Below are positions 1 to 64,000 of a DNA stretch of 64,000 bases, in pieces. The DNA is from Desulfocicer vacuolatum DSM 3385. Its GTDB lineage: Bacteria; Desulfobacterota; Desulfobacteria; Desulfobacterales; Desulfobacteraceae. How positions within the stretch are numbered: the first letter of the stretch is position 1; the number at the start of each line of letters is the position of its first letter. The stretch covers positions 124,001 through 188,000 of the forward strand of contig NZ_FWXY01000008.1 in assembly GCF_900176365.1 (NCBI RefSeq). Direction: 5' to 3'. The notes beneath the pieces were generated by a model. It was not told the origin of the DNA. It saw nothing but the letters and a program-made list of their open reading frames with translations, and made no database searches. The position numbers were made by a program, and so were the translations under genes.

Positions 1-650
1 TTCCAGGTCATTTCCCCCAGAGGAATGTGAGAAAATTTTGTTTCACGAAATTGCGGAGCCAGCCGGTAAAAAGTGGCAAGATCAGCCTGCCCGCTTGGCA
101 GACTATCTGCAATGGCCATCACCCGGGATGCTTCCGGTTGGAGTTTAAGCATCAGCTCAATGGTTTCAGCCATGGAAACGGCCTCAATCACTCCTGTGAC
201 AAAGGGGTTGTCATTTTGTGCACTGGCAAGTTCAACATTATTTACCCCCATAAAAACAATGGGGATTTCATTAAACAAAGCTTGTTGATGTTCAAGGGCA
301 AATATCAGAGCATTATCATCCCCGGTGACAATGACATCATAGGGAGGCAGTTGTTCCAGCTTTCTGGCAAGTCCTTGTTTAAAAAGAATGATATTCAATT
401 GATCTGAAAATCGCTTGGAATCCATAAATTCAATGTCAAGAAAAATATTTTTCCCTTCAAAGGAAGCGCTCAAGCCATCCACCTGTTGAAAAAATGTGGG
501 AAATGCCGGATGATAAGCGCTTATGAATAGAACCCGCCTGTTCAAATCAAAATTCGGTGTTCCAGTTGAGGGAACAGGCCATTGAACAGATATGAACACC
601 GCAACAAAAAGCCCCCAAATAATCCATGAACATTTAAAAATTTTATCCAC
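1..650 (-). CDS. Partial gene: ABC-substrate-binding-domain protein, possibly a sensor kinase (3' end off left edge)
   Basis: The minus strand is open from a GTG at 648-650 (GGAGAGG-type ribosome binding site just upstream) to the left edge, about 216 codons. The N terminus is a short basic stretch then a hydrophobic segment (IIWGLFVAVFISV), consistent with a signal peptide or membrane anchor. It is followed by RVLFISAYHPAFPTFFQQ and later PYDVIVTGDDNAL and IPIVFMGVNN. This pattern is typical of the ABC transporter substrate-binding-like domain (PF04392), which in Desulfobacterales is often the periplasmic input domain of sensor histidine kinases. The fold assignment is from remembered family patterns. 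Whether a kinase follows cannot be seen because the C-terminal part lies outside the window. Upstream is a long intergenic region, so it probably has its own promoter. Confidence 0.7.
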   Translation of the reverse strand, partial: MDKIFKCSWIIWGLFVAVFISVQWPVPSTGTPNFDLNRRVLFISAYHPAFPTFFQQVDGLSASFEGKNIFLDIEFMDSKRFSDQLNIILFKQGLARKLEQLPPYDVIVTGDDNALIFALEHQQALFNEIPIVFMGVNNVELASAQNDNPFVTGVIEAVSMAETIELMLKLQPEASRVMAIADSLPSGQADLATFYRLAPQFRETKFSHIPLGEMTW

Positions 651-803
651 ATCCCTCTCCCATATATGAAGATCAGTCCCTTGATCCAATTTTAAATATT
701 CCTTATGGACAACAATCAATCAACCGTACAGATGGGTTGTCAAAATTAGACCGCCAATTAGTGCATATAGATAACTCAACTTTCGGTGTTCGCATTTCGT
801 GGT

Positions 804-892
804 GGGGTCAGGCGTTCGTTATTGACATTATCGAGGCTTTTTTCGTTGGCAAAGGCCTTGGTCGATAACATCAATAACAAAAGCCTGACCCC
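804..892. repeat. 89-bp palindromic REP/MITE-like element in the 651-1179 gap
   Basis: Two arms of about 35 bp, starting GGGGTCAGGC and ending GCCTGACCCC, are inverted around a short centre. They match with only about four mismatches (shared core GTTATTGA...TTATCGA). Ends of the GGGGTCAGG type are familiar from REP-like elements mobilised by REP-associated tyrosine transposases; that link is inference, since no transposase gene is seen here. The remainder of the 651-1179 interval holds no supportable gene. It must contain the promoters of the left-edge gene (minus) and of the reductase gene starting at 1180 (plus). Confidence 0.6.
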
Positions 893-1179
893 GTCGGTAC
901 ACTGAGCCCATCGGTACATTTAAAAATGCCAGCTTTGAAATGAAGCCCGAAAGTTGAGTAGATAAGTCATCCTTTTATCATGGCTATTACAAAATTAAAA
1001 CCACTGCCAATCCCAATCCCACCATCGTCTACTTGTGAAAGATATCAGCCTTATGGTATTATTGGTTTAACAATGACAATACCCTGAATTCGAATCACCC
1101 AGGCTGACCCATGCGGTAAGCAAACATCGTCCCAACTGATTTTTAAGGAAGAGAAAGAAAGAAGCTGGGAAACTCATAC

Positions 1180-2439
1180 ATGAAACAAAACAACAAAAAA
1201 AATAAATTTAGCTATCCCTATCTTTTCAGCCCGATAACAGTGGGGGGATACCACATGGCAAATCGCCTGGTGGCTCTGCCGGTGCATACAGGGTTTGCCC
1301 AAACCAATGGGAATCCCAGCCCATGGATGGAAGCGTTATATTCCCGATTGGCAGCATCAGGAGTTGGCATGGTGGTTGTTGCCAATGCCGCAGTTTCCCA
1401 TGATGGCGCGGTCTCCAGATTCAATCTAATGGCGGATCGGGATGAATTGCTCCCAGGATTGACCCGACTGGCCGAAAAAATCAAACAAAATGGTGCCATT
1501 GCCTGTCTTCAATTAAACCATGCCGGTCGATTTGCAAAGACAAAACGTCCTCTGCTCCCCTCCCCCATCATCAGTACAAACCTTTTTTTTAACATGGAAT
1601 CTTTAAAATATTTCCTGCATTTCTTCCCCTTTGAAAAACGCTTTAAACTCACACGCGCCTTTATTCGTCAAATAGCAAACTGGAGACATGCCATGACCGC
1701 CGAAGACAGGGAAAGGGTAATGAACGATTTTGCCAATGCTGCCGTAAGAGCCTATGAAGCCGGATTTGACATGGTGGAACTTCATGGGGCAAATGGATAT
1801 CTTTTATGCCAGTATCTTTCATTGTTTACCAACAAACTAAAATCTGACTCAGGCTTTGGGGGCAATTTTCAAGGTCGAGTGGCATTTCCCCTGGAGGTGG
1901 TTAAAAGCGTTAAAAAAAGGTTGCCTGAAAATTTTCCAGTGGGATTCCGGCTCATCCTCCGGGAATGGGTGCCGGATGGCATTAATTTGCCAGAAGCGTT
2001 GGCTTTTGCAAGCCTTTTGGAAAATGAGGGTGTTGCCTATCTTTCTGCCTCGGTGGGTACTTACAACTCTATCCTCTCGCCTGAAATTTTAAAAAAGATG
2101 GATAAGCCAATATATCTTGATGCCGATGTAAAAAAGCTAACGGCCAAGGTTAACATTCCAACCATCATTTCTGGAAGAATAACCACTCCCTCCCAGGCCG
2201 AGGCACTTATCCGCCAGGGAACGTCCGATCTCATCGGTCTGGGACGTTCTCTTCGCACAGACCCTGAATGGGTGGTAAAGGCGAAAACGTCCTGCGAAAA
2301 AATCATCCGGTGCACCAATTGCAACCAGTGTTTAAAAAGGGTCATCCTGGAAAAGGGGTTTAATTGTCGACTATGGCCTAAATCATACCAGGAAAAAACA
2401 GTACTTGAACACAAGATGCTGACCCGGAACAGGAAATAA
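1180..2439 (+). CDS. NADH:flavin oxidoreductase, Old Yellow Enzyme family with Fe-S motif
   Basis: A 419-residue protein of the OYE/2,4-dienoyl-CoA reductase family, a FMN-binding TIM barrel that reduces activated C=C bonds with NAD(P)H. The N terminus has the family pattern (LFSPITVGG...NRLVALPVHTGFA), then LQLNHAGRF and ELHGANGYLLCQYLS near residue 205, where substrate-binding residues normally lie. SGRITTPSQAE and DLIGLGRSLRTDPEW form the C-terminal phosphate-binding part. Cysteines 378, 381, 384 and 396 form the C-x2-C-x2-C-x11-C cluster of the dienoyl-CoA-reductase branch that holds a 4Fe-4S centre. The chain stops soon after the cysteines, so the C-terminal FAD/NAD domain of FadH-type enzymes is missing. 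It converges with the FAD oxidoreductase gene, whose last base is the next nucleotide. Substrate unknown. Confidence 0.88.
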   Translation: MKQNNKKNKFSYPYLFSPITVGGYHMANRLVALPVHTGFAQTNGNPSPWMEALYSRLAASGVGMVVVANAAVSHDGAVSRFNLMADRDELLPGLTRLAEKIKQNGAIACLQLNHAGRFAKTKRPLLPSPIISTNLFFNMESLKYFLHFFPFEKRFKLTRAFIRQIANWRHAMTAEDRERVMNDFANAAVRAYEAGFDMVELHGANGYLLCQYLSLFTNKLKSDSGFGGNFQGRVAFPLEVVKSVKKRLPENFPVGFRLILREWVPDGINLPEALAFASLLENEGVAYLSASVGTYNSILSPEILKKMDKPIYLDADVKKLTAKVNIPTIISGRITTPSQAEALIRQGTSDLIGLGRSLRTDPEWVVKAKTSCEKIIRCTNCNQCLKRVILEKGFNCRLWPKSYQEKTVLEHKMLTRNRK

Positions 2440-4623
2440 TCAGAGGTTGTTTACGCATTTTTCTGCTTCCCCTTTTATGGTGCAGATGGCATGATTCCAT
2501 ACCACATCATGGGCATAATCTGGAAACAAATGTTTAAACAGTGTCCAGAAAATTCTACCCGGCCAGGTCCTACCCTTTTGAAAATCAAAGGCAGTATAGA
2601 TTACCAGTCGATTGTTTCCATCCCTTGTCGGGGTGATATCAAAAATTAATTTTCCCTGTTTTGTAAAAAGCTCTGCTGGCTCATAGAACAACACCCTTTC
2701 CGGAAGAACTTTAATCAGTTGGATATCCATGGAAATGGGTAACCCTTTTAAACGATATTGAACAACCGCGCCTTCCCGAAGGGGTGTGCCAGACACATTT
2801 TTCACATCCACAAATCGAAGTTTGAGAAACTTGCTCTGGATGGTTCCAAATTTGCCAAGCTCCTGAAAAATTGCGCTGGCATCGGCCCTGATTTTAATAG
2901 CATACATTCGTTCCATTTCAGGGTGTGGGTCCAGGTCTATCCCTAAATGCCCGGCAATGGATTTTTTAAAATAATCACGTTTTTCCTTAATAATCACCGT
3001 TGGATATCGACCCTGATCATCCCAATTCAAATCAAAAAAAATTTCCGTTAAAATATTTCGACATGTTTTATATATTCCCCTCAAAATTGAAGAAAAAACA
3101 GCAGGGGAAACAATATTCCTGCAAACCTCCCCATAATCTGCAGCACCACTGCCCACCTTCCATAAAACCGCTCCCAGGGGCCATTTAGTTTTTTCTTTGA
3201 ATTTCATCTCTGTGGCAAAGGTTTGATATAAAATTCGACTCAAAAGAGTGGAAGAGAGAGCCATCTGGGTCACCCCCATCACCCGTTTACCATGGTGATT
3301 GTCCTTTTCAAGCCACTTTAAAACCCACCCACATCCCTGGGCAAGACTTTTTTTATCCACACCTTTATGAATAACTGTCTGAGCAAGTGACCGGGCGCTT
3401 ATAAAGGCAGAAAAGAGACCATCTCTGTAAAGGCGTGCTCCCAGGGAATCTCCAGCCATGGCGATTTTATCACAAAATGCTTCTTTGGCAGGTGTTACGG
3501 CCATGCGTGGCGCACATCTACAGGTCACAGGAAATTTCCGGGCAGCGTAAGCGAGTGTACTTTCATTGACAACAGCATTGTCAATGGAGAAAGCGTTTTG
3601 ACATTGCGTTGTATCCCCACATTTCGAAATTTTATGGATTGTATCAAGACCGGGTAAAATCGTTTGAACATGGGGTAAGGAAAGAAATCCATGGATAATC
3701 CCATTGATATCCTCAGAAGATAAGGTTTTATCAACACTCTTTCCGGTGAGGGCAACAGTAAGGTAGTCACCCTTAGGTACCAGGGCAACGTGATCAAGTT
3801 TCAACTCTCCACCACCTGATATGATGATATAGATTTCCCTGTGCATATATTTTTTTAAATAATTTTTACCCGGTTTTAATTCAAAAACAAGTGCACGTTT
3901 TGTCACCGGTGGTGTGAACAGGGGATTGAGCCGCTGATATGATTTCCAAAACAAATTTTCTTTGTGGTTTTGATTGTGGTTAACGCCGGGGCAGATACCA
4001 ACAAAATCAGATTCAACTGAAAAACTATTCCCCACATGCGGTTTTATGCTCAGACAGGGGGTTACCATCTCTTTGTTTACAGGAAAATTTTGTGGTCTAT
4101 AAAGAGAAGGATAGAAATATTTAATATTCAGAACTTCTCCGGCAATAAGTGTTGCCCCTTCATCAACGGCCCTTTGTAATAGAAATGCGTCAAATCCCCG
4201 GGGAAAATTGGGGTGCAGTTTTTGTCGTCCGGGGGGTAAATTTCCCCTGAATACTGACACAAGACGTTGGCCCACAGGCACTTTTAAAGGGAAATTTTTC
4301 CAAAAACCATGTATCCAAATGTGGGAAAAACTTTCTGCCACCATTTCCCGGGGCAGAATGATGCCGCATTGTGTCAGCTCTTCCAGTAATCGGGGGGACA
4401 GGACTCCGGCACAAAAATTACACCCATTGAACTTTCGGACAGTGCCATCCTGGTCAAGGACCAGATTTTTATCAACTATGGTAACATAGATATCCAGATT
4501 GTTTTTTTTTGCCTCCTTGAGTAAATGTATCCCCAAAAAAGCTCCGGCAGGACCGCCGCCCAGGATAAAAATTCTGGCTCCATCTTTAAGTTGCAAAGGT
4601 TTCTCAAGCTGTTTATTTATCAT
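2440..4623 (-). CDS. FAD-dependent oxidoreductase with C-terminal SRPBCC-like domain
   Basis: A 727-residue protein. Residues about 16-40 carry a Rossmann FAD motif (IFILGGGPAGAFLG). The flavoprotein part resembles geranylgeranyl-reductase/PHBH-type enzymes, with a second FAD-contact region at KIAMAGDSLGARLYRDG near residue 400. A Cys-rich patch (NGCNFCAG) lies near residue 68. The last 150 residues (from about 575) look like a START/SRPBCC ligand-binding domain: alternating strands with LKLRFVDVKNVSGTPLREGA and FYEPAELF. Fusion of a flavin oxidoreductase to a lipid-binding fold suggests a hydrophobic substrate; that is inference. A good ribosome binding site (GGAGAAA) precedes the ATG. The 5' flank contains a degenerate copy of dispersed repeat A. 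Confidence 0.75.
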   Translation of the reverse strand: MINKQLEKPLQLKDGARIFILGGGPAGAFLGIHLLKEAKKNNLDIYVTIVDKNLVLDQDGTVRKFNGCNFCAGVLSPRLLEELTQCGIILPREMVAESFSHIWIHGFWKNFPLKVPVGQRLVSVFRGNLPPGRQKLHPNFPRGFDAFLLQRAVDEGATLIAGEVLNIKYFYPSLYRPQNFPVNKEMVTPCLSIKPHVGNSFSVESDFVGICPGVNHNQNHKENLFWKSYQRLNPLFTPPVTKRALVFELKPGKNYLKKYMHREIYIIISGGGELKLDHVALVPKGDYLTVALTGKSVDKTLSSEDINGIIHGFLSLPHVQTILPGLDTIHKISKCGDTTQCQNAFSIDNAVVNESTLAYAARKFPVTCRCAPRMAVTPAKEAFCDKIAMAGDSLGARLYRDGLFSAFISARSLAQTVIHKGVDKKSLAQGCGWVLKWLEKDNHHGKRVMGVTQMALSSTLLSRILYQTFATEMKFKEKTKWPLGAVLWKVGSGAADYGEVCRNIVSPAVFSSILRGIYKTCRNILTEIFFDLNWDDQGRYPTVIIKEKRDYFKKSIAGHLGIDLDPHPEMERMYAIKIRADASAIFQELGKFGTIQSKFLKLRFVDVKNVSGTPLREGAVVQYRLKGLPISMDIQLIKVLPERVLFYEPAELFTKQGKLIFDITPTRDGNNRLVIYTAFDFQKGRTWPGRIFWTLFKHLFPDYAHDVVWNHAICTIKGEAEKCVNNL

Positions 4624-4635
4624 TTTATTTCTCCC

Positions 4636-4725
4636 ATAACTCCCACGGGCAGACCGTATTCTGATATCGTTCCCCCCAAAACAAAGTTTGAAAAACCAGT
4701 GGCTTGCACGATTTTTTTATATAAA
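4636..4725 (-). repeat. Dispersed repeat module A, degenerate copy
   Basis: Minus-orientation copy of the roughly 90-bp module found at least seven times in this window. It is recognised by CCCACGGGCAGACCGTATTC followed by a CCGTTCC-like block, AACAAAG and a terminal TTTATATAAAA. It sits between the FAD oxidoreductase start and the end of the ATP-grasp gene. Confidence 0.6.
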
Positions 4726-4753
4726 ACAAGGCCTAAGCAGCATTTGAGCTATC

Positions 4754-5533
4754 TTATATTTTACCGGCATTGAGAAGATCACACAGCAATTTTTTATAAT
4801 TTATCCCAGCCTTTGCAAATCCTTTGATCCCATATTTCATATTGGCTTCCAGCACATAAAATTGCCCATCCTTTTCTACGATGTCGATCCCCACATCGTC
4901 CCATCCACATAGAGAGGCGGTTTTCAGCGCCAGCTCCAGGGCCTCTTGGGGCACCGGGTTAAAGGAGATATGACCGCCCTGGAACACATTGGTGCGAAAA
5001 GGATCAACTCCCAGCACCCGCCAATAAGAAAGCACAACCTGCTTTCCAATGATGACCACCCTTATATCCCTGTCAATGGGAATATAATTTTGTATATAAG
5101 CAGGTCCGCCCCGGAAAAGGTATTTTGTCAAATCGTCACGGTTCCGGATGAGGTAAACGTGGCGGCCCCGGGAAGATCCCCGGGCTTTTTTTGCCACAAA
5201 AGGGTATTGGAAAAAATCTAAAATCTGTTTTTTCTGCTGTTTTCCAAAAAATATGTAAGTCCGGGGATGGGGAAGCCCCATCATCTGAAAGATGACTGTT
5301 TGTCGAATTTTATCCTGGGCAAATTTATAGGTGTGAAAGTTTGGAAAAGTCTCTTTACCCATGGTGTGAAACAGATCAGCATAAAACGAGGTGGGATAAT
5401 AGATCCGAGGTGCTTTTAAAATGACATCTTGATCCAGGGGAGAGTAATCGGAAAAATTCGGCTTAAAACCCACCGTTCGAACCTGGGGGCAATGGGATAA
5501 TCTGACACCTATGGCAATTGAAAATTTTATAAT
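4754..5533 (-). CDS. RimK-like ATP-grasp ligase, probable ATT start
   Basis: ATP-grasp family protein of the RimK type, which ligates an amino acid (often glutamate) to a carboxylate using ATP. Visible motifs: FVAKKARGSSRGRHVYLI (nucleotide-binding strand and glycine loop), then a domain ending in DDVGIDIVEKDGQFYVLEANMKYG, where the Mg-binding acidic and Asn residues lie. The first usual start codon in frame is a GTG at 5473. The reading frame stays open upstream and gives IAIGVRLSHCPQVRTVGFKPNF, which looks like genuine protein sequence. A start at ATT (5533), preceded by AAAGGGGA and overlapping the amidohydrolase stop codon by 7 nt, would give 259 residues. I therefore extend the gene, with the start uncertain. 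Tight coupling to the amidohydrolase implies one operon. Substrate unknown. Confidence 0.75.
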   Translation of the reverse strand: MIKFSIAIGVRLSHCPQVRTVGFKPNFSDYSPLDQDVILKAPRIYYPTSFYADLFHTMGKETFPNFHTYKFAQDKIRQTVIFQMMGLPHPRTYIFFGKQQKKQILDFFQYPFVAKKARGSSRGRHVYLIRNRDDLTKYLFRGGPAYIQNYIPIDRDIRVVIIGKQVVLSYWRVLGVDPFRTNVFQGGHISFNPVPQEALELALKTASLCGWDDVGIDIVEKDGQFYVLEANMKYGIKGFAKAGINYKKLLCDLLNAGKI

Positions 5534-6675
5534 TTTTCCCCTTTTATTATGGATTCGGGCATAACAGCATAAGAAAAAATTTTCCCCTTTTCAAGGGAGC
5601 CCAGTTTATGATCCATCAAAAGCGCCCGGGCAGGATTAAGAGTAATCAGCGAGATGGCCTCTGAAATGGAAACAGACTGCTCAATTCGTTTAAGAAAGTA
5701 AGATAATTCATTCCATAAATTGAGATCATGGTTGGATGCAATGCTGTCTGTGCCCAGACAGACCCGGATACCGGCATCCAGAAATTTTTCCCAGGGGGCC
5801 CGGCCCACCCCAATGAACTCATTGCTCCGGGGGCACAGGCATACATTGGTAGCAGTGTTTGCAAGTGTTTCAATGTCTTTGTCCGACACCTTGACACAAT
5901 GCACTGCCAGGGTGGTGCTGTCCAGCAATCCAAGGTCCCGTCCATGCTCAATGGGGGTCTTCATGGGTGGAACATATTGTCCCAGCAAATTGTTTTGTTC
6001 CAGCAATTTATAAAAGCTGTTTTTTTCTCCCATGAGCATGCCGATTTCATCTTCATGCTCAGCCATATGTATGGAAAATGGAAGCCCCATTTTACTGTCC
6101 TTGCGTTTGATCTCTTTGAGCATGGCCGGATGGGTGGTGTGAAGGGCATGCCCGGCCCCTGCAACGGCCCCCAGATCTGTTTTCCCATGGGGAAAGATTC
6201 CAGCCTGGGAAACGGCAGGTAAAAAACCAAAGGCTTCAAAAAAACAGGTATGATAAATTCCCAGGTTTGTCAAAATATCAATTATTTTTCCATTCTGGGG
6301 TGTTACTATATCGCCGTAACAGCAAACCCCTTGGTCCCTTGCCGCAATTACAGCCTGTTCAACGGCAATAAAATCAATTTCCCTGTAGTTATGGGCCATC
6401 ATACTCAAAAGCCAGGGAATAAAACCCTCACCGGATACGGTTTTACCTTTAAGTTTTGATAACTCCAGATGACAATGGGCATTGACAAGCCCTGGCACAA
6501 TGGTCACGCTTCCCAGGTCTGTCACCTCTCCGGAACAGGCATTTTTAAATTGAGAATAGGTTCCCACCCCATGGATGACATGGCCGTCATGGACAATACA
6601 TCCATTATCAATGGGCTCTTGGCATGGATTACCGGTGATAATTTGTTTGCAACGAATATATTCAATTTTTGTCAT
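5527..6675 (-). CDS. Amidohydrolase-family metal-dependent deaminase/hydrolase
   Basis: A 382-residue amidohydrolase of the COG0402 (chlorohydrolase/guanine-deaminase/aminofutalosine-deaminase) superfamily. Metal ligands are recognisable: His67 and His69 in VNAHCHLE, a central His in SIHMAEHEDE, a His in LAVHCVKV, and Asp in CLGTDSIASN. The N-terminal beta-sandwich (IVHDGHVIHGVG) and the C-terminal LITLNPARALLMDHKLGSLEKGK segment are standard. Relatives in deltaproteobacteria include aminodeoxyfutalosine deaminase of menaquinone synthesis. No other futalosine-pathway gene is in the window, so substrate is left open. Its stop codon overlaps the start of the ATP-grasp gene. Upstream (6676-6832) lies a structured 60-nt element and the end of selO. 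Confidence 0.85.
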   Translation of the reverse strand: MTKIEYIRCKQIITGNPCQEPIDNGCIVHDGHVIHGVGTYSQFKNACSGEVTDLGSVTIVPGLVNAHCHLELSKLKGKTVSGEGFIPWLLSMMAHNYREIDFIAVEQAVIAARDQGVCCYGDIVTPQNGKIIDILTNLGIYHTCFFEAFGFLPAVSQAGIFPHGKTDLGAVAGAGHALHTTHPAMLKEIKRKDSKMGLPFSIHMAEHEDEIGMLMGEKNSFYKLLEQNNLLGQYVPPMKTPIEHGRDLGLLDSTTLAVHCVKVSDKDIETLANTATNVCLCPRSNEFIGVGRAPWEKFLDAGIRVCLGTDSIASNHDLNLWNELSYFLKRIEQSVSISEAISLITLNPARALLMDHKLGSLEKGKIFSYAVMPESIIKGEKL

Positions 6676-6773
6676 ATCATTTCCTACCTCACAGAGCTTT
6701 TACAGAACCACGATAGAGCTTTGGACTGGCGATTACATAAAGGTATCCACATTAGTCAGTTAAGACTTAGGAT

Positions 6774-6833
6774 AGTCAACTTGGGCCTTTACAAGCCCAT
6801 TCTGAATCTCTGATTCAGGAGAGGCGGTTGACT
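6774..6833. other. 60-nt three-way-junction-like inverted repeat after selO
   Basis: A perfect 7-bp outer pair (AGTCAAC at 6774-6780 with GTTGACT at 6827-6833) encloses a GGGC/GCCC hairpin and a perfect CTGAATC/GATTCAG hairpin (6802-6818). The outline resembles a tRNA cloverleaf without T-arm, but the T-loop and U33 are absent. It most likely acts as the 3' structure or terminator of selO, or as a 5' leader structure of the amidohydrolase gene; this is inference. Confidence 0.4.
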
Positions 6834-8425
6834 TACGAGCTACAGGAAAGCATGGAACACCCCGCTCTGTTCCGGGCCCACTCCGGTCTTTTTTCAGCAA
6901 AGTGTTCTTTTTCCGGCTGTTCATCATAGGGATGACGCATCACCTCCAAAAGCTCCTTTACCATGCCATGCTCCCCGGCCTCGGCCTTATCAATGGCCAA
7001 TTGGGCAAGATAATTGCGAAGAACATATTTGGGATTGACCCGGTTCATGGCTTCCCGCCTTTTATCAGAAGGGATACCGTCCTTTGTAAGCCTTACACCA
7101 TAACGCTTCAACCAGGCAATCATTTTCTCTTTGTAGGCCGGGGTGAGTTCTTCCGGAGTATAATACGCCTCCATAAGCGGTGCCATGGAAGTATCATCCC
7201 TGCCGGAAAATTCTGCCCCATCAGGTATATTCACCACTGCAAGGTTCCGGAAAAAAAGGGTCATATCCGTCTCCACCAGGGGCAAAAGATCCAGAAGATC
7301 AGAGATCAAATCTTCATCCGTCTCTTTTTCATATTTTTCAAAGCCAAGCTTCCGGGCCATCATCTGCTGCCAGCCGTGGGTGTAAACATCTACATAAACA
7401 TCCATGGATTCCTGGAGCGGTTCAACCTCCCCGATAAGGGGATAGATGGCATTGGCAAGTTGAACCAGATTCCAATGGGCAATGCCGGACTGATTACCAA
7501 AACAATAGCGCCGTCCCGAAGCATCAGTTGTGTTGGGGGTCCAGGCAGGATCATAGTTTTCCAGCCAGCCATAGGGCCCATAATCAATGGTCAACCCCAG
7601 GATGGACATGTTATCGGTGTTCATCACCCCATGGACAAATCCCACCCGCATCCAGTGAATCACCATTTCTGCGGTGGTGCGGCACACCTGCCGTATCCAT
7701 TGAAGATAGGTCTCCTTTGAGGGGATACCCAAATGGGGAAAATCTGTTTTAATGGTGTAATCCACCAGTTGTTGCAGTAACGCCAATTCATTACGCACCG
7801 CCAAAATCTGAAAATTACCAAATCGGATAAAGGATGGCGCCATGCGGCACACCACAGCCCCTGGTTCCTCTTTGGGATGTCCGTCATAAAACATATCCCG
7901 CACCACCTGCTCCCCGGTGGTGACAAGACTCAATGCCCGGGTGGTGGGAACCCCCAGATGAAACATGGCCTCACTGCACAAAAATTCCCGGATGGAGGAT
8001 CGAAGCACAGCCAGTCCATCGGCGGTGCGCGAATAAGGGGTCAGCCCGGCCCCTTTAAGCTGCAACACCCATCTATGGCCCTGCCGGTTGATCACCTCCC
8101 CCAGATTAATGGCCCGGCCATCCCCCAACTGCCCTACCCAGTTGCCAAACTGATGTCCCCCATAACACATGGCAAAGGGGTCCATACCCAAAAGTTGTTC
8201 ATTACCGGAAAACACCCGGGTAAATTGAGGCGTAAGGCAATCAGATTCGGACAGACCAATAAGGGCAGCCGCCTCCCGGGAGTGGACCACAAGGCCGGGG
8301 ACAGACACAGATACGGGGGGTACCCGGGAATAGCAGGCACCGGTTACCCGGCGTGGCTGACGGTGGGTGAGCGCATCTCCCGGTAATTCCCGGACAAAAC
8401 TGTTATCAAAGGTCAAGGTATTCAT
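6833..8425 (-). CDS. selO: Protein adenylyltransferase SelO (YdiU/UPF0061)
   Basis: A 530-residue SelO pseudokinase, which transfers AMP from ATP to Ser/Thr/Tyr of target proteins and is linked to redox homeostasis in characterised members. Typical blocks: YGGHQFGNWVGQLGDGRA, LQLKGAGLTPYSRTADG, AVLRSSIREFL, HGVMNTDNMSILGLTIDYGP (metal-binding Asn/Asp) and the proline-rich N-terminal TFDNSFVRELPGD. The chain ends in SCSS, the position where animal SelO carries selenocysteine; here a normal Cys codon is present. A longer reading frame reaches 8518, but its first 31 codons lie in dispersed repeat A and do not match the family. The ATG at 8425 gives the family N terminus, so it is chosen. Confidence 0.95.
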   Translation of the reverse strand: MNTLTFDNSFVRELPGDALTHRQPRRVTGACYSRVPPVSVSVPGLVVHSREAAALIGLSESDCLTPQFTRVFSGNEQLLGMDPFAMCYGGHQFGNWVGQLGDGRAINLGEVINRQGHRWVLQLKGAGLTPYSRTADGLAVLRSSIREFLCSEAMFHLGVPTTRALSLVTTGEQVVRDMFYDGHPKEEPGAVVCRMAPSFIRFGNFQILAVRNELALLQQLVDYTIKTDFPHLGIPSKETYLQWIRQVCRTTAEMVIHWMRVGFVHGVMNTDNMSILGLTIDYGPYGWLENYDPAWTPNTTDASGRRYCFGNQSGIAHWNLVQLANAIYPLIGEVEPLQESMDVYVDVYTHGWQQMMARKLGFEKYEKETDEDLISDLLDLLPLVETDMTLFFRNLAVVNIPDGAEFSGRDDTSMAPLMEAYYTPEELTPAYKEKMIAWLKRYGVRLTKDGIPSDKRREAMNRVNPKYVLRNYLAQLAIDKAEAGEHGMVKELLEVMRHPYDEQPEKEHFAEKRPEWARNRAGCSMLSCSS

Positions 8426-8450
8426 ATCTTCGCGGCCTCTTTTCCCATTT

Positions 8451-8546
8451 TTTTTATATGAAATAATCCGCAAACCGGGGGTATATTTCAAGTTTTGTTG
8501 TGGGCGGAACCGGGTCAAAATAAGGTCCGCCCGTGGCGGTTATATG
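8451..8546 (+). repeat. Dispersed repeat module A
   Basis: Plus-orientation copy: TTATATGAAATAATCCGCAA, a variable spacer, TTGTTGTGGGCGGAACCGGG, then GGTCCGCCCGTGGCGGTTAT. The GGGCGGAACC and GGTCCGCCC blocks can pair as a hairpin. It occupies the region just upstream of selO. Confidence 0.85.
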
Positions 8547-8628
8547 ATTTCCTCTCCAAATCCCATTAAAATCAGGCATGACTTTTTAAGTTGCTTGGTG
8601 TGTCATCGCCTATGCAACTAAATGATTA

Positions 8629-8668
8629 AGGCCTATAATAGATATATACATCTATTATAGGCCTCTTT
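8629..8668. terminator. Strong hairpin between tetR and selO
   Basis: A perfect 15-bp stem (AGGCCTATAATAGAT at 8629-8643 with its complement at 8650-8664) and a 6-nt loop, followed on the plus strand by CTTTT. It separates the 3' end of the TetR gene from selO and probably ends transcription from the beta-oxidation block. The weak U-tract on the minus strand leaves some doubt. Confidence 0.6.
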
Positions 8669-8770
8669 TACATCGTGGCAAGTTTTTTAAAAATTTGATC
8701 TTTTTGACTGTGCCTTAATACGGATAACAATTCTAATACTGAATTAGAATCTGGACTGTTACATTGCGAT

Positions 8771-9400
8771 TTATTTTCTTTTCATTCCCTGTAAAATAAT
8801 TCTAAACGCAATCTTTAATGTTGATTTTACAAAATCCTTTTGATCATTTAACAAGTGTTTGGAGTTCACCCAAAGCACCACTCCGGCATAGGATCCCCAA
8901 ACAATATCCGCCAGGGCCATGGGGCATTCATTTATATACACCCCGGCCTCAATCCCCTCCTTAATAGTAGAGACAACTGAACCATAGGCCAACGCTGAAT
9001 ATTTTTTCAGCTGTTGCATGACTTCATCGGAAAGATGATGCAGGGCCTCTCCTGATTGGAGATGGAAAAGATTAATCAGGATATTGGGATCATGATCATA
9101 AACATCCATAAAGAGATCAAAATAACGCTCTGTTTTTTCCTCCACCGGAATTGCACAACCTACAATATCTTTAATCTTTGATGAAAATCGTTTCAAAACG
9201 GCAATGGACAAAAAGGTATAAAGCTCTTCCTTGTTTTTAAAATGCAAATAAAGCGTGCCTGGACTCAACTTTGCCTGGGAAGTGATCTCCTCCACCGTCG
9301 CGCGGTTAAACCCTTTTTGCGAAAACACTTTTCGTGCCGCTTTAATTATCGCTTGTCTGCTGTTTCGTTTTCCCTGATGTTTACGTTCAGTTATACCCAT
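8771..9400 (-). CDS. TetR-family transcriptional regulator
   Basis: A 209-residue TetR-type repressor. The N-terminal helix-turn-helix is clear: RQAIIKAARKVFSQKGFNRATVEEITSQAKLSPGTLYLHFKNKEELYTF. The remaining 140 residues form the usual ligand/dimerisation region, without a recognisable ligand signature. It is the last gene of a minus-strand series beginning with the CoA-transferase near 19.6 kb and lies 82 nt after the acyl-CoA ligase gene. Its placement suggests it senses an acyl-CoA or related metabolite and represses this catabolic block, as FadR/PsrA-type TetR proteins do. That is inference. Confidence 0.88.
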   Translation of the reverse strand: MGITERKHQGKRNSRQAIIKAARKVFSQKGFNRATVEEITSQAKLSPGTLYLHFKNKEELYTFLSIAVLKRFSSKIKDIVGCAIPVEEKTERYFDLFMDVYDHDPNILINLFHLQSGEALHHLSDEVMQQLKKYSALAYGSVVSTIKEGIEAGVYINECPMALADIVWGSYAGVVLWVNSKHLLNDQKDFVKSTLKIAFRIILQGMKRK

Positions 9401-9482
9401 GAATAGCTCTTTCTATTTTAAGGATGCTCCCAAAATCTACTTGGGAAACAGCGGTGGGAAGCTCTCCCTTAAATTAATTTTA

Positions 9483-11126
9483 TTACATTTCCCCTAAAAT
9501 CTGTTCAACCAGTTTAAATTTTTGTACTTTACCACTGGCGGTTGTCGGGTACTCCCTGGTAAAAACAAAGCGGGTTGGAATTTTATGGAAAGCTATTTTA
9601 TTTTTGCAATAAGCTTTTAACTCTTTTTCCGAAATAAATTTATGTGGGGGCAGTTTAACAAATGCATGCACTTGTTCTCCATATTTTTCATCAGGAACAC
9701 CCACAACATGGACATCCATGATATCAGGATGGGTCAAAAGAAAGGTTTCAATCTCAACCGGATATATATTCTCCCCTCCTCTTATAATAACCTCTTTTAC
9801 TCTGCCGGTGATGATACAATACCCCTGTTCATCCAATCGGCCCAGATCTCCGGTATGCAGCCACCCTGAATCGTCAATTGCTGTTCGGGTGGCTTCGGGC
9901 TTTTTATAATATCCCTTCATTACATTATCCCCCCGCACACACAATTCTCCCTGTGAACCACTTGGAACTTCGCCACCAGATGGCTTTACAACCTTGACTT
10001 CCACACCGGGCAGGGGACGCCCCACAGTTTCAAAACGTTTTTCAATGGAATCCTTCCGATTTGTGGCGGTAATTGCAGGTGAACTCTCTGTCTGGCCATA
10101 GGCGATACTTAGCTCAGGAATACCCATCAGCGTCTCAATCTGCTGCATTAAATTCGGAGTAACTGTGGCACCTGCAATAATGCCGGTTCTAAGACTGCTT
10201 GTGTCATACTTTTTCGTTGTCATGGCCTCTATTTCTGCAAGAAACATGGTTGAAACGCCATGCAGGACAGTGCATTGCAGTTCTTGTACCGTTTCCAGAA
10301 CCTCCCGGGGAGAAAAAGAGGGAATGGGACACAAGGTTGATCCAGATACCAAACTGGTTAGAATACCGGCCACACATCCGAAACAATGAAAAAACGGAAC
10401 CGGCACACACACCCTGTCACTGTTTGATAACTCCAGGTTATCGGCAAGGCTGTGGGCATTGCCAATAATATTTTTGTGCGACAGCATAACCCCTTTGGGT
10501 GATCCTGTGGTCCCGGATGTATAAAGGATGTTTACAACATCTTCCGGGAAAACTGAATCTTGACGTATTTTTAACGCTTCATCCTTTATCTGCCCACCCT
10601 GCCGGATCAGCTTTTTCCACGTAACCATTCCAGGGTAATCTTCATTATCCAAAAGAACAATATTTTTTAACCTGGGAAAAAGACGAGAATTTAATTTGCC
10701 GGGTGAACTTGTTTTTAACTCCGGACAGAGATTTTCTATGATTTTAAGATATTCATCATCCTCCCTTACCCCACCAACCATGACAAGGGTTGTTGCATCC
10801 GATTGCCTTACGAGATACTCCATTTCAAAACATCTAAGGCTCGTGTTAACGGTTACAACAACGCCTCCTGCTTTGGCAATGGCGAATTTGGCATATATCC
10901 ATTCAGGAATATTGTTGGCCCACACGGCAACATGATCGCCTTTTTTAATTCCCAATGACATGAATCCCTTTGCAGCATCATTGGATATTTTTTGAACTTG
11001 TCCATAAGTCTGATTTACATTTGATTCTTGATAATTCAAAAAGGGTCTGTCGCCAAATTGATCCGCAACAATATCAAGCAATTGCCCAATATTGACGCTA
11101 TTTTTATCATACCGGGGTAGCTGCAT
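9483..11126 (-). CDS. AMP-forming acyl-CoA ligase (long/medium-chain type)
   Basis: A 547-residue ANL-superfamily enzyme that activates a carboxylate to its acyl-CoA through an acyl-adenylate. Signature motifs: P-loop-like LYTSGTTGSPKGVMLSHKN near residue 200, AYGQTESSP (A5-like motif), GWLHTGDLGRLDEQGYCIITGR with the ATP-ribose-binding Asp, and a C-terminal lysine in PTTASGKVQKFKL. Length and motif order match FadD/FadD13-like ligases. A leader segment of about 200 nt separates it from the acyl-CoA dehydrogenase gene, so it may have its own promoter. It probably supplies the CoA ester for the beta-oxidation enzymes encoded upstream. Substrate chain not deducible. Confidence 0.9.
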   Translation of the reverse strand: MQLPRYDKNSVNIGQLLDIVADQFGDRPFLNYQESNVNQTYGQVQKISNDAAKGFMSLGIKKGDHVAVWANNIPEWIYAKFAIAKAGGVVVTVNTSLRCFEMEYLVRQSDATTLVMVGGVREDDEYLKIIENLCPELKTSSPGKLNSRLFPRLKNIVLLDNEDYPGMVTWKKLIRQGGQIKDEALKIRQDSVFPEDVVNILYTSGTTGSPKGVMLSHKNIIGNAHSLADNLELSNSDRVCVPVPFFHCFGCVAGILTSLVSGSTLCPIPSFSPREVLETVQELQCTVLHGVSTMFLAEIEAMTTKKYDTSSLRTGIIAGATVTPNLMQQIETLMGIPELSIAYGQTESSPAITATNRKDSIEKRFETVGRPLPGVEVKVVKPSGGEVPSGSQGELCVRGDNVMKGYYKKPEATRTAIDDSGWLHTGDLGRLDEQGYCIITGRVKEVIIRGGENIYPVEIETFLLTHPDIMDVHVVGVPDEKYGEQVHAFVKLPPHKFISEKELKAYCKNKIAFHKIPTRFVFTREYPTTASGKVQKFKLVEQILGEM

Positions 11127-11324
11127 GGAGTAATATCCTTTTGCATGAATATATTTTATTTAAATCAAATTTCGGTATTGACAGCACTTTGACAGGTCAA
11201 ACTCGGGTCATTGAAATTTCTGTCGTTTTGCCCGGGGCATCGTCAAACACACAAGGAGATACTTTTTGCCTCGTTCATTTCTCCTCATCCATATGCTCTT
11301 CGTTTTTTAATAAACACAGAAGAG

Positions 11325-13139
11325 TTAAAGACCTCCAAAGGAATTTTCAGAAATTTGTATGGCTGCATCATCGCTTGAGAGAATGACGTCCATTTTTCCC
11401 CGGGACACCGGAAGTACGGAATTAATAAAAAACTGGGCACTGCGTATTTGTCCGGTATAAAAATCTGTATCTTTTCGTTTTGTACCGTTTTCCAACTTTT
11501 CAACGGCAATGTTTGCCCGCCACAACAGCATCCAGGCCATCACGACATCACCTGTAACATCCAGAAAGGAATAAGCATGTGCAAAGGCTGTAAGTGCTTT
11601 ATCGGATCTGCTCATGGCACCAATGTGCCCAATGGTCTTTTCCAACTTCAGAATGGTCTTTTGCATTTCCTGGGATAAATCATTAAGCACTTTATGAGCC
11701 TTAGCCGTTTCAATAATTTCCTTTATTTTACTTATAAGCCCCTTAAATACTTCTCCTTTACCCAGGTGCAATTTTCTTCCAAGAAGATCCATGGCCTGAA
11801 TTCCGTTTGTTCCTTCATATATCTGGGTAATTTTTGAGTCTCGCAGGAGTTGTTCCTGGAGATACTCTTTTGTATACCCATATCCGCCATATATCTGCAC
11901 CCCATGGGCACACATTTCAAAGGCTCTGTCCGTTACATATCCCTTTGCAACGGGGATCAAAAGATCAATGTATCCCTGATACATTGATTTCTCATCGGCA
12001 TCATTGCTCAGATGAATACGGTCTTCGCAAAAAGCAATAAAATATAAAAGACTCCGCATTCCTTCTGTATAGGATTTCATGGTCAGCAGCATGCGTTTAA
12101 CATCAGGATGTTGAATAATGGGAACCGCAGGTGCATCTTTTGCCGAGGCAAGAAGAGGTTTTCCCTGAACACGTTCTTTTGCATAGTTCAATGCATTCAT
12201 AAATGAGGTGGATGCACAGCCAAGCCCCTGTAAACCCACATCCAGACGTGCCTCATTCATCATCACGAACATGGCACGCATTCCTTTGTTTTCCTGACCC
12301 AGCAAAACCCCTTTGCACATGCCTTTACTTCCAAGGGCCATGGAGCAGGTGGGACTTCCATGAAGCCCCATTTTTTCTTCAAGACCGGTGCATACAATGT
12401 CATTGGGTTCCCCAAGGGTTCCATCTTCATTTACCCAGATCTTGGGAACAATGAATAAAGATATACCGGCGGTGCCTTCGGGTGCACCTTCAATGCGGGC
12501 CAGAACCGGATGAATAATGTTTTCCGTCAAGTCACTGTCACCACTTGAAATAAAAATTTTATTTCCGGTGATGGAATAGGTACCATCATCATTTTTAACC
12601 GCTTTGGTGGTAAGTGCCCCAACATCTGATCCGGCTTCAGACTCAGTCAGAAGCATGGAGCCTCCCCATTGGCCGCTATACATCTTTTCCAGAAAAAGAT
12701 TTTTCTGGGCATCTGTACCGTAATGTTCAATGAGTTTGGCTGCACCGTGAACAAGAATGATGGCCATCATAAAGGGGAAGTTTGCACCATAAAAATAACT
12801 ATTCACAGCAAGGGACAATGTCATGGGCATGCCCTGGCCGCCCCACTCAGGATCGTCATACATGGCGATCCACTCCCCTTCCCTGAAAAGCTTATAAACT
12901 TTATGAAAACATTCCGGAACCTTGACCTCACCTTTTTCAAGCCTGCAACCCTCTTCATCACTGACTTTCAACGTGGGCAGCATCTCTTTAATGGCAAGAT
13001 TGCGCGCCTCGGACAGGATCAGGTTAATTGTTTTTTTGTCAAATTCTTCGAATTCTTCATATTTACTCAAATAATCCAATTGCAATTGTTCATGAAGAAC
13101 AAATTCAATATCCCTTCTATCTGCTATTAACTGTGCCAT
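11325..13139 (-). CDS. Acyl-CoA dehydrogenase, large FadE5-like type
   Basis: A 604-residue FAD acyl-CoA dehydrogenase catalysing alpha,beta-desaturation of an acyl-CoA. Motifs: LLTESEAGSDVGAL and ITGNKIFISSGDSD (FAD/substrate loop), MGLHGSPTCSMALG, QIYGGYGYTKEYLQEQLLRDSKI, and the catalytic base in IYEGTNGIQAMDLLGRK (Glu442). The extra C-terminal helical domain of about 120 residues is typical of the roughly 600-residue bacterial subfamily. Electrons probably pass through ETF, but no etfAB is in the window. A good ribosome binding site (AAGGA, spacing 8) supports the start. Upstream 13140-13634 contains repeats rather than a gene. Confidence 0.93.
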   Translation of the reverse strand: MAQLIADRRDIEFVLHEQLQLDYLSKYEEFEEFDKKTINLILSEARNLAIKEMLPTLKVSDEEGCRLEKGEVKVPECFHKVYKLFREGEWIAMYDDPEWGGQGMPMTLSLAVNSYFYGANFPFMMAIILVHGAAKLIEHYGTDAQKNLFLEKMYSGQWGGSMLLTESEAGSDVGALTTKAVKNDDGTYSITGNKIFISSGDSDLTENIIHPVLARIEGAPEGTAGISLFIVPKIWVNEDGTLGEPNDIVCTGLEEKMGLHGSPTCSMALGSKGMCKGVLLGQENKGMRAMFVMMNEARLDVGLQGLGCASTSFMNALNYAKERVQGKPLLASAKDAPAVPIIQHPDVKRMLLTMKSYTEGMRSLLYFIAFCEDRIHLSNDADEKSMYQGYIDLLIPVAKGYVTDRAFEMCAHGVQIYGGYGYTKEYLQEQLLRDSKITQIYEGTNGIQAMDLLGRKLHLGKGEVFKGLISKIKEIIETAKAHKVLNDLSQEMQKTILKLEKTIGHIGAMSRSDKALTAFAHAYSFLDVTGDVVMAWMLLWRANIAVEKLENGTKRKDTDFYTGQIRSAQFFINSVLPVSRGKMDVILSSDDAAIQISENSFGGL

Positions 13140-13229
13140 AAATATTCCTTCCTATGCTCAGTATCTTTTTAAAATACAAGTTTGGTTTTGACTTAAATCA
13201 CTTGAACCGGGGAGCAGGTATCTGTGGTG

Positions 13230-13262
13230 AAGCTTTGCCCGTGACAATTTTTTTATATAAAA
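13230..13262 (+). repeat. Truncated 3' end of module A next to module B
   Basis: The tail TTGCCCGTGACAATTTTTTT followed by ATATAAAA resembles the 3' end of module A (GCCCGTGGCAGTTATATA). It stands directly before a full module B, reproducing the A-then-B order seen at 24071-24332. Confidence 0.45.
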
Positions 13263-13284
13263 AGGGGGAACTCCAACTACCCTC

Positions 13285-13425
13285 AGCAGAGCCCCCCCGA
13301 GGGGTAATAGGAACCGGCCAATCGAGCTGTCTACAGTTCCGGGCCGGGACCATTACCCGTCGGGGGGGCGGTATAATACCATTTTCAATATTCGTTGTGT
13401 CCACCAGGACATGCCCGTTTATATG
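13285..13425 (+). repeat. Dispersed repeat module B with long GC-rich hairpin
   Basis: A roughly 140-bp copy. GCCCCCCCGAGGGGTAATAG at 13291 pairs with CCATTACCCGTCGGGGGGGC ending at 13369, around the conserved apical sequence GAGCTGTCTACAGTTCCGGG. It continues with GGTATAATACCATTTTCAAT, then ATTCGTTGTGTCC and GGACATGCCCGTTTATA. Two more copies are at 24185-24332 (same orientation) and 50003-50150 (inverted). Confidence 0.85.
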
Positions 13426-13569
13426 AAAATCGTAAGTTCTCAAAAAGTTCGGGTATTTAGAGATCTGCTTTGAATATCACCCAGTGTTTTAAAGGCTAAA
13501 CAGGTTGTATAACCCCGGGTTATTGAGAACTTACTGAAAATCCAGCCAAAGGATTGTAATAATTAGAGT

Positions 13570-13632
13570 TTTATTTTTCGTTGTGGCAGGCCAAACCCCA
13601 ATATGATCTGCCCATGGCAGTTATAAAAAATT
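13570..13632 (+). repeat. Relic of dispersed repeat module A
   Basis: Only the 3' half is recognisable: TTCGTTGTGG, then ATATGATCTGCCCATGGCAG and TTATAAAA. It lies just downstream of the 3-hydroxyacyl-CoA dehydrogenase gene. Apart from this relic and the elements at 13230-13425, the 13140-13634 gap shows no gene. Confidence 0.5.
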
Positions 13633-13634
13633 TA

Positions 13635-14759
13635 TCAGATCTCCCAAGAAGAGATTTTATCTGAATTAAATTTCTCAGGCACCTTGAAATCCCCAGAGGC
13701 AACGGCAATGTTCACAAGACGTTTGGTCTCTTCCATGCCCAACTCATTCATCAGGGTAAAGGGTCCTTTGGGCCAGGCAAGGGAGGTACGAATTCCCAGT
13801 TCAAAATCCTTTACAGAAACCACATCTTTTTCAACAAGATGAGTGGAAATGGCAAAAATACCGCCCAGCAGACGATCCTGTACTGCTTGTCTTTTTTCCG
13901 GATCTTCCAGAACGGGACCATCTTCCAGATTCCAGGGCTGCTTGCTGTTGAACTGTGTGGCCAGGGATGCAGGCAGGGCGGGATAACCGGTGTCAGAATC
14001 ACCAAGATACTCAACCATGGAACCTGCTGCATGGTAACAGGTGCCAAGTCCTGATCCATTTTGAACCCACATGATGCCAAATCGTAATCCAAGGGCTTTT
14101 TGAGAAATATCTTCCAGGGTTGCGCAATTGTATTGATCTCCCTGGAAGGCATCAAGAATCATGTAACTTGATATGAATACCGGATTGATGGCAAAACCGG
14201 GAAAATCTTTCACGGTAATGGGCACCTTTCGATTCTTTTCCGCAAATGCCATGAGGGCGTTATAGGTATCGTCACTGGTTGCTTTTTGCCTGATAACCTC
14301 CACAAGCTTGTTGATATTGGCAGGAAAAAAATAATGCAGGCCTGCGGTTCTGCCGGGATTGGAAATGCCTTCCATTAATTTTTCAATTAAAAATGTGGAG
14401 GTGTTGCTCACCAAAATGGTGTCTTTTCGGCAGGCTGCATCCAGATCTTTGAAAATCTGCTTTTTAAGATCCATACTTTCCACTGCAGCTTCAATGACAA
14501 GGTCACATGGTGCAAGATCGTTGTAATTACTTGTGCCTGAAATATTCTGGGTAACGGCATCCATATCTTCCTGGGTCATTTTACCCTTTGCAACCCTTTT
14601 ATTTAAGGATTTAAGGACCCATTGATCGTACATGGATTTTACCAGTTCATCGTTGAGTTCCTTATAAATAACCTTATAACCTGAAGATGCTGCATTAAGA
14701 CCAATGGCTGCGCCCATTACACCAAATCCCACAACACCTATCGTTTTAATTTCCGTCAT
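13635..14759 (-). CDS. 3-hydroxyacyl-CoA dehydrogenase
   Basis: A 374-residue NAD-dependent 3-hydroxyacyl-CoA dehydrogenase. The N-terminal Rossmann motif GVVGFGVMGAAIGLNAA (residues 8-24) binds NAD. LVIEAAVESMDLKKQIFKDLD and ILVSNTSTF contain the catalytic-site Ser/Asn region, and LHYFFPANINKLVEVI holds the catalytic His. PGFAINPVFISSYMILDA begins the C-terminal dimerisation domain. It is encoded 31 nt downstream of the HAD-hydratase fusion, hence in the same operon. Two HAD proteins side by side suggests one acts on a distinct intermediate, or forms a heteromer. Ribosome binding site AGGAG, spacing 8. Confidence 0.9.
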   Translation of the reverse strand: MTEIKTIGVVGFGVMGAAIGLNAASSGYKVIYKELNDELVKSMYDQWVLKSLNKRVAKGKMTQEDMDAVTQNISGTSNYNDLAPCDLVIEAAVESMDLKKQIFKDLDAACRKDTILVSNTSTFLIEKLMEGISNPGRTAGLHYFFPANINKLVEVIRQKATSDDTYNALMAFAEKNRKVPITVKDFPGFAINPVFISSYMILDAFQGDQYNCATLEDISQKALGLRFGIMWVQNGSGLGTCYHAAGSMVEYLGDSDTGYPALPASLATQFNSKQPWNLEDGPVLEDPEKRQAVQDRLLGGIFAISTHLVEKDVVSVKDFELGIRTSLAWPKGPFTLMNELGMEETKRLVNIAVASGDFKVPEKFNSDKISSWEI

Positions 14760-14790
14760 TTCAAATTCTCCTTAAAAAAATATTTATTTT

Positions 14791-16815
14791 TTATTTGACA
14801 AATTCAGGCTTTCTTTTTTGCAAAAAAGCATTTACCCCTTCTTTGGATGCGTCAATGCATGACATATCCCCGGAACCCTGGTAATTAATTTCCAGGGCAG
14901 CTTCCAAACTGTCACAAGCCGATGCCTCATTAATAACTCCGGCCACAATGCCCAGCGCTTGTTTGCTTAAAAGCAATTTTCCGGCCATGGGTTTTTCCGA
15001 AACAATAAATTCAGGAATGGAAACAGGGGCATCGCTGATACGGGGAATTGCCCCCTGGAGACGATTTACTTCGGCAATGGCAGCTGCTATGGTTTCAGAG
15101 TAGCCACTGGTGATCTGCTGCACCATTCCTATTGCTTTTGCTTCATCAACGCTCAATCTCCTGGCCTGACCGATCATGGCATTAAATTTTTCTGCGGCAT
15201 GGGGCCATTTTCTATAGGGAATCACGGCGCCACCCATACCGGGCAGAATTCCCAGGGTGATTTCCGGTAACTGAAAAAAGGCTTTCTTGTCCGCCACCAG
15301 GCTGTGGCAGCGAATGGCAAGTTCCACACCGCCACCCATGGCAAGGCCGTTTATGGCCGCCACCACCGGTTTTTCCATTTTATCCATGAAATGAAGCACC
15401 TTGGAATTGCCCCTGGCAAGGGCCACGCCCGCATCTTTATTATCAAATGTAGCGATGAAGCCGCCAATATCAGCACCGGCACAAAAGGCTTTGTTACCGT
15501 AACCGGTGATGATGAATCCTTTTACTGAAGGATCATCCGTTCCTTTTTTAAGTTCTTTTAAAATTTCGTCACATGTGCCGATTCCCAGAGCATTGACCGC
15601 CTGGGGTCTTCTGATTGTGATGATTCTCACACCATCTTTATCGTCAACCAGGATATCACGGTAAAAATCCAGATATTGGGCAATGTCGGTTTTTGGCCGG
15701 GGAAACCCGGGACGTTCTTTTTCAAAGGCATCGGCAATGCGTGCCACCTCTTTTTCACCCATATCTGCCATGATATCAAAAACCCCTCTTTTAAAACCAA
15801 GGGCCATGAGACTGCCCAGATTGAGGTCTGATTTTGTTCCGATATTTCTATCGGCGATGTCAAAGCACTGGGAAAAAACCATGCCCATCATCCGGTCACG
15901 AATCCAGGATTTAAGATCCGACGGGACATCTGTTTTTGTACCGGGTTTTGCCGTATTCCACTGTCCCACAGAACGCAGGAGGGGCGATGGGACATAGGCT
16001 GCGCGTTCAGCGGTTCTTCGCACCTGGGATTCGTAGGTCAGGGGATTGCCCCCTGTCATGTTCAATACAAAAAAAGGACCGGCTCCCACAAATTCCTCTG
16101 TCACCGAATCCACCTGAAAACTGGTGGCACGGTCCAGAAGATAAGTGGCTTCACTGCTCCAATTTTCAAATATACGATTCAGCATAAAGGAGAAAACATT
16201 GTCTGTGACAACCGGAACCTTACCTGTGCCGGCAAAAAACCAGAGCAGATGATCAAGGACATCGCGATCTGCCCCCTCCCAGTTAATAACTTCCACAGCC
16301 ATGCTTCGCCATGCCGGAGAAAAAAAATGGGTGACTGTGCTTCTTTCCGGATGTTTAAGAGTTTTGAATATCTGGTCTGCGGGTATGGAGCTTGTATTGG
16401 AGGTCAGGATGGTTTCTGGGGAGACAATTCCCTCAAGGGTATCAAAAATCTTTTTTTTAAGATCAAGGTTTTCCGTGGCAGCTTCTATGATCAATTGGCA
16501 ATTGGAAAGTTTTTCATAATCATTTGTATAAACAATATTACCAAGGATCACATCTGCTTTTTCCCTGGTCATAAGCCTTCGATCAACACCTTTTTGAGCA
16601 TACCCTTGAAATCTTTTTTCAGCTTTTTTAAGCTGCTCTTCCGCAACATCCACCAGAAAGAGTTTTTTATGGGGCAAAGCAGTTCTAAGATAATAGGCAA
16701 TATCCGGTCCAATATTTCCAGCGCCAATAACTGCCATTTCTTCGGGCATGGGTCTGCTGGATTCAATTAGAAAAGGGTTGTGATATGAATCGTAAAGTTT
16801 TCTGGTTTCCGACAT
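14791..16815 (-). CDS. 3-hydroxyacyl-CoA dehydrogenase / enoyl-CoA hydratase fusion
   Basis: A 674-residue bifunctional beta-oxidation enzyme. The HAD half comes first: MAVIGAGNIGPDIAYYL (NAD-binding), LIIEAATENLDLKKKIFD, ILTSNTSSIPADQ and VTHFFSPAWRSMAVEVI (catalytic His). The crotonase half occupies about the last 260 residues: ITIRRPQAVNALG, NKAFCAGADIGGF (oxyanion hole), PVVAAINGLAMGGGVELA and FQLPEITLGILPGMGGA (catalytic Glu region). This order (HAD then hydratase) is opposite to FadB/FadJ and matches the crotonyl-CoA hydratase/3-hydroxybutyryl-CoA dehydrogenase type found in archaea and some anaerobes. An upstream in-frame extension to 16941 is possible. The ATG at 16815 has AGGGA before it and gives a sensible N terminus, so it is preferred. 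Confidence 0.9.
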   Translation of the reverse strand: MSETRKLYDSYHNPFLIESSRPMPEEMAVIGAGNIGPDIAYYLRTALPHKKLFLVDVAEEQLKKAEKRFQGYAQKGVDRRLMTREKADVILGNIVYTNDYEKLSNCQLIIEAATENLDLKKKIFDTLEGIVSPETILTSNTSSIPADQIFKTLKHPERSTVTHFFSPAWRSMAVEVINWEGADRDVLDHLLWFFAGTGKVPVVTDNVFSFMLNRIFENWSSEATYLLDRATSFQVDSVTEEFVGAGPFFVLNMTGGNPLTYESQVRRTAERAAYVPSPLLRSVGQWNTAKPGTKTDVPSDLKSWIRDRMMGMVFSQCFDIADRNIGTKSDLNLGSLMALGFKRGVFDIMADMGEKEVARIADAFEKERPGFPRPKTDIAQYLDFYRDILVDDKDGVRIITIRRPQAVNALGIGTCDEILKELKKGTDDPSVKGFIITGYGNKAFCAGADIGGFIATFDNKDAGVALARGNSKVLHFMDKMEKPVVAAINGLAMGGGVELAIRCHSLVADKKAFFQLPEITLGILPGMGGAVIPYRKWPHAAEKFNAMIGQARRLSVDEAKAIGMVQQITSGYSETIAAAIAEVNRLQGAIPRISDAPVSIPEFIVSEKPMAGKLLLSKQALGIVAGVINEASACDSLEAALEINYQGSGDMSCIDASKEGVNAFLQKRKPEFVK

Positions 16816-17079
16816 GAATTTTTCCCTCACTATGGAGTCCCTATGAAACAAGGAAATATTTAAGGAACTCGGCAGTTTTTGATTACCATTTAACCAAGAC
16901 AATACTTGGAAAATATGACGCCCTAAGTTATCTCTTTCCAAAAAACTTCAAGGGAGTTCTTAGCTAAACAGGAGGTAATATTTACGATTTCATCCTGAAT
17001 TACCGAACAATATTCACCATTGCCCCGATAATCCAGGATGAATCTGTCATTGAATAATAACAAGTGGCAGCAAAAAAGA

Positions 17080-18267
17080 TCAGTTCACTTTAACAATAAG
17101 AGCCGCACCGGTATCACCGGCGGCACATCCGGCAAGCAGGCCATATCCACCACCGAGTATCACCAGTTCCTCAATAAGTTCCACCAGAAGACGCATGGTT
17201 GTGGAGCCCTGGGGATGACCGAAAATCATGGAACTGCCGTAATTATTAAAAATCTTGTCGTCAACTCCAAGCAGTTTGGACATTGCCAAATCGTTGACGC
17301 TGAAGGGGTTATGGGTTTTTACGGCAGCAAGATCGCTTACCTTGATACCTGCATTTTCCATTGCCATTTTGGCCGCAGGGGTGGGGGCCGCAGGCATGTG
17401 GGCTTTTTTGGTACGTGCATAGCCATAGGAAAGGATCTGAATTTCAACAGCATTATCAGCTGAAAAATCCCTTGCTCTTTCCCTGGAGGTTACAACCATA
17501 CCCGCATTACCGTCAGCAGGATGGGTCTGGGCACCAAAGGTAAGGATACAATCCGGTTGGGTTTTAAGGCGGGCAAGCCCTTCCGGGGTGCTTGGCATAA
17601 TGCCTTCATCGCCTTCAACCAGTATACTTTTCTTTTTTGAAATTTTTATTTCCACAGGAATCATATATCTTTTCTGAAATGCCCGATCATCGGCAAGGGC
17701 GTCAAGATATTTATTATAGCGATTCACTGCCAGAGCATCTGATTGTTCACGGGTAAATCCATGCTCTTTGGCCACGTTTTCCGCCGTCTGAACCGGACTG
17801 GTATCGGCACAGGGATCCCATGCAAAACTGTCAAGCATCCAGCTCTCAAAGTATGGCCGTCCTCCGGGGCCCTGGGGATTTGGCCATATGAGATTGGCGC
17901 AATTGGATGTGCGGTCTGTGGTGGCCACAAGAAGATTTTTATGGCTGCCAAGTTCAATGCAGCCTGCGGCATAGTTCATGGAAACGGTGGACGTTGCACA
18001 GGCCTGGGCAATTCTTGGACCACTGATGTCAGGATTTCCAATCTGGGTTGCAAAATTAGGAGCATCGTAAAACCACTCTCGCTGGGGAATGGTGGAACCA
18101 AAAACAATGCCATCAAAATGTTCAGCTTTATATCCTCTTAATTCAAAAAACTTCTTTGTTGTGGCTGCGGCCAGATCCACAGCATTTTCATTTTGAAAAG
18201 ATCCCTGCCATTTTGAAAACGGTGAACTCCAGTATCCTTTGTATGGTACAAAAACATTTTTAAACAT
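17080..18267 (-). CDS. Thiolase-family protein (acetyl-CoA C-acyltransferase)
   Basis: A 395-residue thiolase-fold protein expected to cleave a 3-ketoacyl-CoA with CoA. The nucleophilic Cys is in AQACATSTVSM (residue 90). The second catalytic region GCAAGDTGAALIV is at the C terminus, and GHPQGSTTMRL replaces the common GHPIGATG. The usual NEAFA loop reads KTHNPFSVND, so this is a divergent subfamily and substrate range may be unusual. Start: an AAGGAG ribosome binding site lies 6 nt before the ATG at 18267, so the six codons upstream are left out. It is 35 nt after the CoA-transferase gene and clearly co-transcribed. Confidence 0.88.
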   Translation of the reverse strand: MFKNVFVPYKGYWSSPFSKWQGSFQNENAVDLAAATTKKFFELRGYKAEHFDGIVFGSTIPQREWFYDAPNFATQIGNPDISGPRIAQACATSTVSMNYAAGCIELGSHKNLLVATTDRTSNCANLIWPNPQGPGGRPYFESWMLDSFAWDPCADTSPVQTAENVAKEHGFTREQSDALAVNRYNKYLDALADDRAFQKRYMIPVEIKISKKKSILVEGDEGIMPSTPEGLARLKTQPDCILTFGAQTHPADGNAGMVVTSRERARDFSADNAVEIQILSYGYARTKKAHMPAAPTPAAKMAMENAGIKVSDLAAVKTHNPFSVNDLAMSKLLGVDDKIFNNYGSSMIFGHPQGSTTMRLLVELIEELVILGGGYGLLAGCAAGDTGAALIVKVN

Positions 18268-18302
18268 GATGTGCTCCTTTTTCAAATTAAACTGAAATTT
18301 AC

Positions 18303-19595
18303 TCAGTCAATGATGTTTTTTCCTTTAAGAGAATTGACTTCTTCCTCACTATAACCCAGTAATTCTTTCATGATTGTTGATGTATCCTGTCCCAGGCGGG
18401 GTGCTCCGCGCCATGCATTTCCCGGGGTCTGGGAAAATTTGGGGACGAATCCAAAAGCTTCAACTTCCCGATCCAGGGTTTGATCGTGGTATTTCACAAA
18501 ATTCTTTCTGTCATGCCAATGGGGGTCTTCGTAGATTTCCTTTATATTTCTGACAATCCCCACTGGAATTTTATATTTGTTCATATGCTCCTGGGCCTCC
18601 TGGGCCGGACGCGCTGCAAACCATTTGTTTGTTTCCTCGTATAATTCCTTACCTTTATCGGACCAGACCGCTTCAAAGGAATTTCCTGCCTCTTCCCATT
18701 TAAAATACTCAGGATCCAACCCCAGGCCTTCTATGGCGCGATAGTAAACCGATTTACCAAAAGCGCCGATAAAGCACCAACGGCCGTCGCCAGCTTGATG
18801 CAAGGACGCCGGTTGGAAAATAGGCACCCGGTTTCCAGCCCTTTTTTTCAAAACACCGGCTTCAATGTGGCTGATCCATTGATCGTCCAGCACCCGGGCA
18901 AAGGCTTCCACCTGCGCCATATCCACTTCCTGTCCCATGCCGCCGTTCAGTACATTGATATATGCCGCGCAAATACCTCCAAACAGAAATGTTGCGGTCA
19001 GATAGTCGTTAACAAAGGAAGCGGCATATCGCGGCGGCTCCGGTTCCGGATCTCCGTTAATGGACATGAAACCGCTCTCGGCCTGCCCGATGGGGTCATA
19101 GGAAGGACGGTCACAGGTTTCCTCATTTCCACCGAACTGCGGTCTGCCGAACCCGCTTGAATGACCGATGATCAACTTGGGATTGACTTCCCATAGATCT
19201 TTCAACTCAATTCCAAGTTTTTTTAACCACACCATATTTTCCAGCCAGACATCCACCTGCTTGATCAGGCAGAAAAAGATCTCTTTGGCTTCTGGGATAC
19301 TCATATTGGTATTCAATGTGAAACTCATGCGGTTTCTGGCGCCCTGGGCCCAGGCCGCACTGGTTTGGCCCTCGCCGTCTTCCTTGAAAAGCTGTGGAGA
19401 TTGATACCGATAGGCATCACCGATTTTTGGGAATTCGATCTGGATCAATTCGGCACCAAAATCAGCAAGTAGTTGAGCTGCAAAGGGTGCTGCCACCACT
19501 GTCCCGCTCAAAAGGACTCTCATTCCTGTAAGAGGACCAAACTTTGGCGCAAAATGTGGTGCAGGTATTCGGGATAATTTTTCCCACCGATTCAT
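18303..19595 (-). CDS. CaiB/BaiF-type CoA-transferase (family III)
   Basis: A 430-residue family III CoA-transferase, moving CoA between carboxylic acids. The N-terminal PKFGPLTGMRVLLSGTVVAA with FAAQLLADFGAELIQIE, the SGFMSINGDPE segment with the likely catalytic Asp (residue 182), and a C-terminal PGNAWRGAPRLGQDT block all resemble Escherichia coli CaiB, the carnitine CoA-transferase, as I remember that sequence. It is the first gene of the catabolic operon and probably provides energy-saving activation of the substrate. Of two near start codons, the one at 19595 has better spacing (7 nt) from AAAGGAG. Whether the substrate is carnitine or a betaine is unproven. Confidence 0.88.
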   Translation of the reverse strand: MNRWEKLSRIPAPHFAPKFGPLTGMRVLLSGTVVAAPFAAQLLADFGAELIQIEFPKIGDAYRYQSPQLFKEDGEGQTSAAWAQGARNRMSFTLNTNMSIPEAKEIFFCLIKQVDVWLENMVWLKKLGIELKDLWEVNPKLIIGHSSGFGRPQFGGNEETCDRPSYDPIGQAESGFMSINGDPEPEPPRYAASFVNDYLTATFLFGGICAAYINVLNGGMGQEVDMAQVEAFARVLDDQWISHIEAGVLKKRAGNRVPIFQPASLHQAGDGRWCFIGAFGKSVYYRAIEGLGLDPEYFKWEEAGNSFEAVWSDKGKELYEETNKWFAARPAQEAQEHMNKYKIPVGIVRNIKEIYEDPHWHDRKNFVKYHDQTLDREVEAFGFVPKFSQTPGNAWRGAPRLGQDTSTIMKELLGYSEEEVNSLKGKNIID

Positions 19596-19942
19596 TTTCA
19601 TTCTCCTTTCACTGAGTTATTTATGGTCTGCCCCGCAGGCTACCGTAATAAACACTAAGCCATATTTGTTGAGTGCGAAGTAATTGACAAAGGATCCTCT
19701 GAATACCGGATTACGAAATAGATAAATCGCAGGGAAGTATTCATTGGATTCATGACCGGCTCTAACCTCCTGTGGTTTTCGAGGTAAAAAATTTAGCAGC
19801 AAAATTGTTTCAAAAGCCCCCACACTACTTTATTCGGCGAATACGCTATGTTAAGTACCGAAATTTATTCCATATGGCGCTGCTTTCAAGCCAGCCATCT
19901 CTTTTTCATAGAACTACAAACAACTGGAATTATTGGGAGTTT

Positions 19943-20003
19943 CGTTTTTAGTTGTGGCTGATAATTACAGCCACAATTATGATCTGCCAGTGGCGGTTAT
20001 ATC
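19943..20003 (+). repeat. Relic of dispersed repeat module A in the 19596-20006 gap
   Basis: TTAGTTGTGGCTG, then ATTATGATCTGCCAGTGGCG and GTTATAT match the 3' half of module A. The rest of the 19596-20006 interval has no supportable gene. It should hold the promoter of the minus-strand catabolic operon and the 3' end of the transporter transcript. Confidence 0.5.
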
Positions 20004-20006
20004 AAA

Positions 20007-20648
20007 TCAACTTTTCACAACTGGAACAAACAGGGGCATGACTTCCCTTTCAAACACAGTGTTATTGCACACCGCCCCCACAATATATATCGCGAGAAAT
20101 CCCGAAATTATGGCGAGATACCCCACGCAATGGTGCCAGAATTTATCGGCATCTGATATCAATTGCAAATCCAGAGCAGCAATTATCCACAAACAAATCG
20201 TAAGCAGAACAACCATTAATGTAAGGGGTCTTGGTGCTGATTTCAGATAGGATGGAATAATAATCGTTATAAAAGACGCACCACCAATCCAACAATATCC
20301 TTCTATAATCTTATATGTTGAAAAATCAAAAAGCTCAGCAGGCACCGTGCCATTTTTTACGAAAAGAATCATTGCGAATTTTGCAAGAACGCTCAAAGAA
20401 GCACTAAACATAAAAAATGCTGAAAAAAACAAAAAAACATTGCCTGCCGTGATATTTTTATTCTTTAATTCAATGCCGGCCGTAATGACCTGGACAATTC
20501 CTCCTCCGATCAACCACGCTGCCAGCAGCGGATATCCGGCCAAGGTCACTTTTCCTAAATACACAGCGCCAAAAGCGAAACATGCGACAGCCAAGGAACC
20601 AAGCCCGGCGGGAAGTGGATTTGCAAAAGATGGTTGTGTTGTTGACAT
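20007..20648 (-). CDS. Acetate transporter family (GPR1/FUN34/YaaH, SatP-like)
   Basis: A 213-residue membrane protein of the AceTr family (GPR1/FUN34/YaaH), which in characterised members takes up acetate or succinate. The signature NPLPAGLGSLAVACFAFG is near the N terminus, in place of the common NPAPLGL form. Six hydrophobic segments can be seen, e.g. LLAAWLIGGGIVQVITAG, VFLFFSAFFMFSASLSVLA and LTLMVVLLTICLWIIAAL. AAGGAG lies 8 nt before the ATG. It stands upstream of and in the same direction as the beta-oxidation operon, which fits a role in moving acetate or a short carboxylate. A 24-bp palindrome lies about 210 nt upstream of the start. Confidence 0.85.
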   Translation of the reverse strand: MSTTQPSFANPLPAGLGSLAVACFAFGAVYLGKVTLAGYPLLAAWLIGGGIVQVITAGIELKNKNITAGNVFLFFSAFFMFSASLSVLAKFAMILFVKNGTVPAELFDFSTYKIIEGYCWIGGASFITIIIPSYLKSAPRPLTLMVVLLTICLWIIAALDLQLISDADKFWHHCVGYLAIISGFLAIYIVGAVCNNTVFEREVMPLFVPVVKS

Positions 20649-20855
20649 AATTTTCTCCTTTTTAAAGTTAAAAGTAGTAATTTTCGACCCTAAGCTTTAT
20701 AAAAAATTGATATTTCAAACAATCTATTCTTTGCGATGCGAAACAGATGATGTGACAACTTTTATACCGATTCTATGAACTTTTATTTCTGATGTTTTGT
20801 TGCTCTTAAAAAATTTTCAGGTGTTAAATGAAACCCTGGAGAAAATAGATAATTG

Positions 20856-20879
20856 ATTCACTGAACATATTCAGTGAAT
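20856..20879. promoter_or_regulatory. 24-bp perfect palindrome, candidate operator
   Basis: ATTCACTGAA at 20856-20865 is followed by CATA and the exact complement TTCAGTGAAT at 20870-20879. It lies upstream of the SatP-like gene (start 20648, minus strand), where a promoter is expected. The size and symmetry are typical of operators of TetR- or FadR-like regulators, two of which (8771-9400 and 22168-22749) are encoded nearby. Direct proof is lacking. Confidence 0.5.
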
Positions 20880-21072
20880 GTATTCATACTTTATGGTTTT
20901 TTAAATGTCAAGAAAAAAAACAACGCCGATTCAATAAATTTTAAACCTTTAATTTAAAATCACTTTAAACCACAGGGCAGGGGCGATACAAGAAAACTAT
21001 AGCGGGTATTCGTTAAGAATCGATACTGATATTGACGATTTTGCTTTCTTTTCTATCATGTTTCATGTTAAG

Positions 21073-21232
21073 AGCCTGTTTAAAAACAGATGGATCGGCT
21101 GCAATCTCATGCCAACAGCTCCAATTTTCTCAATTTTTAGCCCATACTCTGACTTTTAACATTAAAAATTTGGAAAATTGCGCCTCACGTCCATGATTTT
21201 TCACCTTCGATCCCCTAATTTTCAAACAGACT
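21073..21232. repeat. 160-bp imperfect palindrome, MITE-like, in the 20649-21692 gap
   Basis: The ends AGCCTGTTTAAAAA and TTTTCAAACAGACT are inverted repeats. A nearly perfect inner stem pairs CAATTTTCTCAATTTTTA (21122-21139) with TAAAAATTTGGAAAATTG (21163-21180). Such full-length palindromes with IS-like ends are characteristic of MITEs. The rest of the 20649-21692 interval has no supported gene; a 68-codon open frame at 21360-21566 lacks any recognisable feature. Confidence 0.55.
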
Positions 21233-21692
21233 ATAGCTGAATCAAAACAAATCAATTTAACTGCAAATTCGTCTGGACAAGTTAAATCTTACTCTACAAA
21301 GATGATCAGCGAATTAAAAAATCCAGATAGATCTAACCCATGTTGAACAAAGAATTGAGATGCCACCATTAAATGTGATCTCAACCAGGAATTTAACTGC
21401 ATGGGAGGGCGACACGTCCAAAAGTTTAATTGATAGAAGCGCAGTAATTACTCTGCGTAATAATTATTCCTGTCCCAGAGGATATTTTAAAGATAATTTA
21501 TCTATCCATAATCCATTGATCAATACGTTGCAATTAATGACAAATTATTTATCTCATCAAAAATAAATGGCCTTTGAACTCCATCACATAATGGAAGGAT
21601 AGAGCTTTAAAACAGCTTTTCAAATCATAAATGATGAATACATTGCACCCCAATGCGGGTGGGCAGAACAAAAAAACAACTGGAGAAAATGA

Positions 21693-22106
21693 ATGGAAAA
21701 GATGCGTTTTAAAAAAAGTAATTTTGAAATTCCCCCTGAAATCTTTAAGGAGATGCAGGGAAAAAAAATCGAATACTGTGAAAACAAATCCATGAAAATA
21801 TCTTTTCCCATAATGGAAAAATATAATAATCCGGCAAGGAAAATGTTCGGGGGTATGATTGCTGCAGCCTTTGACAATACTTTTGGAACATTTTCTTATG
21901 AAATGCTAAAAAAAGCCTGCACAACTCTGGAGCTGAACACATCCTTCATCAGACCCACGGACACAAATGACAAAGAATTAATTGTGGAGGTCTTTTTGAT
22001 TTCAAATACAAAGACGCAATTAATACTGGAAGGAAAGGCGCATAATCCCGATGGAAAACTTATTGCGGTATGTAAAACAAGAATGATGATTTTAGATGGT
22101 TTTTAA
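21693..22106 (+). CDS. PaaI-like hotdog-fold thioesterase
   Basis: A 137-residue single hotdog domain. NPARKMFGGMIAAAFDNTFGTFSYEM corresponds to the long central helix region with the G-G-x2-A-x3-D pattern of the PaaI/YbgC thioesterase families, in which the Asp is catalytic. LNTSFIRPT and LILEGKAHNPDGKLIAVCKTRMMI are the core strands. It probably hydrolyses acyl-CoA thioesters. It converges with the TetR gene downstream, and a hairpin lies between them. GGAG precedes the ATG by 7 nt. Association with the neighbouring beta-oxidation genes is plausible (recovering CoA from end products) but unproven. Confidence 0.8.
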   Translation: MEKMRFKKSNFEIPPEIFKEMQGKKIEYCENKSMKISFPIMEKYNNPARKMFGGMIAAAFDNTFGTFSYEMLKKACTTLELNTSFIRPTDTNDKELIVEVFLISNTKTQLILEGKAHNPDGKLIAVCKTRMMILDGF

Positions 22107-22126
22107 ACTTGCTTCCAACTTCATAA

Positions 22127-22168
22127 AATCGACATCCCCCTGAGTCTTGAGTTCAAGGGGTGTTGATT
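22127..22168. terminator. Imperfect hairpin between convergent genes
   Basis: AATCGACATCCCC at the left and GGGGTGTTGATT at the right pair imperfectly around a 17-nt loop. They sit exactly between the thioesterase and TetR stop codons. A bidirectional terminator is likely from position, although the U-tracts are poor. Confidence 0.4.
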
Positions 22169-22749
22169 TAGGTAACAATTGTCGTCAGCAGACGCTGTAT
22201 ATATTCGTTCATTGCTTTAACCAGGTCAAATTTACCGTTATCCAAGCACCAGTTAAAGGCAATGCCCCTGGCTCCAGTAAAAAGAAATTTAGTGGTTTCC
22301 TCAGCGGAAAAGGAAGGATCTATCTCTCCCTGTTCAATACCCTGACTGACAATATTGTGTAACATGACAAACCGAACTGAAGTTGTGCAAAGAAAAAGTT
22401 TTGTTTGGGTTTTGTATAGAGCCTTAATAATATCTATACCGTAATAGATATAAAGTTTGGCCAAATATTCAAAGAAAAAGAGTATTTTGATGCTTGCCGT
22501 GGTTCCCTCAAGTGTATCAATGGATTTCGTTTCCATAAACTCGTCAGCACTTTCAAATAATTTATACAGAATGTCTTCCTTGGATTTAAAATGATGATAA
22601 AAAGCACCCACGGACACTCCCGCCTTCTTACTTATCTCATCAATGGTAATATTTTCAAAACCTTTTAATTCCATTAATTCTACACCGGTTTCATAAATTC
22701 TATTTTTAGTTTCAATGGCTTGAAGTTTACGTTTTGTTAGCTTTGGCAT
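22168..22749 (-). CDS. TetR-family transcriptional regulator
   Basis: A 193-residue TetR protein. The N-terminal DNA-binding part reads IYETGVELMELKGFENITIDEISKKAGVSVGAFYHHFKSKEDILYKLFE. The C-terminal 130 residues are helical with no ligand signature. It is oriented toward the thioesterase gene and away from the alpha/beta hydrolase gene start region, with 170 nt of AT-rich sequence upstream. It may regulate the thioesterase, the transporter or itself. The palindrome at 20856-20879 is a candidate site. Confidence 0.88.
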   Translation of the reverse strand: MPKLTKRKLQAIETKNRIYETGVELMELKGFENITIDEISKKAGVSVGAFYHHFKSKEDILYKLFESADEFMETKSIDTLEGTTASIKILFFFEYLAKLYIYYGIDIIKALYKTQTKLFLCTTSVRFVMLHNIVSQGIEQGEIDPSFSAEETTKFLFTGARGIAFNWCLDNGKFDLVKAMNEYIQRLLTTIVT

Positions 22750-22920
22750 TCCTCATCCTGCTCTGTATTATTTATCTTATCTGTTATTGACATCTTTGTT
22801 TATAGATACACCATTAGATGCATTTAAAACTTTTCTCAAAAAAACATATTAACATATGCTCAACCCAGTGACAATTCAAATTTGCATCACTAATCCAATC
22901 ACGAACTATGAATATTTAAA

Positions 22921-23751
22921 TTACAAATAGAAAGGGTAATATTTATTTGTAAAATCAAGTATCTCTTGTAAAACAACTTTACGTGCCTGAATGTGAGGGG
23001 CATGACCACAATGGGGAATTAACACCATTTTTGAATCACCCGTTACTTTTTCTGCTATGGAATACATCTGCTCAGGAAGACCGTATTGATCAACCGCACC
23101 TTGAATCACCAAAACAGGTACTTTGATATCTGCAAGATACATTTCAATATTCCATGAAAAAAATGACTCTGAAAGCCAGACTTTTGTCCAACGATTAAAA
23201 ATTTTATTAATATTTGCGCCATGGTATTTTTCCAATTTTTTTTTCAAATCGGTTTCTTTCCAGGCATCAATTGTCGTTTCAATCCCTTTAATGGTCAACA
23301 AATCCACAAAAACATGGGCAGCTTCAGTTATTACTCCTGTTACACGTTCAGTAAAACGCCCCGCAAATAAAAGGGCCATGGTACCACCGTCACTGTGCCC
23401 CCACAACAAGGCTTTCTGTATACCACAAATATCGAGTACATTAGGAAGAAACTTCCAGGCCTCATCAAACATATATTGTTCATGGACATGAGAGTTGGGC
23501 AAACAATCTGATTTACCATGGCCAAGGCGATCATATGCCAGAACATCACAACCTGTTAATTTGGCAATTGTTTCAGGGATATCCCGTAACATAGAAACAC
23601 AGCCAAGGGCTTCATGAAGCATTACCACAACGGGCCGCAATATTAATTTTTTTTCATTTTCATCTATTTCATGGTAAAATCGTCTCACAAACAAACGATT
23701 TTCATTTAGATAAATATAAAAAGAATCTATATTAATTGCATTATCAACCAT
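22921..23751 (-). CDS. Alpha/beta-hydrolase
   Basis: A 276-residue alpha/beta-hydrolase. The oxyanion-hole region is VVVMLHEALGCVSMLRD, the nucleophile elbow GHSDGGTMALLFAG carries the catalytic Ser, the acid is likely Asp in VIQGAVDQYG, and the His is in PHCGHAPHIQA. The overall pattern resembles the MhpC/proline-iminopeptidase-like groups. Substrate cannot be predicted. A GTG four codons upstream is possible, but the ATG at 23751 has AGAGGTG at suitable distance and is chosen. No signal peptide, so it is cytoplasmic. Confidence 0.85.
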   Translation of the reverse strand: MVDNAINIDSFYIYLNENRLFVRRFYHEIDENEKKLILRPVVVMLHEALGCVSMLRDIPETIAKLTGCDVLAYDRLGHGKSDCLPNSHVHEQYMFDEAWKFLPNVLDICGIQKALLWGHSDGGTMALLFAGRFTERVTGVITEAAHVFVDLLTIKGIETTIDAWKETDLKKKLEKYHGANINKIFNRWTKVWLSESFFSWNIEMYLADIKVPVLVIQGAVDQYGLPEQMYSIAEKVTGDSKMVLIPHCGHAPHIQARKVVLQEILDFTNKYYPFYL

Positions 23752-24070
23752 ATATATCCACACCTCTTATTTCTTAAAGGTCGTGTGATCCATGAATTTT
23801 ATTGATAACAAATTTCGGCATCCTTAAGATGTCTTCAAAAATACTTTACACTTTTTAAAGACGAACACCGAAAAATAGGCAATCACCCCATGAAAATGTA
23901 AAGTAAAAGACTCAAAAAATTGTTTTGGGTATGACTTGTTAGGGGTAACGACTTTTATTAATATAATAGCCCAGAAACGCCTTAACATATTAACGGCCAC
24001 ACTAACCTGTTTTTTTAAAAAAATCAAATCACCAGATTAGATGCATCTGCTTGATTTGTTTATATCGTTC

Positions 24071-24162
24071 TATATGAAATACTCCGCAAATGAGGGGTGT
24101 ATTCCAAGCTTTATTGTGGGCAAAACCGGATCAGAATACGGTCTGCCCGTGGCAGTTATATA
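24071..24162 (+). repeat. Dispersed repeat module A
   Basis: Full copy: TATATGAAATACTCCGCAAA, spacer, TTATTGTGGGCAAAACCGGA, then ATACGGTCTGCCCGTGGCAG and TTATATA. It is immediately followed by module B. Together these fill much of the 23752-24452 gap, in which no gene is supported. Confidence 0.85.
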
Positions 24163-24184
24163 CAATGCAGCATCCAAGGCATAA

Positions 24185-24332
24185 GGCAAAGCCGCCCCCC
24201 CCCGATGGGCAATAGGAACCGAACAATTGAGCTGTCTACAGTTCCGGTCCGGGACCATTGCCCCTCGGGGAGGGCAGCGGTATAATACCATTTTCTATAT
24301 TTGGTTTGTCCGCCAGGACATGTGGGTTATAT
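24185..24332 (+). repeat. Dispersed repeat module B with long hairpin
   Basis: A stem from GCCCCCCCCCGATGGGCAAT (24192) to CCATTGCCCCTCGGGGAGGG (ending near 24275) encloses GAGCTGTCTACAGTTCCGG. It is followed by GGTATAATACCATTTTCTAT and a GGACATGTGGGTTATAT end. Same orientation and order (A then B) as around 13230-13425. Confidence 0.85.
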
Positions 24333-24452
24333 CGATAATTATTACAGATAGTAGGCCCAGAAAAAAAGCAAATGAAGCCATTGCGCAAATAGTGCGGTGA
24401 TCAAGCAGCATACCCTTGACATTAAGCATGAACAACGACTATAAAAGAGACT

Positions 24453-24887
24453 ATGAAATCAGACAAAATAGTTAAAATATGTGTAATTGACGGCCAAGGT
24501 GGGGGAATCGGCTCCACCATTATCCGTAAGCTCAAGGATAGATTTGGAGAGCAGATTGAAGTGCTGGCTCTGGGAACCAATGCAATTGCCACAGCGCAAA
24601 TGCTCAAATCCCGTGCCAACAGGGGAGCCTCGGGCATCAATGCCATAGTGCAAACAGTAAAAAGAGCAGACTTTATAATTGGAACGGTGGGAATAATTAT
24701 GCCACATGCCATGATGGGAGAATTAACACTGGATATGGCCGAAGCCATCGCCCAATCTCCGGCAAAAAAAATACTGCTGCCCCTGACCCAGGAAAACCTG
24801 GCTATTGTGGGATTGGCCTCTACCCCTTTACCCCAGCTTGTTGATGAACTCATTGACATATACGAGAATGAGTTTCAACCAAACTAA
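24453..24887 (+). CDS. DUF3842-family protein
   Basis: A 144-residue protein matching the remembered pattern of DUF3842: an N-terminal nucleotide-binding-like strand-loop (KICVIDGQGGGIGSTII), VLALGTNAIATAQMLK, GASGINAIVQ, ADFIIGTVGII and a final AKKILLPLTQENLAIVG. The glycine-rich start suggests Rossmann-like ligand binding. Function is unknown. It is followed by a CooT-like gene on the same strand, a neighbourhood I recall as common for this family in anaerobes, hinting at a role linked to metal or one-carbon metabolism. That is inference. Confidence 0.8.
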   Translation: MKSDKIVKICVIDGQGGGIGSTIIRKLKDRFGEQIEVLALGTNAIATAQMLKSRANRGASGINAIVQTVKRADFIIGTVGIIMPHAMMGELTLDMAEAIAQSPAKKILLPLTQENLAIVGLASTPLPQLVDELIDIYENEFQPN

Positions 24888-25058
24888 GTCAATTTTTCAA
24901 TTAGGACATATCTAAATCAAAAAAACCTTAATTGCTCTTTAAAGAGCGTTTTCCTAAGATGTATGGATCTGGTGCGCTACACATTAAAAAAACGAAGAAA
25001 AAAACAGCCGATAGTTTCTCTGGAAAAAATCGTATAATCTGAAGGAGTCTATAATAAT

Positions 25059-25250
25059 ATGTGCGAAGCAACAGCATATCTAATGAAAGAAAAAAGTGAA
25101 GAGCTGCTCATGGAGGCAGTAGATACCGTTATCCCGGAAGATGGAGGGATTCGTCTGGTGAGTATTTTTGGAGACCAAAAATTTATTAAAGGATATATTT
25201 ACTCATTGTCACTGGTGAACCATAAAGTATTCATCAAGTTACACGGATAA
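25059..25250 (+). CDS. CooT-like small nickel-binding family protein
   Basis: A 63-residue protein starting MCEATAYL, with EAVDTVIPEDGGIRLVSIFGDQKFIKG. This matches the pattern of CooT proteins: N-terminal Met-Cys, an acidic middle and a small beta-barrel. Characterised CooT binds Ni(II) through Cys2 and assists CO dehydrogenase maturation. The Cys2 is conserved here. An AAGGAG ribosome binding site lies about 12 nt before the ATG. No CODH gene is in the window. Confidence 0.75.
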   Translation: MCEATAYLMKEKSEELLMEAVDTVIPEDGGIRLVSIFGDQKFIKGYIYSLSLVNHKVFIKLHG

Positions 25251-25427
25251 TATTAACTCTTTTTATTTTTTAAGGGCATCAAGTATATGGCCCAAATTAT
25301 TTTTCTTTAGAACCTTTTGTCGAAACAAACTCATGAATCCGTATAATGAAAAATATTTTGAGCCCAGAGGCTTACCCAATTGACGGTCAACAATAACATT
25401 GTTTATAATTATCTCTTTTAAAAAACA

Positions 25428-25500
25428 GAAAGGGAAAAGAGCCAGACGGCAAGTCTTACAAATAGGGTCTATTTGCGGCTCTTAATTCCCTTTCAAAAAA
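25428..25500. terminator. Structured bidirectional terminator between cooT-like gene and nfnB
   Basis: GAAAGGGAAAAGAGCC (25428-25443) pairs with GGCTCTTAATTCCCTTTC (25477-25494). Inside, CAAATAG-GGT-CTATTTG forms a second hairpin. On the minus strand the stem is followed by CTGTTTTTTAAAA, a good U-tract for ending the nfnAB transcript. On the plus strand it could end the cooT-like transcript. Confidence 0.7.
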
Positions 25501-25542
25501 ATCTAAAATTCAGATTTTTATATAGCACAATTCCGACAAAAA

Positions 25543-26955
25543 TTACCAGCCCAATGTGAGGTAATTATGGATGGAGTCAGCAGCTTCCCGGCCCGCTCCC
25601 ATGGCAAGAATAACCGTTGCCATACCGGTGACGATGTCACCACCGGCCCATACTCCTTTTTTGGTGGTTTTACCCGTTGCAGGGTCAGCAATGATATTGC
25701 CCCACTGATTGAGCCCGATTTCCGGTGTGGCGTTGGTCAAAAGCGGGTTGGCTTTAGCTCCCACGGAGACCACCACAAGGTCGCAATCCATTTTATATTC
25801 TGAGCCTTCAATGGGTAACGGGCGCCGACGTCCTGAAGCATCGGGTTCACCCAGCTCCATTTTCAGACATTCCATGCCGGTGAGACGCCCGCTTTCATCT
25901 CCAAAAAACTGGACAGGATTAGTTAACAGCACAAACTCAATTCCCTCTTCCTCTGCGTGATGGAGTTCTTCGGCCCTGGCAGGCATTTCTTCTCTGGAGC
26001 GTCGATAAACCACTTTCACAGACTCTGCACCCAACCTCATTGCGGTTCTTGCCGAATCCATGGCAACATTTCCAGCCCCCAGAATCACAACATTCTTGCC
26101 CTTGGCAACAGGGGTGTCATACTTGGGAAAAAGATAGGCTTTCATGAGATTGGTCCGGGTAAGATACTCGTTGGCGGAAAAAACACCAATGAGGTTTTCC
26201 CCGGGCAGGTTCATGAAACGGGGAAGTCCTGCCCCCACACCGACATAAACAGCATCATACCCTTCTTCTAACAATTCGTCAACGGTTACAGTGGTGCCCA
26301 CAACATTATTGGTCTCAATTTTTACACCAAGCTGTTCCAGGGTGGCCACTTCTGACCCCACAATATCTTTGGGAAGACGAAATTCCGGAATACCATATAC
26401 CAGCACCCCGCCGGTTTTATGAAATGCTTCAAATATGGTAACATCATGACCTTTAAGAATAAGGTCCCCTGCCACAGTGAGGCCGGAAGGACCGGAGCCC
26501 ACCACAGCAACTTTTTTACCGGTTTTTTCTGCCACGGCGGGAAGGGCAACATTTCCGCTTTTTCTTGCATAATCCGCTGCAAACCGCTCAAGATAACCAA
26601 TGGCAACGGGCTCTCCTTTTTTGCCCACAATGCATCGGCCCTCGCATTGAATTTCCTGGGGACACACCCGGCCACACACAGCCGGCAGGGCATTTTTTTC
26701 CCACAGAGTGGCTGTGGCTCCGGCAAAATCGCCATCCACAATTTTTCGGATAAAGCCGGGAATATTAACAGACACCGGACATCCTTCCACACAGGCCGGT
26801 TTTTTGCATTGCAGGCAGCGGGCCGCTTCCATCTGTGCCATTTCCGGCGTCAGTCCCAGGGGAACTTCTTCAAAATTTCTATTTCGTACATCGGGTGCCT
26901 GTTCAGGCATTTTAACCCGTGGTGTTTTTTCTTTTTTGACTTTTTTTTCTGCCAT
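25543..26955 (-). CDS. nfnB: NADH-dependent ferredoxin:NADP+ oxidoreductase, large subunit NfnB
   Basis: A 470-residue flavoprotein of the glutamate-synthase-small-subunit family. The N-terminal Cys-rich domain (ARCLQCKKPACVEGCPV and VCGRVCPQEIQCEGRC) binds two 4Fe-4S clusters. GKKVAVVGSGPSGLTVAGDL binds FAD and KNVVILGAGNVAMDSARTA binds NADPH; VWAGGDIVTGMATVILAMGAG closes the FAD site. The gene following nfnA on the same strand is the normal arrangement for the electron-bifurcating NfnAB complex, which couples NADPH, NADH and ferredoxin pools. An isolated glutamate synthase subunit is less likely because no large subunit is near. Start chosen at 26955 (GGAGG, spacing 6); a longer frame has no ribosome binding site. 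Confidence 0.92.
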   Translation of the reverse strand: MAEKKVKKEKTPRVKMPEQAPDVRNRNFEEVPLGLTPEMAQMEAARCLQCKKPACVEGCPVSVNIPGFIRKIVDGDFAGATATLWEKNALPAVCGRVCPQEIQCEGRCIVGKKGEPVAIGYLERFAADYARKSGNVALPAVAEKTGKKVAVVGSGPSGLTVAGDLILKGHDVTIFEAFHKTGGVLVYGIPEFRLPKDIVGSEVATLEQLGVKIETNNVVGTTVTVDELLEEGYDAVYVGVGAGLPRFMNLPGENLIGVFSANEYLTRTNLMKAYLFPKYDTPVAKGKNVVILGAGNVAMDSARTAMRLGAESVKVVYRRSREEMPARAEELHHAEEEGIEFVLLTNPVQFFGDESGRLTGMECLKMELGEPDASGRRRPLPIEGSEYKMDCDLVVVSVGAKANPLLTNATPEIGLNQWGNIIADPATGKTTKKGVWAGGDIVTGMATVILAMGAGREAADSIHNYLTLGW

Positions 26956-27134
26956 TATATCCTCCAGATAAAAACCCATGCCCGGTGGGCACGTAATCAT
27001 AAATTTGACAACGAACGGGTATCCTTGACATTGCCTGGGCATATCATCATCCCCAAGGTGTGACACCCGGTATCCAGCATCATGCCAAAGTCATTTGTCA
27101 TGATAAAAAACAAAAATCCCATGACAATAAAAAA

Positions 27135-27959
27135 CTATTTACACTGACATGCGTCCATGCTGATTTTTTCTTCGGTCTGATATGCCTGGAGACGTTTGGA
27201 CAGTTCATCATAATCAACGTTATGACCATCAAATTCAGGGCCGTCAACACATGCAAATTTGGTCTCTCCCCCCACAGACACACGGCAACCGCCACACATG
27301 CCGGTGCCATCCACCATGATGGGGTTCAGGCTCACAAGGGTTTCAACATTTTTTTCCTTGGTAATCATGGAGACAAATTTCATCATGGGAACCGGACCAA
27401 TGGCCACCACCAGACCGATATCTTCCTTTTCCAACACATCCTTTAAAACATCAGTGACAAACCCATGATGTCCCTGGGAACCGTCATCCGTGCAGATGTG
27501 AAGGGTGTCAGACACCTTTGCCATTTTTTCTTCCATGATCAACAGGTCTTTGTTCCGGGAGCCCAGGATGGTGATTACTTCATTACCCACCTCTTTAAGG
27601 CCCCGGGTGATGGGATGCAGTACGGCAATGCCGGTGCCTCCGCCCACACACACCACCTTTCCTTTTTTCTCAAGATGGGTGGCTTTTCCAAGGGGACCAA
27701 TGACTGCGTAATATTCCTGCCCCACAGCCATGCTTCCAAAAAGGGATGTGGATTTTCCAACGATCATATAAATAATCGTAATGGTACCTTTTTCAGTATC
27801 CACATCGGCCATGGTCAATGGTATCCGTTCTCCGGTTTCATTGGCCTGGAGTATTACAAATTGACCGGGTTTTGCCTTTGCGGCAATGCGGGGCGCTTCA
27901 ATCTCATTTAACACAATGGTGCCCTGGGCCATTTCTTCCCGTTGGACAATTTTAAACAT
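27135..27959 (-). CDS. nfnA: NfnA: FAD/[2Fe-2S] subunit of NADH-dependent ferredoxin:NADP+ oxidoreductase
   Basis: A 274-residue PyrK/sulfide-dehydrogenase-type protein. ERIPLTMADVDTEKGTITIIYMIVGKST is the FAD-binding barrel. VVCVGGGTGIAVLHPITRGL is the NAD-binding part. C-terminal cysteines in GTGMCGGCRVSVGG and KFACVDGPEFDG hold the [2Fe-2S] cluster. With NfnB it forms the bifurcating transhydrogenase important in sulfate reducers. GGAGGTG lies just before the ATG at 27959. The intergenic distance to nfnB is about 180 nt. Confidence 0.92.
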   Translation of the reverse strand: MFKIVQREEMAQGTIVLNEIEAPRIAAKAKPGQFVILQANETGERIPLTMADVDTEKGTITIIYMIVGKSTSLFGSMAVGQEYYAVIGPLGKATHLEKKGKVVCVGGGTGIAVLHPITRGLKEVGNEVITILGSRNKDLLIMEEKMAKVSDTLHICTDDGSQGHHGFVTDVLKDVLEKEDIGLVVAIGPVPMMKFVSMITKEKNVETLVSLNPIMVDGTGMCGGCRVSVGGETKFACVDGPEFDGHNVDYDELSKRLQAYQTEEKISMDACQCK

Positions 27960-28809
27960 TTTCACCTCCTGCAATCAAAACTTTCTCAGTATGTTAACCG
28001 AAGCACAGTGTTGCGCCCCACGTTTTAATCATATACTCAATACATTTTTAGTAGATGATCATAATCAGATAAGAGCGATAAAATCAAGGTAAAAATTTAT
28101 TATCATCCGTTTTTTTGCAAAAAACAACAAATCCTCAATTATCGATCTTTTTTTTTATCATAACCTAAATTTAAAAACATTTAGCGCACTATTATGTGAT
28201 AAAGGGCAAAAAAACAGCGTATCTTCATGATGCAAAAAAAAGTTGCGGGTCCATGATGATTGATGCCACCTATTCAGCTTTCCCACCTAAGTGTTTGGCC
28301 AGATTGGCTCCAAATACGGTCCCGGCCAGCGCCCATTATCCATCGAAGCCACATATCCTCTGTCCCGGTCCATTCCCTGGCTGGTGTGTGAGCCATGCAT
28401 TTCTAATATTCGTTGTATCCGTTCAAAAAAGTGTGAATTTTTTTGAAAAATATCAAAAATGGTGTTAACGCAACGGCCTTTCCGGTTAGAGTTATTGGTG
28501 TTGAAATATCACATTTTACAAAACACTAAGGGGTGCATGTAGCAAATTTTTTAACAGAAAACAAGAAAGAAAAATATTGTATTTGAATGTCATTCATTAA
28601 AAAGGGCTCAATTACTGGATAGGTGAAAAAATGTCAGAAAATGTATGGTCTTGTTTTTTTGAAAAGAGCTGAAAAGGCAGAAGGGGTAAAATAAAATATA
28701 TCCATGATAGTTATCTGGAAACATTGTGGGCGATGTAGGAAAATGTATGGCAGAAGGGGAAAAATGTGCGGTCATGGTAATGGTGTAAACCGCACATAAA
28801 TACAAATTT
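27960..28809. other. 850-nt intergenic region without supported gene
   Basis: AT-rich region between nfnA and the cyclophilin gene. The nfnAB promoter should lie in its left part. Around 28300-28430 there are weak resemblances to repeats A and B (TCCAAATACGGTCCCGGCC, CTAATATTCGTTGTATCCG), possibly an eroded A-B copy. No convincing coding or RNA gene was seen. Confidence 0.5.
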
Positions 28810-29307
28810 TTATGCGTCCACCACCTCGGCTTTGATGATGGTAATGGGTTCTGTGGGAACATCCTGGTGGCCGCCCCTGTTACCTGTGGCCACACCTTTC
28901 ATCTTGTTTATGACGCCATGCCCTTTGACAACTTTACCAAAAACCGCGTATCCCCATCCCTGGGGAGTTTTGGCTGTATGGTTTAAAAAGTCATTTTTCT
29001 TCACATTGATAAAAAATTGTGCGGTTGCGCTGTGGGGGTCCATGGTTCGGGCCATGGCAAGGGTGTAAGCATCATTGGAAAGGCCGTTATCAGCTTCATT
29101 TTCAATGGGGGATTCGGTGGTTTTTTCTTTCATATCTTCGGTCATCCCCCCCCCTTGAACCATAAATCCATCAATCACCCGATGGAAAATCGTACCGTCA
29201 TAGTGACCTGATTTTACATAGGATAAAAAATTTTCCACACTCTTGGGTGCTTTTTCAGCGTTCAGTTCCACAACGATGTCACCCATGCTTGTCTCGAATT
29301 TTACCAT
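28810..29307 (-). CDS. Peptidyl-prolyl cis-trans isomerase, cyclophilin type
   Basis: A 165-residue cytoplasmic cyclophilin (PpiB-like), no signal peptide. Active-site pattern: [19 protein letters not shown] (Arg-Phe-Gln set), [28 protein letters not shown] and [20 protein letters not shown]. It accelerates proline isomerisation in protein folding. AGGTGAA precedes the ATG. It appears monocistronic, with a hairpin (29346-29381) and a MITE-like element upstream. Confidence 0.95.
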
Positions 29308-29345
29308 TTGCGTTCACCTATTTCATATAATAAAGTTAAAAGAGA

Positions 29346-29381
29346 TGGGGATGAACCCCATATATCGGTGTTTCATCCCCA
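29346..29381 (-). terminator. Hairpin between pckG and the cyclophilin gene
   Basis: A perfect 10-bp stem (TGGGGATGAA/TTCATCCCCA) with a 16-nt loop, followed on the minus strand by TCTCTTTTAACTTT. It is a plausible terminator of the pckG transcript, or an attenuator ahead of the cyclophilin gene. Confidence 0.5.
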
Positions 29382-29405
29382 CATTATATTTTATCAGCTC
29401 AAAAT

Positions 29406-29528
29406 TTGATGATCTCGTAAAAAGTCCAAAGTCTATCTATTAACCGCAACACATTGCGGACAAGTAAGGTTTAGCCCCTTATTATGGTATGGTAAAAATC
29501 ATGGGCCGACTTTTTACAGGTCCATCAA
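29406..29528. repeat. 123-bp MITE-like element with 21-bp inverted ends
   Basis: TTGATGATCTCGTAAAAAGT at the left end is inverted as GACTTTTTACAGGTCCATCA at the right end. The inner 10 bp (GTAAAAAGTC) is perfect and the outer part about two-thirds matched. The interior shows no gene. Size and terminal symmetry suggest a MITE; ends of the CGTAAAAAGTC type are, as far as I recall, frequent in Desulfobacteraceae genomes. Confidence 0.5.
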
Positions 29529-29599
29529 GATTTAACATCAAAAAGCTACTTCTATCACCGCCGGGCATAAGATGTCAAATCAGATTCTGGGCTCTCCCA

Positions 29600-31561
29600 T
29601 CAATCGGCTGCCATTGTTTCAGGGGAAACAACGGCACCTTGTTTTTCTTTTAATAACACAAGTTCTTTCTTCTGGGCATGGAGAACCTTAAACAAGGTAT
29701 CTGGAATATTTGTTTCATTGGAGTAGGCATCAATCTGAAAATCCAGGCGCTTGATGATGTTATCAATGTGCAGGGAAAATTGTTTAACATATAGTTCACG
29801 GGGGTATTCTTTTCCAATAACCTCCATAAAGAGAAGTTTCAGATCTTCATATAAAGGAATGTGTCCAATGGGGGTTTCAATTCTTTTAACTTCACGATGG
29901 GCGTATCTTTCCAGCCAGGAGAGCCATACCTTTACATCTCTTTTTTCTCCCAGTAACTTTTTGGAATCCCCGCCCCTTGCCTCATGGGTCAAAAAATAGT
30001 TAAGTCCGGCCATGACCGGCTTTTTATCCGGTGCAATGGCAGGGTTGCTGAAAAATTTAAACTGGGCATCCATATAATCCCCCAATGCTCCGGGGATAAA
30101 GGCAGCATTGGCCCAGGGTGCCCGTCGGACCCCTGTGACACCCAGCTCCGTTGCTGTGGCAGCTGAAACAATACAGGCCCCCAGGGCCACACCATGTTCG
30201 TCATTTTTGGCCACCCACACCGGAGGCATGGTGTCACTGTCCCGACCACTGTAAGTGATCATGCGGGTTTCCACACCATCAGGATTTTCCGACTCTGGAG
30301 AATAATTATCCAGTGCTGTGGCAGCAAGGGTGCATCTGGCATTGGGGTGGGATATGGGCACAGTCTTTCCATCGCTGTCAGTCATTCCCAGGTGCCATTC
30401 TCCCTGGAAATTAAATCCCTTTTCCGGGGCGGCTTCACCGTTGCCCACCCAATGGGGTTTTTTGTTTTCATCCACCAGCACATTGGTCCATATCACTTCG
30501 GTGCCGGGTTTGCGCAAATTTTCCATGAGCTGGGGATCACCTTCCCAGTTGACATCCTGGAGAATGCCAAAGATGCCGCATTCTGGATTGATGGAGCGAA
30601 CAGACCCGTCCCCGGCAATCCACATCTGGGCAAGATCATCCCCCACAAAACAATCCCCGGCCATGGCCGTGGTGGTCTTACCGCATCCGCTGGGGGCGGC
30701 CCCTGCACACCAGGTGACCCGACCCTGCGGTCCTTTGATGCCGGTGATGAACATATGTTCAGACAGCTCTTTTCCACGATTTTCATATACAGCCTTATCC
30801 ACGGCAAAGCGATGATTCCCCTTTTTCAATAAAAGGGTGTTGCCAGCATAGGTGCAGTTAAAGCTGTAGGTGGTGCGGTAGCTTCTATCCATGAAAACCC
30901 GGGCATTGGGAAGATCTTCGGTGCGATTCTGCCCTTCACTGTGGATATTGGTGAAAAAATGACCTAATTTTTCCACTTCCCGATCAAAGCCGTGAAAGGC
31001 ATTTCTATAGAGTATTTCTGCGCTGTGGGAGACATAGGCAGAACTGGTTATTTCCAAAGCCGGATTGGAGGCAGGCGCCCCCACTGGACCACGCATGTAA
31101 AACCCCACAATCATGGTTTTATTTTCCATGATTCCCCCCATGTGGGTCTCTATGTCCACAAGGGCCTGATCCCGCTCCATGCGGTTGGCAAGGGTACTGA
31201 TCTCTTCATGTGGGTCTGTAATATAAAAAGTTCTGTCAACAATGCGTCCCTGCTCCTTTGCCAGATCATAATGAATGGTATGATTCTCCATGGCCAGAGG
31301 GGCTTCTTCTTTGTTTTCAAGGGCAAGATTTCGAATGAATTGGCGGTCTTCACTGGACCCGGTATTAACAAATACCGTTGCAGGTCGACATACGGCAATG
31401 GCATCGGCAATGCGTTTTTGCACTTTTTGATTTTTTATGGTTTTTAAACGAGTAAGCTGGGTGTCATCCATGCTTTGTTTAAAGAGTTCATCCATTTTGT
31501 CAGTAGAATCTATTTTGCCCAGAGTTTCAGCAATATCTGGCCCCACGTTTTTCTTCAGCAT
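29600..31561 (-). CDS. pckG: Phosphoenolpyruvate carboxykinase (GTP)
   Basis: A 653-residue GTP-dependent PEPCK, converting oxaloacetate and GTP to PEP, CO2 and GDP in gluconeogenesis. Motifs: FYMRGPVGAPASNPALEITSSAYVSHS, WCAGAAPSGCGKTTTAMAG (P-loop with the family-specific Cys), WIAGDGSVRSINPECGIFG (metal and substrate binding) and WANAAFIPGALGDYMDAQ. Length is slightly above the common 600-620 residues because of an N-terminal extension. Fits growth on acetate or fatty acids. GAGGTGAGAG lies about 12 nt before the ATG. Confidence 0.95.
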   Translation of the reverse strand: MLKKNVGPDIAETLGKIDSTDKMDELFKQSMDDTQLTRLKTIKNQKVQKRIADAIAVCRPATVFVNTGSSEDRQFIRNLALENKEEAPLAMENHTIHYDLAKEQGRIVDRTFYITDPHEEISTLANRMERDQALVDIETHMGGIMENKTMIVGFYMRGPVGAPASNPALEITSSAYVSHSAEILYRNAFHGFDREVEKLGHFFTNIHSEGQNRTEDLPNARVFMDRSYRTTYSFNCTYAGNTLLLKKGNHRFAVDKAVYENRGKELSEHMFITGIKGPQGRVTWCAGAAPSGCGKTTTAMAGDCFVGDDLAQMWIAGDGSVRSINPECGIFGILQDVNWEGDPQLMENLRKPGTEVIWTNVLVDENKKPHWVGNGEAAPEKGFNFQGEWHLGMTDSDGKTVPISHPNARCTLAATALDNYSPESENPDGVETRMITYSGRDSDTMPPVWVAKNDEHGVALGACIVSAATATELGVTGVRRAPWANAAFIPGALGDYMDAQFKFFSNPAIAPDKKPVMAGLNYFLTHEARGGDSKKLLGEKRDVKVWLSWLERYAHREVKRIETPIGHIPLYEDLKLLFMEVIGKEYPRELYVKQFSLHIDNIIKRLDFQIDAYSNETNIPDTLFKVLHAQKKELVLLKEKQGAVVSPETMAAD

Positions 31562-31773
31562 TTTTATTAACTCTCACCTCATTTTGGATCACTTTTTATT
31601 ATCAAAATTCATGAAAACCTCAAAGCCGAAAACCCTTGCCCTGAAAGCCTTACGTGACTTTATTGTATTATCCATCACATCAAATTCTTACTCTTTAACA
31701 CGTTCTTCATAAAAAACAAATATTTTAAATTTTTTTTGCCCTGAAACCCAGAGTATGCTATCAGTGCGTCATT

Positions 31774-32547
31774 ATGACAACATACCAAACAACGCAAATA
31801 ATAAGCATATCCAATCAAAAAGGTGGTGTGGGCAAAACCACCACTGCAGTGAACCTGGCTGCAGCCCTTGCTGTTTCCGGTAAAGAGACCCTGCTTGTGG
31901 ACTGCGACCCCCAGGCCAATGCCACCACAGCCACGGGTATTGACAAACCAACCCTTGGGGCATCCCTGTACCACGGCCTCATCGGAGACGAAACTCCCCA
32001 GTCGCTTATCTGTGACACGGAAACCAAGAAATTAAAAATTTTGCCTTCCAATGTCGATCTCATCGGGTTTGAAGTGGAGCTCATGGACGCCCCCCAACGG
32101 GAACGGGTGTTGAACAATCTTTTGTCAAAAATATCACATCAGTTTCAATATATCATCATTGATTGCCCTCCTTCCCTGAGTCTTTTGACCCTGAATGCAC
32201 TCACTGCCGCACATTCGGTGCTCATTCCTCTGCAAAGTGAATTTTTTGCCCTGGAAGGGCTGGGTCAGCTACTTGAAACCATTAAACGGGTTAAAGTTTC
32301 TCTCAACCCCGGACTTCGCATTGAGGGAATTCTTTTAACCATGTTTGACAAGCGCACCAATCTGGCACGCCAGGTTGTGGAGGATGCTGAAAAATATTTT
32401 AAAGAGATGATTTTTAAGACAAAAATCCCCCGCAACGTCAAGCTGGCAGAAGCGCCAAGTTACGGCATGCCGGTGATTTCCTATGACCTTCGCTCCCCCG
32501 GTGCCAGCAGTTACCTGGCCCTTGCAAAGGAACTCTTGAACAGATGA
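31774..32547 (+). CDS. parA: ParA/Soj chromosome-partitioning ATPase
   Basis: A 257-residue ParA-family ATPase that drives chromosome segregation with ParB-parS. Deviant Walker A: ISNQKGGVGKTTTAVNLA, with the signature lysine. Walker A' region LLVDCDPQANATTATG, Walker B YIIIDCPPSLSLLTLNAL, and the C-terminal IPRNVKLAEAPSYGMPVISYDLRSPGA block typical of chromosomal Soj proteins. The stop overlaps the parB start by 4 nt. The ribosome binding site is weak. No perfect parS site was spotted in the window. Confidence 0.95.
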   Translation: MTTYQTTQIISISNQKGGVGKTTTAVNLAAALAVSGKETLLVDCDPQANATTATGIDKPTLGASLYHGLIGDETPQSLICDTETKKLKILPSNVDLIGFEVELMDAPQRERVLNNLLSKISHQFQYIIIDCPPSLSLLTLNALTAAHSVLIPLQSEFFALEGLGQLLETIKRVKVSLNPGLRIEGILLTMFDKRTNLARQVVEDAEKYFKEMIFKTKIPRNVKLAEAPSYGMPVISYDLRSPGASSYLALAKELLNR

Positions 32548-33416
32548 CAGGAAAGAAAGTAAGAAAAACCGGCCTTGGCAGGGGCATTTCAGCCCTCATT
32601 CCCGACATTGAACCCATGGATGAAAAAGCGGGCAGTTTTTTCATGTGTGACATTGAAAATATTGTCCCCAATCGCTTCCAGCCCCGAACCATATTTTCCG
32701 AAGAGGATCTGGAAAATCTTAAAAATTCCATCATTGAGCAGGGGATTTTACAACCGGTTCTGGTGAGACAACAAAATGACAAATATGAACTCATTGCCGG
32801 TGAGCGTCGGTATCGGGCAGCCCAACGCGCCAATCTTACGCGCATTCCAGCCATTATCCGGGAGCTTTCCGATGAACAGGTGCTGGAAGTTTCCATCATC
32901 GAAAATATCCAGCGGGCCAATTTAAACCCCCTGGAAGAGGCAGAAGCGTATCATCGGCTCATCACAGAATTTAAATACACCCAGGAAATGGTGGCGCAAA
33001 AAATCGGTAAAAACAGATCCACCATCACCAACTTTCTGCGATTGAGAAAACTTCCCGAAGTGATCAGTCAGAGCCTGTCAAAAAATCAAATTTCCATGGG
33101 TCATGCCCGGGCACTTCTGGGGGCCGGTGCCCAGCCCCTTCAGATCAAAGCCTGGGAAACGGTGATTTCAAAGGATCTGTCTGTGCGGGCCACGGAACAA
33201 CTGGTTAAGAAAATCAAAGAAAAACCGGATGCTCCGGAAAAAAAGCCTGTCACCCCGGAAACAGAGGCCCTGGAATCCATCTGCAACAATTTAACCCAAA
33301 AAATTCAATCCAGTGTAAAAATAAAGAAAAAAGGGAACAGAGGAAAATTGGAAATCAGTTTTAAAAATGAGCAGGAGTTTCAAAAACTGATCCAGCTTCT
33401 GGACAATATATCATGA
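32544..33416 (+). CDS. parB: ParB/Spo0J chromosome-partitioning protein
   Basis: A 290-residue ParB. The N-terminal RKTGLGRGISALIPD is the ParA-contacting tail. NRFQPRTIFSEEDLENLKNSI, YELIAGERRYRAAQRANL and EVSIIENIQRANLNPLEEAEAY are the CTP-binding/ParB-box region, and KIGKNRSTITNFLRLRKLP is the helix-turn-helix that binds parS. A charged linker (about 215-250) precedes the C-terminal dimerisation domain. Translationally coupled (ATGA overlaps) to parA upstream and to ispH downstream. Confidence 0.95.
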   Translation: MTGKKVRKTGLGRGISALIPDIEPMDEKAGSFFMCDIENIVPNRFQPRTIFSEEDLENLKNSIIEQGILQPVLVRQQNDKYELIAGERRYRAAQRANLTRIPAIIRELSDEQVLEVSIIENIQRANLNPLEEAEAYHRLITEFKYTQEMVAQKIGKNRSTITNFLRLRKLPEVISQSLSKNQISMGHARALLGAGAQPLQIKAWETVISKDLSVRATEQLVKKIKEKPDAPEKKPVTPETEALESICNNLTQKIQSSVKIKKKGNRGKLEISFKNEQEFQKLIQLLDNIS

Positions 33417-35122
33417 AAATAACCATTGCAAAAACAGCAGGCTTCTGCATGGGAGTCCGCCGGGCCGTGGATATGGTATTGGATGCCGCCAATCGCACCC
33501 AGGGACCCATCTGCACCTACGGACCTTTAATCCACAATCCCCAGGTCCAGGAAATGCTCAGAGAAAAGGGAATTCCCAGCATCAAAGAAATTCCTGAAAA
33601 GGGAGAGGGCACCGTTCTTGTCCGGGCCCACGGGGTGCCGCCCCAGGATAAGATCGCCCTTGAAACCGCCGGATTTAAAGTGATTGATGCCACCTGCCCC
33701 CGGGTGATCCGGGTCCAGACCATCATTGGTAAACACCACCGGAAGGGATACACCGCCATCATCATAGGGGATGCCGATCACCCGGAGGTCCGGGGGCTTC
33801 TGGGGTATGCCGGTGACAGGGGGTTTACCGCTTCCTCCCTGGAGGATGTAAAGGCATTGCCCGCCTTTGACAAGGCCGTTGTGGTGGCCCAGACCACCCA
33901 GGACACCTCTTTGTACCGAGAAATCACGCAATGGATCACTGAAAATCATTCCCATTACAAGATCCATGATACCATCTGCAATTCCACGGAAAAACGCCAG
34001 GCGGAAACAAGACAGATTGCCCAGCAAAGTGATGCCGTGGTGGTGGTGGGGGGGAAACACAGTGGCAACACCCAGCGCCTGGCCCAGATTGCCAAGGCAA
34101 CAGGCAAGCCGTCCATGCACATTGAAGATGTATCCGAGCTGGACTATCAATTACTGGACCGGGCAGATTCCGTGGCCATCACCGCCGGAGCTTCCACCCC
34201 CAACTGGATCATTAATAAAACCTGCCGGGCCATTGAAGAACATATCCGCGCCAGCCAAAAAAAGAATCGCTTCTTTTTCCAGGCCCGGAACCTGCTGTTA
34301 AAAACCAATGCATTGCTGGCCATGGGAGCCGGATGCCTTACCTGGGCCTGCGCCTCCCTCCAGGGGCTGGATCACACTTTGATCCACGCCACCGTTGCCG
34401 CGCTTTATGTTCTTTCCATGCAAATTTTAAACAATCTTTTAACCATTTCATCGGATCGATACAACCATCCGGACCGGGCCGGGTTTTACGAAACCCACAA
34501 AAAGACAATGACGGCAGTGGCCCTGGTAAGCGGCGGGGCAGGACTGCTTTTGTCTTTTTCCCACAGTATCACTGCATTTATGCTCCTCATTCTTATGAGT
34601 TTTCTGGGACTCACCTACAATCTTGACATTTTTTCAGTGCTGCCCGGTATTGGTCGATTTAAAGCATTAAAGGATATCCCCGGATCAAAAACCATCCTCA
34701 TTGCCGCTGCCTGGGGAACGGTGACGTCCATTCTTCCGGCCATGGAAGATTTTAATTCCCTTTCCGTGGGAATCTCCTTTGGATTTGCCACAGGCATGGT
34801 TTTTGCCAGAACTGCTTTTTTTAATGTTCTGGAAATGCAGGGAGACAGGATCACCGGCAAGGAAACCCTGCCCCTGATACTGGGAGAAACCCGGAGTCTG
34901 GCATTGATCAAAGGCGTTTTAATTGCCTTGACCCTGATGCTTCTTTTTGCTGCAGCCCTGGGCGTCACAGGCCCCATTGGTTTTTTACTGGCCACCCTTC
35001 CCATTCTTTTGATCAATACCATTGTCCGGTGTGAAAACGGATATCTGCTGCCGGGAAGTAACCTTGAATTCCTTGTGGATGCTCATTTTATCCTGGCCGG
35101 TTTTCTGGGCATTTTCTTTTAA
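33413..35122 (+). CDS. ispH: IspH (HMBPP reductase) fused to a UbiA-like membrane prenyltransferase domain
   Basis: A 569-residue two-domain protein. Residues 1 to about 282 are IspH, the last step of the MEP isoprenoid pathway. The three 4Fe-4S cysteines lie in GFCMGVRRAV, DATCPRVIRV and DTICNSTEKRQAETR; VLVRAHGVP and TAGASTPNWI are active-site segments. From about 290 the chain becomes a multi-pass membrane domain with NNLLTISSDRYN and LEMQGDRITGKETLPLILG. The latter is like the second Asp-rich motif of UbiA prenyltransferases; the first motif is weak. The fusion would link isoprenoid precursor synthesis to prenyl transfer at the membrane; this is inference. The 3' end overlaps the convergent acyltransferase gene by 35 nt. 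Confidence 0.88.
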   Translation: MKITIAKTAGFCMGVRRAVDMVLDAANRTQGPICTYGPLIHNPQVQEMLREKGIPSIKEIPEKGEGTVLVRAHGVPPQDKIALETAGFKVIDATCPRVIRVQTIIGKHHRKGYTAIIIGDADHPEVRGLLGYAGDRGFTASSLEDVKALPAFDKAVVVAQTTQDTSLYREITQWITENHSHYKIHDTICNSTEKRQAETRQIAQQSDAVVVVGGKHSGNTQRLAQIAKATGKPSMHIEDVSELDYQLLDRADSVAITAGASTPNWIINKTCRAIEEHIRASQKKNRFFFQARNLLLKTNALLAMGAGCLTWACASLQGLDHTLIHATVAALYVLSMQILNNLLTISSDRYNHPDRAGFYETHKKTMTAVALVSGGAGLLLSFSHSITAFMLLILMSFLGLTYNLDIFSVLPGIGRFKALKDIPGSKTILIAAAWGTVTSILPAMEDFNSLSVGISFGFATGMVFARTAFFNVLEMQGDRITGKETLPLILGETRSLALIKGVLIALTLMLLFAAALGVTGPIGFLLATLPILLINTIVRCENGYLLPGSNLEFLVDAHFILAGFLGIFF

Positions 35123-36050
35123 AACAAACCTGTGGCGACACAGGGTCACCTATATTGCCTGTCTCACCAAGGATGTCTTGAATTTTGGCATCCTTGCGTT
35201 GCCACAGGCCGTTTAACCAGCAGCAGAACTGTTCCCTGAAATCTGCATCATTGAAAAAATCCCCCATCATTGTTTCAGACACCGGCATGACCTCCACATC
35301 CACAATGATTTTTTTCACCCGACCGGACATGAATCCCCAGAAATTGTCCGCACCCTGGGGATAAACAATGGTGACATCGATAACGGCATTGAGATGTTCC
35401 CCCATGGCACCCAGTACAAAGGCCACCCCACCGGCCCGGGGCTTGAGCAGATGCTGATAGGGTGAGTTCTGGGTTTCATGTTTTGCCGACGTAAACCGGG
35501 TACCTTCCACAAAATTCATGATGGAAATGGGCAGTGCTTTAAATTTCTCACATGCGTTGCGGGTACTTTCCAGATCTTTTCCTTTGAGGTGGGGATGTTT
35601 TTCCAAAAATTTGCGGGTGTAGCGTCGCATAAATGGAAAATCCAGTGCCCACCAGGCAAGCCCCAGGATGGGTACCCAGATCAACTCCTTTTTTAAAAAA
35701 AATTTCAGAAACGGAATTTTACGGTTAAACACTGTGTGGAGCACCAATATATCCATCCAGGACTGGTGATTGGATAATACCAGATACCACTCCTGCATTT
35801 CCAATGTGTCCACCCCCCGGACATCCCACTCAATGCGATTAAAAATCCGGGAATGAAAAATATTCACGCTGATCCAGGCCGTTGCAACGGCAATGAGCCA
35901 TTTATCACACAAAATCCTGCAAGACGCCAAAGGCACGGTGAATTTTACCAAGGCCACCGTGAAAAGCATGGTACACATTACCATTGTATTGATAAGATAG
36001 CATAGAAATGACAAAATGCCCTTTAGCGGGCCGGGAAGAAAATTAAGCAT
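35088..36050 (-). CDS. PlsC-like 1-acylglycerol-3-phosphate acyltransferase
   Basis: A 320-residue membrane-associated acyltransferase. N-terminal hydrophobic segments precede the catalytic HxxxxD motif in LVLSNHQSWMDILVLH, and NFVEGTRFTSAKH is the glycerol-phosphate-binding EGTR block. It resembles the YihG/PlsC2 group that acylates lysophosphatidate. The reading frame is open to 36104, but that N-terminal part lies in dispersed repeat A. The ATG at 36050 has AGGAACGGA about 5 nt upstream and is chosen. It is separated from the megasynthase only by the sigma-54 activator gene and could use its lipid product; that is speculation. Confidence 0.88.
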   Translation of the reverse strand: MLNFLPGPLKGILSFLCYLINTMVMCTMLFTVALVKFTVPLASCRILCDKWLIAVATAWISVNIFHSRIFNRIEWDVRGVDTLEMQEWYLVLSNHQSWMDILVLHTVFNRKIPFLKFFLKKELIWVPILGLAWWALDFPFMRRYTRKFLEKHPHLKGKDLESTRNACEKFKALPISIMNFVEGTRFTSAKHETQNSPYQHLLKPRAGGVAFVLGAMGEHLNAVIDVTIVYPQGADNFWGFMSGRVKKIIVDVEVMPVSETMMGDFFNDADFREQFCCWLNGLWQRKDAKIQDILGETGNIGDPVSPQVCFKRKCPENRPG

Positions 36051-36071
36051 AATATCCGTTCCTGTAAGCAT

Positions 36072-36162
36072 TTTATGTGAAATACTCCGCAAATAAGGGA
36101 GCATTTCTTTCTTTGTTGTGGATAAAACCGGATCAGAACAAGGTCCGCCCGTGGCGGTATTC
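36072..36162 (+). repeat. Dispersed repeat module A
   Basis: TATGTGAAATACTCCGCAAA, spacer, TTTGTTGTGGATAAAACCGG, then AGGTCCGCCCGTGGCGGTAT. It occupies the space between the acyltransferase start and the 3' end of the sigma-54 activator gene. Confidence 0.8.
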
Positions 36163-36189
36163 CATTCCGGGTGATCCCATGGTATTTAT

Positions 36190-37713
36190 TCAGGAAATGT
36201 CCTGTTGATCAATATATTTTTTAACGGTCCTGCGGTCCACACCGGCCCGCCGGGCCACCTTTTCATAGGCTCCATGTTTTTCATAAAGCAGTTTGAGATA
36301 ACCGGAGGTTAATTCCGCCACGGTCATATCTCCTTTGTCCAATCCTTTGATCAAGCGGTGTTTAACCCCGTCAGTGTCTTTTTTCTGCAATTTTTCATAA
36401 CTCCGACGGAGCATGACCTGCTTGACACATTGCTCAAGTTCTCGAACATTTCCGGGCCAGTGGTAGTCTTTCCCAAGTTCCCTGTCAATCATGCGCGTCA
36501 CTTTTTTCACCAGTTCAGGGCACGGGGTACCCATGATCCTTTCCACGGTGAATGTCAAAAGGGCGGTGAGCTCTCTGGGATCTTGGAGAATTCGTTTTCT
36601 TAAGGGTGGCATTTCAATGACATCTGAGCTCAGGCGATAATAAAAATCATCCCTTAAAACCGCTCCGCCTGCAATATCATCCATGGAACGGTTGGTGGCT
36701 GCAATGACCCGGCCCTGGAACCGGGATTTTTCATGGCTGCCCACGGGGGTGAATACCCGGTCCTGGAGGACCTGCAAAAGTTTGATCTGCACATGGTTGG
36801 CCACCTCACCGATTTCATCCAGTAAAATGGCCCCATGGGGACTGCATCGGTCAAATACCCCGGGATAATCTTCCACAGCCCCGGTAAAGGCCCCTTTTTT
36901 GTGCCCAAACAGCTCTGATTCCAAAAGAGTTTCAGGAAATTGGGAAAGATTTAAAGAAATAAAGGTGCCGGTGAAGCTGTCGTCAAAACACCCCCTTTGG
37001 CTGTCAAAGGGGATAAACCCGCTGCGCCCAACGGCCATGGCTGCGGTTCCCTTGCCTGTGCCGGTTTCCCCCAGTATCAATGTGGAAAAATCCTCCATAC
37101 GGTTCCACAGATATTTATCATACCACTCAATACTGCCGGTGAAAACATTGTTCCATAACTTTCGCTTTAATTCCTTCATGCAGGGACTGTTGCCCACAAG
37201 GGAGTTGGAAATAAAAAAAAATGCCCGGCGTAACTGGAAAGAAAAGGCAAAATAATGATCATGGCAGTTTTGGGGAAACCCCCGTTGTTGGAGCATGGCC
37301 ATGGCCTCCCCGGCAAAGGAAACCTTCACCGGCACATCACCCGCTGCAATCTGATCCATGATCAACTGGTCAAAATGATCCCGAAATTTATGAAAGATGT
37401 CAAAAAGGAACACCACGCGGATGAGGTTTTGGTCTTGTCCTTTAAAGGCCTCCAGTGTGCCGCATCCCTCTTTTTCCAGCTGTTTTACCCGGATATCAAT
37501 TTCGTTTATGCATTGATCCACACTTTCCCTGCGGGAAACAGAAGGAAAGAGCCCTGCAATGGTTCTATCCAGCTTTTCCCGCAGCTCCCCAAAGGGATTG
37601 GCAAAGGCAGCGTGGTATACGGTTTTAAAAAAACGTCTTTCTTCTTTGTTGAGTTTTCTGATTGGGCCCACCTTTTTCTCCTGCACTTCTGAAATTGTGC
37701 ATTTAATGCACAT
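36190..37713 (-). CDS. Sigma-54-dependent transcriptional activator (enhancer-binding protein)
   Basis: A 507-residue enhancer-binding protein. About 180 N-terminal residues are of an unrecognised type (no receiver, PAS or GAF pattern seen). Then the AAA+ core: LILGETGTGKGTAAMAV (Walker A), ELFGHKKGAFTGA (the GAFTGA loop contacting sigma-54), GAILLDEIGEV (Walker B), AATNRSMDDI and FYYRLSSDVIEMPPLRKR. WPGNVRELEQCVKQVM follows, and the C-terminal AYEKVARRAGVDRRTVKKYI is the Fis-like helix-turn-helix. It is divergent from the megasynthase, whose upstream region carries a sigma-54 promoter match, so it is very probably its dedicated activator. The start at 37713 has AAGGTGAG upstream; the in-frame ATG at 37746 lacks one. 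Confidence 0.92.
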   Translation of the reverse strand: MCIKCTISEVQEKKVGPIRKLNKEERRFFKTVYHAAFANPFGELREKLDRTIAGLFPSVSRRESVDQCINEIDIRVKQLEKEGCGTLEAFKGQDQNLIRVVFLFDIFHKFRDHFDQLIMDQIAAGDVPVKVSFAGEAMAMLQQRGFPQNCHDHYFAFSFQLRRAFFFISNSLVGNSPCMKELKRKLWNNVFTGSIEWYDKYLWNRMEDFSTLILGETGTGKGTAAMAVGRSGFIPFDSQRGCFDDSFTGTFISLNLSQFPETLLESELFGHKKGAFTGAVEDYPGVFDRCSPHGAILLDEIGEVANHVQIKLLQVLQDRVFTPVGSHEKSRFQGRVIAATNRSMDDIAGGAVLRDDFYYRLSSDVIEMPPLRKRILQDPRELTALLTFTVERIMGTPCPELVKKVTRMIDRELGKDYHWPGNVRELEQCVKQVMLRRSYEKLQKKDTDGVKHRLIKGLDKGDMTVAELTSGYLKLLYEKHGAYEKVARRAGVDRRTVKKYIDQQDIS

Positions 37714-37875
37714 CCACTGCTCACCTTGTGTACGTTTTTCTCCCATAGCATATAAAAAACGGAATTTCAACAAAAGGTAAACAGAGTTTACTGACAATAA
37801 AAAAAACTTATATCACAGCTGTTTGAAATCTTTTCTAAATTTAAAAACAAAAAACCCAATGCAACACAAAATAAA

Positions 37876-37891
37876 CGGCATAGCTTTTGCT
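37876..37891 (+). promoter_or_regulatory. Sigma-54 (-24/-12) promoter of the megasynthase gene
   Basis: CGGCATAGCTTTTGCT matches the consensus TGGCAYRN4TTGCW at all conserved positions but the first, with exactly 10 nt between the invariant GG and GC. It points toward the megasynthase start 204 nt downstream. The activator gene itself starts at 37713 in the other direction. Activator binding sites would be expected in the AT-rich stretch 37740-37870; none was identified. Confidence 0.7.
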
Positions 37892-37984
37892 TATAGAAGC
37901 GCCAAATAAAAGGATACAACGAACAATGAAAAAATAATTGCTGTGAACATCCAGCACCTAATACCCAATACCTGCTTTTTCATA

Positions 37985-38075
37985 AAACTGTCATGGGCAG
38001 ACCGTATTCTGAGCCGGTCCCGCCCACAACAAAGCTTGAAATACATCTCTGATCTGCGGAGTATTTCACATAAAA
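37985..38075 (-). repeat. Dispersed repeat module A in the megasynthase 5' leader
   Basis: Inverted copy: AACTGTCATGGGCAGACCGT, then GGTCCCGCCCACAACAAAG, and CTCTGATCTGCGGAGTATTT ending CACATAAAAA. If transcription starts at the sigma-54 promoter this repeat is transcribed as part of a 5' leader of about 190 nt and ends two bases before an alternative ATG. Confidence 0.85.
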
Positions 38076-38094
38076 AATGGGAGAAACAAAGTCA

Positions 38095-41000
38095 ATGCTC
38101 ACTCGAATACTTAATTCAAAATTACCCCTGATGGTATATAACCCCACAAAAATATTTTCCTTAACCTTTTTCACTGAGATTTTCCGATCCGGTGCATTGC
38201 CTGTGTTTGACGCAGAGTTCATGCCGGAAAGTGAGATCATTCATGGGGCAAAACAGCTGGAAAAAGAAGGGATTCTGTTCGGCTTGAGGGTGGTGGCCCC
38301 CGGCGACACCCTTATAGATACGCTAAGAGAGCTGCACCTTGATTACCTGGATATATTGATCATTCCCGTGGAAAAAGAAAACGGCGGGATCACCTTTTCC
38401 GGTTTTGGTGACACCAAGCTGGTCCTTGAAGTCAAGGATATCAACATCAATGACACCATTGAAACCCTGGACCCCCATGCCCTTATTCTCAAGGGAAATG
38501 AAGCCGGGGGGCGGGTGTCCAGTTATTCCTCTTTTATACTGATGCAATGGTATTTGAAAAACAGTAATCGACCTGTTTTCATCCACGGCGGTGTGGGACA
38601 GAACACAGCATCAGGTATGTTTGCCGCCGGTGTCAGCGGTGTGGTCCTGGACAGCCAGCTGTGGTTGGCCGATGAATCTCCGGTGGCAGATAATTTTAAA
38701 GCCCTTCTGGGAAATCTGGATGAGAGCGATTCCATTGAAGTTACCACCGGCCCTGATTTTATCATCCGGGTATTTGCAAAACTGGGAACCAAAATAGCCC
38801 GGGAGCTCAAAGAAAAGGCCATTCTCTGGTCTGACCGGGACAATGCCCGGGAACTTTTGTACCGGGAGCTGGAAAAGGAACTCACTGCCCTTGATGACGC
38901 AGATGCAAGCGCTATACAGTCCCTGTTTTTTCTGGGTCAGGACGCCCTGTTTGCCAAAAGCTTTAAGAAAATTTCCAAATCCGTCAAAGAGATTATCCCC
39001 ACCTTTTTCAAAGAAATCGGAAAACAGCTCCAGTGCGTGGATCAATTTGACCCGGTGGTACCGGACTCTCCCCTGGCCAAAGAGCACGGCACATCCCTTC
39101 CCCTGATCCAGGGCCCCATGGCCAATATCAGTGACAATGCAGAATTTGCATCCATGGTGCTCAAGGCCGGGGCACTGCCCTTTATGGCCGTGGGCAGTCT
39201 GCCCGATTTTCTGGCAGAACCCATGCTCAAAAAAGGTGCAAAAGAGGTTAAAAATTTTGGCGCCGGTCTGGTGGGCATCGAGGCCTTTAATCCGGCCATT
39301 GCAAAGCACATGGACATGGTAAAGGAATACAAAGTTCCCTTTGCCCTGTTTGCCGGGGGCATCCCTTCCCAGATCATTGAGCTTGAAAAAGCCGGTACAA
39401 AAACCTATCTGCACACCCCGTCGGTGTCCATGCTGAAAAATGCCATGGAAAACGGTTGTACCCGATTCATATTTGAAGGAAAAGAGGCCGGGGGCCATGT
39501 GGGTTCCCTCTCCAGCCTGGTGTTGTGGGATGCAGCCATTACCCGCCTTCTGGAAGATACAAAAGTGGATCTGTCCGGCATCAGTCTGATCTTTGCCGGG
39601 GGCATCTCCACCTGTTTTGCTTCATGGTTCATCTCCGGCATGGGTGCGGCCCTGGCAGCCCGGGGGGCCAAAGTGGGCATCCAGGTGGGCAGCGCCTATC
39701 TTTTCACAGAGGAGATCATTGGCACCGGGGCCATGAAAAAGCGGTACCAGGAAATTTTGTGCAAACAAGATAAAACCGTTGTCATCGGCACCAGTGTCGG
39801 GCTTGCCTCCCGCACAGCCCCCACGGAATTTGCCCGGATGACGGTGGAACTTGAAAAAGAGATGATCAAACAGGGCAAACCCCTGACAGAACGCAAAAGA
39901 GCCTTTGAAAAAAATAACATCGGTTCCCTGCTCATCGGAGCCAAGGGTTATCTTCCCGATTTTAAACGCCCGGGGGAAGAGTTCTACACCCGATTTGACG
40001 ACGCGGCCCAGGAGGAAAAGGGAAATTTTCTGGTGGGGGACAGCCTTGCCTATTTTAATAAAACCCTGACCATCCCCCAGGTCCATGGTCGATATTTCAA
40101 TGCCAAAGACACCCTGTACCGCAATCTGGGTAAACTTGAAGTCTTTTCTTCCCCGAAAAACAGACTCAACGATGAGATCGCCATTGTGGGCATGGGGTGT
40201 ATTTTACCCGGAGCCAATGACCCGGAAGCGTTGTGGGACAATATCATGGGCAAGCGATATGCCATCAAGGAGATGCCCGATGACAGAATCCGAAAAGATT
40301 TGTACTATGATGCCGATAAATCCGCAGAAGATAAATCCTATACCATGCTGGCCGGTCTGGTGGAAGATTACCGGTTTGATCAGGAACGTTTCGGCTACAA
40401 TGACGACAAAGCAGCCAAACTCTCCAAAAGCCAGAAAATACTGCTGGAAGCTGCCTATCAGGCTGTGGAGGATGCAGGATATCTCAATGATGATCTCTCC
40501 TTTGCCTGTGAAGATCCCCAGCGCACCGCCGTTATCATTGCCACCTGTCTGGGTAATGAACTTGGCAATGAACTCCAGTTGAAATACCATTTTCCCGAAG
40601 TGGTTTCCATGCTCAGGAAATTACCGGAATTTGCGGCCCTCACCGAAACGGAAAAAACCGACCTTGTGGAGCACCTTCGAGTGGGCATGGAGGGAAACAA
40701 CCCGGGATATGATCCGGTGCACGGCATTCTTTTAAACATTGAAGCCTCCCGGGTGGCCCGTCACCTTGGCATCCGCGGTCCCAATTACATTGTGGATGCG
40801 GCCTGTGCTTCTTCTTTTACCGCCCTGGATGCCGGTGTGGGAGAATTGCTCTCCGGTGATCGGGACCAGGTGATTGTGGGTGGGGTGAACACCCATCTTG
40901 CTCCGGAATCATTCATTGGTTTTTGTAAAATGGGGGCTTTATCTGCGGATGGCTCTTTTCCCTTTGATGAGCGGGCCAATGGATTCATACTGGGTGAAGG

Positions 41001-44000
41001 GGCCGCTGTATTTGTATTAAAACGCATGAAGGATGCCCTGCGGGACGGTGACACAATTCATGCGGTGATCAAAGGCATTGGCAGCAGCTCCGACGGCCGG
41101 GGAAAATCCATTGCCGCCCCCAACGTAAACGGCCAGCTCCTGGCCTTAAAGCGATGTTTTGAAAATATGGCCCCCCGGGTCACCCCGGATGATGTCTCCT
41201 TTGTGGAGGCCCACGGCACATCCACCATCATGGGGGACCAGGCCGAGCTTGAAACCCTGAAACAGGTTTACAGTACCTCAAAAACCGGTGTCAGTTCCGT
41301 GAAATCCCAGATTGGGCATCTGTTGGGCGGGGCCGGTGCTGCCGGTCTTGTCAAAGCGGTACAGGCGGTGAAAAAGGGCGTTTTACCCCCCAATGCCAAT
41401 TTTGAACGTCTCTCCCCCAACCATGATCTTAAAAATTCTGAGATATACATCATTGAATCCTCCGAACCCTGGGTGGAACCGGACAATAAAACCCGTAAGG
41501 CCGGGGTCAGCTCCTATGGCTTCGGAGGCATCAATTACCACATTGTCATTGAAGAGTTTAACAACACCTACACCCCCCTTGGGCGGGATATTTTCACTGA
41601 CCCTTCCTATGATTTCAACGATGACCGCATTGTCATTGCAGGGCTTGGGGTGCGACTGCCCGGGGCTCCGGATGTAAATCATTTCTGGGATGCCCTGAAA
41701 GAGGGGAAAAAACAACTGTCCTCCATACCTGAAGCCACCTTTGACAATGCTGCCTATGCAGAGCTGGATCAAAAATCCAACTACTATCTGCCCATGATAC
41801 AGGCCGGGGTGATCCAGGATTTTAAATTCAACAATATTAAATACCGCATGCCCCCCACAACGGTGAGATCCCTGGAACGGGGCCAGCTACTCGGCCTGGA
41901 TGCCGCAGATGAAGCCATTTCCTCCTGTGGCCTTGATAAACTTCTTTCCCCGGGGAACAAGACCGGCGTTATACTTGGCACCATTGCCGGAGAACGGCAA
42001 AATAAAAATATTCTGCGGGTGAGAAAAGAACTTCTGGGCGAAATCATTGAAAATTCCGGCTCGGAAAAGGGCAAAAACATTGCCCGGGCCCTGGTGGATG
42101 CCATCAGAGAAAGGATTCCGGAAAACAACGAAGACACCACCCCGGGACTCTTGTCCAACATCATCTCCGGCCGCATTGCCAACCATTTTGGCCTCAACGG
42201 CGCCAACTATGTCATTGACGCTTCCTGCGCCTCTGCGGTGATGGCCATTAACAATGCCACCCGGAGTCTGGCGTTTAAAGATCTTGATTTTGTCCTGGCA
42301 GGCGGTGTGGATGCCAATCTCTATCCCGTGGTGCTCACGGCCTTTAAACGCCTGGGACTTCTGTCGGGAACAACGGCCCGGTTCTTTGATGACAGGGCCG
42401 ATGGCTACTCCATGGGGGAGGGGGCCGCCGTGCATGTGCTCACCACCCGGAAAAAAGCCAAAGAAGCCGGTATGGAAATCCTGGGTGAGATCAATCACTG
42501 CACTGTGAAATCCAGTGTCCCGGATCATTTGCTGGCACCGTCGGAGCACACCTTTGTTTCCACCATCAATGAATGTTACAAAGAAAGCGGAATCCTTAAA
42601 AAAGAGCTCAAACACCTGGATCTGTTTGCTTTTTCCAATATATTGGGGGATATGGTGGAAAAACAGGTGGCAGAAAAATGTTTCACCCACGATCTGTCCT
42701 GCGGCAATGTGAAAACCCAGTTTGGTTATTTTAAGGCTGCCAACCCGGCTGTTGCCATGGCCAAACTGATACTCATGAATAAAAACAGAACCCTGCTGCC
42801 GTTCAGGTTCCTGGATAAAGAACACACCACCCTTAAGAACGGCACCATGCTCAACCCCGTGGAAGAAATCACTCCGGTATCCCCCAGGGAACCCATGCGG
42901 TTTGCCTTTAATGTCAACGGCATTGGCGGCAACCACTGCCATGTGATTATCAGCCCCCTGCCTTCCATGCTTCAACAAAAAGCCCGGGCCGTGGCAGAGA
43001 CATCTAAAATCGAGACACCGTCTTCACCGGTCCCGGTACCTGCGGCTGCGGCATCCGGCGGCCCGGGGGCAACAACACCTTCAAGGCCTGCCACCCCGCC
43101 GCCCGTTGCTACCCGGATGAAACCTGCGGCCGGCCCGGCCCCCTTTCCCACCGATGGAAAGCATCAGAAAATGGTGGCACTGCTTTCAGGCCAGGGAGCC
43201 CAGGCCCCCGGCATGATGAAGGAACTCTATGACAGTGACCCTGACATCCGCAATACCATGGATCGGGGTGAAGAGATCTTTGTGGAGCAGCGGGGGTATT
43301 CCCTGCTTGAAATGATGTTTGGGGAGGATAATCGCCTGAACCTCACGGAAAACACCCAGCCGGCGGTGTTTTTGTCTTCGGCGGCCCTGTTTGACCGACT
43401 CCATGCCAGGGGATTTGAACCTGATTTTTTCATTGGTCACAGTGTGGGGGAATACACCGCCCTTTTCTGCAGCGGCATGCTCAATTTTGACGATGCCATG
43501 CGTTTGTTGCTCAAGCGGGCCGATCTGATGAAAGAGGCGGCAGAAAAACACCCCGGCGGCATCATGGTGGTGTTCCGCAACGAAAAGGAAACCGGCACCT
43601 TCATCCGCCAGAGCGGTATCCAGGACATTTACATCACCAATAAAAATTCAGAAAATCAGACCGCGGTTTCCGGTAAAAATCCTGCCATTGATGCTTTTTG
43701 CGAATATCTCACTTCACAGAATATCATCTATAAAAAACTGAATCTTTCTGCGGCATTTCACACACCGCTGCTACAGGAAGCCGCTGAAAAACTCAGGGAT
43801 TATCTGGCCACCATCACCTTTAACGAGACCAATTTCGGTCGGGTGATTTCCAATGTAACGGCCCGGCCCTATCCGGAAAACAGAAGGGAGGTAAAGGATC
43901 TTCTGGCCAAACAGATCACCTCTCCGGTGGAATTCATCCGTTCCATTGAATATGTATATGAATCGGGCAGAACCCATTACATTGAAATCGGTCCGGGCAG

Positions 44001-47000
44001 GCTCCTGGCCAATCTTTTAAAAAATATCAACATTGTACACTTCCAGAGCATGGTCACCGTGGACCGCCGCCAGGGAGAGGCCACCTCCTTTGAGACGTGT
44101 AAAAAATACCTTGCCTCCTACAGCAGTATCTTCACCCGGCAGCGGGATGAGAGACAACTGATTTTACCCAAAGGGGCCACATCCGCCCCGGCCACGGCTA
44201 CTCCGGCAACGGCTCCGGTACCGGTTTCTCTGGATGATGATTTTTCTGCATTTAAATCCCGGAACAATGCCCTGGCGGAAAAATTGCTTTATGAAGAATT
44301 CCGGCGGCAAAAAAGGGAAGCTGCCATGGATGCCCTGGAACGGTTCGACTTTGACACCGACAGCATTGTTATTTCCGGTGTATCCGTGGGACTTCCGGGC
44401 AAGGCAAGGCGGGTATTTGCTCAGGATAACTTTGACAGAATTCTGGAGGGCACCAACTTCATTGAACCCTTGAGCATGGAAGATAAAAAGCGCATCACCG
44501 ATAAAAATATCACCCGGCTCTTTAAACAACCCGACGGCAATGCAAGGTTTGTGGAGATCACAAGAACCGAAGATGTGATCCAGCTGGCCGGACAACTGGG
44601 ATACTTCAGCCTCACCGACGAGTACGGCATTAAAGCACAATATGACGTTTCCATGGCCCTGGCCGTGGCCGCAGGTATTGAAGCATTAAAAGATGCCGGA
44701 ATCCCCCTGGTGATGCAGTACAAAGAAGCTTCCTCCGGGGAGGGGAAAATGATTCCCAACGGTTTTGCCCTGCCACAGGAAATGCAGGATGACACCGGTG
44801 TGATCATCACCTCTTTGTGGCCCAGCAATGAAACCTTGCTCAATGAGATGGAACGATACCTCTATGATCGGTTCTATTTAAAACCCTATGAGGAGTTTGA
44901 AAACATCTACTTCTATCTCATGGAAAATGTAAAGGAGATGGGGGTAAAGGAAAAAATAACCGACTGGTTCTTTAAAATAAAAGGAAGCAAACGGGAAAAT
45001 TTCGGTACTTATAAATTTGACAGAAATTTTCTCATGAATGCCTGTCCATTGGGATCTGCCCATCTGGCCCAGATCATCCGGGCCAAGGGACCCAACACAT
45101 TATTGAGTTCCGCCTGTGCGTCCACCACCCAGGCCATCGGCGTTGCAGAGGACTGGATTCGGGTGGGCCGGTGTAAACGGGTCATTGTCATCGGCGGTGA
45201 AAATGCCACCTCCGAGGCCCAGAATCAATGGGTGGGCTCGGGCTTTCTGGCTCTGGGAGCTGCCACAGTGAAAAAACGGGTGTCTGAAGCTGCCAAACCC
45301 TTTGATTCTGACCGCAACGGCACCATCGTGGGTGCCGGTGCCGTGGGTCTTGTCATAGAAAAAAGTGACCGGGTAAAAGCCAGGGGCATGAATGGGCAGG
45401 CAGAGATTCTGGGGACCCACATGGCCAACAGCGCCTACCACACCTTTAATATTGATGTGCCCCACATGGCAAGGGAGATGACCCGGTTTATCAACCGCAT
45501 GGAACAACAGCACCGGATAACAAAAAGCGAGTATGCCAAAAAACTGTTATTCATGTCCCATGAAACCTACACCCCGGCCCGGGGGGGCAGTGCCGATGCC
45601 GAGGTGACAGCCTTGAAAACCGCCTTTGAGGAGTATCTTAACCACATCTGCATCTCCAACACCAAGGGTTTCACCGGTCACACACTGGGGGCAGCCATTG
45701 AGGATGTGGTCATGGTTAAAGCGCTTCAAAAAAGAAAGGCGCCGCCCATTGCCAACTTGACCTCCATTCCGGATCATTTCAAGGCCCTTAATTTCAGCAG
45801 TAAAAAGGCCATTCAATCGGAATATGGCCTGCACCTTGCTGCAGGATTTGGATCTCATTTTGCCTTTTTGCTCATTAAACGCATTGAGGAAAATACCTTT
45901 GACAATAATCCAGAGTACACCCGGTGGCTCCAAAGGGTGTCCGGTGCAGTGAATCCGGAACTCAAAGTCATTGACAACACCCTTTGTGTGGTGCCGGGAC
46001 CCGGAGGGGCACTGCCCCAGTCAGCTCCCGGAGAACAGCCCCGGCTGCCCAAAGCCATGTCCATGCCAGAAGCTGCATCATCGGCATCCGACATCTCCGG
46101 TGAAGATAAGGCACCTGCAGCTGCCATCCCGGAAAAAGCCACAGCCTCCATGGCATCTGAGAGTGCTGCCGCACCATCTGAAGCAGCACCGGCCCCGGCC
46201 CCAAGTGCAGGGCCTGGGGCTTTGGATAAAATCAAAGAGATCATTGCCGAACAGACCGGATACACCACAGACATGCTGGAAGACACCCTGGATCTGGAGG
46301 CGGATCTTGGCATTGACACCGTAAAACAGGTGGAGATTTTTGCCAAGGCTGCCGGTCATTTTGGATTCCCTGTGCCGGAAGATTTAAAGCTAAGGGATCT
46401 TAACACCATTGCCAAGCTGGCAGATTATATCAACACCAAGGCTGCTCCCCAGGGACCGGATACGCCTCCCTCCGGAGGAACAAATGCTCCGGGTGCAGCT
46501 GGGGGAACTTCCCCTGCAGCGGTTGCTCCGGCAGCGGCTCCCACCGGCGGAGGAGACGCTTCTGTGGCAGCAGGTGCCCTGGAAAAGGTAAAAGAGATCA
46601 TTGCCGAACAGACCGGATACACCACAGACATGCTGGAAGACACCCTGGATCTGGAGGCGGATCTTGGCATTGACACCGTAAAGCAGGTGGAAATTTTTGC
46701 CAAAGCTGCCGGGCATTTTGGATTCCCTGTGCCGGAAGATTTAAAGCTAAGGGATCTTAACACCATTGCCAAACTGGCAGATTATATCAACACCAAGGCC
46801 GCACCCCAGGGACCGGATACGCCTCCCTCCGGAGGAACAGATGCTCCGGGTGCAGCTGGGGGAACTTCCCCTGCAGCGGTCGCTCCGGCAGCGGCTCCCA
46901 CCGGCGGAGCAACCGCTTCTGTGGCAGCAGGTGCCCTGGAAAAGGTAAAAGAGATCATTGCCGAGCAGACCGGATACACCACGGACATGCTGGAAGACAC

Positions 47001-49800
47001 CCTGGATCTGGAGGCAGATCTTGGCATTGACACCGTAAAGCAGGTGGAAATTTTTGCCAAGGCTGCCGGCCATTTTGGATTCCCTGTGCCGGAAGATTTA
47101 AAGTTAAGGGATCTTAATACCATTGCCAAACTGGCCGATTACATTAACACCAAGGCGGCTCCCCAGGAACCGGACACCCCTCCTTCAGGGGATGACGGTC
47201 CTTCCGGTGCCACCCCGGGTGGTTCCGGTGGTCCTTCAGGGGACACAAAAGGTGCGTCAGGCCCAGACCGGACCGACCCTGCAACCGGAACCTTTGGTGC
47301 CAAAGGGGTGAAGACTTCAGATATCAAGCGACTGGTGCCGGTGATCAAGGCCGTGCCCGTCCCCGGCACCGAAGCTATGGATATGGCCGGAAAAACCGTG
47401 GTCATGACCTTGGATAATGCAGGATTTGCCCAGAAAACAGCAGCGTTTCTGGGCAAAAAGACCCGGATCATTGGAGTGGGAGCGGATAAAAATTCCGGTG
47501 GGTTTTGTGATGAATTCATTTCCATGGATCTGTCATCAGAAAACGCCATAAAGGAAGGCGTGGCGCAAATTATTCAGAACCGGGGAGAAATCCATGGATT
47601 TCTCCATCTGGCGCCTCTGGATCTTTGTTTTCCTGAAATCGCCGGAGCCGGTCTTTCCGGAGTGGACCATGTACACGCCTTTTTTCATCTTATGAAGGCG
47701 CTTTTCAATGAGCTGAATAAAAAAGATCGATTTGTTGCAGCCCTTTCCCTGGAATCAGTGGTCTTTCCCCATGATAAAACCTTTAAATCAAGAATTGAGC
47801 CCTGTTTTGCCGGAATATCGGGCATGATGAAAAGTCTTGTTAAGGAGATGCCCCATACCCGGGTGAAAATGGTGGATTTTTCCTGCCCTGATTTTTCAAC
47901 GGCCCATGATGAAATCATCGGGCAGTTTTTCCAGGAGATCACCTCCGGAGATACCCGGGTGGAGACAGGATATCGGGATGGTGAAAAACACATTATAAAA
48001 CTGGACGAACAGGCCCCCAATGACATGGAAGAAAACCTCATCAAAGAGGGGGACACTGTGGTGGTCACCGGTGGAGCCCGGGGCATCACCTTTGAGATCC
48101 TTAAGCAGGTGGTTGCCACCCGTAAAACCAACCTTGTCATCCTGGCAAGGAGCCCCATTGACACCCTGGATTCAAAATTCCTTGATCCGGGTGCCACCCC
48201 TGCCACCATCATGGCAGGCCTCCGGGATAGCATGCCCGGGGCCAAACCTGTGGCATTGAAAAATGAAACAGACCGTATCATGGCCATCCGGGCCTCCCGG
48301 GAAAATCTTGATGTTTTAAGATCCCAGGGGGTGTCTGTGACCTATCTTGCCTGCGATGTGGCAAATAGAGACGCGGTAGAAAAAGCCTTGTCCGGCATTG
48401 ACCGCGTGGACGGATTTATCCATGCCGCAGGCCTTGAAGAGAGCATGCCCTTTGAAAAAAAGGCCTATGACTCCTTTGTCCGGGTATTTAACACCAAGGT
48501 GAAAGGATGCCGGAACGTCATGGCGGCCCTGGAAGGAAAACAGGTTCAATACTACATTGGATTTTCTTCGGTGACGGCAAAATTCGGTAACGAGGGCCAG
48601 GCAGACTACACCGCAGCCAACGACATGCTGGCCAAAATATTGTTTAAGGCTCAAACGGAACAGGAAAATATCACCTGTAAAATCATGGACTGGACCGCCT
48701 GGAGCGGGGCTGGTATGGCCACCCGGGACACCGTTAAAAAGGTGCTCACCGAACGGGGTTTAAAATTTTTGCCCCTTGAAGAGGGTATTGATTTTTTCAT
48801 GGACGAACTTTCCGACACCGTCACCACCGAAGTGGTGATCACAGGGCTTGATGAAGCTTTTGACCGGGATGGCCTTCTTACTGTGGCACCGTTTTTGGAT
48901 AAAAAGACAAAAACAGAGGAAGTTAAAACTGTATTTTCCCGACATCTTTCCATTGAAAGGGATCGATTTCTCCTGGACCACGCCATGGAAGGCACCCCCA
49001 TCTTTTTGGGGGCCACCGGGGTGGAAACCATGGCAGAAGCTGCCATGGCAAGCCGAGAAAAACCGGGGCACCTCACCCGTGTAAGTGATTTTTCCATTCC
49101 CTATGGCATCAAACTGCTCCAGAATCGACCCAAATCCATTCTGGTGTCAGCAGAGGCTGTGGACAATGATCCCCATGCCTGGAACTGCACCATCACTTCG
49201 CAGTTCATCAATCCCGCCGGGGTGGCCATGGGAGATCCAAAACTCCATTATAAAGCCAGGTTCATGGTTATGGATATGCCCCTGCCCGGGGAGAAACGAT
49301 CCATTCCTCAGTTCACCCCTGTTGGTAACTCAAAGGAGCTTGCCAACCAGATTTATCATCCCCAGCGTCTTTTCATGGATGATCTGTTTAGATCCATCCA
49401 TGACATTTTAAGCTTTGACGGAAAAACCCTGGTAAGTCTTTTGTCCTACACCAGTGATGCACCTTTTTTCAATTACGGAGGTGAACCGGAATTTTTAACA
49501 GATGTGGTGCTCCTGGACGGCATGTTCCAGACCGGCGGGGCCTTTGAGTTTTTCACTGACTCCTGTGTGGTGCTGCCGTACAAAATCGGCACACTTGAGT
49601 TCATGGCCCGGGGGGTAAAAAACACAAATTATCTGTGCTTTACCACCCGCACGGCATCCAATGACGAAACAGACACCTATGCCATGGATCTGGTGGATGA
49701 AACTGGCAATTTCTTGATGAAACTCAGGGATTTTGAGATGGTCAAGCTGCACAAACTGACCCCGGAACACACCATCAGCAAAAAAATTATAGAGAAGTAA
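38095..49800 (+). CDS. Single-chain Pfa-type (PUFA-synthase-like) fatty-acid/polyketide megasynthase
   Basis: A chain of about 3901 residues that probably builds a long acyl chain iteratively. Domains: FMN barrel 6-270 (degenerate EAGGR); second FMN barrel 331-656 (PfaD-like enoyl reductase, EAGGH with His468); KS1 692-1155 (Cys904 plus both His); KS2 1176-1626 (Cys1378 but both catalytic His replaced, CLF-like); AT 1693-1992 (GHSVGEY, Ser1783); KS3 2089-2599 (Cys2341, SHETYTP and TGHTLGAA His); three ACPs with Thr at 2742, 2861 and 2980; pseudo-KR 3099-3310; KR 3320-3590 (GGARGI, Tyr3505); hotdog DH 3616-3896 (His3629, Asp3808). No thioesterase and no phosphopantetheinyl transferase is seen. 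Start at 38095 has GGGAG upstream; an ATG at 38077 abuts the repeat. Regulated by the divergent sigma-54 activator. Product unknown; PUFA or another secondary lipid is inference. Confidence 0.9.
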   Translation: MLTRILNSKLPLMVYNPTKIFSLTFFTEIFRSGALPVFDAEFMPESEIIHGAKQLEKEGILFGLRVVAPGDTLIDTLRELHLDYLDILIIPVEKENGGITFSGFGDTKLVLEVKDININDTIETLDPHALILKGNEAGGRVSSYSSFILMQWYLKNSNRPVFIHGGVGQNTASGMFAAGVSGVVLDSQLWLADESPVADNFKALLGNLDESDSIEVTTGPDFIIRVFAKLGTKIARELKEKAILWSDRDNARELLYRELEKELTALDDADASAIQSLFFLGQDALFAKSFKKISKSVKEIIPTFFKEIGKQLQCVDQFDPVVPDSPLAKEHGTSLPLIQGPMANISDNAEFASMVLKAGALPFMAVGSLPDFLAEPMLKKGAKEVKNFGAGLVGIEAFNPAIAKHMDMVKEYKVPFALFAGGIPSQIIELEKAGTKTYLHTPSVSMLKNAMENGCTRFIFEGKEAGGHVGSLSSLVLWDAAITRLLEDTKVDLSGISLIFAGGISTCFASWFISGMGAALAARGAKVGIQVGSAYLFTEEIIGTGAMKKRYQEILCKQDKTVVIGTSVGLASRTAPTEFARMTVELEKEMIKQGKPLTERKRAFEKNNIGSLLIGAKGYLPDFKRPGEEFYTRFDDAAQEEKGNFLVGDSLAYFNKTLTIPQVHGRYFNAKDTLYRNLGKLEVFSSPKNRLNDEIAIVGMGCILPGANDPEALWDNIMGKRYAIKEMPDDRIRKDLYYDADKSAEDKSYTMLAGLVEDYRFDQERFGYNDDKAAKLSKSQKILLEAAYQAVEDAGYLNDDLSFACEDPQRTAVIIATCLGNELGNELQLKYHFPEVVSMLRKLPEFAALTETEKTDLVEHLRVGMEGNNPGYDPVHGILLNIEASRVARHLGIRGPNYIVDAACASSFTALDAGVGELLSGDRDQVIVGGVNTHLAPESFIGFCKMGALSADGSFPFDERANGFILGEGAAVFVLKRMKDALRDGDTIHAVIKGIGSSSDGRGKSIAAPNVNGQLLALKRCFENMAPRVTPDDVSFVEAHGTSTIMGDQAELETLKQVYSTSKTGVSSVKSQIGHLLGGAGAAGLVKAVQAVKKGVLPPNANFERLSPNHDLKNSEIYIIESSEPWVEPDNKTRKAGVSSYGFGGINYHIVIEEFNNTYTPLGRDIFTDPSYDFNDDRIVIAGLGVRLPGAPDVNHFWDALKEGKKQLSSIPEATFDNAAYAELDQKSNYYLPMIQAGVIQDFKFNNIKYRMPPTTVRSLERGQLLGLDAADEAISSCGLDKLLSPGNKTGVILGTIAGERQNKNILRVRKELLGEIIENSGSEKGKNIARALVDAIRERIPENNEDTTPGLLSNIISGRIANHFGLNGANYVIDASCASAVMAINNATRSLAFKDLDFVLAGGVDANLYPVVLTAFKRLGLLSGTTARFFDDRADGYSMGEGAAVHVLTTRKKAKEAGMEILGEINHCTVKSSVPDHLLAPSEHTFVSTINECYKESGILKKELKHLDLFAFSNILGDMVEKQVAEKCFTHDLSCGNVKTQFGYFKAANPAVAMAKLILMNKNRTLLPFRFLDKEHTTLKNGTMLNPVEEITPVSPREPMRFAFNVNGIGGNHCHVIISPLPSMLQQKARAVAETSKIETPSSPVPVPAAAASGGPGATTPSRPATPPPVATRMKPAAGPAPFPTDGKHQKMVALLSGQGAQAPGMMKELYDSDPDIRNTMDRGEEIFVEQRGYSLLEMMFGEDNRLNLTENTQPAVFLSSAALFDRLHARGFEPDFFIGHSVGEYTALFCSGMLNFDDAMRLLLKRADLMKEAAEKHPGGIMVVFRNEKETGTFIRQSGIQDIYITNKNSENQTAVSGKNPAIDAFCEYLTSQNIIYKKLNLSAAFHTPLLQEAAEKLRDYLATITFNETNFGRVISNVTARPYPENRREVKDLLAKQITSPVEFIRSIEYVYESGRTHYIEIGPGRLLANLLKNINIVHFQSMVTVDRRQGEATSFETCKKYLASYSSIFTRQRDERQLILPKGATSAPATATPATAPVPVSLDDDFSAFKSRNNALAEKLLYEEFRRQKREAAMDALERFDFDTDSIVISGVSVGLPGKARRVFAQDNFDRILEGTNFIEPLSMEDKKRITDKNITRLFKQPDGNARFVEITRTEDVIQLAGQLGYFSLTDEYGIKAQYDVSMALAVAAGIEALKDAGIPLVMQYKEASSGEGKMIPNGFALPQEMQDDTGVIITSLWPSNETLLNEMERYLYDRFYLKPYEEFENIYFYLMENVKEMGVKEKITDWFFKIKGSKRENFGTYKFDRNFLMNACPLGSAHLAQIIRAKGPNTLLSSACASTTQAIGVAEDWIRVGRCKRVIVIGGENATSEAQNQWVGSGFLALGAATVKKRVSEAAKPFDSDRNGTIVGAGAVGLVIEKSDRVKARGMNGQAEILGTHMANSAYHTFNIDVPHMAREMTRFINRMEQQHRITKSEYAKKLLFMSHETYTPARGGSADAEVTALKTAFEEYLNHICISNTKGFTGHTLGAAIEDVVMVKALQKRKAPPIANLTSIPDHFKALNFSSKKAIQSEYGLHLAAGFGSHFAFLLIKRIEENTFDNNPEYTRWLQRVSGAVNPELKVIDNTLCVVPGPGGALPQSAPGEQPRLPKAMSMPEAASSASDISGEDKAPAAAIPEKATASMASESAAAPSEAAPAPAPSAGPGALDKIKEIIAEQTGYTTDMLEDTLDLEADLGIDTVKQVEIFAKAAGHFGFPVPEDLKLRDLNTIAKLADYINTKAAPQGPDTPPSGGTNAPGAAGGTSPAAVAPAAAPTGGGDASVAAGALEKVKEIIAEQTGYTTDMLEDTLDLEADLGIDTVKQVEIFAKAAGHFGFPVPEDLKLRDLNTIAKLADYINTKAAPQGPDTPPSGGTDAPGAAGGTSPAAVAPAAAPTGGATASVAAGALEKVKEIIAEQTGYTTDMLEDTLDLEADLGIDTVKQVEIFAKAAGHFGFPVPEDLKLRDLNTIAKLADYINTKAAPQEPDTPPSGDDGPSGATPGGSGGPSGDTKGASGPDRTDPATGTFGAKGVKTSDIKRLVPVIKAVPVPGTEAMDMAGKTVVMTLDNAGFAQKTAAFLGKKTRIIGVGADKNSGGFCDEFISMDLSSENAIKEGVAQIIQNRGEIHGFLHLAPLDLCFPEIAGAGLSGVDHVHAFFHLMKALFNELNKKDRFVAALSLESVVFPHDKTFKSRIEPCFAGISGMMKSLVKEMPHTRVKMVDFSCPDFSTAHDEIIGQFFQEITSGDTRVETGYRDGEKHIIKLDEQAPNDMEENLIKEGDTVVVTGGARGITFEILKQVVATRKTNLVILARSPIDTLDSKFLDPGATPATIMAGLRDSMPGAKPVALKNETDRIMAIRASRENLDVLRSQGVSVTYLACDVANRDAVEKALSGIDRVDGFIHAAGLEESMPFEKKAYDSFVRVFNTKVKGCRNVMAALEGKQVQYYIGFSSVTAKFGNEGQADYTAANDMLAKILFKAQTEQENITCKIMDWTAWSGAGMATRDTVKKVLTERGLKFLPLEEGIDFFMDELSDTVTTEVVITGLDEAFDRDGLLTVAPFLDKKTKTEEVKTVFSRHLSIERDRFLLDHAMEGTPIFLGATGVETMAEAAMASREKPGHLTRVSDFSIPYGIKLLQNRPKSILVSAEAVDNDPHAWNCTITSQFINPAGVAMGDPKLHYKARFMVMDMPLPGEKRSIPQFTPVGNSKELANQIYHPQRLFMDDLFRSIHDILSFDGKTLVSLLSYTSDAPFFNYGGEPEFLTDVVLLDGMFQTGGAFEFFTDSCVVLPYKIGTLEFMARGVKNTNYLCFTTRTASNDETDTYAMDLVDETGNFLMKLRDFEMVKLHKLTPEHTISKKIIEK
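46213..47165 (+). repeat. Three tandem 357-nt ACP-coding repeats
   Basis: The carrier-protein units recur at an exact 357-nt spacing (GAGATCATTG at 46237, 46594 and 46951), that is 119 residues per unit. They are nearly identical at nucleotide level, including synonymous positions, and the Ala/Pro/Gly/Thr linkers are copied too. This points to recent duplication or ongoing gene conversion, so copy number may vary between strains. Confidence 0.9.
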
Positions 49801-49916
49801 AAGCTCCTCCAATGATGGTTTTATATGAAAATAAAGTTGTTTCACCCGCATGAATCCGCTATACTGAGTAAGTCAACAATCACTGGACTAAAGCCCCAGA
49901 AGTTTTCTTGCCGATT

Positions 49917-49980
49917 TTTATAACGGCCATGGGCAGACCTTATTTTGACCTGGATCTGCCCACACCAAAGCATGAAAACC
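49917..49980 (-). repeat. Partial repeat module A
   Basis: TTATAACGGCCATGGGCAGA, CTTATTTTGACCTGGATCTG, CCCACACCAAAGC: the 3' half of module A in inverted orientation, followed by inverted module B and a second inverted module A. Together these elements fill most of the 49801-50351 gap after the megasynthase, in which no gene is supported. Confidence 0.65.
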
Positions 49981-50002
49981 CGTCAGGTTTGTCGAAAGTT
50001 TC

Positions 50003-50150
50003 TTATAACGGGCATGTCCTGTCGGACACAACGAATATTGAAAATGGTATTATACCGCCGTCCCCCCGATGGGCAATGGGCCCGGACCGGAACTGTAGAC
50101 AGCTCAATTGTCCGGTTCCTATTACCCATCGGGGGGCGGCTCTGCTGAGG
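50003..50150 (-). repeat. Dispersed repeat module B, inverted copy
   Basis: ATAACGGGCATGTCCTGTCG, ACGAATATTGAAAATGGTAT, then the hairpin from GCCGTCCCCCCGATGGGCAA (50057) to CCCATCGGGGGGCGGC (ending 50140) with loop sequence CGGAACTGTAGACAGCTC. It is the reverse complement of the copies at 13285 and 24185. Confidence 0.85.
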
Positions 50151-50169
50151 TTGCCCGGCAGTTTTATTT

Positions 50170-50262
50170 TCTAATAAACTGCCACGGGCAGACCATATTC
50201 TAACCCGGTTCCACCCACAACAGTGAAATACGCCTCTGATTTGCAGAGTATTTCATATAGAA
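50170..50262 (-). repeat. Dispersed repeat module A, inverted copy
   Basis: TAAACTGCCACGGGCAGACC, ATATTCTAACCCGGTTCCAC, CCACAACAGTG, then CCTCTGATTTGCAGAGTATT and TCATATA. It adjoins inverted module B, so the A-B pair is conserved as a unit at two loci. Confidence 0.85.
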
Positions 50263-50351
50263 AAAACGGCAATTCATCGCAGCACTGACAACCGTGCAGC
50301 AAATCCCAGACATGTATTACCTTGTTTTTTTGTCAGGAGGATATCTGTCCC

Positions 50352-50801
50352 ATGAACACCTATGAAGAAATTATTAATTACGCCATTGGAAAAGAAATAG
50401 AAGCCCAGAACTTTTATAAGGATGTGGCAGCAAAGGCCACGGAAAGCTTTATTAAAGAGATGTTCACCGCCTTTGCCGAAGAAGAGAAAAAACACGAAAC
50501 CATACTGAAAAATATTCTGGAAAACAAAACCATTGGAGCCAATTTCAAGGCCACCAGTGACTACGGCATATCCAAAACCGTGGAAAAACCAGATGTATCC
50601 GGAGGCATGACCCTGGCAGATGCCTTTGCCCTTGCCATGAAAAACGAAGAAGAAGCCATGAACATGTATCTCAAACTGGCAGCAGACTGCGATTCAGCAG
50701 AAGCCCGCAAGGTATTTGAGGATCTTGCCACCATGGAAAAAGGTCACAAATTTAAAATGGAATCCGCCTACACCGAAACTGCCTATGCCGAGGCATGGTA
50801 A
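50352..50801 (+). CDS. Rubrerythrin-like ferritin-fold diiron protein
   Basis: A 149-residue four-helix diiron protein without the C-terminal rubredoxin domain of classical rubrerythrin. Metal ligands are in AIGKEIEAQNFYKDVA (Glu), EEEKKHETILK (ExxH), LAMKNEEEAMNMYLKLA and LATMEKGHKFKME. Such proteins reduce peroxide or handle iron in anaerobes. The start at 50352 is preceded by AGGAGG at 11 nt; a ten-codon upstream extension is less likely. Its end overlaps the recD2 start by 7 nt, so both are translated from one message. Confidence 0.88.
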   Translation: MNTYEEIINYAIGKEIEAQNFYKDVAAKATESFIKEMFTAFAEEEKKHETILKNILENKTIGANFKATSDYGISKTVEKPDVSGGMTLADAFALAMKNEEEAMNMYLKLAADCDSAEARKVFEDLATMEKGHKFKMESAYTETAYAEAW

Positions 50802-53491
50802 CACCCCTTTCTCACAATGGTGTGATCCGGGAACACCTTGAAGGCATTGTGGACCGGGTCACCTTTCATAATCCAGACAATGGGTGGTCCATTTTAAGGG
50901 TCACCCCTTTTAATGCCATGGGCCAGGAGACGGTGGTGGTCCATCAAACCCGGGTGTTTGCCGGTGCCACCATGCGCTTTCAAGGTGCCTGGACCGTGCA
51001 CCCTAAGTTTGGACGTCAATTCCAGGCCGTGGTGGCCACGGAAAAAAAACCGGCCACCCAGGCGGCCCTGGAAAAATATCTTGGCTCCGGTCTCATCAAA
51101 GGCGTGGGACCCAAAACCGCCCGTAAAATTGTTAAACATTTCCAAAAAGAAACGCTTACCATATTTGAAACCGATATGGAGCGCCTCACCGAAGTCCCGG
51201 GAATTGCCCTTAAAAAACTTGAAATGATCCGCCACGCCTGGACCCGGCACAAATCCATCCGGGAGGTGATGATGTTTTTGCAGACCCATGGTATCAGTAC
51301 CCTTTTTGCCGTGCGGATTTACAAAACCTATGGGGACAAGGCCATTACCAATGTCACCCAAGATCCCTACCGTCTGGCCAATGATTTTTACGGCATTGGA
51401 TTTTTTTCTGCAGATAAAGTGGCCTTGAGCATCGGTCTTGACAGACAAAGTCCCCAGAGAATCATGGCCGGTATTCGCCATGTGGTGGCAGCCGGCAGAA
51501 ACGAAGGCCATTGTTATCTTACCCATTCCCAGATTGATGAAAAGGTCACAGCGTTGCTGGAGCTTGATCTTAAGGATCAATTATCCTCGCTGCTGGATCA
51601 TATGGTAAAAGAAAGGCAGCTCATGGTTCGGGAACTTCCCACTGAAAAGAATTCCACAATCCGCTGTTATTATGTGAGAAGTCTCTATTTTGACGAACGT
51701 TATGTGGCCAAGCGACTGGCAGGCATGGGTCCACCGCCCCAGGTGGACCGGGAGCGGGTCCAGCGCTGGATTAAACTGTTCAGCAAAAGTCGGGAGATCA
51801 ATCTCAGTGATGAGCAGGCCCTGGCAGTGGCACAGGTGGTGGGTGAAAAATTTTCCATTTTAACAGGGGGGCCCGGCTGCGGTAAAACCACAACCACCCA
51901 GGTCATTGTGAAGCTTGCCCAGGCCATGGGCTTAAGGGTACTTCTGGCGGCCCCCACCGGCCGGGCAGCCCAGCGCATGGGTGAAGTCATCGGCCAGGAG
52001 GCCAAAACCATCCACCGGCTTCTGGAATGGAAAGGGGGAGAATTTAAAAAAAATGAATCCCAACCCCTGGACACTGATTTTCTCATTGTGGATGAATGCT
52101 CCATGCTGGATATCAGCCTGACAGCCTCTCTTTTAAAGGCCGTACCCCAGGATAGCCGGGTGCTGTTCATCGGGGATGCAGACCAGCTGCCATCGGTGGG
52201 GGCAGGCAATGTATTAAGGGATATTATTTCTGCTGACACTGTGCCCTGCTTTCGGCTCACCCAGATATTTCGCCAGGCCAGGAGCTCGAAAATCATCCAG
52301 TATGCCCACCAGATCAACCGGGGAGAAATGCCCTGGGTGATCTCTCCCTTTAAAAAACCGTCGGTGTGGCAGGATGGATCGGATTGTCTTTTCATGGATT
52401 CTGACGAGGCCACAGGGGAACAAATTCGATTCATTGAGCGGGTTAAACGCCTTTGTCATGGAGCCTTGGAAGGCTCACAATCTGTATCTGCTGCCGGGAC
52501 TTGTGAAAATATTAAATCTCACTTAAAGATTTCCAGGGAAAATGATGGATGTGATGATGGATGTGATGATGGGAGTAGGGATGGGGATGGTGGGAACGGG
52601 AACGGGAACGGGAACGGGAACGGGAACGGGAACGGGAACAAGGATACCTATGCTAATGGCATTGTAAATAAGAAAGAAAACAAAAAAGATGCTTTGCTGT
52701 ATGAATTTCGCGTCAATGAAACCGTGAGACCCTATGAAACAGAAATCACCATTCCTGCCAAATTTCAGCATGTGAACCTTACGGCCCTGACCCAGGCAGA
52801 CACCCGGGTGGCGGAACTTACGGCTGTATTAAAAAAAGTTCACCCCTGGTCTTCCCTCCACTATGGGTTTGCGGCCCTGGATGTGGTGAAAAAACTGTAT
52901 CTTGAATGGATTCCCAAATACTTTGGCCCCGACCGGGAAATACAGATCCTCTCCCCCATGACCCGGGGCACCCTTGGCACTGCCAATCTTAACGGGGTGA
53001 TCCAGAACGCTGCCAACCCCTTTATGGAAGGCAAACCCCAGCTCAAGGTGGGGGAACGTATTTTTCGGGTGGGGGATCGGGTGATCCACCGCAGGAACAA
53101 TTATGATCTTGGGGTGTTTAACGGTGATATCGGTACCATCGTTGCCATTGACAACTCAGAACCCACCCTCACCGTTGCCTTTTATCCGGACCGGCGCCAG
53201 GTGTTTTACCAGCGGGATGACATCATGGAACTGGACCTTGCCTGGGCCATTACCATTCATAAGTCCCAAGGCAGTGAATTTGAGGTGGTGATTATTCCGG
53301 TGCTCACCCAGCATTATAAAATGCTGTTCAGAAATCTCTTGTACACAGGACTTACCCGGGCAAAAAAACTGGCTGTTTTTGTGGGGACGCGCAAGGCCAT
53401 GTCCATGGCTGTGAGAAATCAGGATGTGAATCAGCGGCAGACGGCGTTGGATTTTCTTTTGCAGGGAGAAGCGGAATTATATATTGATTGA
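50795..53491 (+). CDS. recD2: RecD2-type ATP-dependent DNA helicase with low-complexity insert
   Basis: An 898-residue superfamily 1B 5'-3' helicase. The N-terminal OB-like region (EGIVDRVTFHNPDNGWSILRV) and helix-hairpin-helix motifs (GSGLIKGVGPKTARKIV, TEVPGIALKKLEMI) are typical of RecD2, not of RecBCD RecD. Helicase motifs: FSILTGGPGCGKTTTTQVIV (I), AAPTGRAAQRMGE (Ia), FLIVDECSMLDISL (II), VLFIGDADQLPSVGAGN (III), ILSPMTRGTLGTANLN (IV), WAITIHKSQGSEFEVVIIP (V) and LLYTGLTRAKKLAVFVG (VI). Between about residues 560 and 680 there is an insert not expected for the family, with Asp-Gly-rich repeats and about eight Gly-Asn pairs. The GTP-like P-loop is intact, so the protein is probably active. 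Confidence 0.93.
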   Translation: MVTPLSHNGVIREHLEGIVDRVTFHNPDNGWSILRVTPFNAMGQETVVVHQTRVFAGATMRFQGAWTVHPKFGRQFQAVVATEKKPATQAALEKYLGSGLIKGVGPKTARKIVKHFQKETLTIFETDMERLTEVPGIALKKLEMIRHAWTRHKSIREVMMFLQTHGISTLFAVRIYKTYGDKAITNVTQDPYRLANDFYGIGFFSADKVALSIGLDRQSPQRIMAGIRHVVAAGRNEGHCYLTHSQIDEKVTALLELDLKDQLSSLLDHMVKERQLMVRELPTEKNSTIRCYYVRSLYFDERYVAKRLAGMGPPPQVDRERVQRWIKLFSKSREINLSDEQALAVAQVVGEKFSILTGGPGCGKTTTTQVIVKLAQAMGLRVLLAAPTGRAAQRMGEVIGQEAKTIHRLLEWKGGEFKKNESQPLDTDFLIVDECSMLDISLTASLLKAVPQDSRVLFIGDADQLPSVGAGNVLRDIISADTVPCFRLTQIFRQARSSKIIQYAHQINRGEMPWVISPFKKPSVWQDGSDCLFMDSDEATGEQIRFIERVKRLCHGALEGSQSVSAAGTCENIKSHLKISRENDGCDDGCDDGSRDGDGGNGNGNGNGNGNGNGNKDTYANGIVNKKENKKDALLYEFRVNETVRPYETEITIPAKFQHVNLTALTQADTRVAELTAVLKKVHPWSSLHYGFAALDVVKKLYLEWIPKYFGPDREIQILSPMTRGTLGTANLNGVIQNAANPFMEGKPQLKVGERIFRVGDRVIHRRNNYDLGVFNGDIGTIVAIDNSEPTLTVAFYPDRRQVFYQRDDIMELDLAWAITIHKSQGSEFEVVIIPVLTQHYKMLFRNLLYTGLTRAKKLAVFVGTRKAMSMAVRNQDVNQRQTALDFLLQGEAELYID
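52592..52639 (+). repeat. (GGGAAC)8 in-frame microsatellite in recD2
   Basis: About eight perfect tandem copies of GGGAAC encode alternating Gly-Asn. Just upstream GATGGATGTGATGATGGATG repeats encode Asp-Gly-rich sequence. Because the unit is six bases, copy-number change keeps the frame and only varies linker length. Confidence 0.9.
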
Positions 53492-53693
53492 GCATAAACC
53501 TTAAACTTCGGTATTGGAGTCTTAAAAAGCAACAAAGCCAAGGTCTTTTACATCAAAAAAACTTTAATAACGGAATGTTATAGAGTTAGATCTCGAAAAC
53601 CAGATAGCGACAAACATCCTATATAATGGTTTGTGTTGAACTTACTCATGTATTCTGGTAAAGCTTCAGGAAATTAACTTTTAAGGGAGTTTT

Positions 53694-54611
53694 ATGAAGG
53701 TATCCATCATCATCCCTGCTTTTAATGAGGCTGAATCCATTGGAGATGTGGTTAAAGACATTAAAGCAACATATCCTGATTTTGAAATCATTGTGGTTAA
53801 TGATGCCTCGTCTGACAATACTGCCGGAGTTGCCAAAAAAGCCGGGGCAACGGTGCTTTCCCATCCATACAATATTGGTAATGGGGCTTCCATCAAGACA
53901 GGCATGAGAATGGCCACCGGTGATTTTTTTGTGACCATGGACGGGGATGGACAACACCGGCCCGAGGATATTGGAAAACTCCTGGCAGAAATGGACACCT
54001 ATGATATGGTTGTGGGGCAGCGGACCTTTTCCGGCCAGGCCTCCTTTGGCAGATATCTGGGCAATCTTTTTTATAACCGGTTTGCTTCTTATGTTGCCAA
54101 TTTCAAGGTAAGGGATCTGACCTCCGGGTTCAGAGCTGTTAATGCTGCCATGGCAAAAAGGTTTTTATATCTTTTTCCAAACACTTACTCTTACCCCACC
54201 ACTCTTACCCTGTCGGTTTTAAGGAGTGGGCGAAGCGTAAAGTATATTCCCATATCCAGTAATCAACGGCGTAAAGGAAAAAGTGGTATTCATTTATTTA
54301 AAGACGGGGTGCGTTTTTTTATGATTATCATTAAAATTTGTACGCTGTTTTCTCCTTTGAGGATTTTCTTACCGGTTAGTGGGTCTCTTTTTCTTCTGGG
54401 TATATTTCATTATATGATCACCTATTTGACTTCCGGTCGGTTTACCAATATGAGCGCTTTACTTCTGGTCACCAGTGTGGTGGTTTTTATGATGGGGCTT
54501 GTTTCTGAGCAGATTTGTCAGATGCGGTTTGAGCGTACTGGGGATTTCAGGGTTGAGGATAGGATCAAGAATAAACAGTTCCATGAGAAAGGCCGTACAT
54601 CAACGCACTAA
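53694..54611 (+). CDS. Glycosyltransferase family 2, dolichyl-phosphate-mannose-synthase-like, with C-terminal membrane segments
   Basis: A 305-residue GT2 enzyme. VSIIIPAFNEAESIGDVV and IIVVNDASSDNT bind the nucleotide-sugar, and TMDGDGQHRPEDIGKL is the metal-binding DxD-like motif. GNLFYNRFASYVANFKVRDLTSGFRAV is typical of the DPM1/undecaprenyl-phosphate glycosyltransferase group. Two hydrophobic segments after residue 230 anchor it to the inner membrane. It probably loads a sugar on a polyprenyl phosphate. First gene of the polysaccharide locus, with AGGGAG close to the ATG. Base composition is still similar to the left part of the window. Confidence 0.9.
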   Translation: MKVSIIIPAFNEAESIGDVVKDIKATYPDFEIIVVNDASSDNTAGVAKKAGATVLSHPYNIGNGASIKTGMRMATGDFFVTMDGDGQHRPEDIGKLLAEMDTYDMVVGQRTFSGQASFGRYLGNLFYNRFASYVANFKVRDLTSGFRAVNAAMAKRFLYLFPNTYSYPTTLTLSVLRSGRSVKYIPISSNQRRKGKSGIHLFKDGVRFFMIIIKICTLFSPLRIFLPVSGSLFLLGIFHYMITYLTSGRFTNMSALLLVTSVVVFMMGLVSEQICQMRFERTGDFRVEDRIKNKQFHEKGRTSTH

Positions 54612-54679
54612 TGAATTACGATTTCAACTACATCTGAACTATTTTTTGCGAGTTAAAAATATAAACCAAGGAAGCATTA

Positions 54680-55762
54680 ATGGAGCTTGAAGAGATTATT
54701 TCACGAAAAAAAGTTTTGTTTATTTCATTTTCAGACCATGAATATTTACGAAACAAACAAGAAATTGAAATAATCAAAAAATATTCCTTAGAAACAACTA
54801 TCATTACTGCCAACAAAGGCCAAAAAATCACCCCTATTAACATTGGAAAAATTTTATTGGTGTATTTTAAGACCTTTTTTTACCTATGTAAAAGTTACGA
54901 TATTATCTTTATCGGAGGTCTTCCCCAAATACTGCTGCCATGTATTCACCCATTCATAAAAAACAAAATAATTATTATTGATTTTTTTATATCACTGTAT
55001 GACACCATGATTGAAGATAGAACTGTTGTCAACAAACAAAGCCTCTTATCATATCTTCTAATGTGGCTTGATAAACAAACGATTTCACTGGCTGACCATA
55101 TCCTTGTTGATACTAAAACCCATGGTGAATATTTTAAAAATAAGCTTTCAGCTCCTGCGTCTAAAATCATTATTTTATATTTAAAGGCTGACACAGATAT
55201 TTATCATCCTAAAAAAATTAAAAAATTACAATGTTTTCAAGGTAAGTTTTTGGTATTTTTTTTTGGTGCAATGAATCCAGTACAAGGCGTAGAAGTGATT
55301 CTAAATTGCGCAGCCACTTTAATTCATGAACAAAAAATTGTTTTTGCTTTTGTTGGACCAATGGATAAATTGAAGTATGCAATTAATAAAAGAATGCCCT
55401 CAAATGTCATTTGGCTGTCTAAATGGTTACCCCAAAATATTATCGCTGACTTGATAACAATGTCTGATTTGTGTCTGGCTGGGCATTTTAGCTCTGAAGT
55501 TCCAAAAGCGAAAAGAGTTATTCCTGGTAAGGCATTTACCTATTTAGCAATGAATAAAAAAACAATTTTAGGGGACAACGATGCAAATCGTGAATTTTTT
55601 TCAGAAACCAACAATAATATAATCTTTGTTAAAATGGGAGATCATGAAGCGCTTAAAAAAACAATTTTGAATTCTTATCATGAATTTCTTCGTAAAAATT
55701 CGGTTGACCTGGATGCTGATAATACTTTTTTGAATAATCATGAGATATCAAATGGAATCTAA
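54680..55762 (+). CDS. Glycosyltransferase, GT-B fold (family 4-like)
   Basis: A 360-residue GT-B protein of the group 1 type. The C-terminal half shows FLVFFFGAMNPVQGVEVILNCA, KIVFAFVGPMDK and VIWLSKWLPQNIIADLITMSDLCLAGH, followed by RVIPGKAFTYLAMNKKTILGDNDANREFF, where the donor-binding acidic region normally lies. The N-terminal half contains a hydrophobic stretch (NKIIIIDFFISLYD) possibly contacting the membrane. From here the sequence becomes strongly AT-rich. It overlaps the following GT2 gene by 23 nt. Acceptor and donor unknown. Confidence 0.8.
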   Translation: MELEEIISRKKVLFISFSDHEYLRNKQEIEIIKKYSLETTIITANKGQKITPINIGKILLVYFKTFFYLCKSYDIIFIGGLPQILLPCIHPFIKNKIIIIDFFISLYDTMIEDRTVVNKQSLLSYLLMWLDKQTISLADHILVDTKTHGEYFKNKLSAPASKIIILYLKADTDIYHPKKIKKLQCFQGKFLVFFFGAMNPVQGVEVILNCAATLIHEQKIVFAFVGPMDKLKYAINKRMPSNVIWLSKWLPQNIIADLITMSDLCLAGHFSSEVPKAKRVIPGKAFTYLAMNKKTILGDNDANREFFSETNNNIIFVKMGDHEALKKTILNSYHEFLRKNSVDLDADNTFLNNHEISNGI

Positions 55763-56801
55763 TACGTGCTTTAGTCCTGTGTGTTCAATATGCATTGCCA
55801 ATTACAACGGAATCGGTTATTTGGATGCTTGTTTAAAATCGATTTTATCTCAAAACTGTCTATTTCCATTTGAAATTATCATCCATGACGATGCTTCAAC
55901 GGATAATTCTGTGACTTTTATTCAGGAAAATTACCCTGATATTCAATTAATTCAAAGCAAAGACAATGTTGGATTCTGTATCAGCAATAATCGTATGGTG
56001 GAAAGGGCAAAGGGTGAGTTTGTCTTACTTCTTAATAATGATACTGAACTTTTTCCCGATGCTTTAAAAATGCTGCACAAAGAAGCCCAAAAAGAACCAG
56101 CAATCCTGGGCCCAGCACAATACAATGCGGCAACAGGTCAACGCATTGATATTGGCAATTTGTTTGACCCATTCCTCAACACTGTTCCCAATAATGATAC
56201 TGCAAGACGGCATGTTGGAATGGTTAGTGGGGGGTGTCTATGGATTCCCCGTAAAATGTGGCATGAACTTGGAGGATTTCCTGAGTGGTTTCATACCTTG
56301 GGGGAAGATGTGTATTTGTGTTTTATGGCCAATTTACGCGGTTATCCTGTCAAAGCGCTCAAGGAAACTGGGTTTTATCATTGGGTGGGCTCTAATATTG
56401 GTGGTGGGAAAGTTGTGGATAAGCGTTTAGAGACTTCTATATGGCGGAGGGCTTATAGCGAAAGAAACAGAAGTTATGTGATGGTCATGGGATATCCATT
56501 TCCTCTATTTCAAATTATTTTTCCATTACATGTTATTTGCCTTTTTTCTGAGGGTTTGATGGTTTCTGCAATCAAAAACGACAAATCCATCTTTACTAAA
56601 ATCTATTTTTTTACTATTCATAATTTATTTAAAAACAAAAAGAAATTACTAAAAAGGCGAGTTAAAATAAACAAAGACGAAACAGTATCTGTTTCTCGAA
56701 TTTTTAGGAACTTCAAAGTCTTACCGTATAAATTATATGCACTTTTGAACTTTGGTTTTCCAAATCTCATTGGAACTCACGTGCAGCATCACAATGATTA
56801 A
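55740..56801 (+). CDS. Glycosyltransferase family 2 (rhamnosyltransferase-like)
   Basis: A 353-residue GT2 protein. CSICIANYNGIGYLDACLKSIL, EIIIHDDASTDNSVTFI, QSKDNVGFCISNNRMVERAKGEFVLLLNNDTELF (the DxD-equivalent NNDTE) and VSGGCLWIPRKMWHELGGFPEWFHTLGEDVYLCF (the acceptor-side ED motif) are all typical of the WcaA/RfbN-like GT2 group. The exact start is uncertain: ATG at 55740 or 55752. Cytoplasmic, acting on lipid-linked glycan. Confidence 0.88.
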   Translation: MRYQMESNTCFSPVCSICIANYNGIGYLDACLKSILSQNCLFPFEIIIHDDASTDNSVTFIQENYPDIQLIQSKDNVGFCISNNRMVERAKGEFVLLLNNDTELFPDALKMLHKEAQKEPAILGPAQYNAATGQRIDIGNLFDPFLNTVPNNDTARRHVGMVSGGCLWIPRKMWHELGGFPEWFHTLGEDVYLCFMANLRGYPVKALKETGFYHWVGSNIGGGKVVDKRLETSIWRRAYSERNRSYVMVMGYPFPLFQIIFPLHVICLFSEGLMVSAIKNDKSIFTKIYFFTIHNLFKNKKKLLKRRVKINKDETVSVSRIFRNFKVLPYKLYALLNFGFPNLIGTHVQHHND

Positions 56802-56913
56802 GATTTATCTCCTCAAAAAAGAACACCACTAATAATTTAAAAGTTTAAATAACTTATTGATACTTACAATCAAATTTAGTATTTTTAGAAAATCAAAGAC
56901 ATACAGGTATTGT

Positions 56914-58011
56914 ATGAAAATTCTACTTATAAGCCACTCCCCAAATCTTTATGGTGCCGAACGAAGTCTATTGGATTTAGCAGAACGTCTTGCCCAATCC
57001 AAGCATTTGATTTTATCTTTATGCCCTGCGAAAGGGGCTTTTTCAAAAGCATTGAGCAAATTAAATATTCCAACATTTTATATGCCGATTCATGGTATTG
57101 GGAAAGGAAGTATAAAAGAAATATTATTATTTATCATCTTTTTTCCTTTTGATGTCCTCTGGCTAAGTAGATGGATGAAAAGGAATAAAATAAATATCGT
57201 ATATTTAAACACAGTTAACTCTCTTTGCGGAGCTTTTGCTGCAAAAATAGCTGGAATTCGAAGTGTTTGGCATATACGAGAGGTCAAAAAACCTAAAAAT
57301 AAATTCCTAACCAAAACGATCGGCTTTATTATTAAATTAATGGCATCTGAGGTGATTTTTAACTCATATTCTACCATGAGTGCGTTTATGAAGCAACATC
57401 CCCCATCTTGTCATGTAATATATAATGGAGTCGAGCCTAAAGGCTCTTTTAAAAAAATTATGAATGATGTACCTGTTGTAATCGGTTTTGCAGGCCAATT
57501 AATCGCATTAAAAAGGCCTGAACGGTTTTTATACATTTTTCACCAATTAAAAAAAATAAAAGGGAACAATATCAAAGGAATAATTGCAGGTAACGGATCT
57601 ATGCTTCCAGAACTTCGCACTCTGGCAAAGTCTTTAAGAATTGATCAAGACGTCACTTTTACTGGCTACCTTACAGATCTTAATCAATTCTATACAGAAA
57701 TAGATATATTAATACTAACCTCGGATTATGAATCATTTGGACGAGTTCTTGCGGAAGCCATGAGTTATGGTCGCACAGTAATAGCCTCTGCGGTAGGAGG
57801 TGTACCCGAATTGGTGAAGAACGAAGTAACGGGATATCTCGTAAAAAAACAGGATACTGCCGCCTACTCCCAAAAAATTATTGATCTTGTTAACGATCCC
57901 AAACAATGCCAAAAAATGGGAGATAATGCCCGTAAAATAATTTTGGAGCGGTTCAGCAAACACCAATACCAAGAAAATTTAATTTCTTTATTAACACAGA
58001 AAAAAAATTGA
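56914..58011 (+). CDS. Glycosyltransferase family 4
   Basis: A 365-residue GT4 enzyme. N-terminal MKILLISHSPNLYGAERSLLDLAERLA has the acceptor-site glycine loop. The C-terminal Rossmann domain has VVIGFAGQLIALKRPERFL, IIAGNGSMLPELRTLAKSL, DVTFTGYLTDLNQFYTEIDILILTSDYESFGRVLAEAMSYGRTVIAS (E-x7-E motif) and GGVPELV. A longer frame begins at a TTG (56857), but the ATG at 56914 gives the standard family N terminus. Last plus-strand gene of the locus. Confidence 0.92.
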   Translation: MKILLISHSPNLYGAERSLLDLAERLAQSKHLILSLCPAKGAFSKALSKLNIPTFYMPIHGIGKGSIKEILLFIIFFPFDVLWLSRWMKRNKINIVYLNTVNSLCGAFAAKIAGIRSVWHIREVKKPKNKFLTKTIGFIIKLMASEVIFNSYSTMSAFMKQHPPSCHVIYNGVEPKGSFKKIMNDVPVVIGFAGQLIALKRPERFLYIFHQLKKIKGNNIKGIIAGNGSMLPELRTLAKSLRIDQDVTFTGYLTDLNQFYTEIDILILTSDYESFGRVLAEAMSYGRTVIASAVGGVPELVKNEVTGYLVKKQDTAAYSQKIIDLVNDPKQCQKMGDNARKIILERFSKHQYQENLISLLTQKKN

Positions 58012-58143
58012 ATATTATTTTAGGTCCTGTAGCCTTATAATAAAATTTTTTTAGTTCATGCGATAACTATCTTAACGATAGAGAAATTCATCCTACAGTA
58101 AGTTTTCAAGGGGGTTCTGCCTCAATTATATTGGCACACAGGG

Positions 58144-59283
58144 TTACAATAATTGATTGAAAATAGTATCCCACATTATAGATGAAAGCTGTTTTTGAAT
58201 AATGCCTTGGTCTATAAGTTTTTTTTTTATTTTCTGTTTTTCAATATTGGACAAAAGCATATCTATTTTCTGTTGTATTTCATGATAAGAGGATTTAACC
58301 ATAAGAATTCCATCTGGAAAACCATAGTCCTCAAAAAGCATTTCGTACTTATGACTCCAACCAGCAGCCAAAGCAGGTATTCCTTGAGAAAGTGCGCTGA
58401 CAAGTCCATGAAAACGAGAACCGATAACGCCCTCACTGACACCAATAATTCCTTTTATTTTTAATGCATTGCTTTCATGTATAATATTTATTTTTTGTCC
58501 GATCCTTTTTTCAATTTCCTTCCCAATCCAAAGATCTTTATCCCCTTCGTGAATAAGAATAAAGGGATTAGCTCCTTTTTCATAAAGGTATTTGACACAA
58601 TTTATTAAAAACGGAATATACAAATCCCGTTCTTCATTTATAGTTTTATCAATCATTCGATAATTAGGAATAATGCAAAAACGATTAGAATCCATATCAA
58701 AATCATGGGATAAATCTCCATTTATTAAATTAGTAAAGTCAGGAGCAATTCTAATATGTTCACGTTTTCCCACCAGTTGAGTTACATGTTTGTATGAATG
58801 TTGATCTCTTGCAAATATCAAATCAGAATTTTCAACTATAATTTTAAAGGCACTTTGAATTTTCTTGCCAGTAAATGGGCCAAATGCTTGGGGCATTAAA
58901 ATAACTTTAGTTTTCTGCTCTTTCCATTTTCTTATAACCTTTGATGCAGCAATAGTAGCACGCGTCCCCCACTGATCACTATAGGCAAATCCAGATGCAT
59001 CTAAAACCACATCGACTTCTGAGTCTAATACCATATGATATTTTTGACGTAACGCCTTAGGAATTAAAGCTCCCCCAAAGCCCCATTGAGAACCATAAAT
59101 TTGAAAACATAGTTTTCGATGAAATCCCAAATCAACTCTTTTACTACATATAGAATCAGTTAGAGGATTGACCATTAGCAAGTTTATATTCGGTATCTTT
59201 TCCCTAAGCTTCGTAACAATAGAACGTAACATTAGCTCTGATCCTTTGTTTTTAAAACTTACTCCCCGAATTTCAATTAGCAT
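58144..59283 (-). CDS. Polysaccharide pyruvyl transferase family protein
   Basis: A 379-residue protein of the PF04230 family (CsaB/WcaK/EpsO type), which adds ketal-linked pyruvate to sugars of surface glycans. The N-terminal MLIEIRGVSFKNKGSELMLRSI, VILMPQAFGPFTG, LIFARDQHSYKHVTQLVG and ISEGVIGSRFHGLVSALSQGIPALAAGWSHKYEMLF (His-containing donor loop) are typical. The start at 59283 has GGAGGG nearby. It overlaps the 3' end of the FrhB-like gene by 11 nt, a pairing often seen in exopolysaccharide loci. Confidence 0.88.
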   Translation of the reverse strand: MLIEIRGVSFKNKGSELMLRSIVTKLREKIPNINLLMVNPLTDSICSKRVDLGFHRKLCFQIYGSQWGFGGALIPKALRQKYHMVLDSEVDVVLDASGFAYSDQWGTRATIAASKVIRKWKEQKTKVILMPQAFGPFTGKKIQSAFKIIVENSDLIFARDQHSYKHVTQLVGKREHIRIAPDFTNLINGDLSHDFDMDSNRFCIIPNYRMIDKTINEERDLYIPFLINCVKYLYEKGANPFILIHEGDKDLWIGKEIEKRIGQKINIIHESNALKIKGIIGVSEGVIGSRFHGLVSALSQGIPALAAGWSHKYEMLFEDYGFPDGILMVKSSYHEIQQKIDMLLSNIEKQKIKKKLIDQGIIQKQLSSIMWDTIFNQLL

Positions 59284-60634
59284 TATCCCTCCCACTATTT
59301 TTTTGGGGATACCATAAAACAGTCAAAAAAAATTTAACAAATCGTTTTATTAAATGTAATGGAAAACAAAATAAAGACAGTTTTTTTTTTCGTTTCAAAG
59401 CCATTCTCACATAATTTAGAAGTTCCTCACGTGAATTAAAATTATCTAAGGCTAAAGAATAAGAAAGATCTCGCAAATATTTTTTATTATTCAAAATGGG
59501 AGAAAAGTTTATCTTTAATAACTTAAAAAAGTTAGGGTTTTGTCTTTCTAATTGTTTCCACGCCTCAATGTAACTTATCCACTGTATTTTTTTATCATTA
59601 ATGTGTTGTCCCGTTATTGCATTCTGATAATCAATCTGCCTCACAGCAATAGCCTCATCATCCAAAATAGCGTCAAAAATATTATGTCCAGTTTTTGTTC
59701 TAATCATAATCATGGACTCACCCAACTTTCTATTGATACCCTCCAATCCGTGTGGGTCACCCAACGTTACATCAGAGAAAATATTAAGTTTATCAAAACA
59801 CAATCTACATCTTACCGGAGTAAAGAAATTTTTTATTGCCATACGTAAAGAGGCATTCAAAATAATTTTATCTCCATTTTCTGCAATTATAACTGGATTT
59901 CCAGGATAATTTGGGCATTGTTTATCCCTAAAAATGAGATTCTTTATGGGCAGGTTAGTTGCACTTTGTCCTAAAAAGTCCACTGCTGCATTAGTCAATA
60001 CTCGGTCACAAACCAATCCAATTTTAATTAAAATTTTTGATTTAAGTTCAGGGTCAAAATCAAATAAATTGTTTAATCCGTGCATATGACAGGGAAGCCC
60101 CACAAATGCGACAGGTTTTTCAAATTTTTTTACCTGATTAATGACAGACAGCATTGGAATAGGTATATATTTGGATTTTTGAGATTTTATTAGCTCCTCT
60201 ACACTTGTAGCTATTGTCACCTGTCCTCTAGGAGAAATGTTTGTCTGCATTGTAGCGACAATCGCGGCAGATATTTGTCGGGTCTTCAACAAATAAATTA
60301 AAAACGCTGTTACAATACCACCACTCTGTGAGTTGTTGAAGATCTCTTTATTGCTTGCTCTACCAACGTAACAAGATAAAATTTTTCCAACAAAAGGATT
60401 ATCAGACATTTGAGAAACCATACATTTATTAAAATGAATACCTGGACACACCTCATAACAAAGACCACAAAAGATACATTTTTTCCCATCAACTTTAGGG
60501 AATAAATAACCACCAATTGTTTCATGATATTTTATTGCACCTTGCTTACAAACAGCATAACAAGCACCACAGCTATTGCAAAGATAATCTGAAACGATTT
60601 TGGACACATTGTTTTTTTTAGGATTTAATGCCAC
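59273..60634 (-). CDS. FrhB-like (coenzyme F420 hydrogenase beta subunit family) Fe-S protein of polysaccharide locus
   Basis: A 453-residue protein. The N-terminal ferredoxin domain has CNSCGACYAVC and CIFCGLCYEVCPG, giving two 4Fe-4S clusters. The FrhB domain follows, with SQSGGIVTAFLIYLL, FVGLPCHMHGLNNL, IGLVCDRVL, CRLCFDKLNIFSDVTLGDP and GESMIMIRT. Homologues in glycan clusters are paired with pyruvyl transferases and thought to do redox chemistry on a sugar or pyruvyl group; function is unproven. Start: GTG at 60634, 6 nt after GGAG and overlapping the flippase stop by 10 nt, is better than the upstream frame that runs inside the flippase gene. Confidence 0.85.
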   Translation of the reverse strand: MALNPKKNNVSKIVSDYLCNSCGACYAVCKQGAIKYHETIGGYLFPKVDGKKCIFCGLCYEVCPGIHFNKCMVSQMSDNPFVGKILSCYVGRASNKEIFNNSQSGGIVTAFLIYLLKTRQISAAIVATMQTNISPRGQVTIATSVEELIKSQKSKYIPIPMLSVINQVKKFEKPVAFVGLPCHMHGLNNLFDFDPELKSKILIKIGLVCDRVLTNAAVDFLGQSATNLPIKNLIFRDKQCPNYPGNPVIIAENGDKIILNASLRMAIKNFFTPVRCRLCFDKLNIFSDVTLGDPHGLEGINRKLGESMIMIRTKTGHNIFDAILDDEAIAVRQIDYQNAITGQHINDKKIQWISYIEAWKQLERQNPNFFKLLKINFSPILNNKKYLRDLSYSLALDNFNSREELLNYVRMALKRKKKLSLFCFPLHLIKRFVKFFLTVLWYPQKNSGRDNAN

Positions 60635-61953
60635 TTTACTCTCCTTATCATTGCGTAAAAATATATAACGGGTGCAATCAAAGAACGTGTCATCATCCAA
60701 AATATAGGGCGACTCTTTTGATAAAAAAGCAATGAAAAATATGACGCCATTGCATAAGAAGCAAGTGTTGCAAGTGCAGCTCCCGATCCTCCATACTTAG
60801 GTATAAGCAGGAAATTCGAACAAATGTTTATAATTGCACCAAACCCCTGAGTAATCAATGAAAACATAAGTACATTTTCGATTAGTATCCATTTACTGAA
60901 AGCAGCTCGCATAAAAACAAATATGGATGCCCATATATGTACAATCAAAATAGCACTGGATGCCTGGTAAGCAACACCATAAAACAAATCAACAAAAGGT
61001 TTTGCCATCAAGGTAACCAATAGAATTACTATTAAAGCCAAAAAAGAAAGCAAATTTAAAAGCTGTTGAAATCGCTTTTTGAAAACATCTGGTTTGCTTT
61101 CATGCAATTTAATCAATCTTGGGTAAAAAGATGCCATAATCGCTACTGGCATAAAGTACCAAATTTCAGAAAGCGTTGATGCAACAGAATAAATACCAAC
61201 TTCCTTAGCACCAATCATCCATTTCAGCATCACTTGATCAATTTTTAGATACACATTCGCAAAAATTGACCCTAAAAAAACAATCCAACTTTGCCCTAAT
61301 AACTCTTTTGATTTTCTGAAAGATGCTAACCAACGTTGAATAGGCAAATCACTATATCTACAATAAAAAAGCCATAATAATAATGCAAATACGAATGCCT
61401 GAAACAAATTGGCAAAGGCAAAAAAATATAAATTCGCTCCAAAAACAACCAAAAAAATATTTAAACTTCCAGTAAAAAAATGGGAAATTACACTTGCAAT
61501 AGAAGTGTATTTTGCTTGAACATGCGCTTCGAACCAGAAGGCGAAAATTTCTGATGGTTTAAATAAGAGAGATGATGCAATTATAACTATAACCCAAAAC
61601 GAAGGACTATTAATATCTTCTGTATTTATGGCCACAATGCAAATCAAAAAAAAACCAAAAAATGCCCCACAGCATTTAAGCGCTACAGCACTTCCTAAAA
61701 TTTCATTTCTAACATCAATTTTTTTTACTAACTCTCTTACAACCAAACCATTCAGCCCCATGTGGGCAGTAGTAGCAAAAATAGCAGTAAGAGAACCAGC
61801 ATAAGACAAAATTCCAAATTTTTTTGGCCCTAAATACCTGGCGATAAAAATTAACACAAAAAAACCGGTTAACAATCGAAAAAAATAACCACCCAAAATC
61901 CAAGAAGTATTTCTAATATATAATCTAAATTTATTGAAAAATTTACATCTCAT
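60625..61953 (-). CDS. Wzx-like polysaccharide flippase
   Basis: A 442-residue multi-pass membrane protein of the MOP/polysaccharide-transport superfamily. NTSWILGGYFFRLLTGFFVLIFIARYLGPKKFGILSYAGSL is the conserved first helix pair. About twelve hydrophobic segments follow, with short basic loops (FRKSKELLGQSWIVFLGSIFANVYLKIDQVMLKWM). It moves undecaprenyl-linked oligosaccharide across the inner membrane. AAGGG is 9 nt before the ATG. First gene of a minus-strand trio with the FrhB-like and pyruvyl-transferase genes. Confidence 0.9.
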   Translation of the reverse strand: MRCKFFNKFRLYIRNTSWILGGYFFRLLTGFFVLIFIARYLGPKKFGILSYAGSLTAIFATTAHMGLNGLVVRELVKKIDVRNEILGSAVALKCCGAFFGFFLICIVAINTEDINSPSFWVIVIIASSLLFKPSEIFAFWFEAHVQAKYTSIASVISHFFTGSLNIFLVVFGANLYFFAFANLFQAFVFALLLWLFYCRYSDLPIQRWLASFRKSKELLGQSWIVFLGSIFANVYLKIDQVMLKWMIGAKEVGIYSVASTLSEIWYFMPVAIMASFYPRLIKLHESKPDVFKKRFQQLLNLLSFLALIVILLVTLMAKPFVDLFYGVAYQASSAILIVHIWASIFVFMRAAFSKWILIENVLMFSLITQGFGAIINICSNFLLIPKYGGSGAALATLASYAMASYFSLLFYQKSRPIFWMMTRSLIAPVIYFYAMIRRVKWH

Positions 61954-62482
61954 AACGAATTACCCTTAGAATATATTTTCGAGATCCATGTCGTCTTACC
62001 CACATTGGCTAATCTCAATTCTTACAGCTACCATGAAATTGTAATTTTTTGATATATTTGACATTGCTAATGTTTATATCGAGTTCTCGAATATTTCATT
62101 CATGTAAAAAGGATACAATCATTTCATACTGACCTCTATATTAAAATTTGCAAACAGGTTGCCATGTATATATCCTGCACAAAGGAGGAATTATAGCGCA
62201 GGTATCACATGACTTGAAATTTCAAATGCACACTAAGCCATTGTCACTACAATTAACAATGGCTATAAAAAGAAGGGCTTGGTCATAACGCGGGCCATTT
62301 TGTGATAAAACTTTATTTGCAACTATTAATGACTTTAATTACAGCACCTTGAGCCTAATAAAATTCTATCTTACGTATAGTGGCCCAGCTTATGATCAAC
62401 TCCTAAAAAGAAGTATAAAGCCATGTAACCTGCACTATAGTGCAAAACCAGTAGTATCTTAAATTTATTTAAAAAAATTTTA
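61954..62482. other. 529-nt AT-rich intergenic region
   Basis: Between the flippase gene and the right-edge membrane protein gene. Strongly AT-rich, with only a small CGAG/CTCG palindrome near 62080-62089. The flippase promoter is expected here. No coding sequence, RNA gene or repeat could be supported. Confidence 0.5.
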
Positions 62483-64000
62483 CTATAATTTTATTTTATA
62501 CACAGAAAAGCCATTAGCATCAAACAAGTTTTCATTCAAATTGTTAATAAATTCTAAAAATAATTTTTTTTTATCTTGTTTAAAATCCGTATACAATCGT
62601 TGTTTAAATAAAAAATTATTAATCATCAAATGAGTAATTCCTCTTTTTTGAAACTCCTGTTTAATTTTTAACGGAGATGTGAAGAAACGTAATAAAGTAT
62701 ATAGAAATTCAATATTCCCACCTTCATCAGGAAAATACTCTCGATTACAAAAATACCCCCTCTTACCAATATAAAAAAACATCACTTTTGAATCCAAAGG
62801 AAGGTGCTCATTAATATATTGAAATGCTGCATACTCATGCCTGAAATCTTTAATATAGGAATCCCTCGAAACCATGCCGGAAATATAGGAACACGGTTTA
62901 ACATATTTGAACTGTTCCACCAGATATCCACCATTATTCCAGACCATATACAGAGCCATTGCAAACACCAATACGAACGGTCCCATTCTTTTGATAAAAC
63001 TCAATTGACGGCTATAACATTTATTATCCATTAAATTTTTAAGACCATACAAAGATAAAATAACAAGAGAGGGAATAGCAGGAGAGAGATATCTTATCCT
63101 AACCCCACTGCTGACCATTGTAAATAAAATAAAAAGACCGCAAAATGCCAGAAAAATAAATTTTTCAACTCTGTATAAATCATTTTTTCCATGAGATGCA
63201 ACAAACGCAAATACTGGAAGAATCAACAACAAAGCAGAAAGACGTCCATCAAAAAATTTAAAGTCATTATCTTTTCCCTGAAAAAAAATTCTAATGGGCA
63301 ATAATGCCGTCTCCCACCATTCTTCGTTGTACATAAATTTTCGATAAGCAAAGCGACCAATATTTATATTCTTTTTCTCAGCATCCTTTAATTCGACATT
63401 TTTCAAACGAATGGGGCACGCCGGGTTCATTTCAACATTAAAAAATTTATTATAAAGAGGGTAAACAGGATTCTTAGTCCAGATATAATTTCGAATCATC
63501 CAAGGTGAAAAAACAGTAAGAGCCACCAAACCAAAAATCAAACCAGCAGCAATGGATTTTATTCCAGCCTTAGAGACCTGCCTATTAAACCGAGAAAAAA
63601 TAAACGTCACAAACATTGTCAAAAGAAAAAAAACAATCAATCCGTTATATTTGGTTCCCATGGCCAGTCCACAGCAGGCACCTGCCAAAAGTAAAAATTG
63701 AAGCTTAAATTTGCTTTCAATCCATTTAACTAAGGCTAACAAAGCAGCTGTAGAAAAAAACATAAGACCTAAGTCCACGTAAACAGTTATGGAAAGTTTT
63801 ATAATAATGGGAATAGACAAAAAAAGGAAAACGCCCCCAAGCCCCCAAATACTATCCATCCGTTTTTTCAAATACCTGAAAATTAATACTGCCGTCATCA
63901 AAGCAAATGCAAAATGAATGAATTTAGGTGCAATATCGGAACCCAGGTACAATGATACCATATATAATAGATCCAGGTTCATGGGGTAATAGGAATAAGA
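62483..64000 (-). CDS. Partial GT-C membrane glycosyltransferase (ArnT/PMT-like), 5' end off right edge
   Basis: The reading frame is open to the right edge. SYSYYP precedes the first in-frame ATG at 63982 without a break, so the true start lies outside the window. The 505 residues seen contain eight or more hydrophobic helices, with AGACCGLAMGTKYNGLIVFFLL, SPWMIRNYIWTKNPVYPLYNKFF and a C-terminal periplasmic part (SKVMFFYIGKRGYFCNREYFPDEGG). The W-x-R-N-x-x-W-T-x-N-P-x-Y-P pattern is typical of family 39-like GT-C enzymes that use polyprenyl-phosphate sugars outside the membrane. It could receive the lipid-linked sugar made by the GT2 at 53694. Confidence 0.82.
   Translation of the reverse strand, partial: SYSYYPMNLDLLYMVSLYLGSDIAPKFIHFAFALMTAVLIFRYLKKRMDSIWGLGGVFLFLSIPIIIKLSITVYVDLGLMFFSTAALLALVKWIESKFKLQFLLLAGACCGLAMGTKYNGLIVFFLLTMFVTFIFSRFNRQVSKAGIKSIAAGLIFGLVALTVFSPWMIRNYIWTKNPVYPLYNKFFNVEMNPACPIRLKNVELKDAEKKNINIGRFAYRKFMYNEEWWETALLPIRIFFQGKDNDFKFFDGRLSALLLILPVFAFVASHGKNDLYRVEKFIFLAFCGLFILFTMVSSGVRIRYLSPAIPSLVILSLYGLKNLMDNKCYSRQLSFIKRMGPFVLVFAMALYMVWNNGGYLVEQFKYVKPCSYISGMVSRDSYIKDFRHEYAAFQYINEHLPLDSKVMFFYIGKRGYFCNREYFPDEGGNIEFLYTLLRFFTSPLKIKQEFQKRGITHLMINNFLFKQRLYTDFKQDKKKLFLEFINNLNENLFDANGFSVYKIKL

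What the first reader, a model, noticed from the sequence alone, without database searches (positions are those of the whole stretch)
38095..49800. One-gene Pfa-like megasynthase with enoyl reductase, three KS, AT, three ACP, KR and DH on one chain
PUFA synthases normally spread these domains over three or four proteins (PfaA-D) with PfaD separate. Here a PfaD-like FMN reductase opens the chain and a hotdog dehydratase closes it, on about 3901 residues with no neighbouring pfa genes. The order ER-ER-KS-KS-AT-KS-ACP3-KR-DH is read directly from motifs. Self-contained organisation suggests an unusual long-chain lipid or polyketide product.
Basis: partly seen in the sequence, partly recalled or inferred. 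Interest (0 to 1): 0.85.

Follow-up and report, generated by a model that had tools for sequence, protein, structure and literature searches.

The report
One-chain fatty acid synthase, threonine carriers
A single giant enzyme in a group of sulfate-reducing bacteria carries every step of fatty acid building on one chain, and many relatives that have it lack key parts of the usual multi-enzyme system, so it may be how they make their membrane fats.

Summary
In detail: one intact ORF (38077/38095-49800, 3,901-3,907 aa) encodes ER-ER-KS-KS-AT-KS-ACP3-KR-DH. It is no assembly fusion: 41 of 79 related loci carry all ten domain types on one ORF; 32 more run off the fetched stretch. It is not a canonical Pfa enzyme: its ERs miss the PfaD model that real PfaDs hit, and its DH is PKS-type. 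D. autotrophicum HRM2, source of the uncharacterised 'Type S' synthase (Shulse and Allen 2011), has a full orthologue, so the architecture is probably already on record. New here: in the window's family FabF over cut-off is in 0 of 78 genomes and the synthase's ER part in 65 of 78; fabF is missing from an acpP-fabF-rpiB cluster in 17 of 17 genomes of two families; in Desulfoluna limicola the only other PF00109 ketosynthase found lies in a biotin cluster. I infer a one-chain type I FAS that took over membrane fatty acid synthesis there. Oddest: 175 of 176 ACP domains carry Thr at the phosphopantetheine site. No activity was tested.

The parts
38095..49800 (+). Whole coding sequence of the megasynthase (upstream in-frame ATG at 38077)
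   Evidence: relatives start at the Met of 38095
38095..39066 (+). ER1: FMN-reductase-like TIM barrel without the catalytic His (position 146 is K, R, Q or N in 37 of 39 chains; the other two not printed)
   Evidence: model of ER1-ER2 pLDDT 86.3, pTM 0.91
39067..40146 (+). ER2: FabK-like enoyl reductase, His474 in 39 of 39
40162..41571 (+). KS1: ketosynthase with full Cys-His-His triad (39 of 39)
41644..43026 (+). KS2: KS/CLF-like, Cys in 36 of 39, no His at either aligned His position
43174..44046 (+). AT: FabD-like malonyl transferase, Ser1789, Arg1814 and His1895 in 39 of 39
44254..45906 (+). KS3: divergent ketosynthase with Cys-His-His (39 of 39)
46225..46431 (+). ACP1; Thr (codon 46318-46320) at the phosphopantetheine position
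46576..46800 (+). ACP2; Thr (codon 46675-46677)
46933..47157 (+). ACP3; Thr (codon 47032-47034); boundaries set by analogy with ACP2
47404..48036 (+). KR structural (N-terminal) part
   Evidence: boundaries chosen by me
48055..48705 (+). KR catalytic domain (Ser, Tyr, Asn in 39 of 39)
48889..49761 (+). DH: PKS-type double hotdog (His 39 of 39, Asp 38 of 39)
37876..37891 (+). Sigma-54-like promoter (CGGCATAGCTTTTGCT), 185 bp before the upstream ATG
36190..37797 (-). Divergent sigma-54 enhancer-binding regulator, conserved beside the synthase
35088..36104 (-). PlsC-type acyltransferase, often conserved next to the regulator

Best explanation
The gene encodes a one-chain, iterative type I fatty acid synthase that makes the bulk (mainly saturated) acyl chains of the cell. 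In its family, and in the Desulfoluna-containing family, it has taken over from FAS II, whose condensing enzyme FabF and dehydratase FabZ were not found. Proposed cycle: AT loads malonyl onto three tandem carriers; KS1 (with KS2 as a CLF-like partner) condenses; KR and the PKS-type DH reduce and dehydrate; ER2 saturates, with the His-less ER1 as its built-in dimer partner; KS3 is a second active condensing or priming site. The carriers would hold phosphopantetheine on threonine. No thioesterase was found, so the chain is presumably passed to CoA, ACP or a PlsC-type acyltransferase. Transcription is probably sigma-54 dependent. Shown: domain order, active-site conservation, distribution, gene losses in the genomes searched, neighbours, Thr. 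Inferred: activity, product, priming, release, Thr modification, regulation.
For: KS/AT/ACP/KR/DH/ER set with conserved catalytic residues in 39 chains. In the own family the ER part is in 65 of 78 genomes (40 of 42 good ones; 46 of the 65 in one open frame of 3,500 aa or more), FabF over cut-off in 0 of 78. FabZ (E up to 1e-25) in 0 of 12 genomes of the two families, against 155 of 194 in the order sample that includes them. FabD over cut-off: 9 of 32 carriers vs 17 of 20 hand-picked non-carriers. acpP is followed directly by rpiB, without fabF, in 17 of 17 genomes; FabF+ comparators G008, G026, G055 have acpP-fabF-rpiB; a relaxed fabF search of the 17 stretches gives five matches, all E 4.4 or more. 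A third carrier family (G014) keeps 58 codons of fabF before a stop. KS census (PF00109): in G220, G225, G248 and HRM2 (G205) KS occur only in this synthase and in chains of pfa type (annotated in G205, G220); in D. limicola (G169) only this synthase plus one KS in a biotin cluster. Precedent: pfa genes complement fabD loss in E. coli, and fabD/pfaA loss is synthetically lethal in Photobacterium (PMC8174602, passages). ArsA, a fatty acid synthase whose Beijerinckia counterpart shares the tandem ER and core, makes C23-C25 acids (PMC4824345, passages).
Against: In the 47-genome set 14 of 15 carriers outside the two families keep FabF over cut-off and all 15 have FabZ, so carrying the synthase does not by itself mean replacement. 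FabH (46 of 47 at E up to 1e-40, 45 over cut-off) and AcpP (52 of 52) are retained, so FAS II is reduced, not gone; a FabG stays in the acpP cluster in 6 of 6 genomes of the Desulfoluna family. The own family also keeps a pfa-like system. G069 lacks fabF in the acpP cluster yet has one elsewhere, and G026, with FabF, lacks fabG there, so the scar alone proves little. Non-carrier G070 (single contig) lacks FabF over cut-off too. 34 of 78 family genomes have FabF-like hits below cut-off. Two of 42 good family genomes show no synthase. Sigma-54 control is odd for a housekeeping enzyme. Unsaturated chains are unexplained. FabI/FabV were not searched. Losses cluster on the tree: few independent events. 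Many genomes are draft assemblies.
Confidence: 0.57

Rival explanations
1. It is a secondary lipid synthase (speciality long-chain lipid or lipid-polyketide), and membrane fatty acids in the FabF-less genomes come from the pfa-like cluster (PfaD, KS-AT-ACP-KR-FabA, KS-CLF-DH).
For: The own genome, HRM2 and G220 have a pfa-like system besides it, and the other own-family genomes have KS chains of similar sizes; a sigma-54 promoter and regulator suggest conditional expression; ArsA makes a cyst lipid chain; 14 of 15 other carriers keep FabF; G070, without the synthase, lacks FabF over cut-off and its one listed FabD match lies in a 2,201-aa chain.
Against: D. limicola has no KS in a pfa-type chain and one weak FabA-family hit (27.3 bits), yet FabF over cut-off and FabZ were not found. 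KS chains of about 2,100-2,400 aa are widespread in genomes of the order that keep FAS II, so their presence does not track FAS II loss.
Confidence: 0.27
2. The FabF-less bacteria make fatty acids by reversed beta-oxidation (thiolases) or take them up, and the synthase is accessory.
For: Several weak KS-model matches in 393-454-aa frames of the own genome look like thiolases (my reading); D. autotrophicum could take up fatty acids it grows on (suggested in PMC3098273, passages).
Against: Does not explain the conservation of active sites or the spread of the gene in the family; free-living autotrophs such as HRM2 need de novo synthesis (general knowledge).
Confidence: 0.08
3. The Thr carriers are dead or scaffold ACPs and the soluble AcpP works in trans.
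For: E. coli ACP S36T cannot be phosphopantetheinylated and is not functional (PMC3340395, passages); an AcpP is retained in 52 of 52 genomes, with Ser in the one I printed (G220).
Against: The LG[IV]DTVK motif is unbroken in 120 of 120 copies and every one of 39 chains keeps 1-5 of them; a PPTase-like gene lies next to the synthase in 14 fetched stretches from 12 genomes, and in HRM2.
Confidence: 0.15

Closest known systems
Type S secondary lipid synthase of Desulforapulum (Desulfobacterium) autotrophicum HRM2 (Shulse and Allen 2011, PMC3098273)
   Same: HRM2 encodes a 3,913-aa orthologue with ER1-ER2-KS1-KS2-AT-KS3-ACPs-KR-DH, Thr in the ACP motifs, and the same regulator, PlsC and LytB-UbiA neighbours. 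The authors noted HRM2 lacks fabA/fabZ and suggested the Type S cluster as its core FAS (passages).
   Different: Described from one genome, product unknown; their Figure 1 is not held and HRM2 also has a pfa-like system, so the equation is inferred. Family-wide FabF loss and Thr carriers are not in the passages and section I read.
ArsA (Type P) of Azotobacter/Beijerinckia
   Same: Beijerinckia gene: ER1(His-less)-ER2-KS-AT-ACP2-KR on one chain, 36% identity over residues 114-1167; ArsA of Azotobacter makes C23-C25 fatty acids.
   Different: Ser carriers, no KS2/KS3, a DH-like part on a separate PPTase gene, KS III-type neighbours (type III PKS by the literature).
Type R synthases (KS-MAT-CLF-ACP-KR) and the Nonomuraea homologue
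   Same: Nonomuraea chain is KS1-AT-KS3-ACP-KR-DH with a Thr carrier.
   Different: No ER or KS2 found on that chain; Type R itself seen only as text.
PUFA synthase (PfaABCD)
   Same: KS, CLF-like domain, MAT, tandem ACPs, KR, TIM-barrel ER; TIGR02813 matches below cut-off (837.9 of 1010.1 bits).
   Different: No FabA-like DH/isomerase, no TIGR02814 match, all on one chain, Thr carriers.
Schizochytrium ERb/ERc heterodimer (PMC13311796)
   Same: Two TIM-barrel ERs per synthase forming a heterodimer (passages).
   Different: There both ERs keep the His and sit on different proteins; here tandem, ER1 without His.

Membership tests
Type S secondary lipid synthase | Present in D. autotrophicum HRM2 | tested here: met
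   G205 identified as HRM2: its second contig is 68,709 bp and 6 kb of it is 100% identical to NC_012109.1; full orthologue
Type S secondary lipid synthase | PPTase in direct proximity | tested here: inconclusive
   Met in HRM2 (PPTase-like gene just after the DH end); in the window no match to three PPTase queries
Type S secondary lipid synthase | Domain order as drawn by Shulse and Allen (Figure 1) | not testable with these tools
   Figure not held; the text gives no Type S order
Type S secondary lipid synthase | Proximal KS in clade M-T | not tested
   No tree was built
Pfa (PUFA) synthase | FabA-like DH/isomerase domains | tested here: not met
   No PF07977 in the chain
Pfa (PUFA) synthase | PfaD-type ER (TIGR02814) | tested here: not met
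   No hit at E up to 0.01; positive controls L120 and L201 score 629 and 621 bits. Foldseek: FabK rmsd mostly 2.7-3.4, query TM 0.38-0.42; PfaD rmsd 6.6-8.5, query TM 0.35-0.37
Pfa (PUFA) synthase | Tandem ACPs with Ser attachment site | tested here: not met
   Thr in 175 of 176 ACP domains
Type I fatty acid synthase (function) | All FAS activities on one chain with intact active sites | tested here: inconclusive
   Catalytic residues of KS1, AT, KS3, KR, DH, ER2 conserved; the ACP Ser is Thr
Type I fatty acid synthase (function) | Replaces FAS II in its hosts | tested here: inconclusive
   FabF over cut-off 0 of 78 in own family, FabZ 0 of 12 in two families; both kept in most other carriers tested
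Type I fatty acid synthase (function) | Chain release domain (TE or MPT) | tested here: inconclusive
   No thioesterase domain found; the AT might release, untested
ArsA (Type P) | Type III PKS partners in the operon | tested here: not met
   Neighbours are a regulator, PlsC, rubrerythrin, helicase and others

The most novel reading that the evidence does not exclude
A whole bacterial family, and the Desulfoluna family besides, has dismantled FAS II and makes its membrane fatty acids on a single ~3,900-residue type I synthase of unusual architecture, whose carrier domains bear phosphopantetheine on threonine, a residue that inactivates E. coli ACP.
Probability: 0.42. Interest if true: 0.87.

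Novelty: new variant of a known kind. Interest (0 to 1): 0.72.

Why it matters
Type I fatty acid synthases as the housekeeping system are known in animals, fungi and some Actinobacteria; most bacteria use FAS II (general knowledge). A one-chain replacement in common marine sulfate reducers would change how their lipid biomarkers are read, would show FAS II being taken apart with acpP and fabH left behind, and would offer a compact all-in-one synthase. The near-invariant Thr in place of the carrier Ser goes against the usual attachment rule and makes a clean test possible: does a PPTase modify threonine?

Tried and rejected
In-frame TGA (possible selenocysteine) in the Desulfoluna loci: rejected, since the reading frames of L091, L094, L096 open exactly at the match start, so the stop lies before the start codon. 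Fusion or assembly error: rejected. PfaD identity of the ERs: rejected. RNA elements near the gene: none at gathering score in 35000-52000. FabF-like hits just under cut-off in G264, G258, G231 (475-486 bits): the frames around them (judged by eye, no profile search) look like no FAS II cluster. Papers on natural Thr carriers: one search returned 0; one search returned 39, 15 listed, passages of two read, none on a natural case (PMC open-licence library only). Papers on a type I FAS in these bacteria: (20 of 27, 9 of 9, 20 of 4,942, 15 of 17, 15 of 241 listed); by title and abstract nothing relevant beyond PMC3098273 and PMC4882568. Not done: a KS tree, FabI/FabV searches, a KS census of G070, a check whether L117 (Heimdallarchaeota-labelled) and L088/L100 (Spirochaetes-labelled) are mis-binned.

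Full report
OBSERVATION. The window holds one intact ORF at 38077-49800 (3,907 aa). Alignment of relatives places their start at the Met of 38095. Pfam finds two NMO, three ketosynthase, one acyltransferase, three PP-binding, one KR and a two-part PKS dehydratase just below cut-off.

NOT AN ARTEFACT. A scan of genome contigs with a 14-sequence alignment of the two ERs gave 79 loci. In 41 of 79 all ten domain types (ER1, ER2, KS1, KS2, AT, KS3, ACP, KRn, KR, DH) lie on one ORF; in 32 the ORF runs off the fetched stretch; L065, L075, L087, L091 and L112 are split or frame-broken; L117 lacks KS2. Named carriers include Desulfobacula, Desulfobacter, Desulfospira, Desulfotignum, Desulfamplus, Desulfoluna, Desulfobotulus and an Olavius symbiont. 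In 194 genomes of the order, 30 (own included) have a match of 48% identity or more to ER1-ER2-KS1; I call these carriers. Some others have shorter, more distant ER-KS chains (30-38%), among them G045, which I count as a non-carrier.

ANATOMY. In an alignment of 39 chains (window + 38 loci complete at the C-terminus, L117 included) these are invariant: KS1 Cys910/His1046/His1081, AT Ser1789/Arg1814/His1895, KS3 Cys2347/His2495/His2535, KR Ser/Tyr/Asn, DH His3635 (Asp3814 in 38 of 39), ER2 His474. KS2 keeps Cys in 36 of 39 but has no His at the aligned positions: CLF-like. ER1 has K, R, Q or N in 37 of 39 chains where ER2 has His. The tandem ER model is confident (pLDDT 86.3, pTM 0.91). Its best matches are FabK chains (query TM 0.38-0.42, rmsd mostly 2.7-3.4); PfaD chains, which are longer, fit worse (0.35-0.37, rmsd 6.6-8.5). 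NCBIfam's PfaD model does not match it, though it finds the own genome's PfaD. A natural reading, not shown, is a built-in heterodimer, as the two thraustochytrid ERs form (PMC13311796, passages). The DH is PKS-type; no FabA-like domain lies in the chain.

THREONINE CARRIERS. All three ACPs read DLGIDTVKQVEIF. A profile search finds Thr at the phosphopantetheine position in 175 of 176 ACP domains that could be read, from 59 loci (window not among them); the exception is an Arg in the frame-broken L065; by motif, 120 of 120 in the 39 chains, and HRM2 too. The own genome's other synthases (C42, C62) have Ser, as do four of nine shorter ER-KS relatives; in the other five no motif was found (L155, L156, L157, L163 of L155-L163). 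Of 17 plasmid-collection records nine were fetched; the motif was found in eight: seven Ser, one Thr (Nonomuraea, which also has KS3). E. coli ACP S36T cannot be modified and is not functional (PMC3340395, passages). So either a PPTase acts on Thr here, or these are not working carriers.

FAS II IN THE HOSTS. I tested 27 of the 30 carriers (G104, G141, G057 left out as incomplete) and 20 hand-picked non-carriers. FabF over its cut-off is in 14 of 27 and 19 of 20; all 12 genomes of the own family (f1) and of the Desulfoluna family (f18) lack it (p = 0.0014, not corrected for relatedness). In 78 genomes of f1, FabF over cut-off is in 0; weaker hits exist in 34. The ER part of the synthase is in 65 of 78 (40 of 42 genomes at least 90% complete and at most 5% contaminated), 46 of them in one open frame of 3,500 aa or more. 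FabZ at E up to 1e-25: 155 of 194 in the order, 0 of the 12 f1/f18 genomes, 15 of 15 other carriers in the set. FabD over cut-off: 9 of 32 carriers (five f1 genomes added), 17 of 20 non-carriers (G119 has only a fragment and is counted absent). FabH: 46 of 47; AcpP: 52 of 52.

SCAR. In FabF-bearing G008, G026 and G055 the order is gltX | (fabG) acpP fabF rpiB glyA comEB nrdR and, where the stretch goes on, ribD ribE ribBA; fabG is absent there in G026; a fourth, G049, shows fabG acpP fabF without rpiB. In 17 of 17 f1/f18 genomes acpP is followed by rpiB within 19-237 bp, without fabF; no fabG match lies in the stretch in 11 of 11 f1 genomes, and fabG stays in 6 of 6 f18 genomes (the query is a FabG over cut-off). 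A relaxed search of these stretches gives no credible fabF trace. In G014, a carrier from a third family (contamination 9%), only the first 60 residues align, interrupted by a stop. Against: G069, a carrier, lacks fabF here but keeps one elsewhere; G070, a non-carrier, lacks it too.

WHAT IS LEFT TO ELONGATE CHAINS. PF00109 census of eight genomes of one or two contigs (FabH-type enzymes not counted): G220, G225, G248 and G205 have KS in this synthase and three further KS in pfa-type chains (annotated for G205 and G220); G129, G221, G234 also have stand-alone KS genes; D. limicola (G169) has this synthase and one 410-aa KS, which sits among bioF-like, bioB and bioD genes with its own ACP and KR. 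In the own genome the stand-alone KS also lies beside bioF-like and bioD genes. This leaves the synthase as the best candidate for bulk fatty acids in D. limicola, and one of two in f1.

NEIGHBOURS AND CONTROL. A divergent sigma-54 regulator lies within 900 bp in 45 of 58 loci with at least 3 kb upstream. A sigma-54-like site scores 13 (the window's own score) or more in 85% of 68 upstream regions against 3.7% of mononucleotide shuffles (site model recalled). Of 62 loci over 12 kb, PlsC is near in 30 and LytB-UbiA in 23. A PPTase-like gene lies beside the synthase in 14 fetched stretches from 12 genomes (one checked over Pfam's cut-off; two below NCBIfam's), with FabH in between in G047, but not in the window.

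RELATION TO KNOWN SYSTEMS. Shulse and Allen listed Type S from D. autotrophicum HRM2 only, with unknown product, noted the lack of fabA/fabZ and suggested a core FAS role (PMC3098273; outline, passages, section 7). G205 is HRM2 and has the full orthologue with a PPTase-like gene directly downstream. HRM2 also has a pfa-like system, so the equation with Type S is likely, not proved. The Type P gene of Beijerinckia shares the tandem ER and core; ArsA makes C23-C25 acids. Fused PfaD-PfaA genes are known elsewhere (PMC13291983, passages).

VERDICT. A conserved family of one-chain synthases, most likely a housekeeping type I FAS in the window's family (Desulfobacteraceae, by its named members) and in Desulfoluna relatives; an extra synthase in others. 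The architecture is a variant of a known kind; the family-wide lack of FabF with its scar and the Thr carriers are the surprising parts. Everything on activity is inference.

Noticed in passing
G000:C62 (locus L119:1362-10685): A split paralogue in the same genome: ER-ER-KS-AT-ACP (1968 aa), KR (636 aa) and DH (481 aa) as three neighbouring genes, with a Ser carrier.
   Followed up: partly
G000:C42 and C39 (L120, L121): A pfa-like system: a PfaD gene (629 bits to TIGR02814) next to KS-AT-ACP2-KR-FabA (2718 aa), and elsewhere KS-CLF-DH (1577 aa) beside a KSIII.
   Followed up: partly
G014:C79 (L196:6743-6922): A truncated fabF remnant between acpP and rpiB in a genome that carries the synthase.
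   Followed up: yes
L117: A contig labelled Heimdallarchaeota encodes a divergent relative without KS2 but with Thr carriers; mis-binning not checked.
   Followed up: no
L131, L132, L133, L135, L140: Downstream of the synthase in Desulfoluna and two other lineages lie carboxyltransferase genes, in four of the five with genes like Na+-pumping decarboxylase subunits: possible link to malonyl-CoA metabolism.
   Followed up: no
L176 (G169): A biotin cluster with its own FabF-like KS, ACP and KR, perhaps a private mini-FAS for the biotin precursor.
   Followed up: partly
G069, G181, G008, G009, G110, G073, G114, G004, G026, G086, G123, G020: Carriers that keep FabF and FabZ but have no FabD match over cut-off: the synthase's or a pfa AT may serve FAS II.
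   Followed up: partly
window 33413-35122: A LytB (IspH) and UbiA prenyltransferase fusion protein, conserved near the synthase in 23 loci.
   Followed up: no
L089 (G017): A MAG labelled Desulforapulum autotrophicum falls in the Desulfoluna family (f18), not with HRM2 (f1), so its label is doubtful.
   Followed up: no
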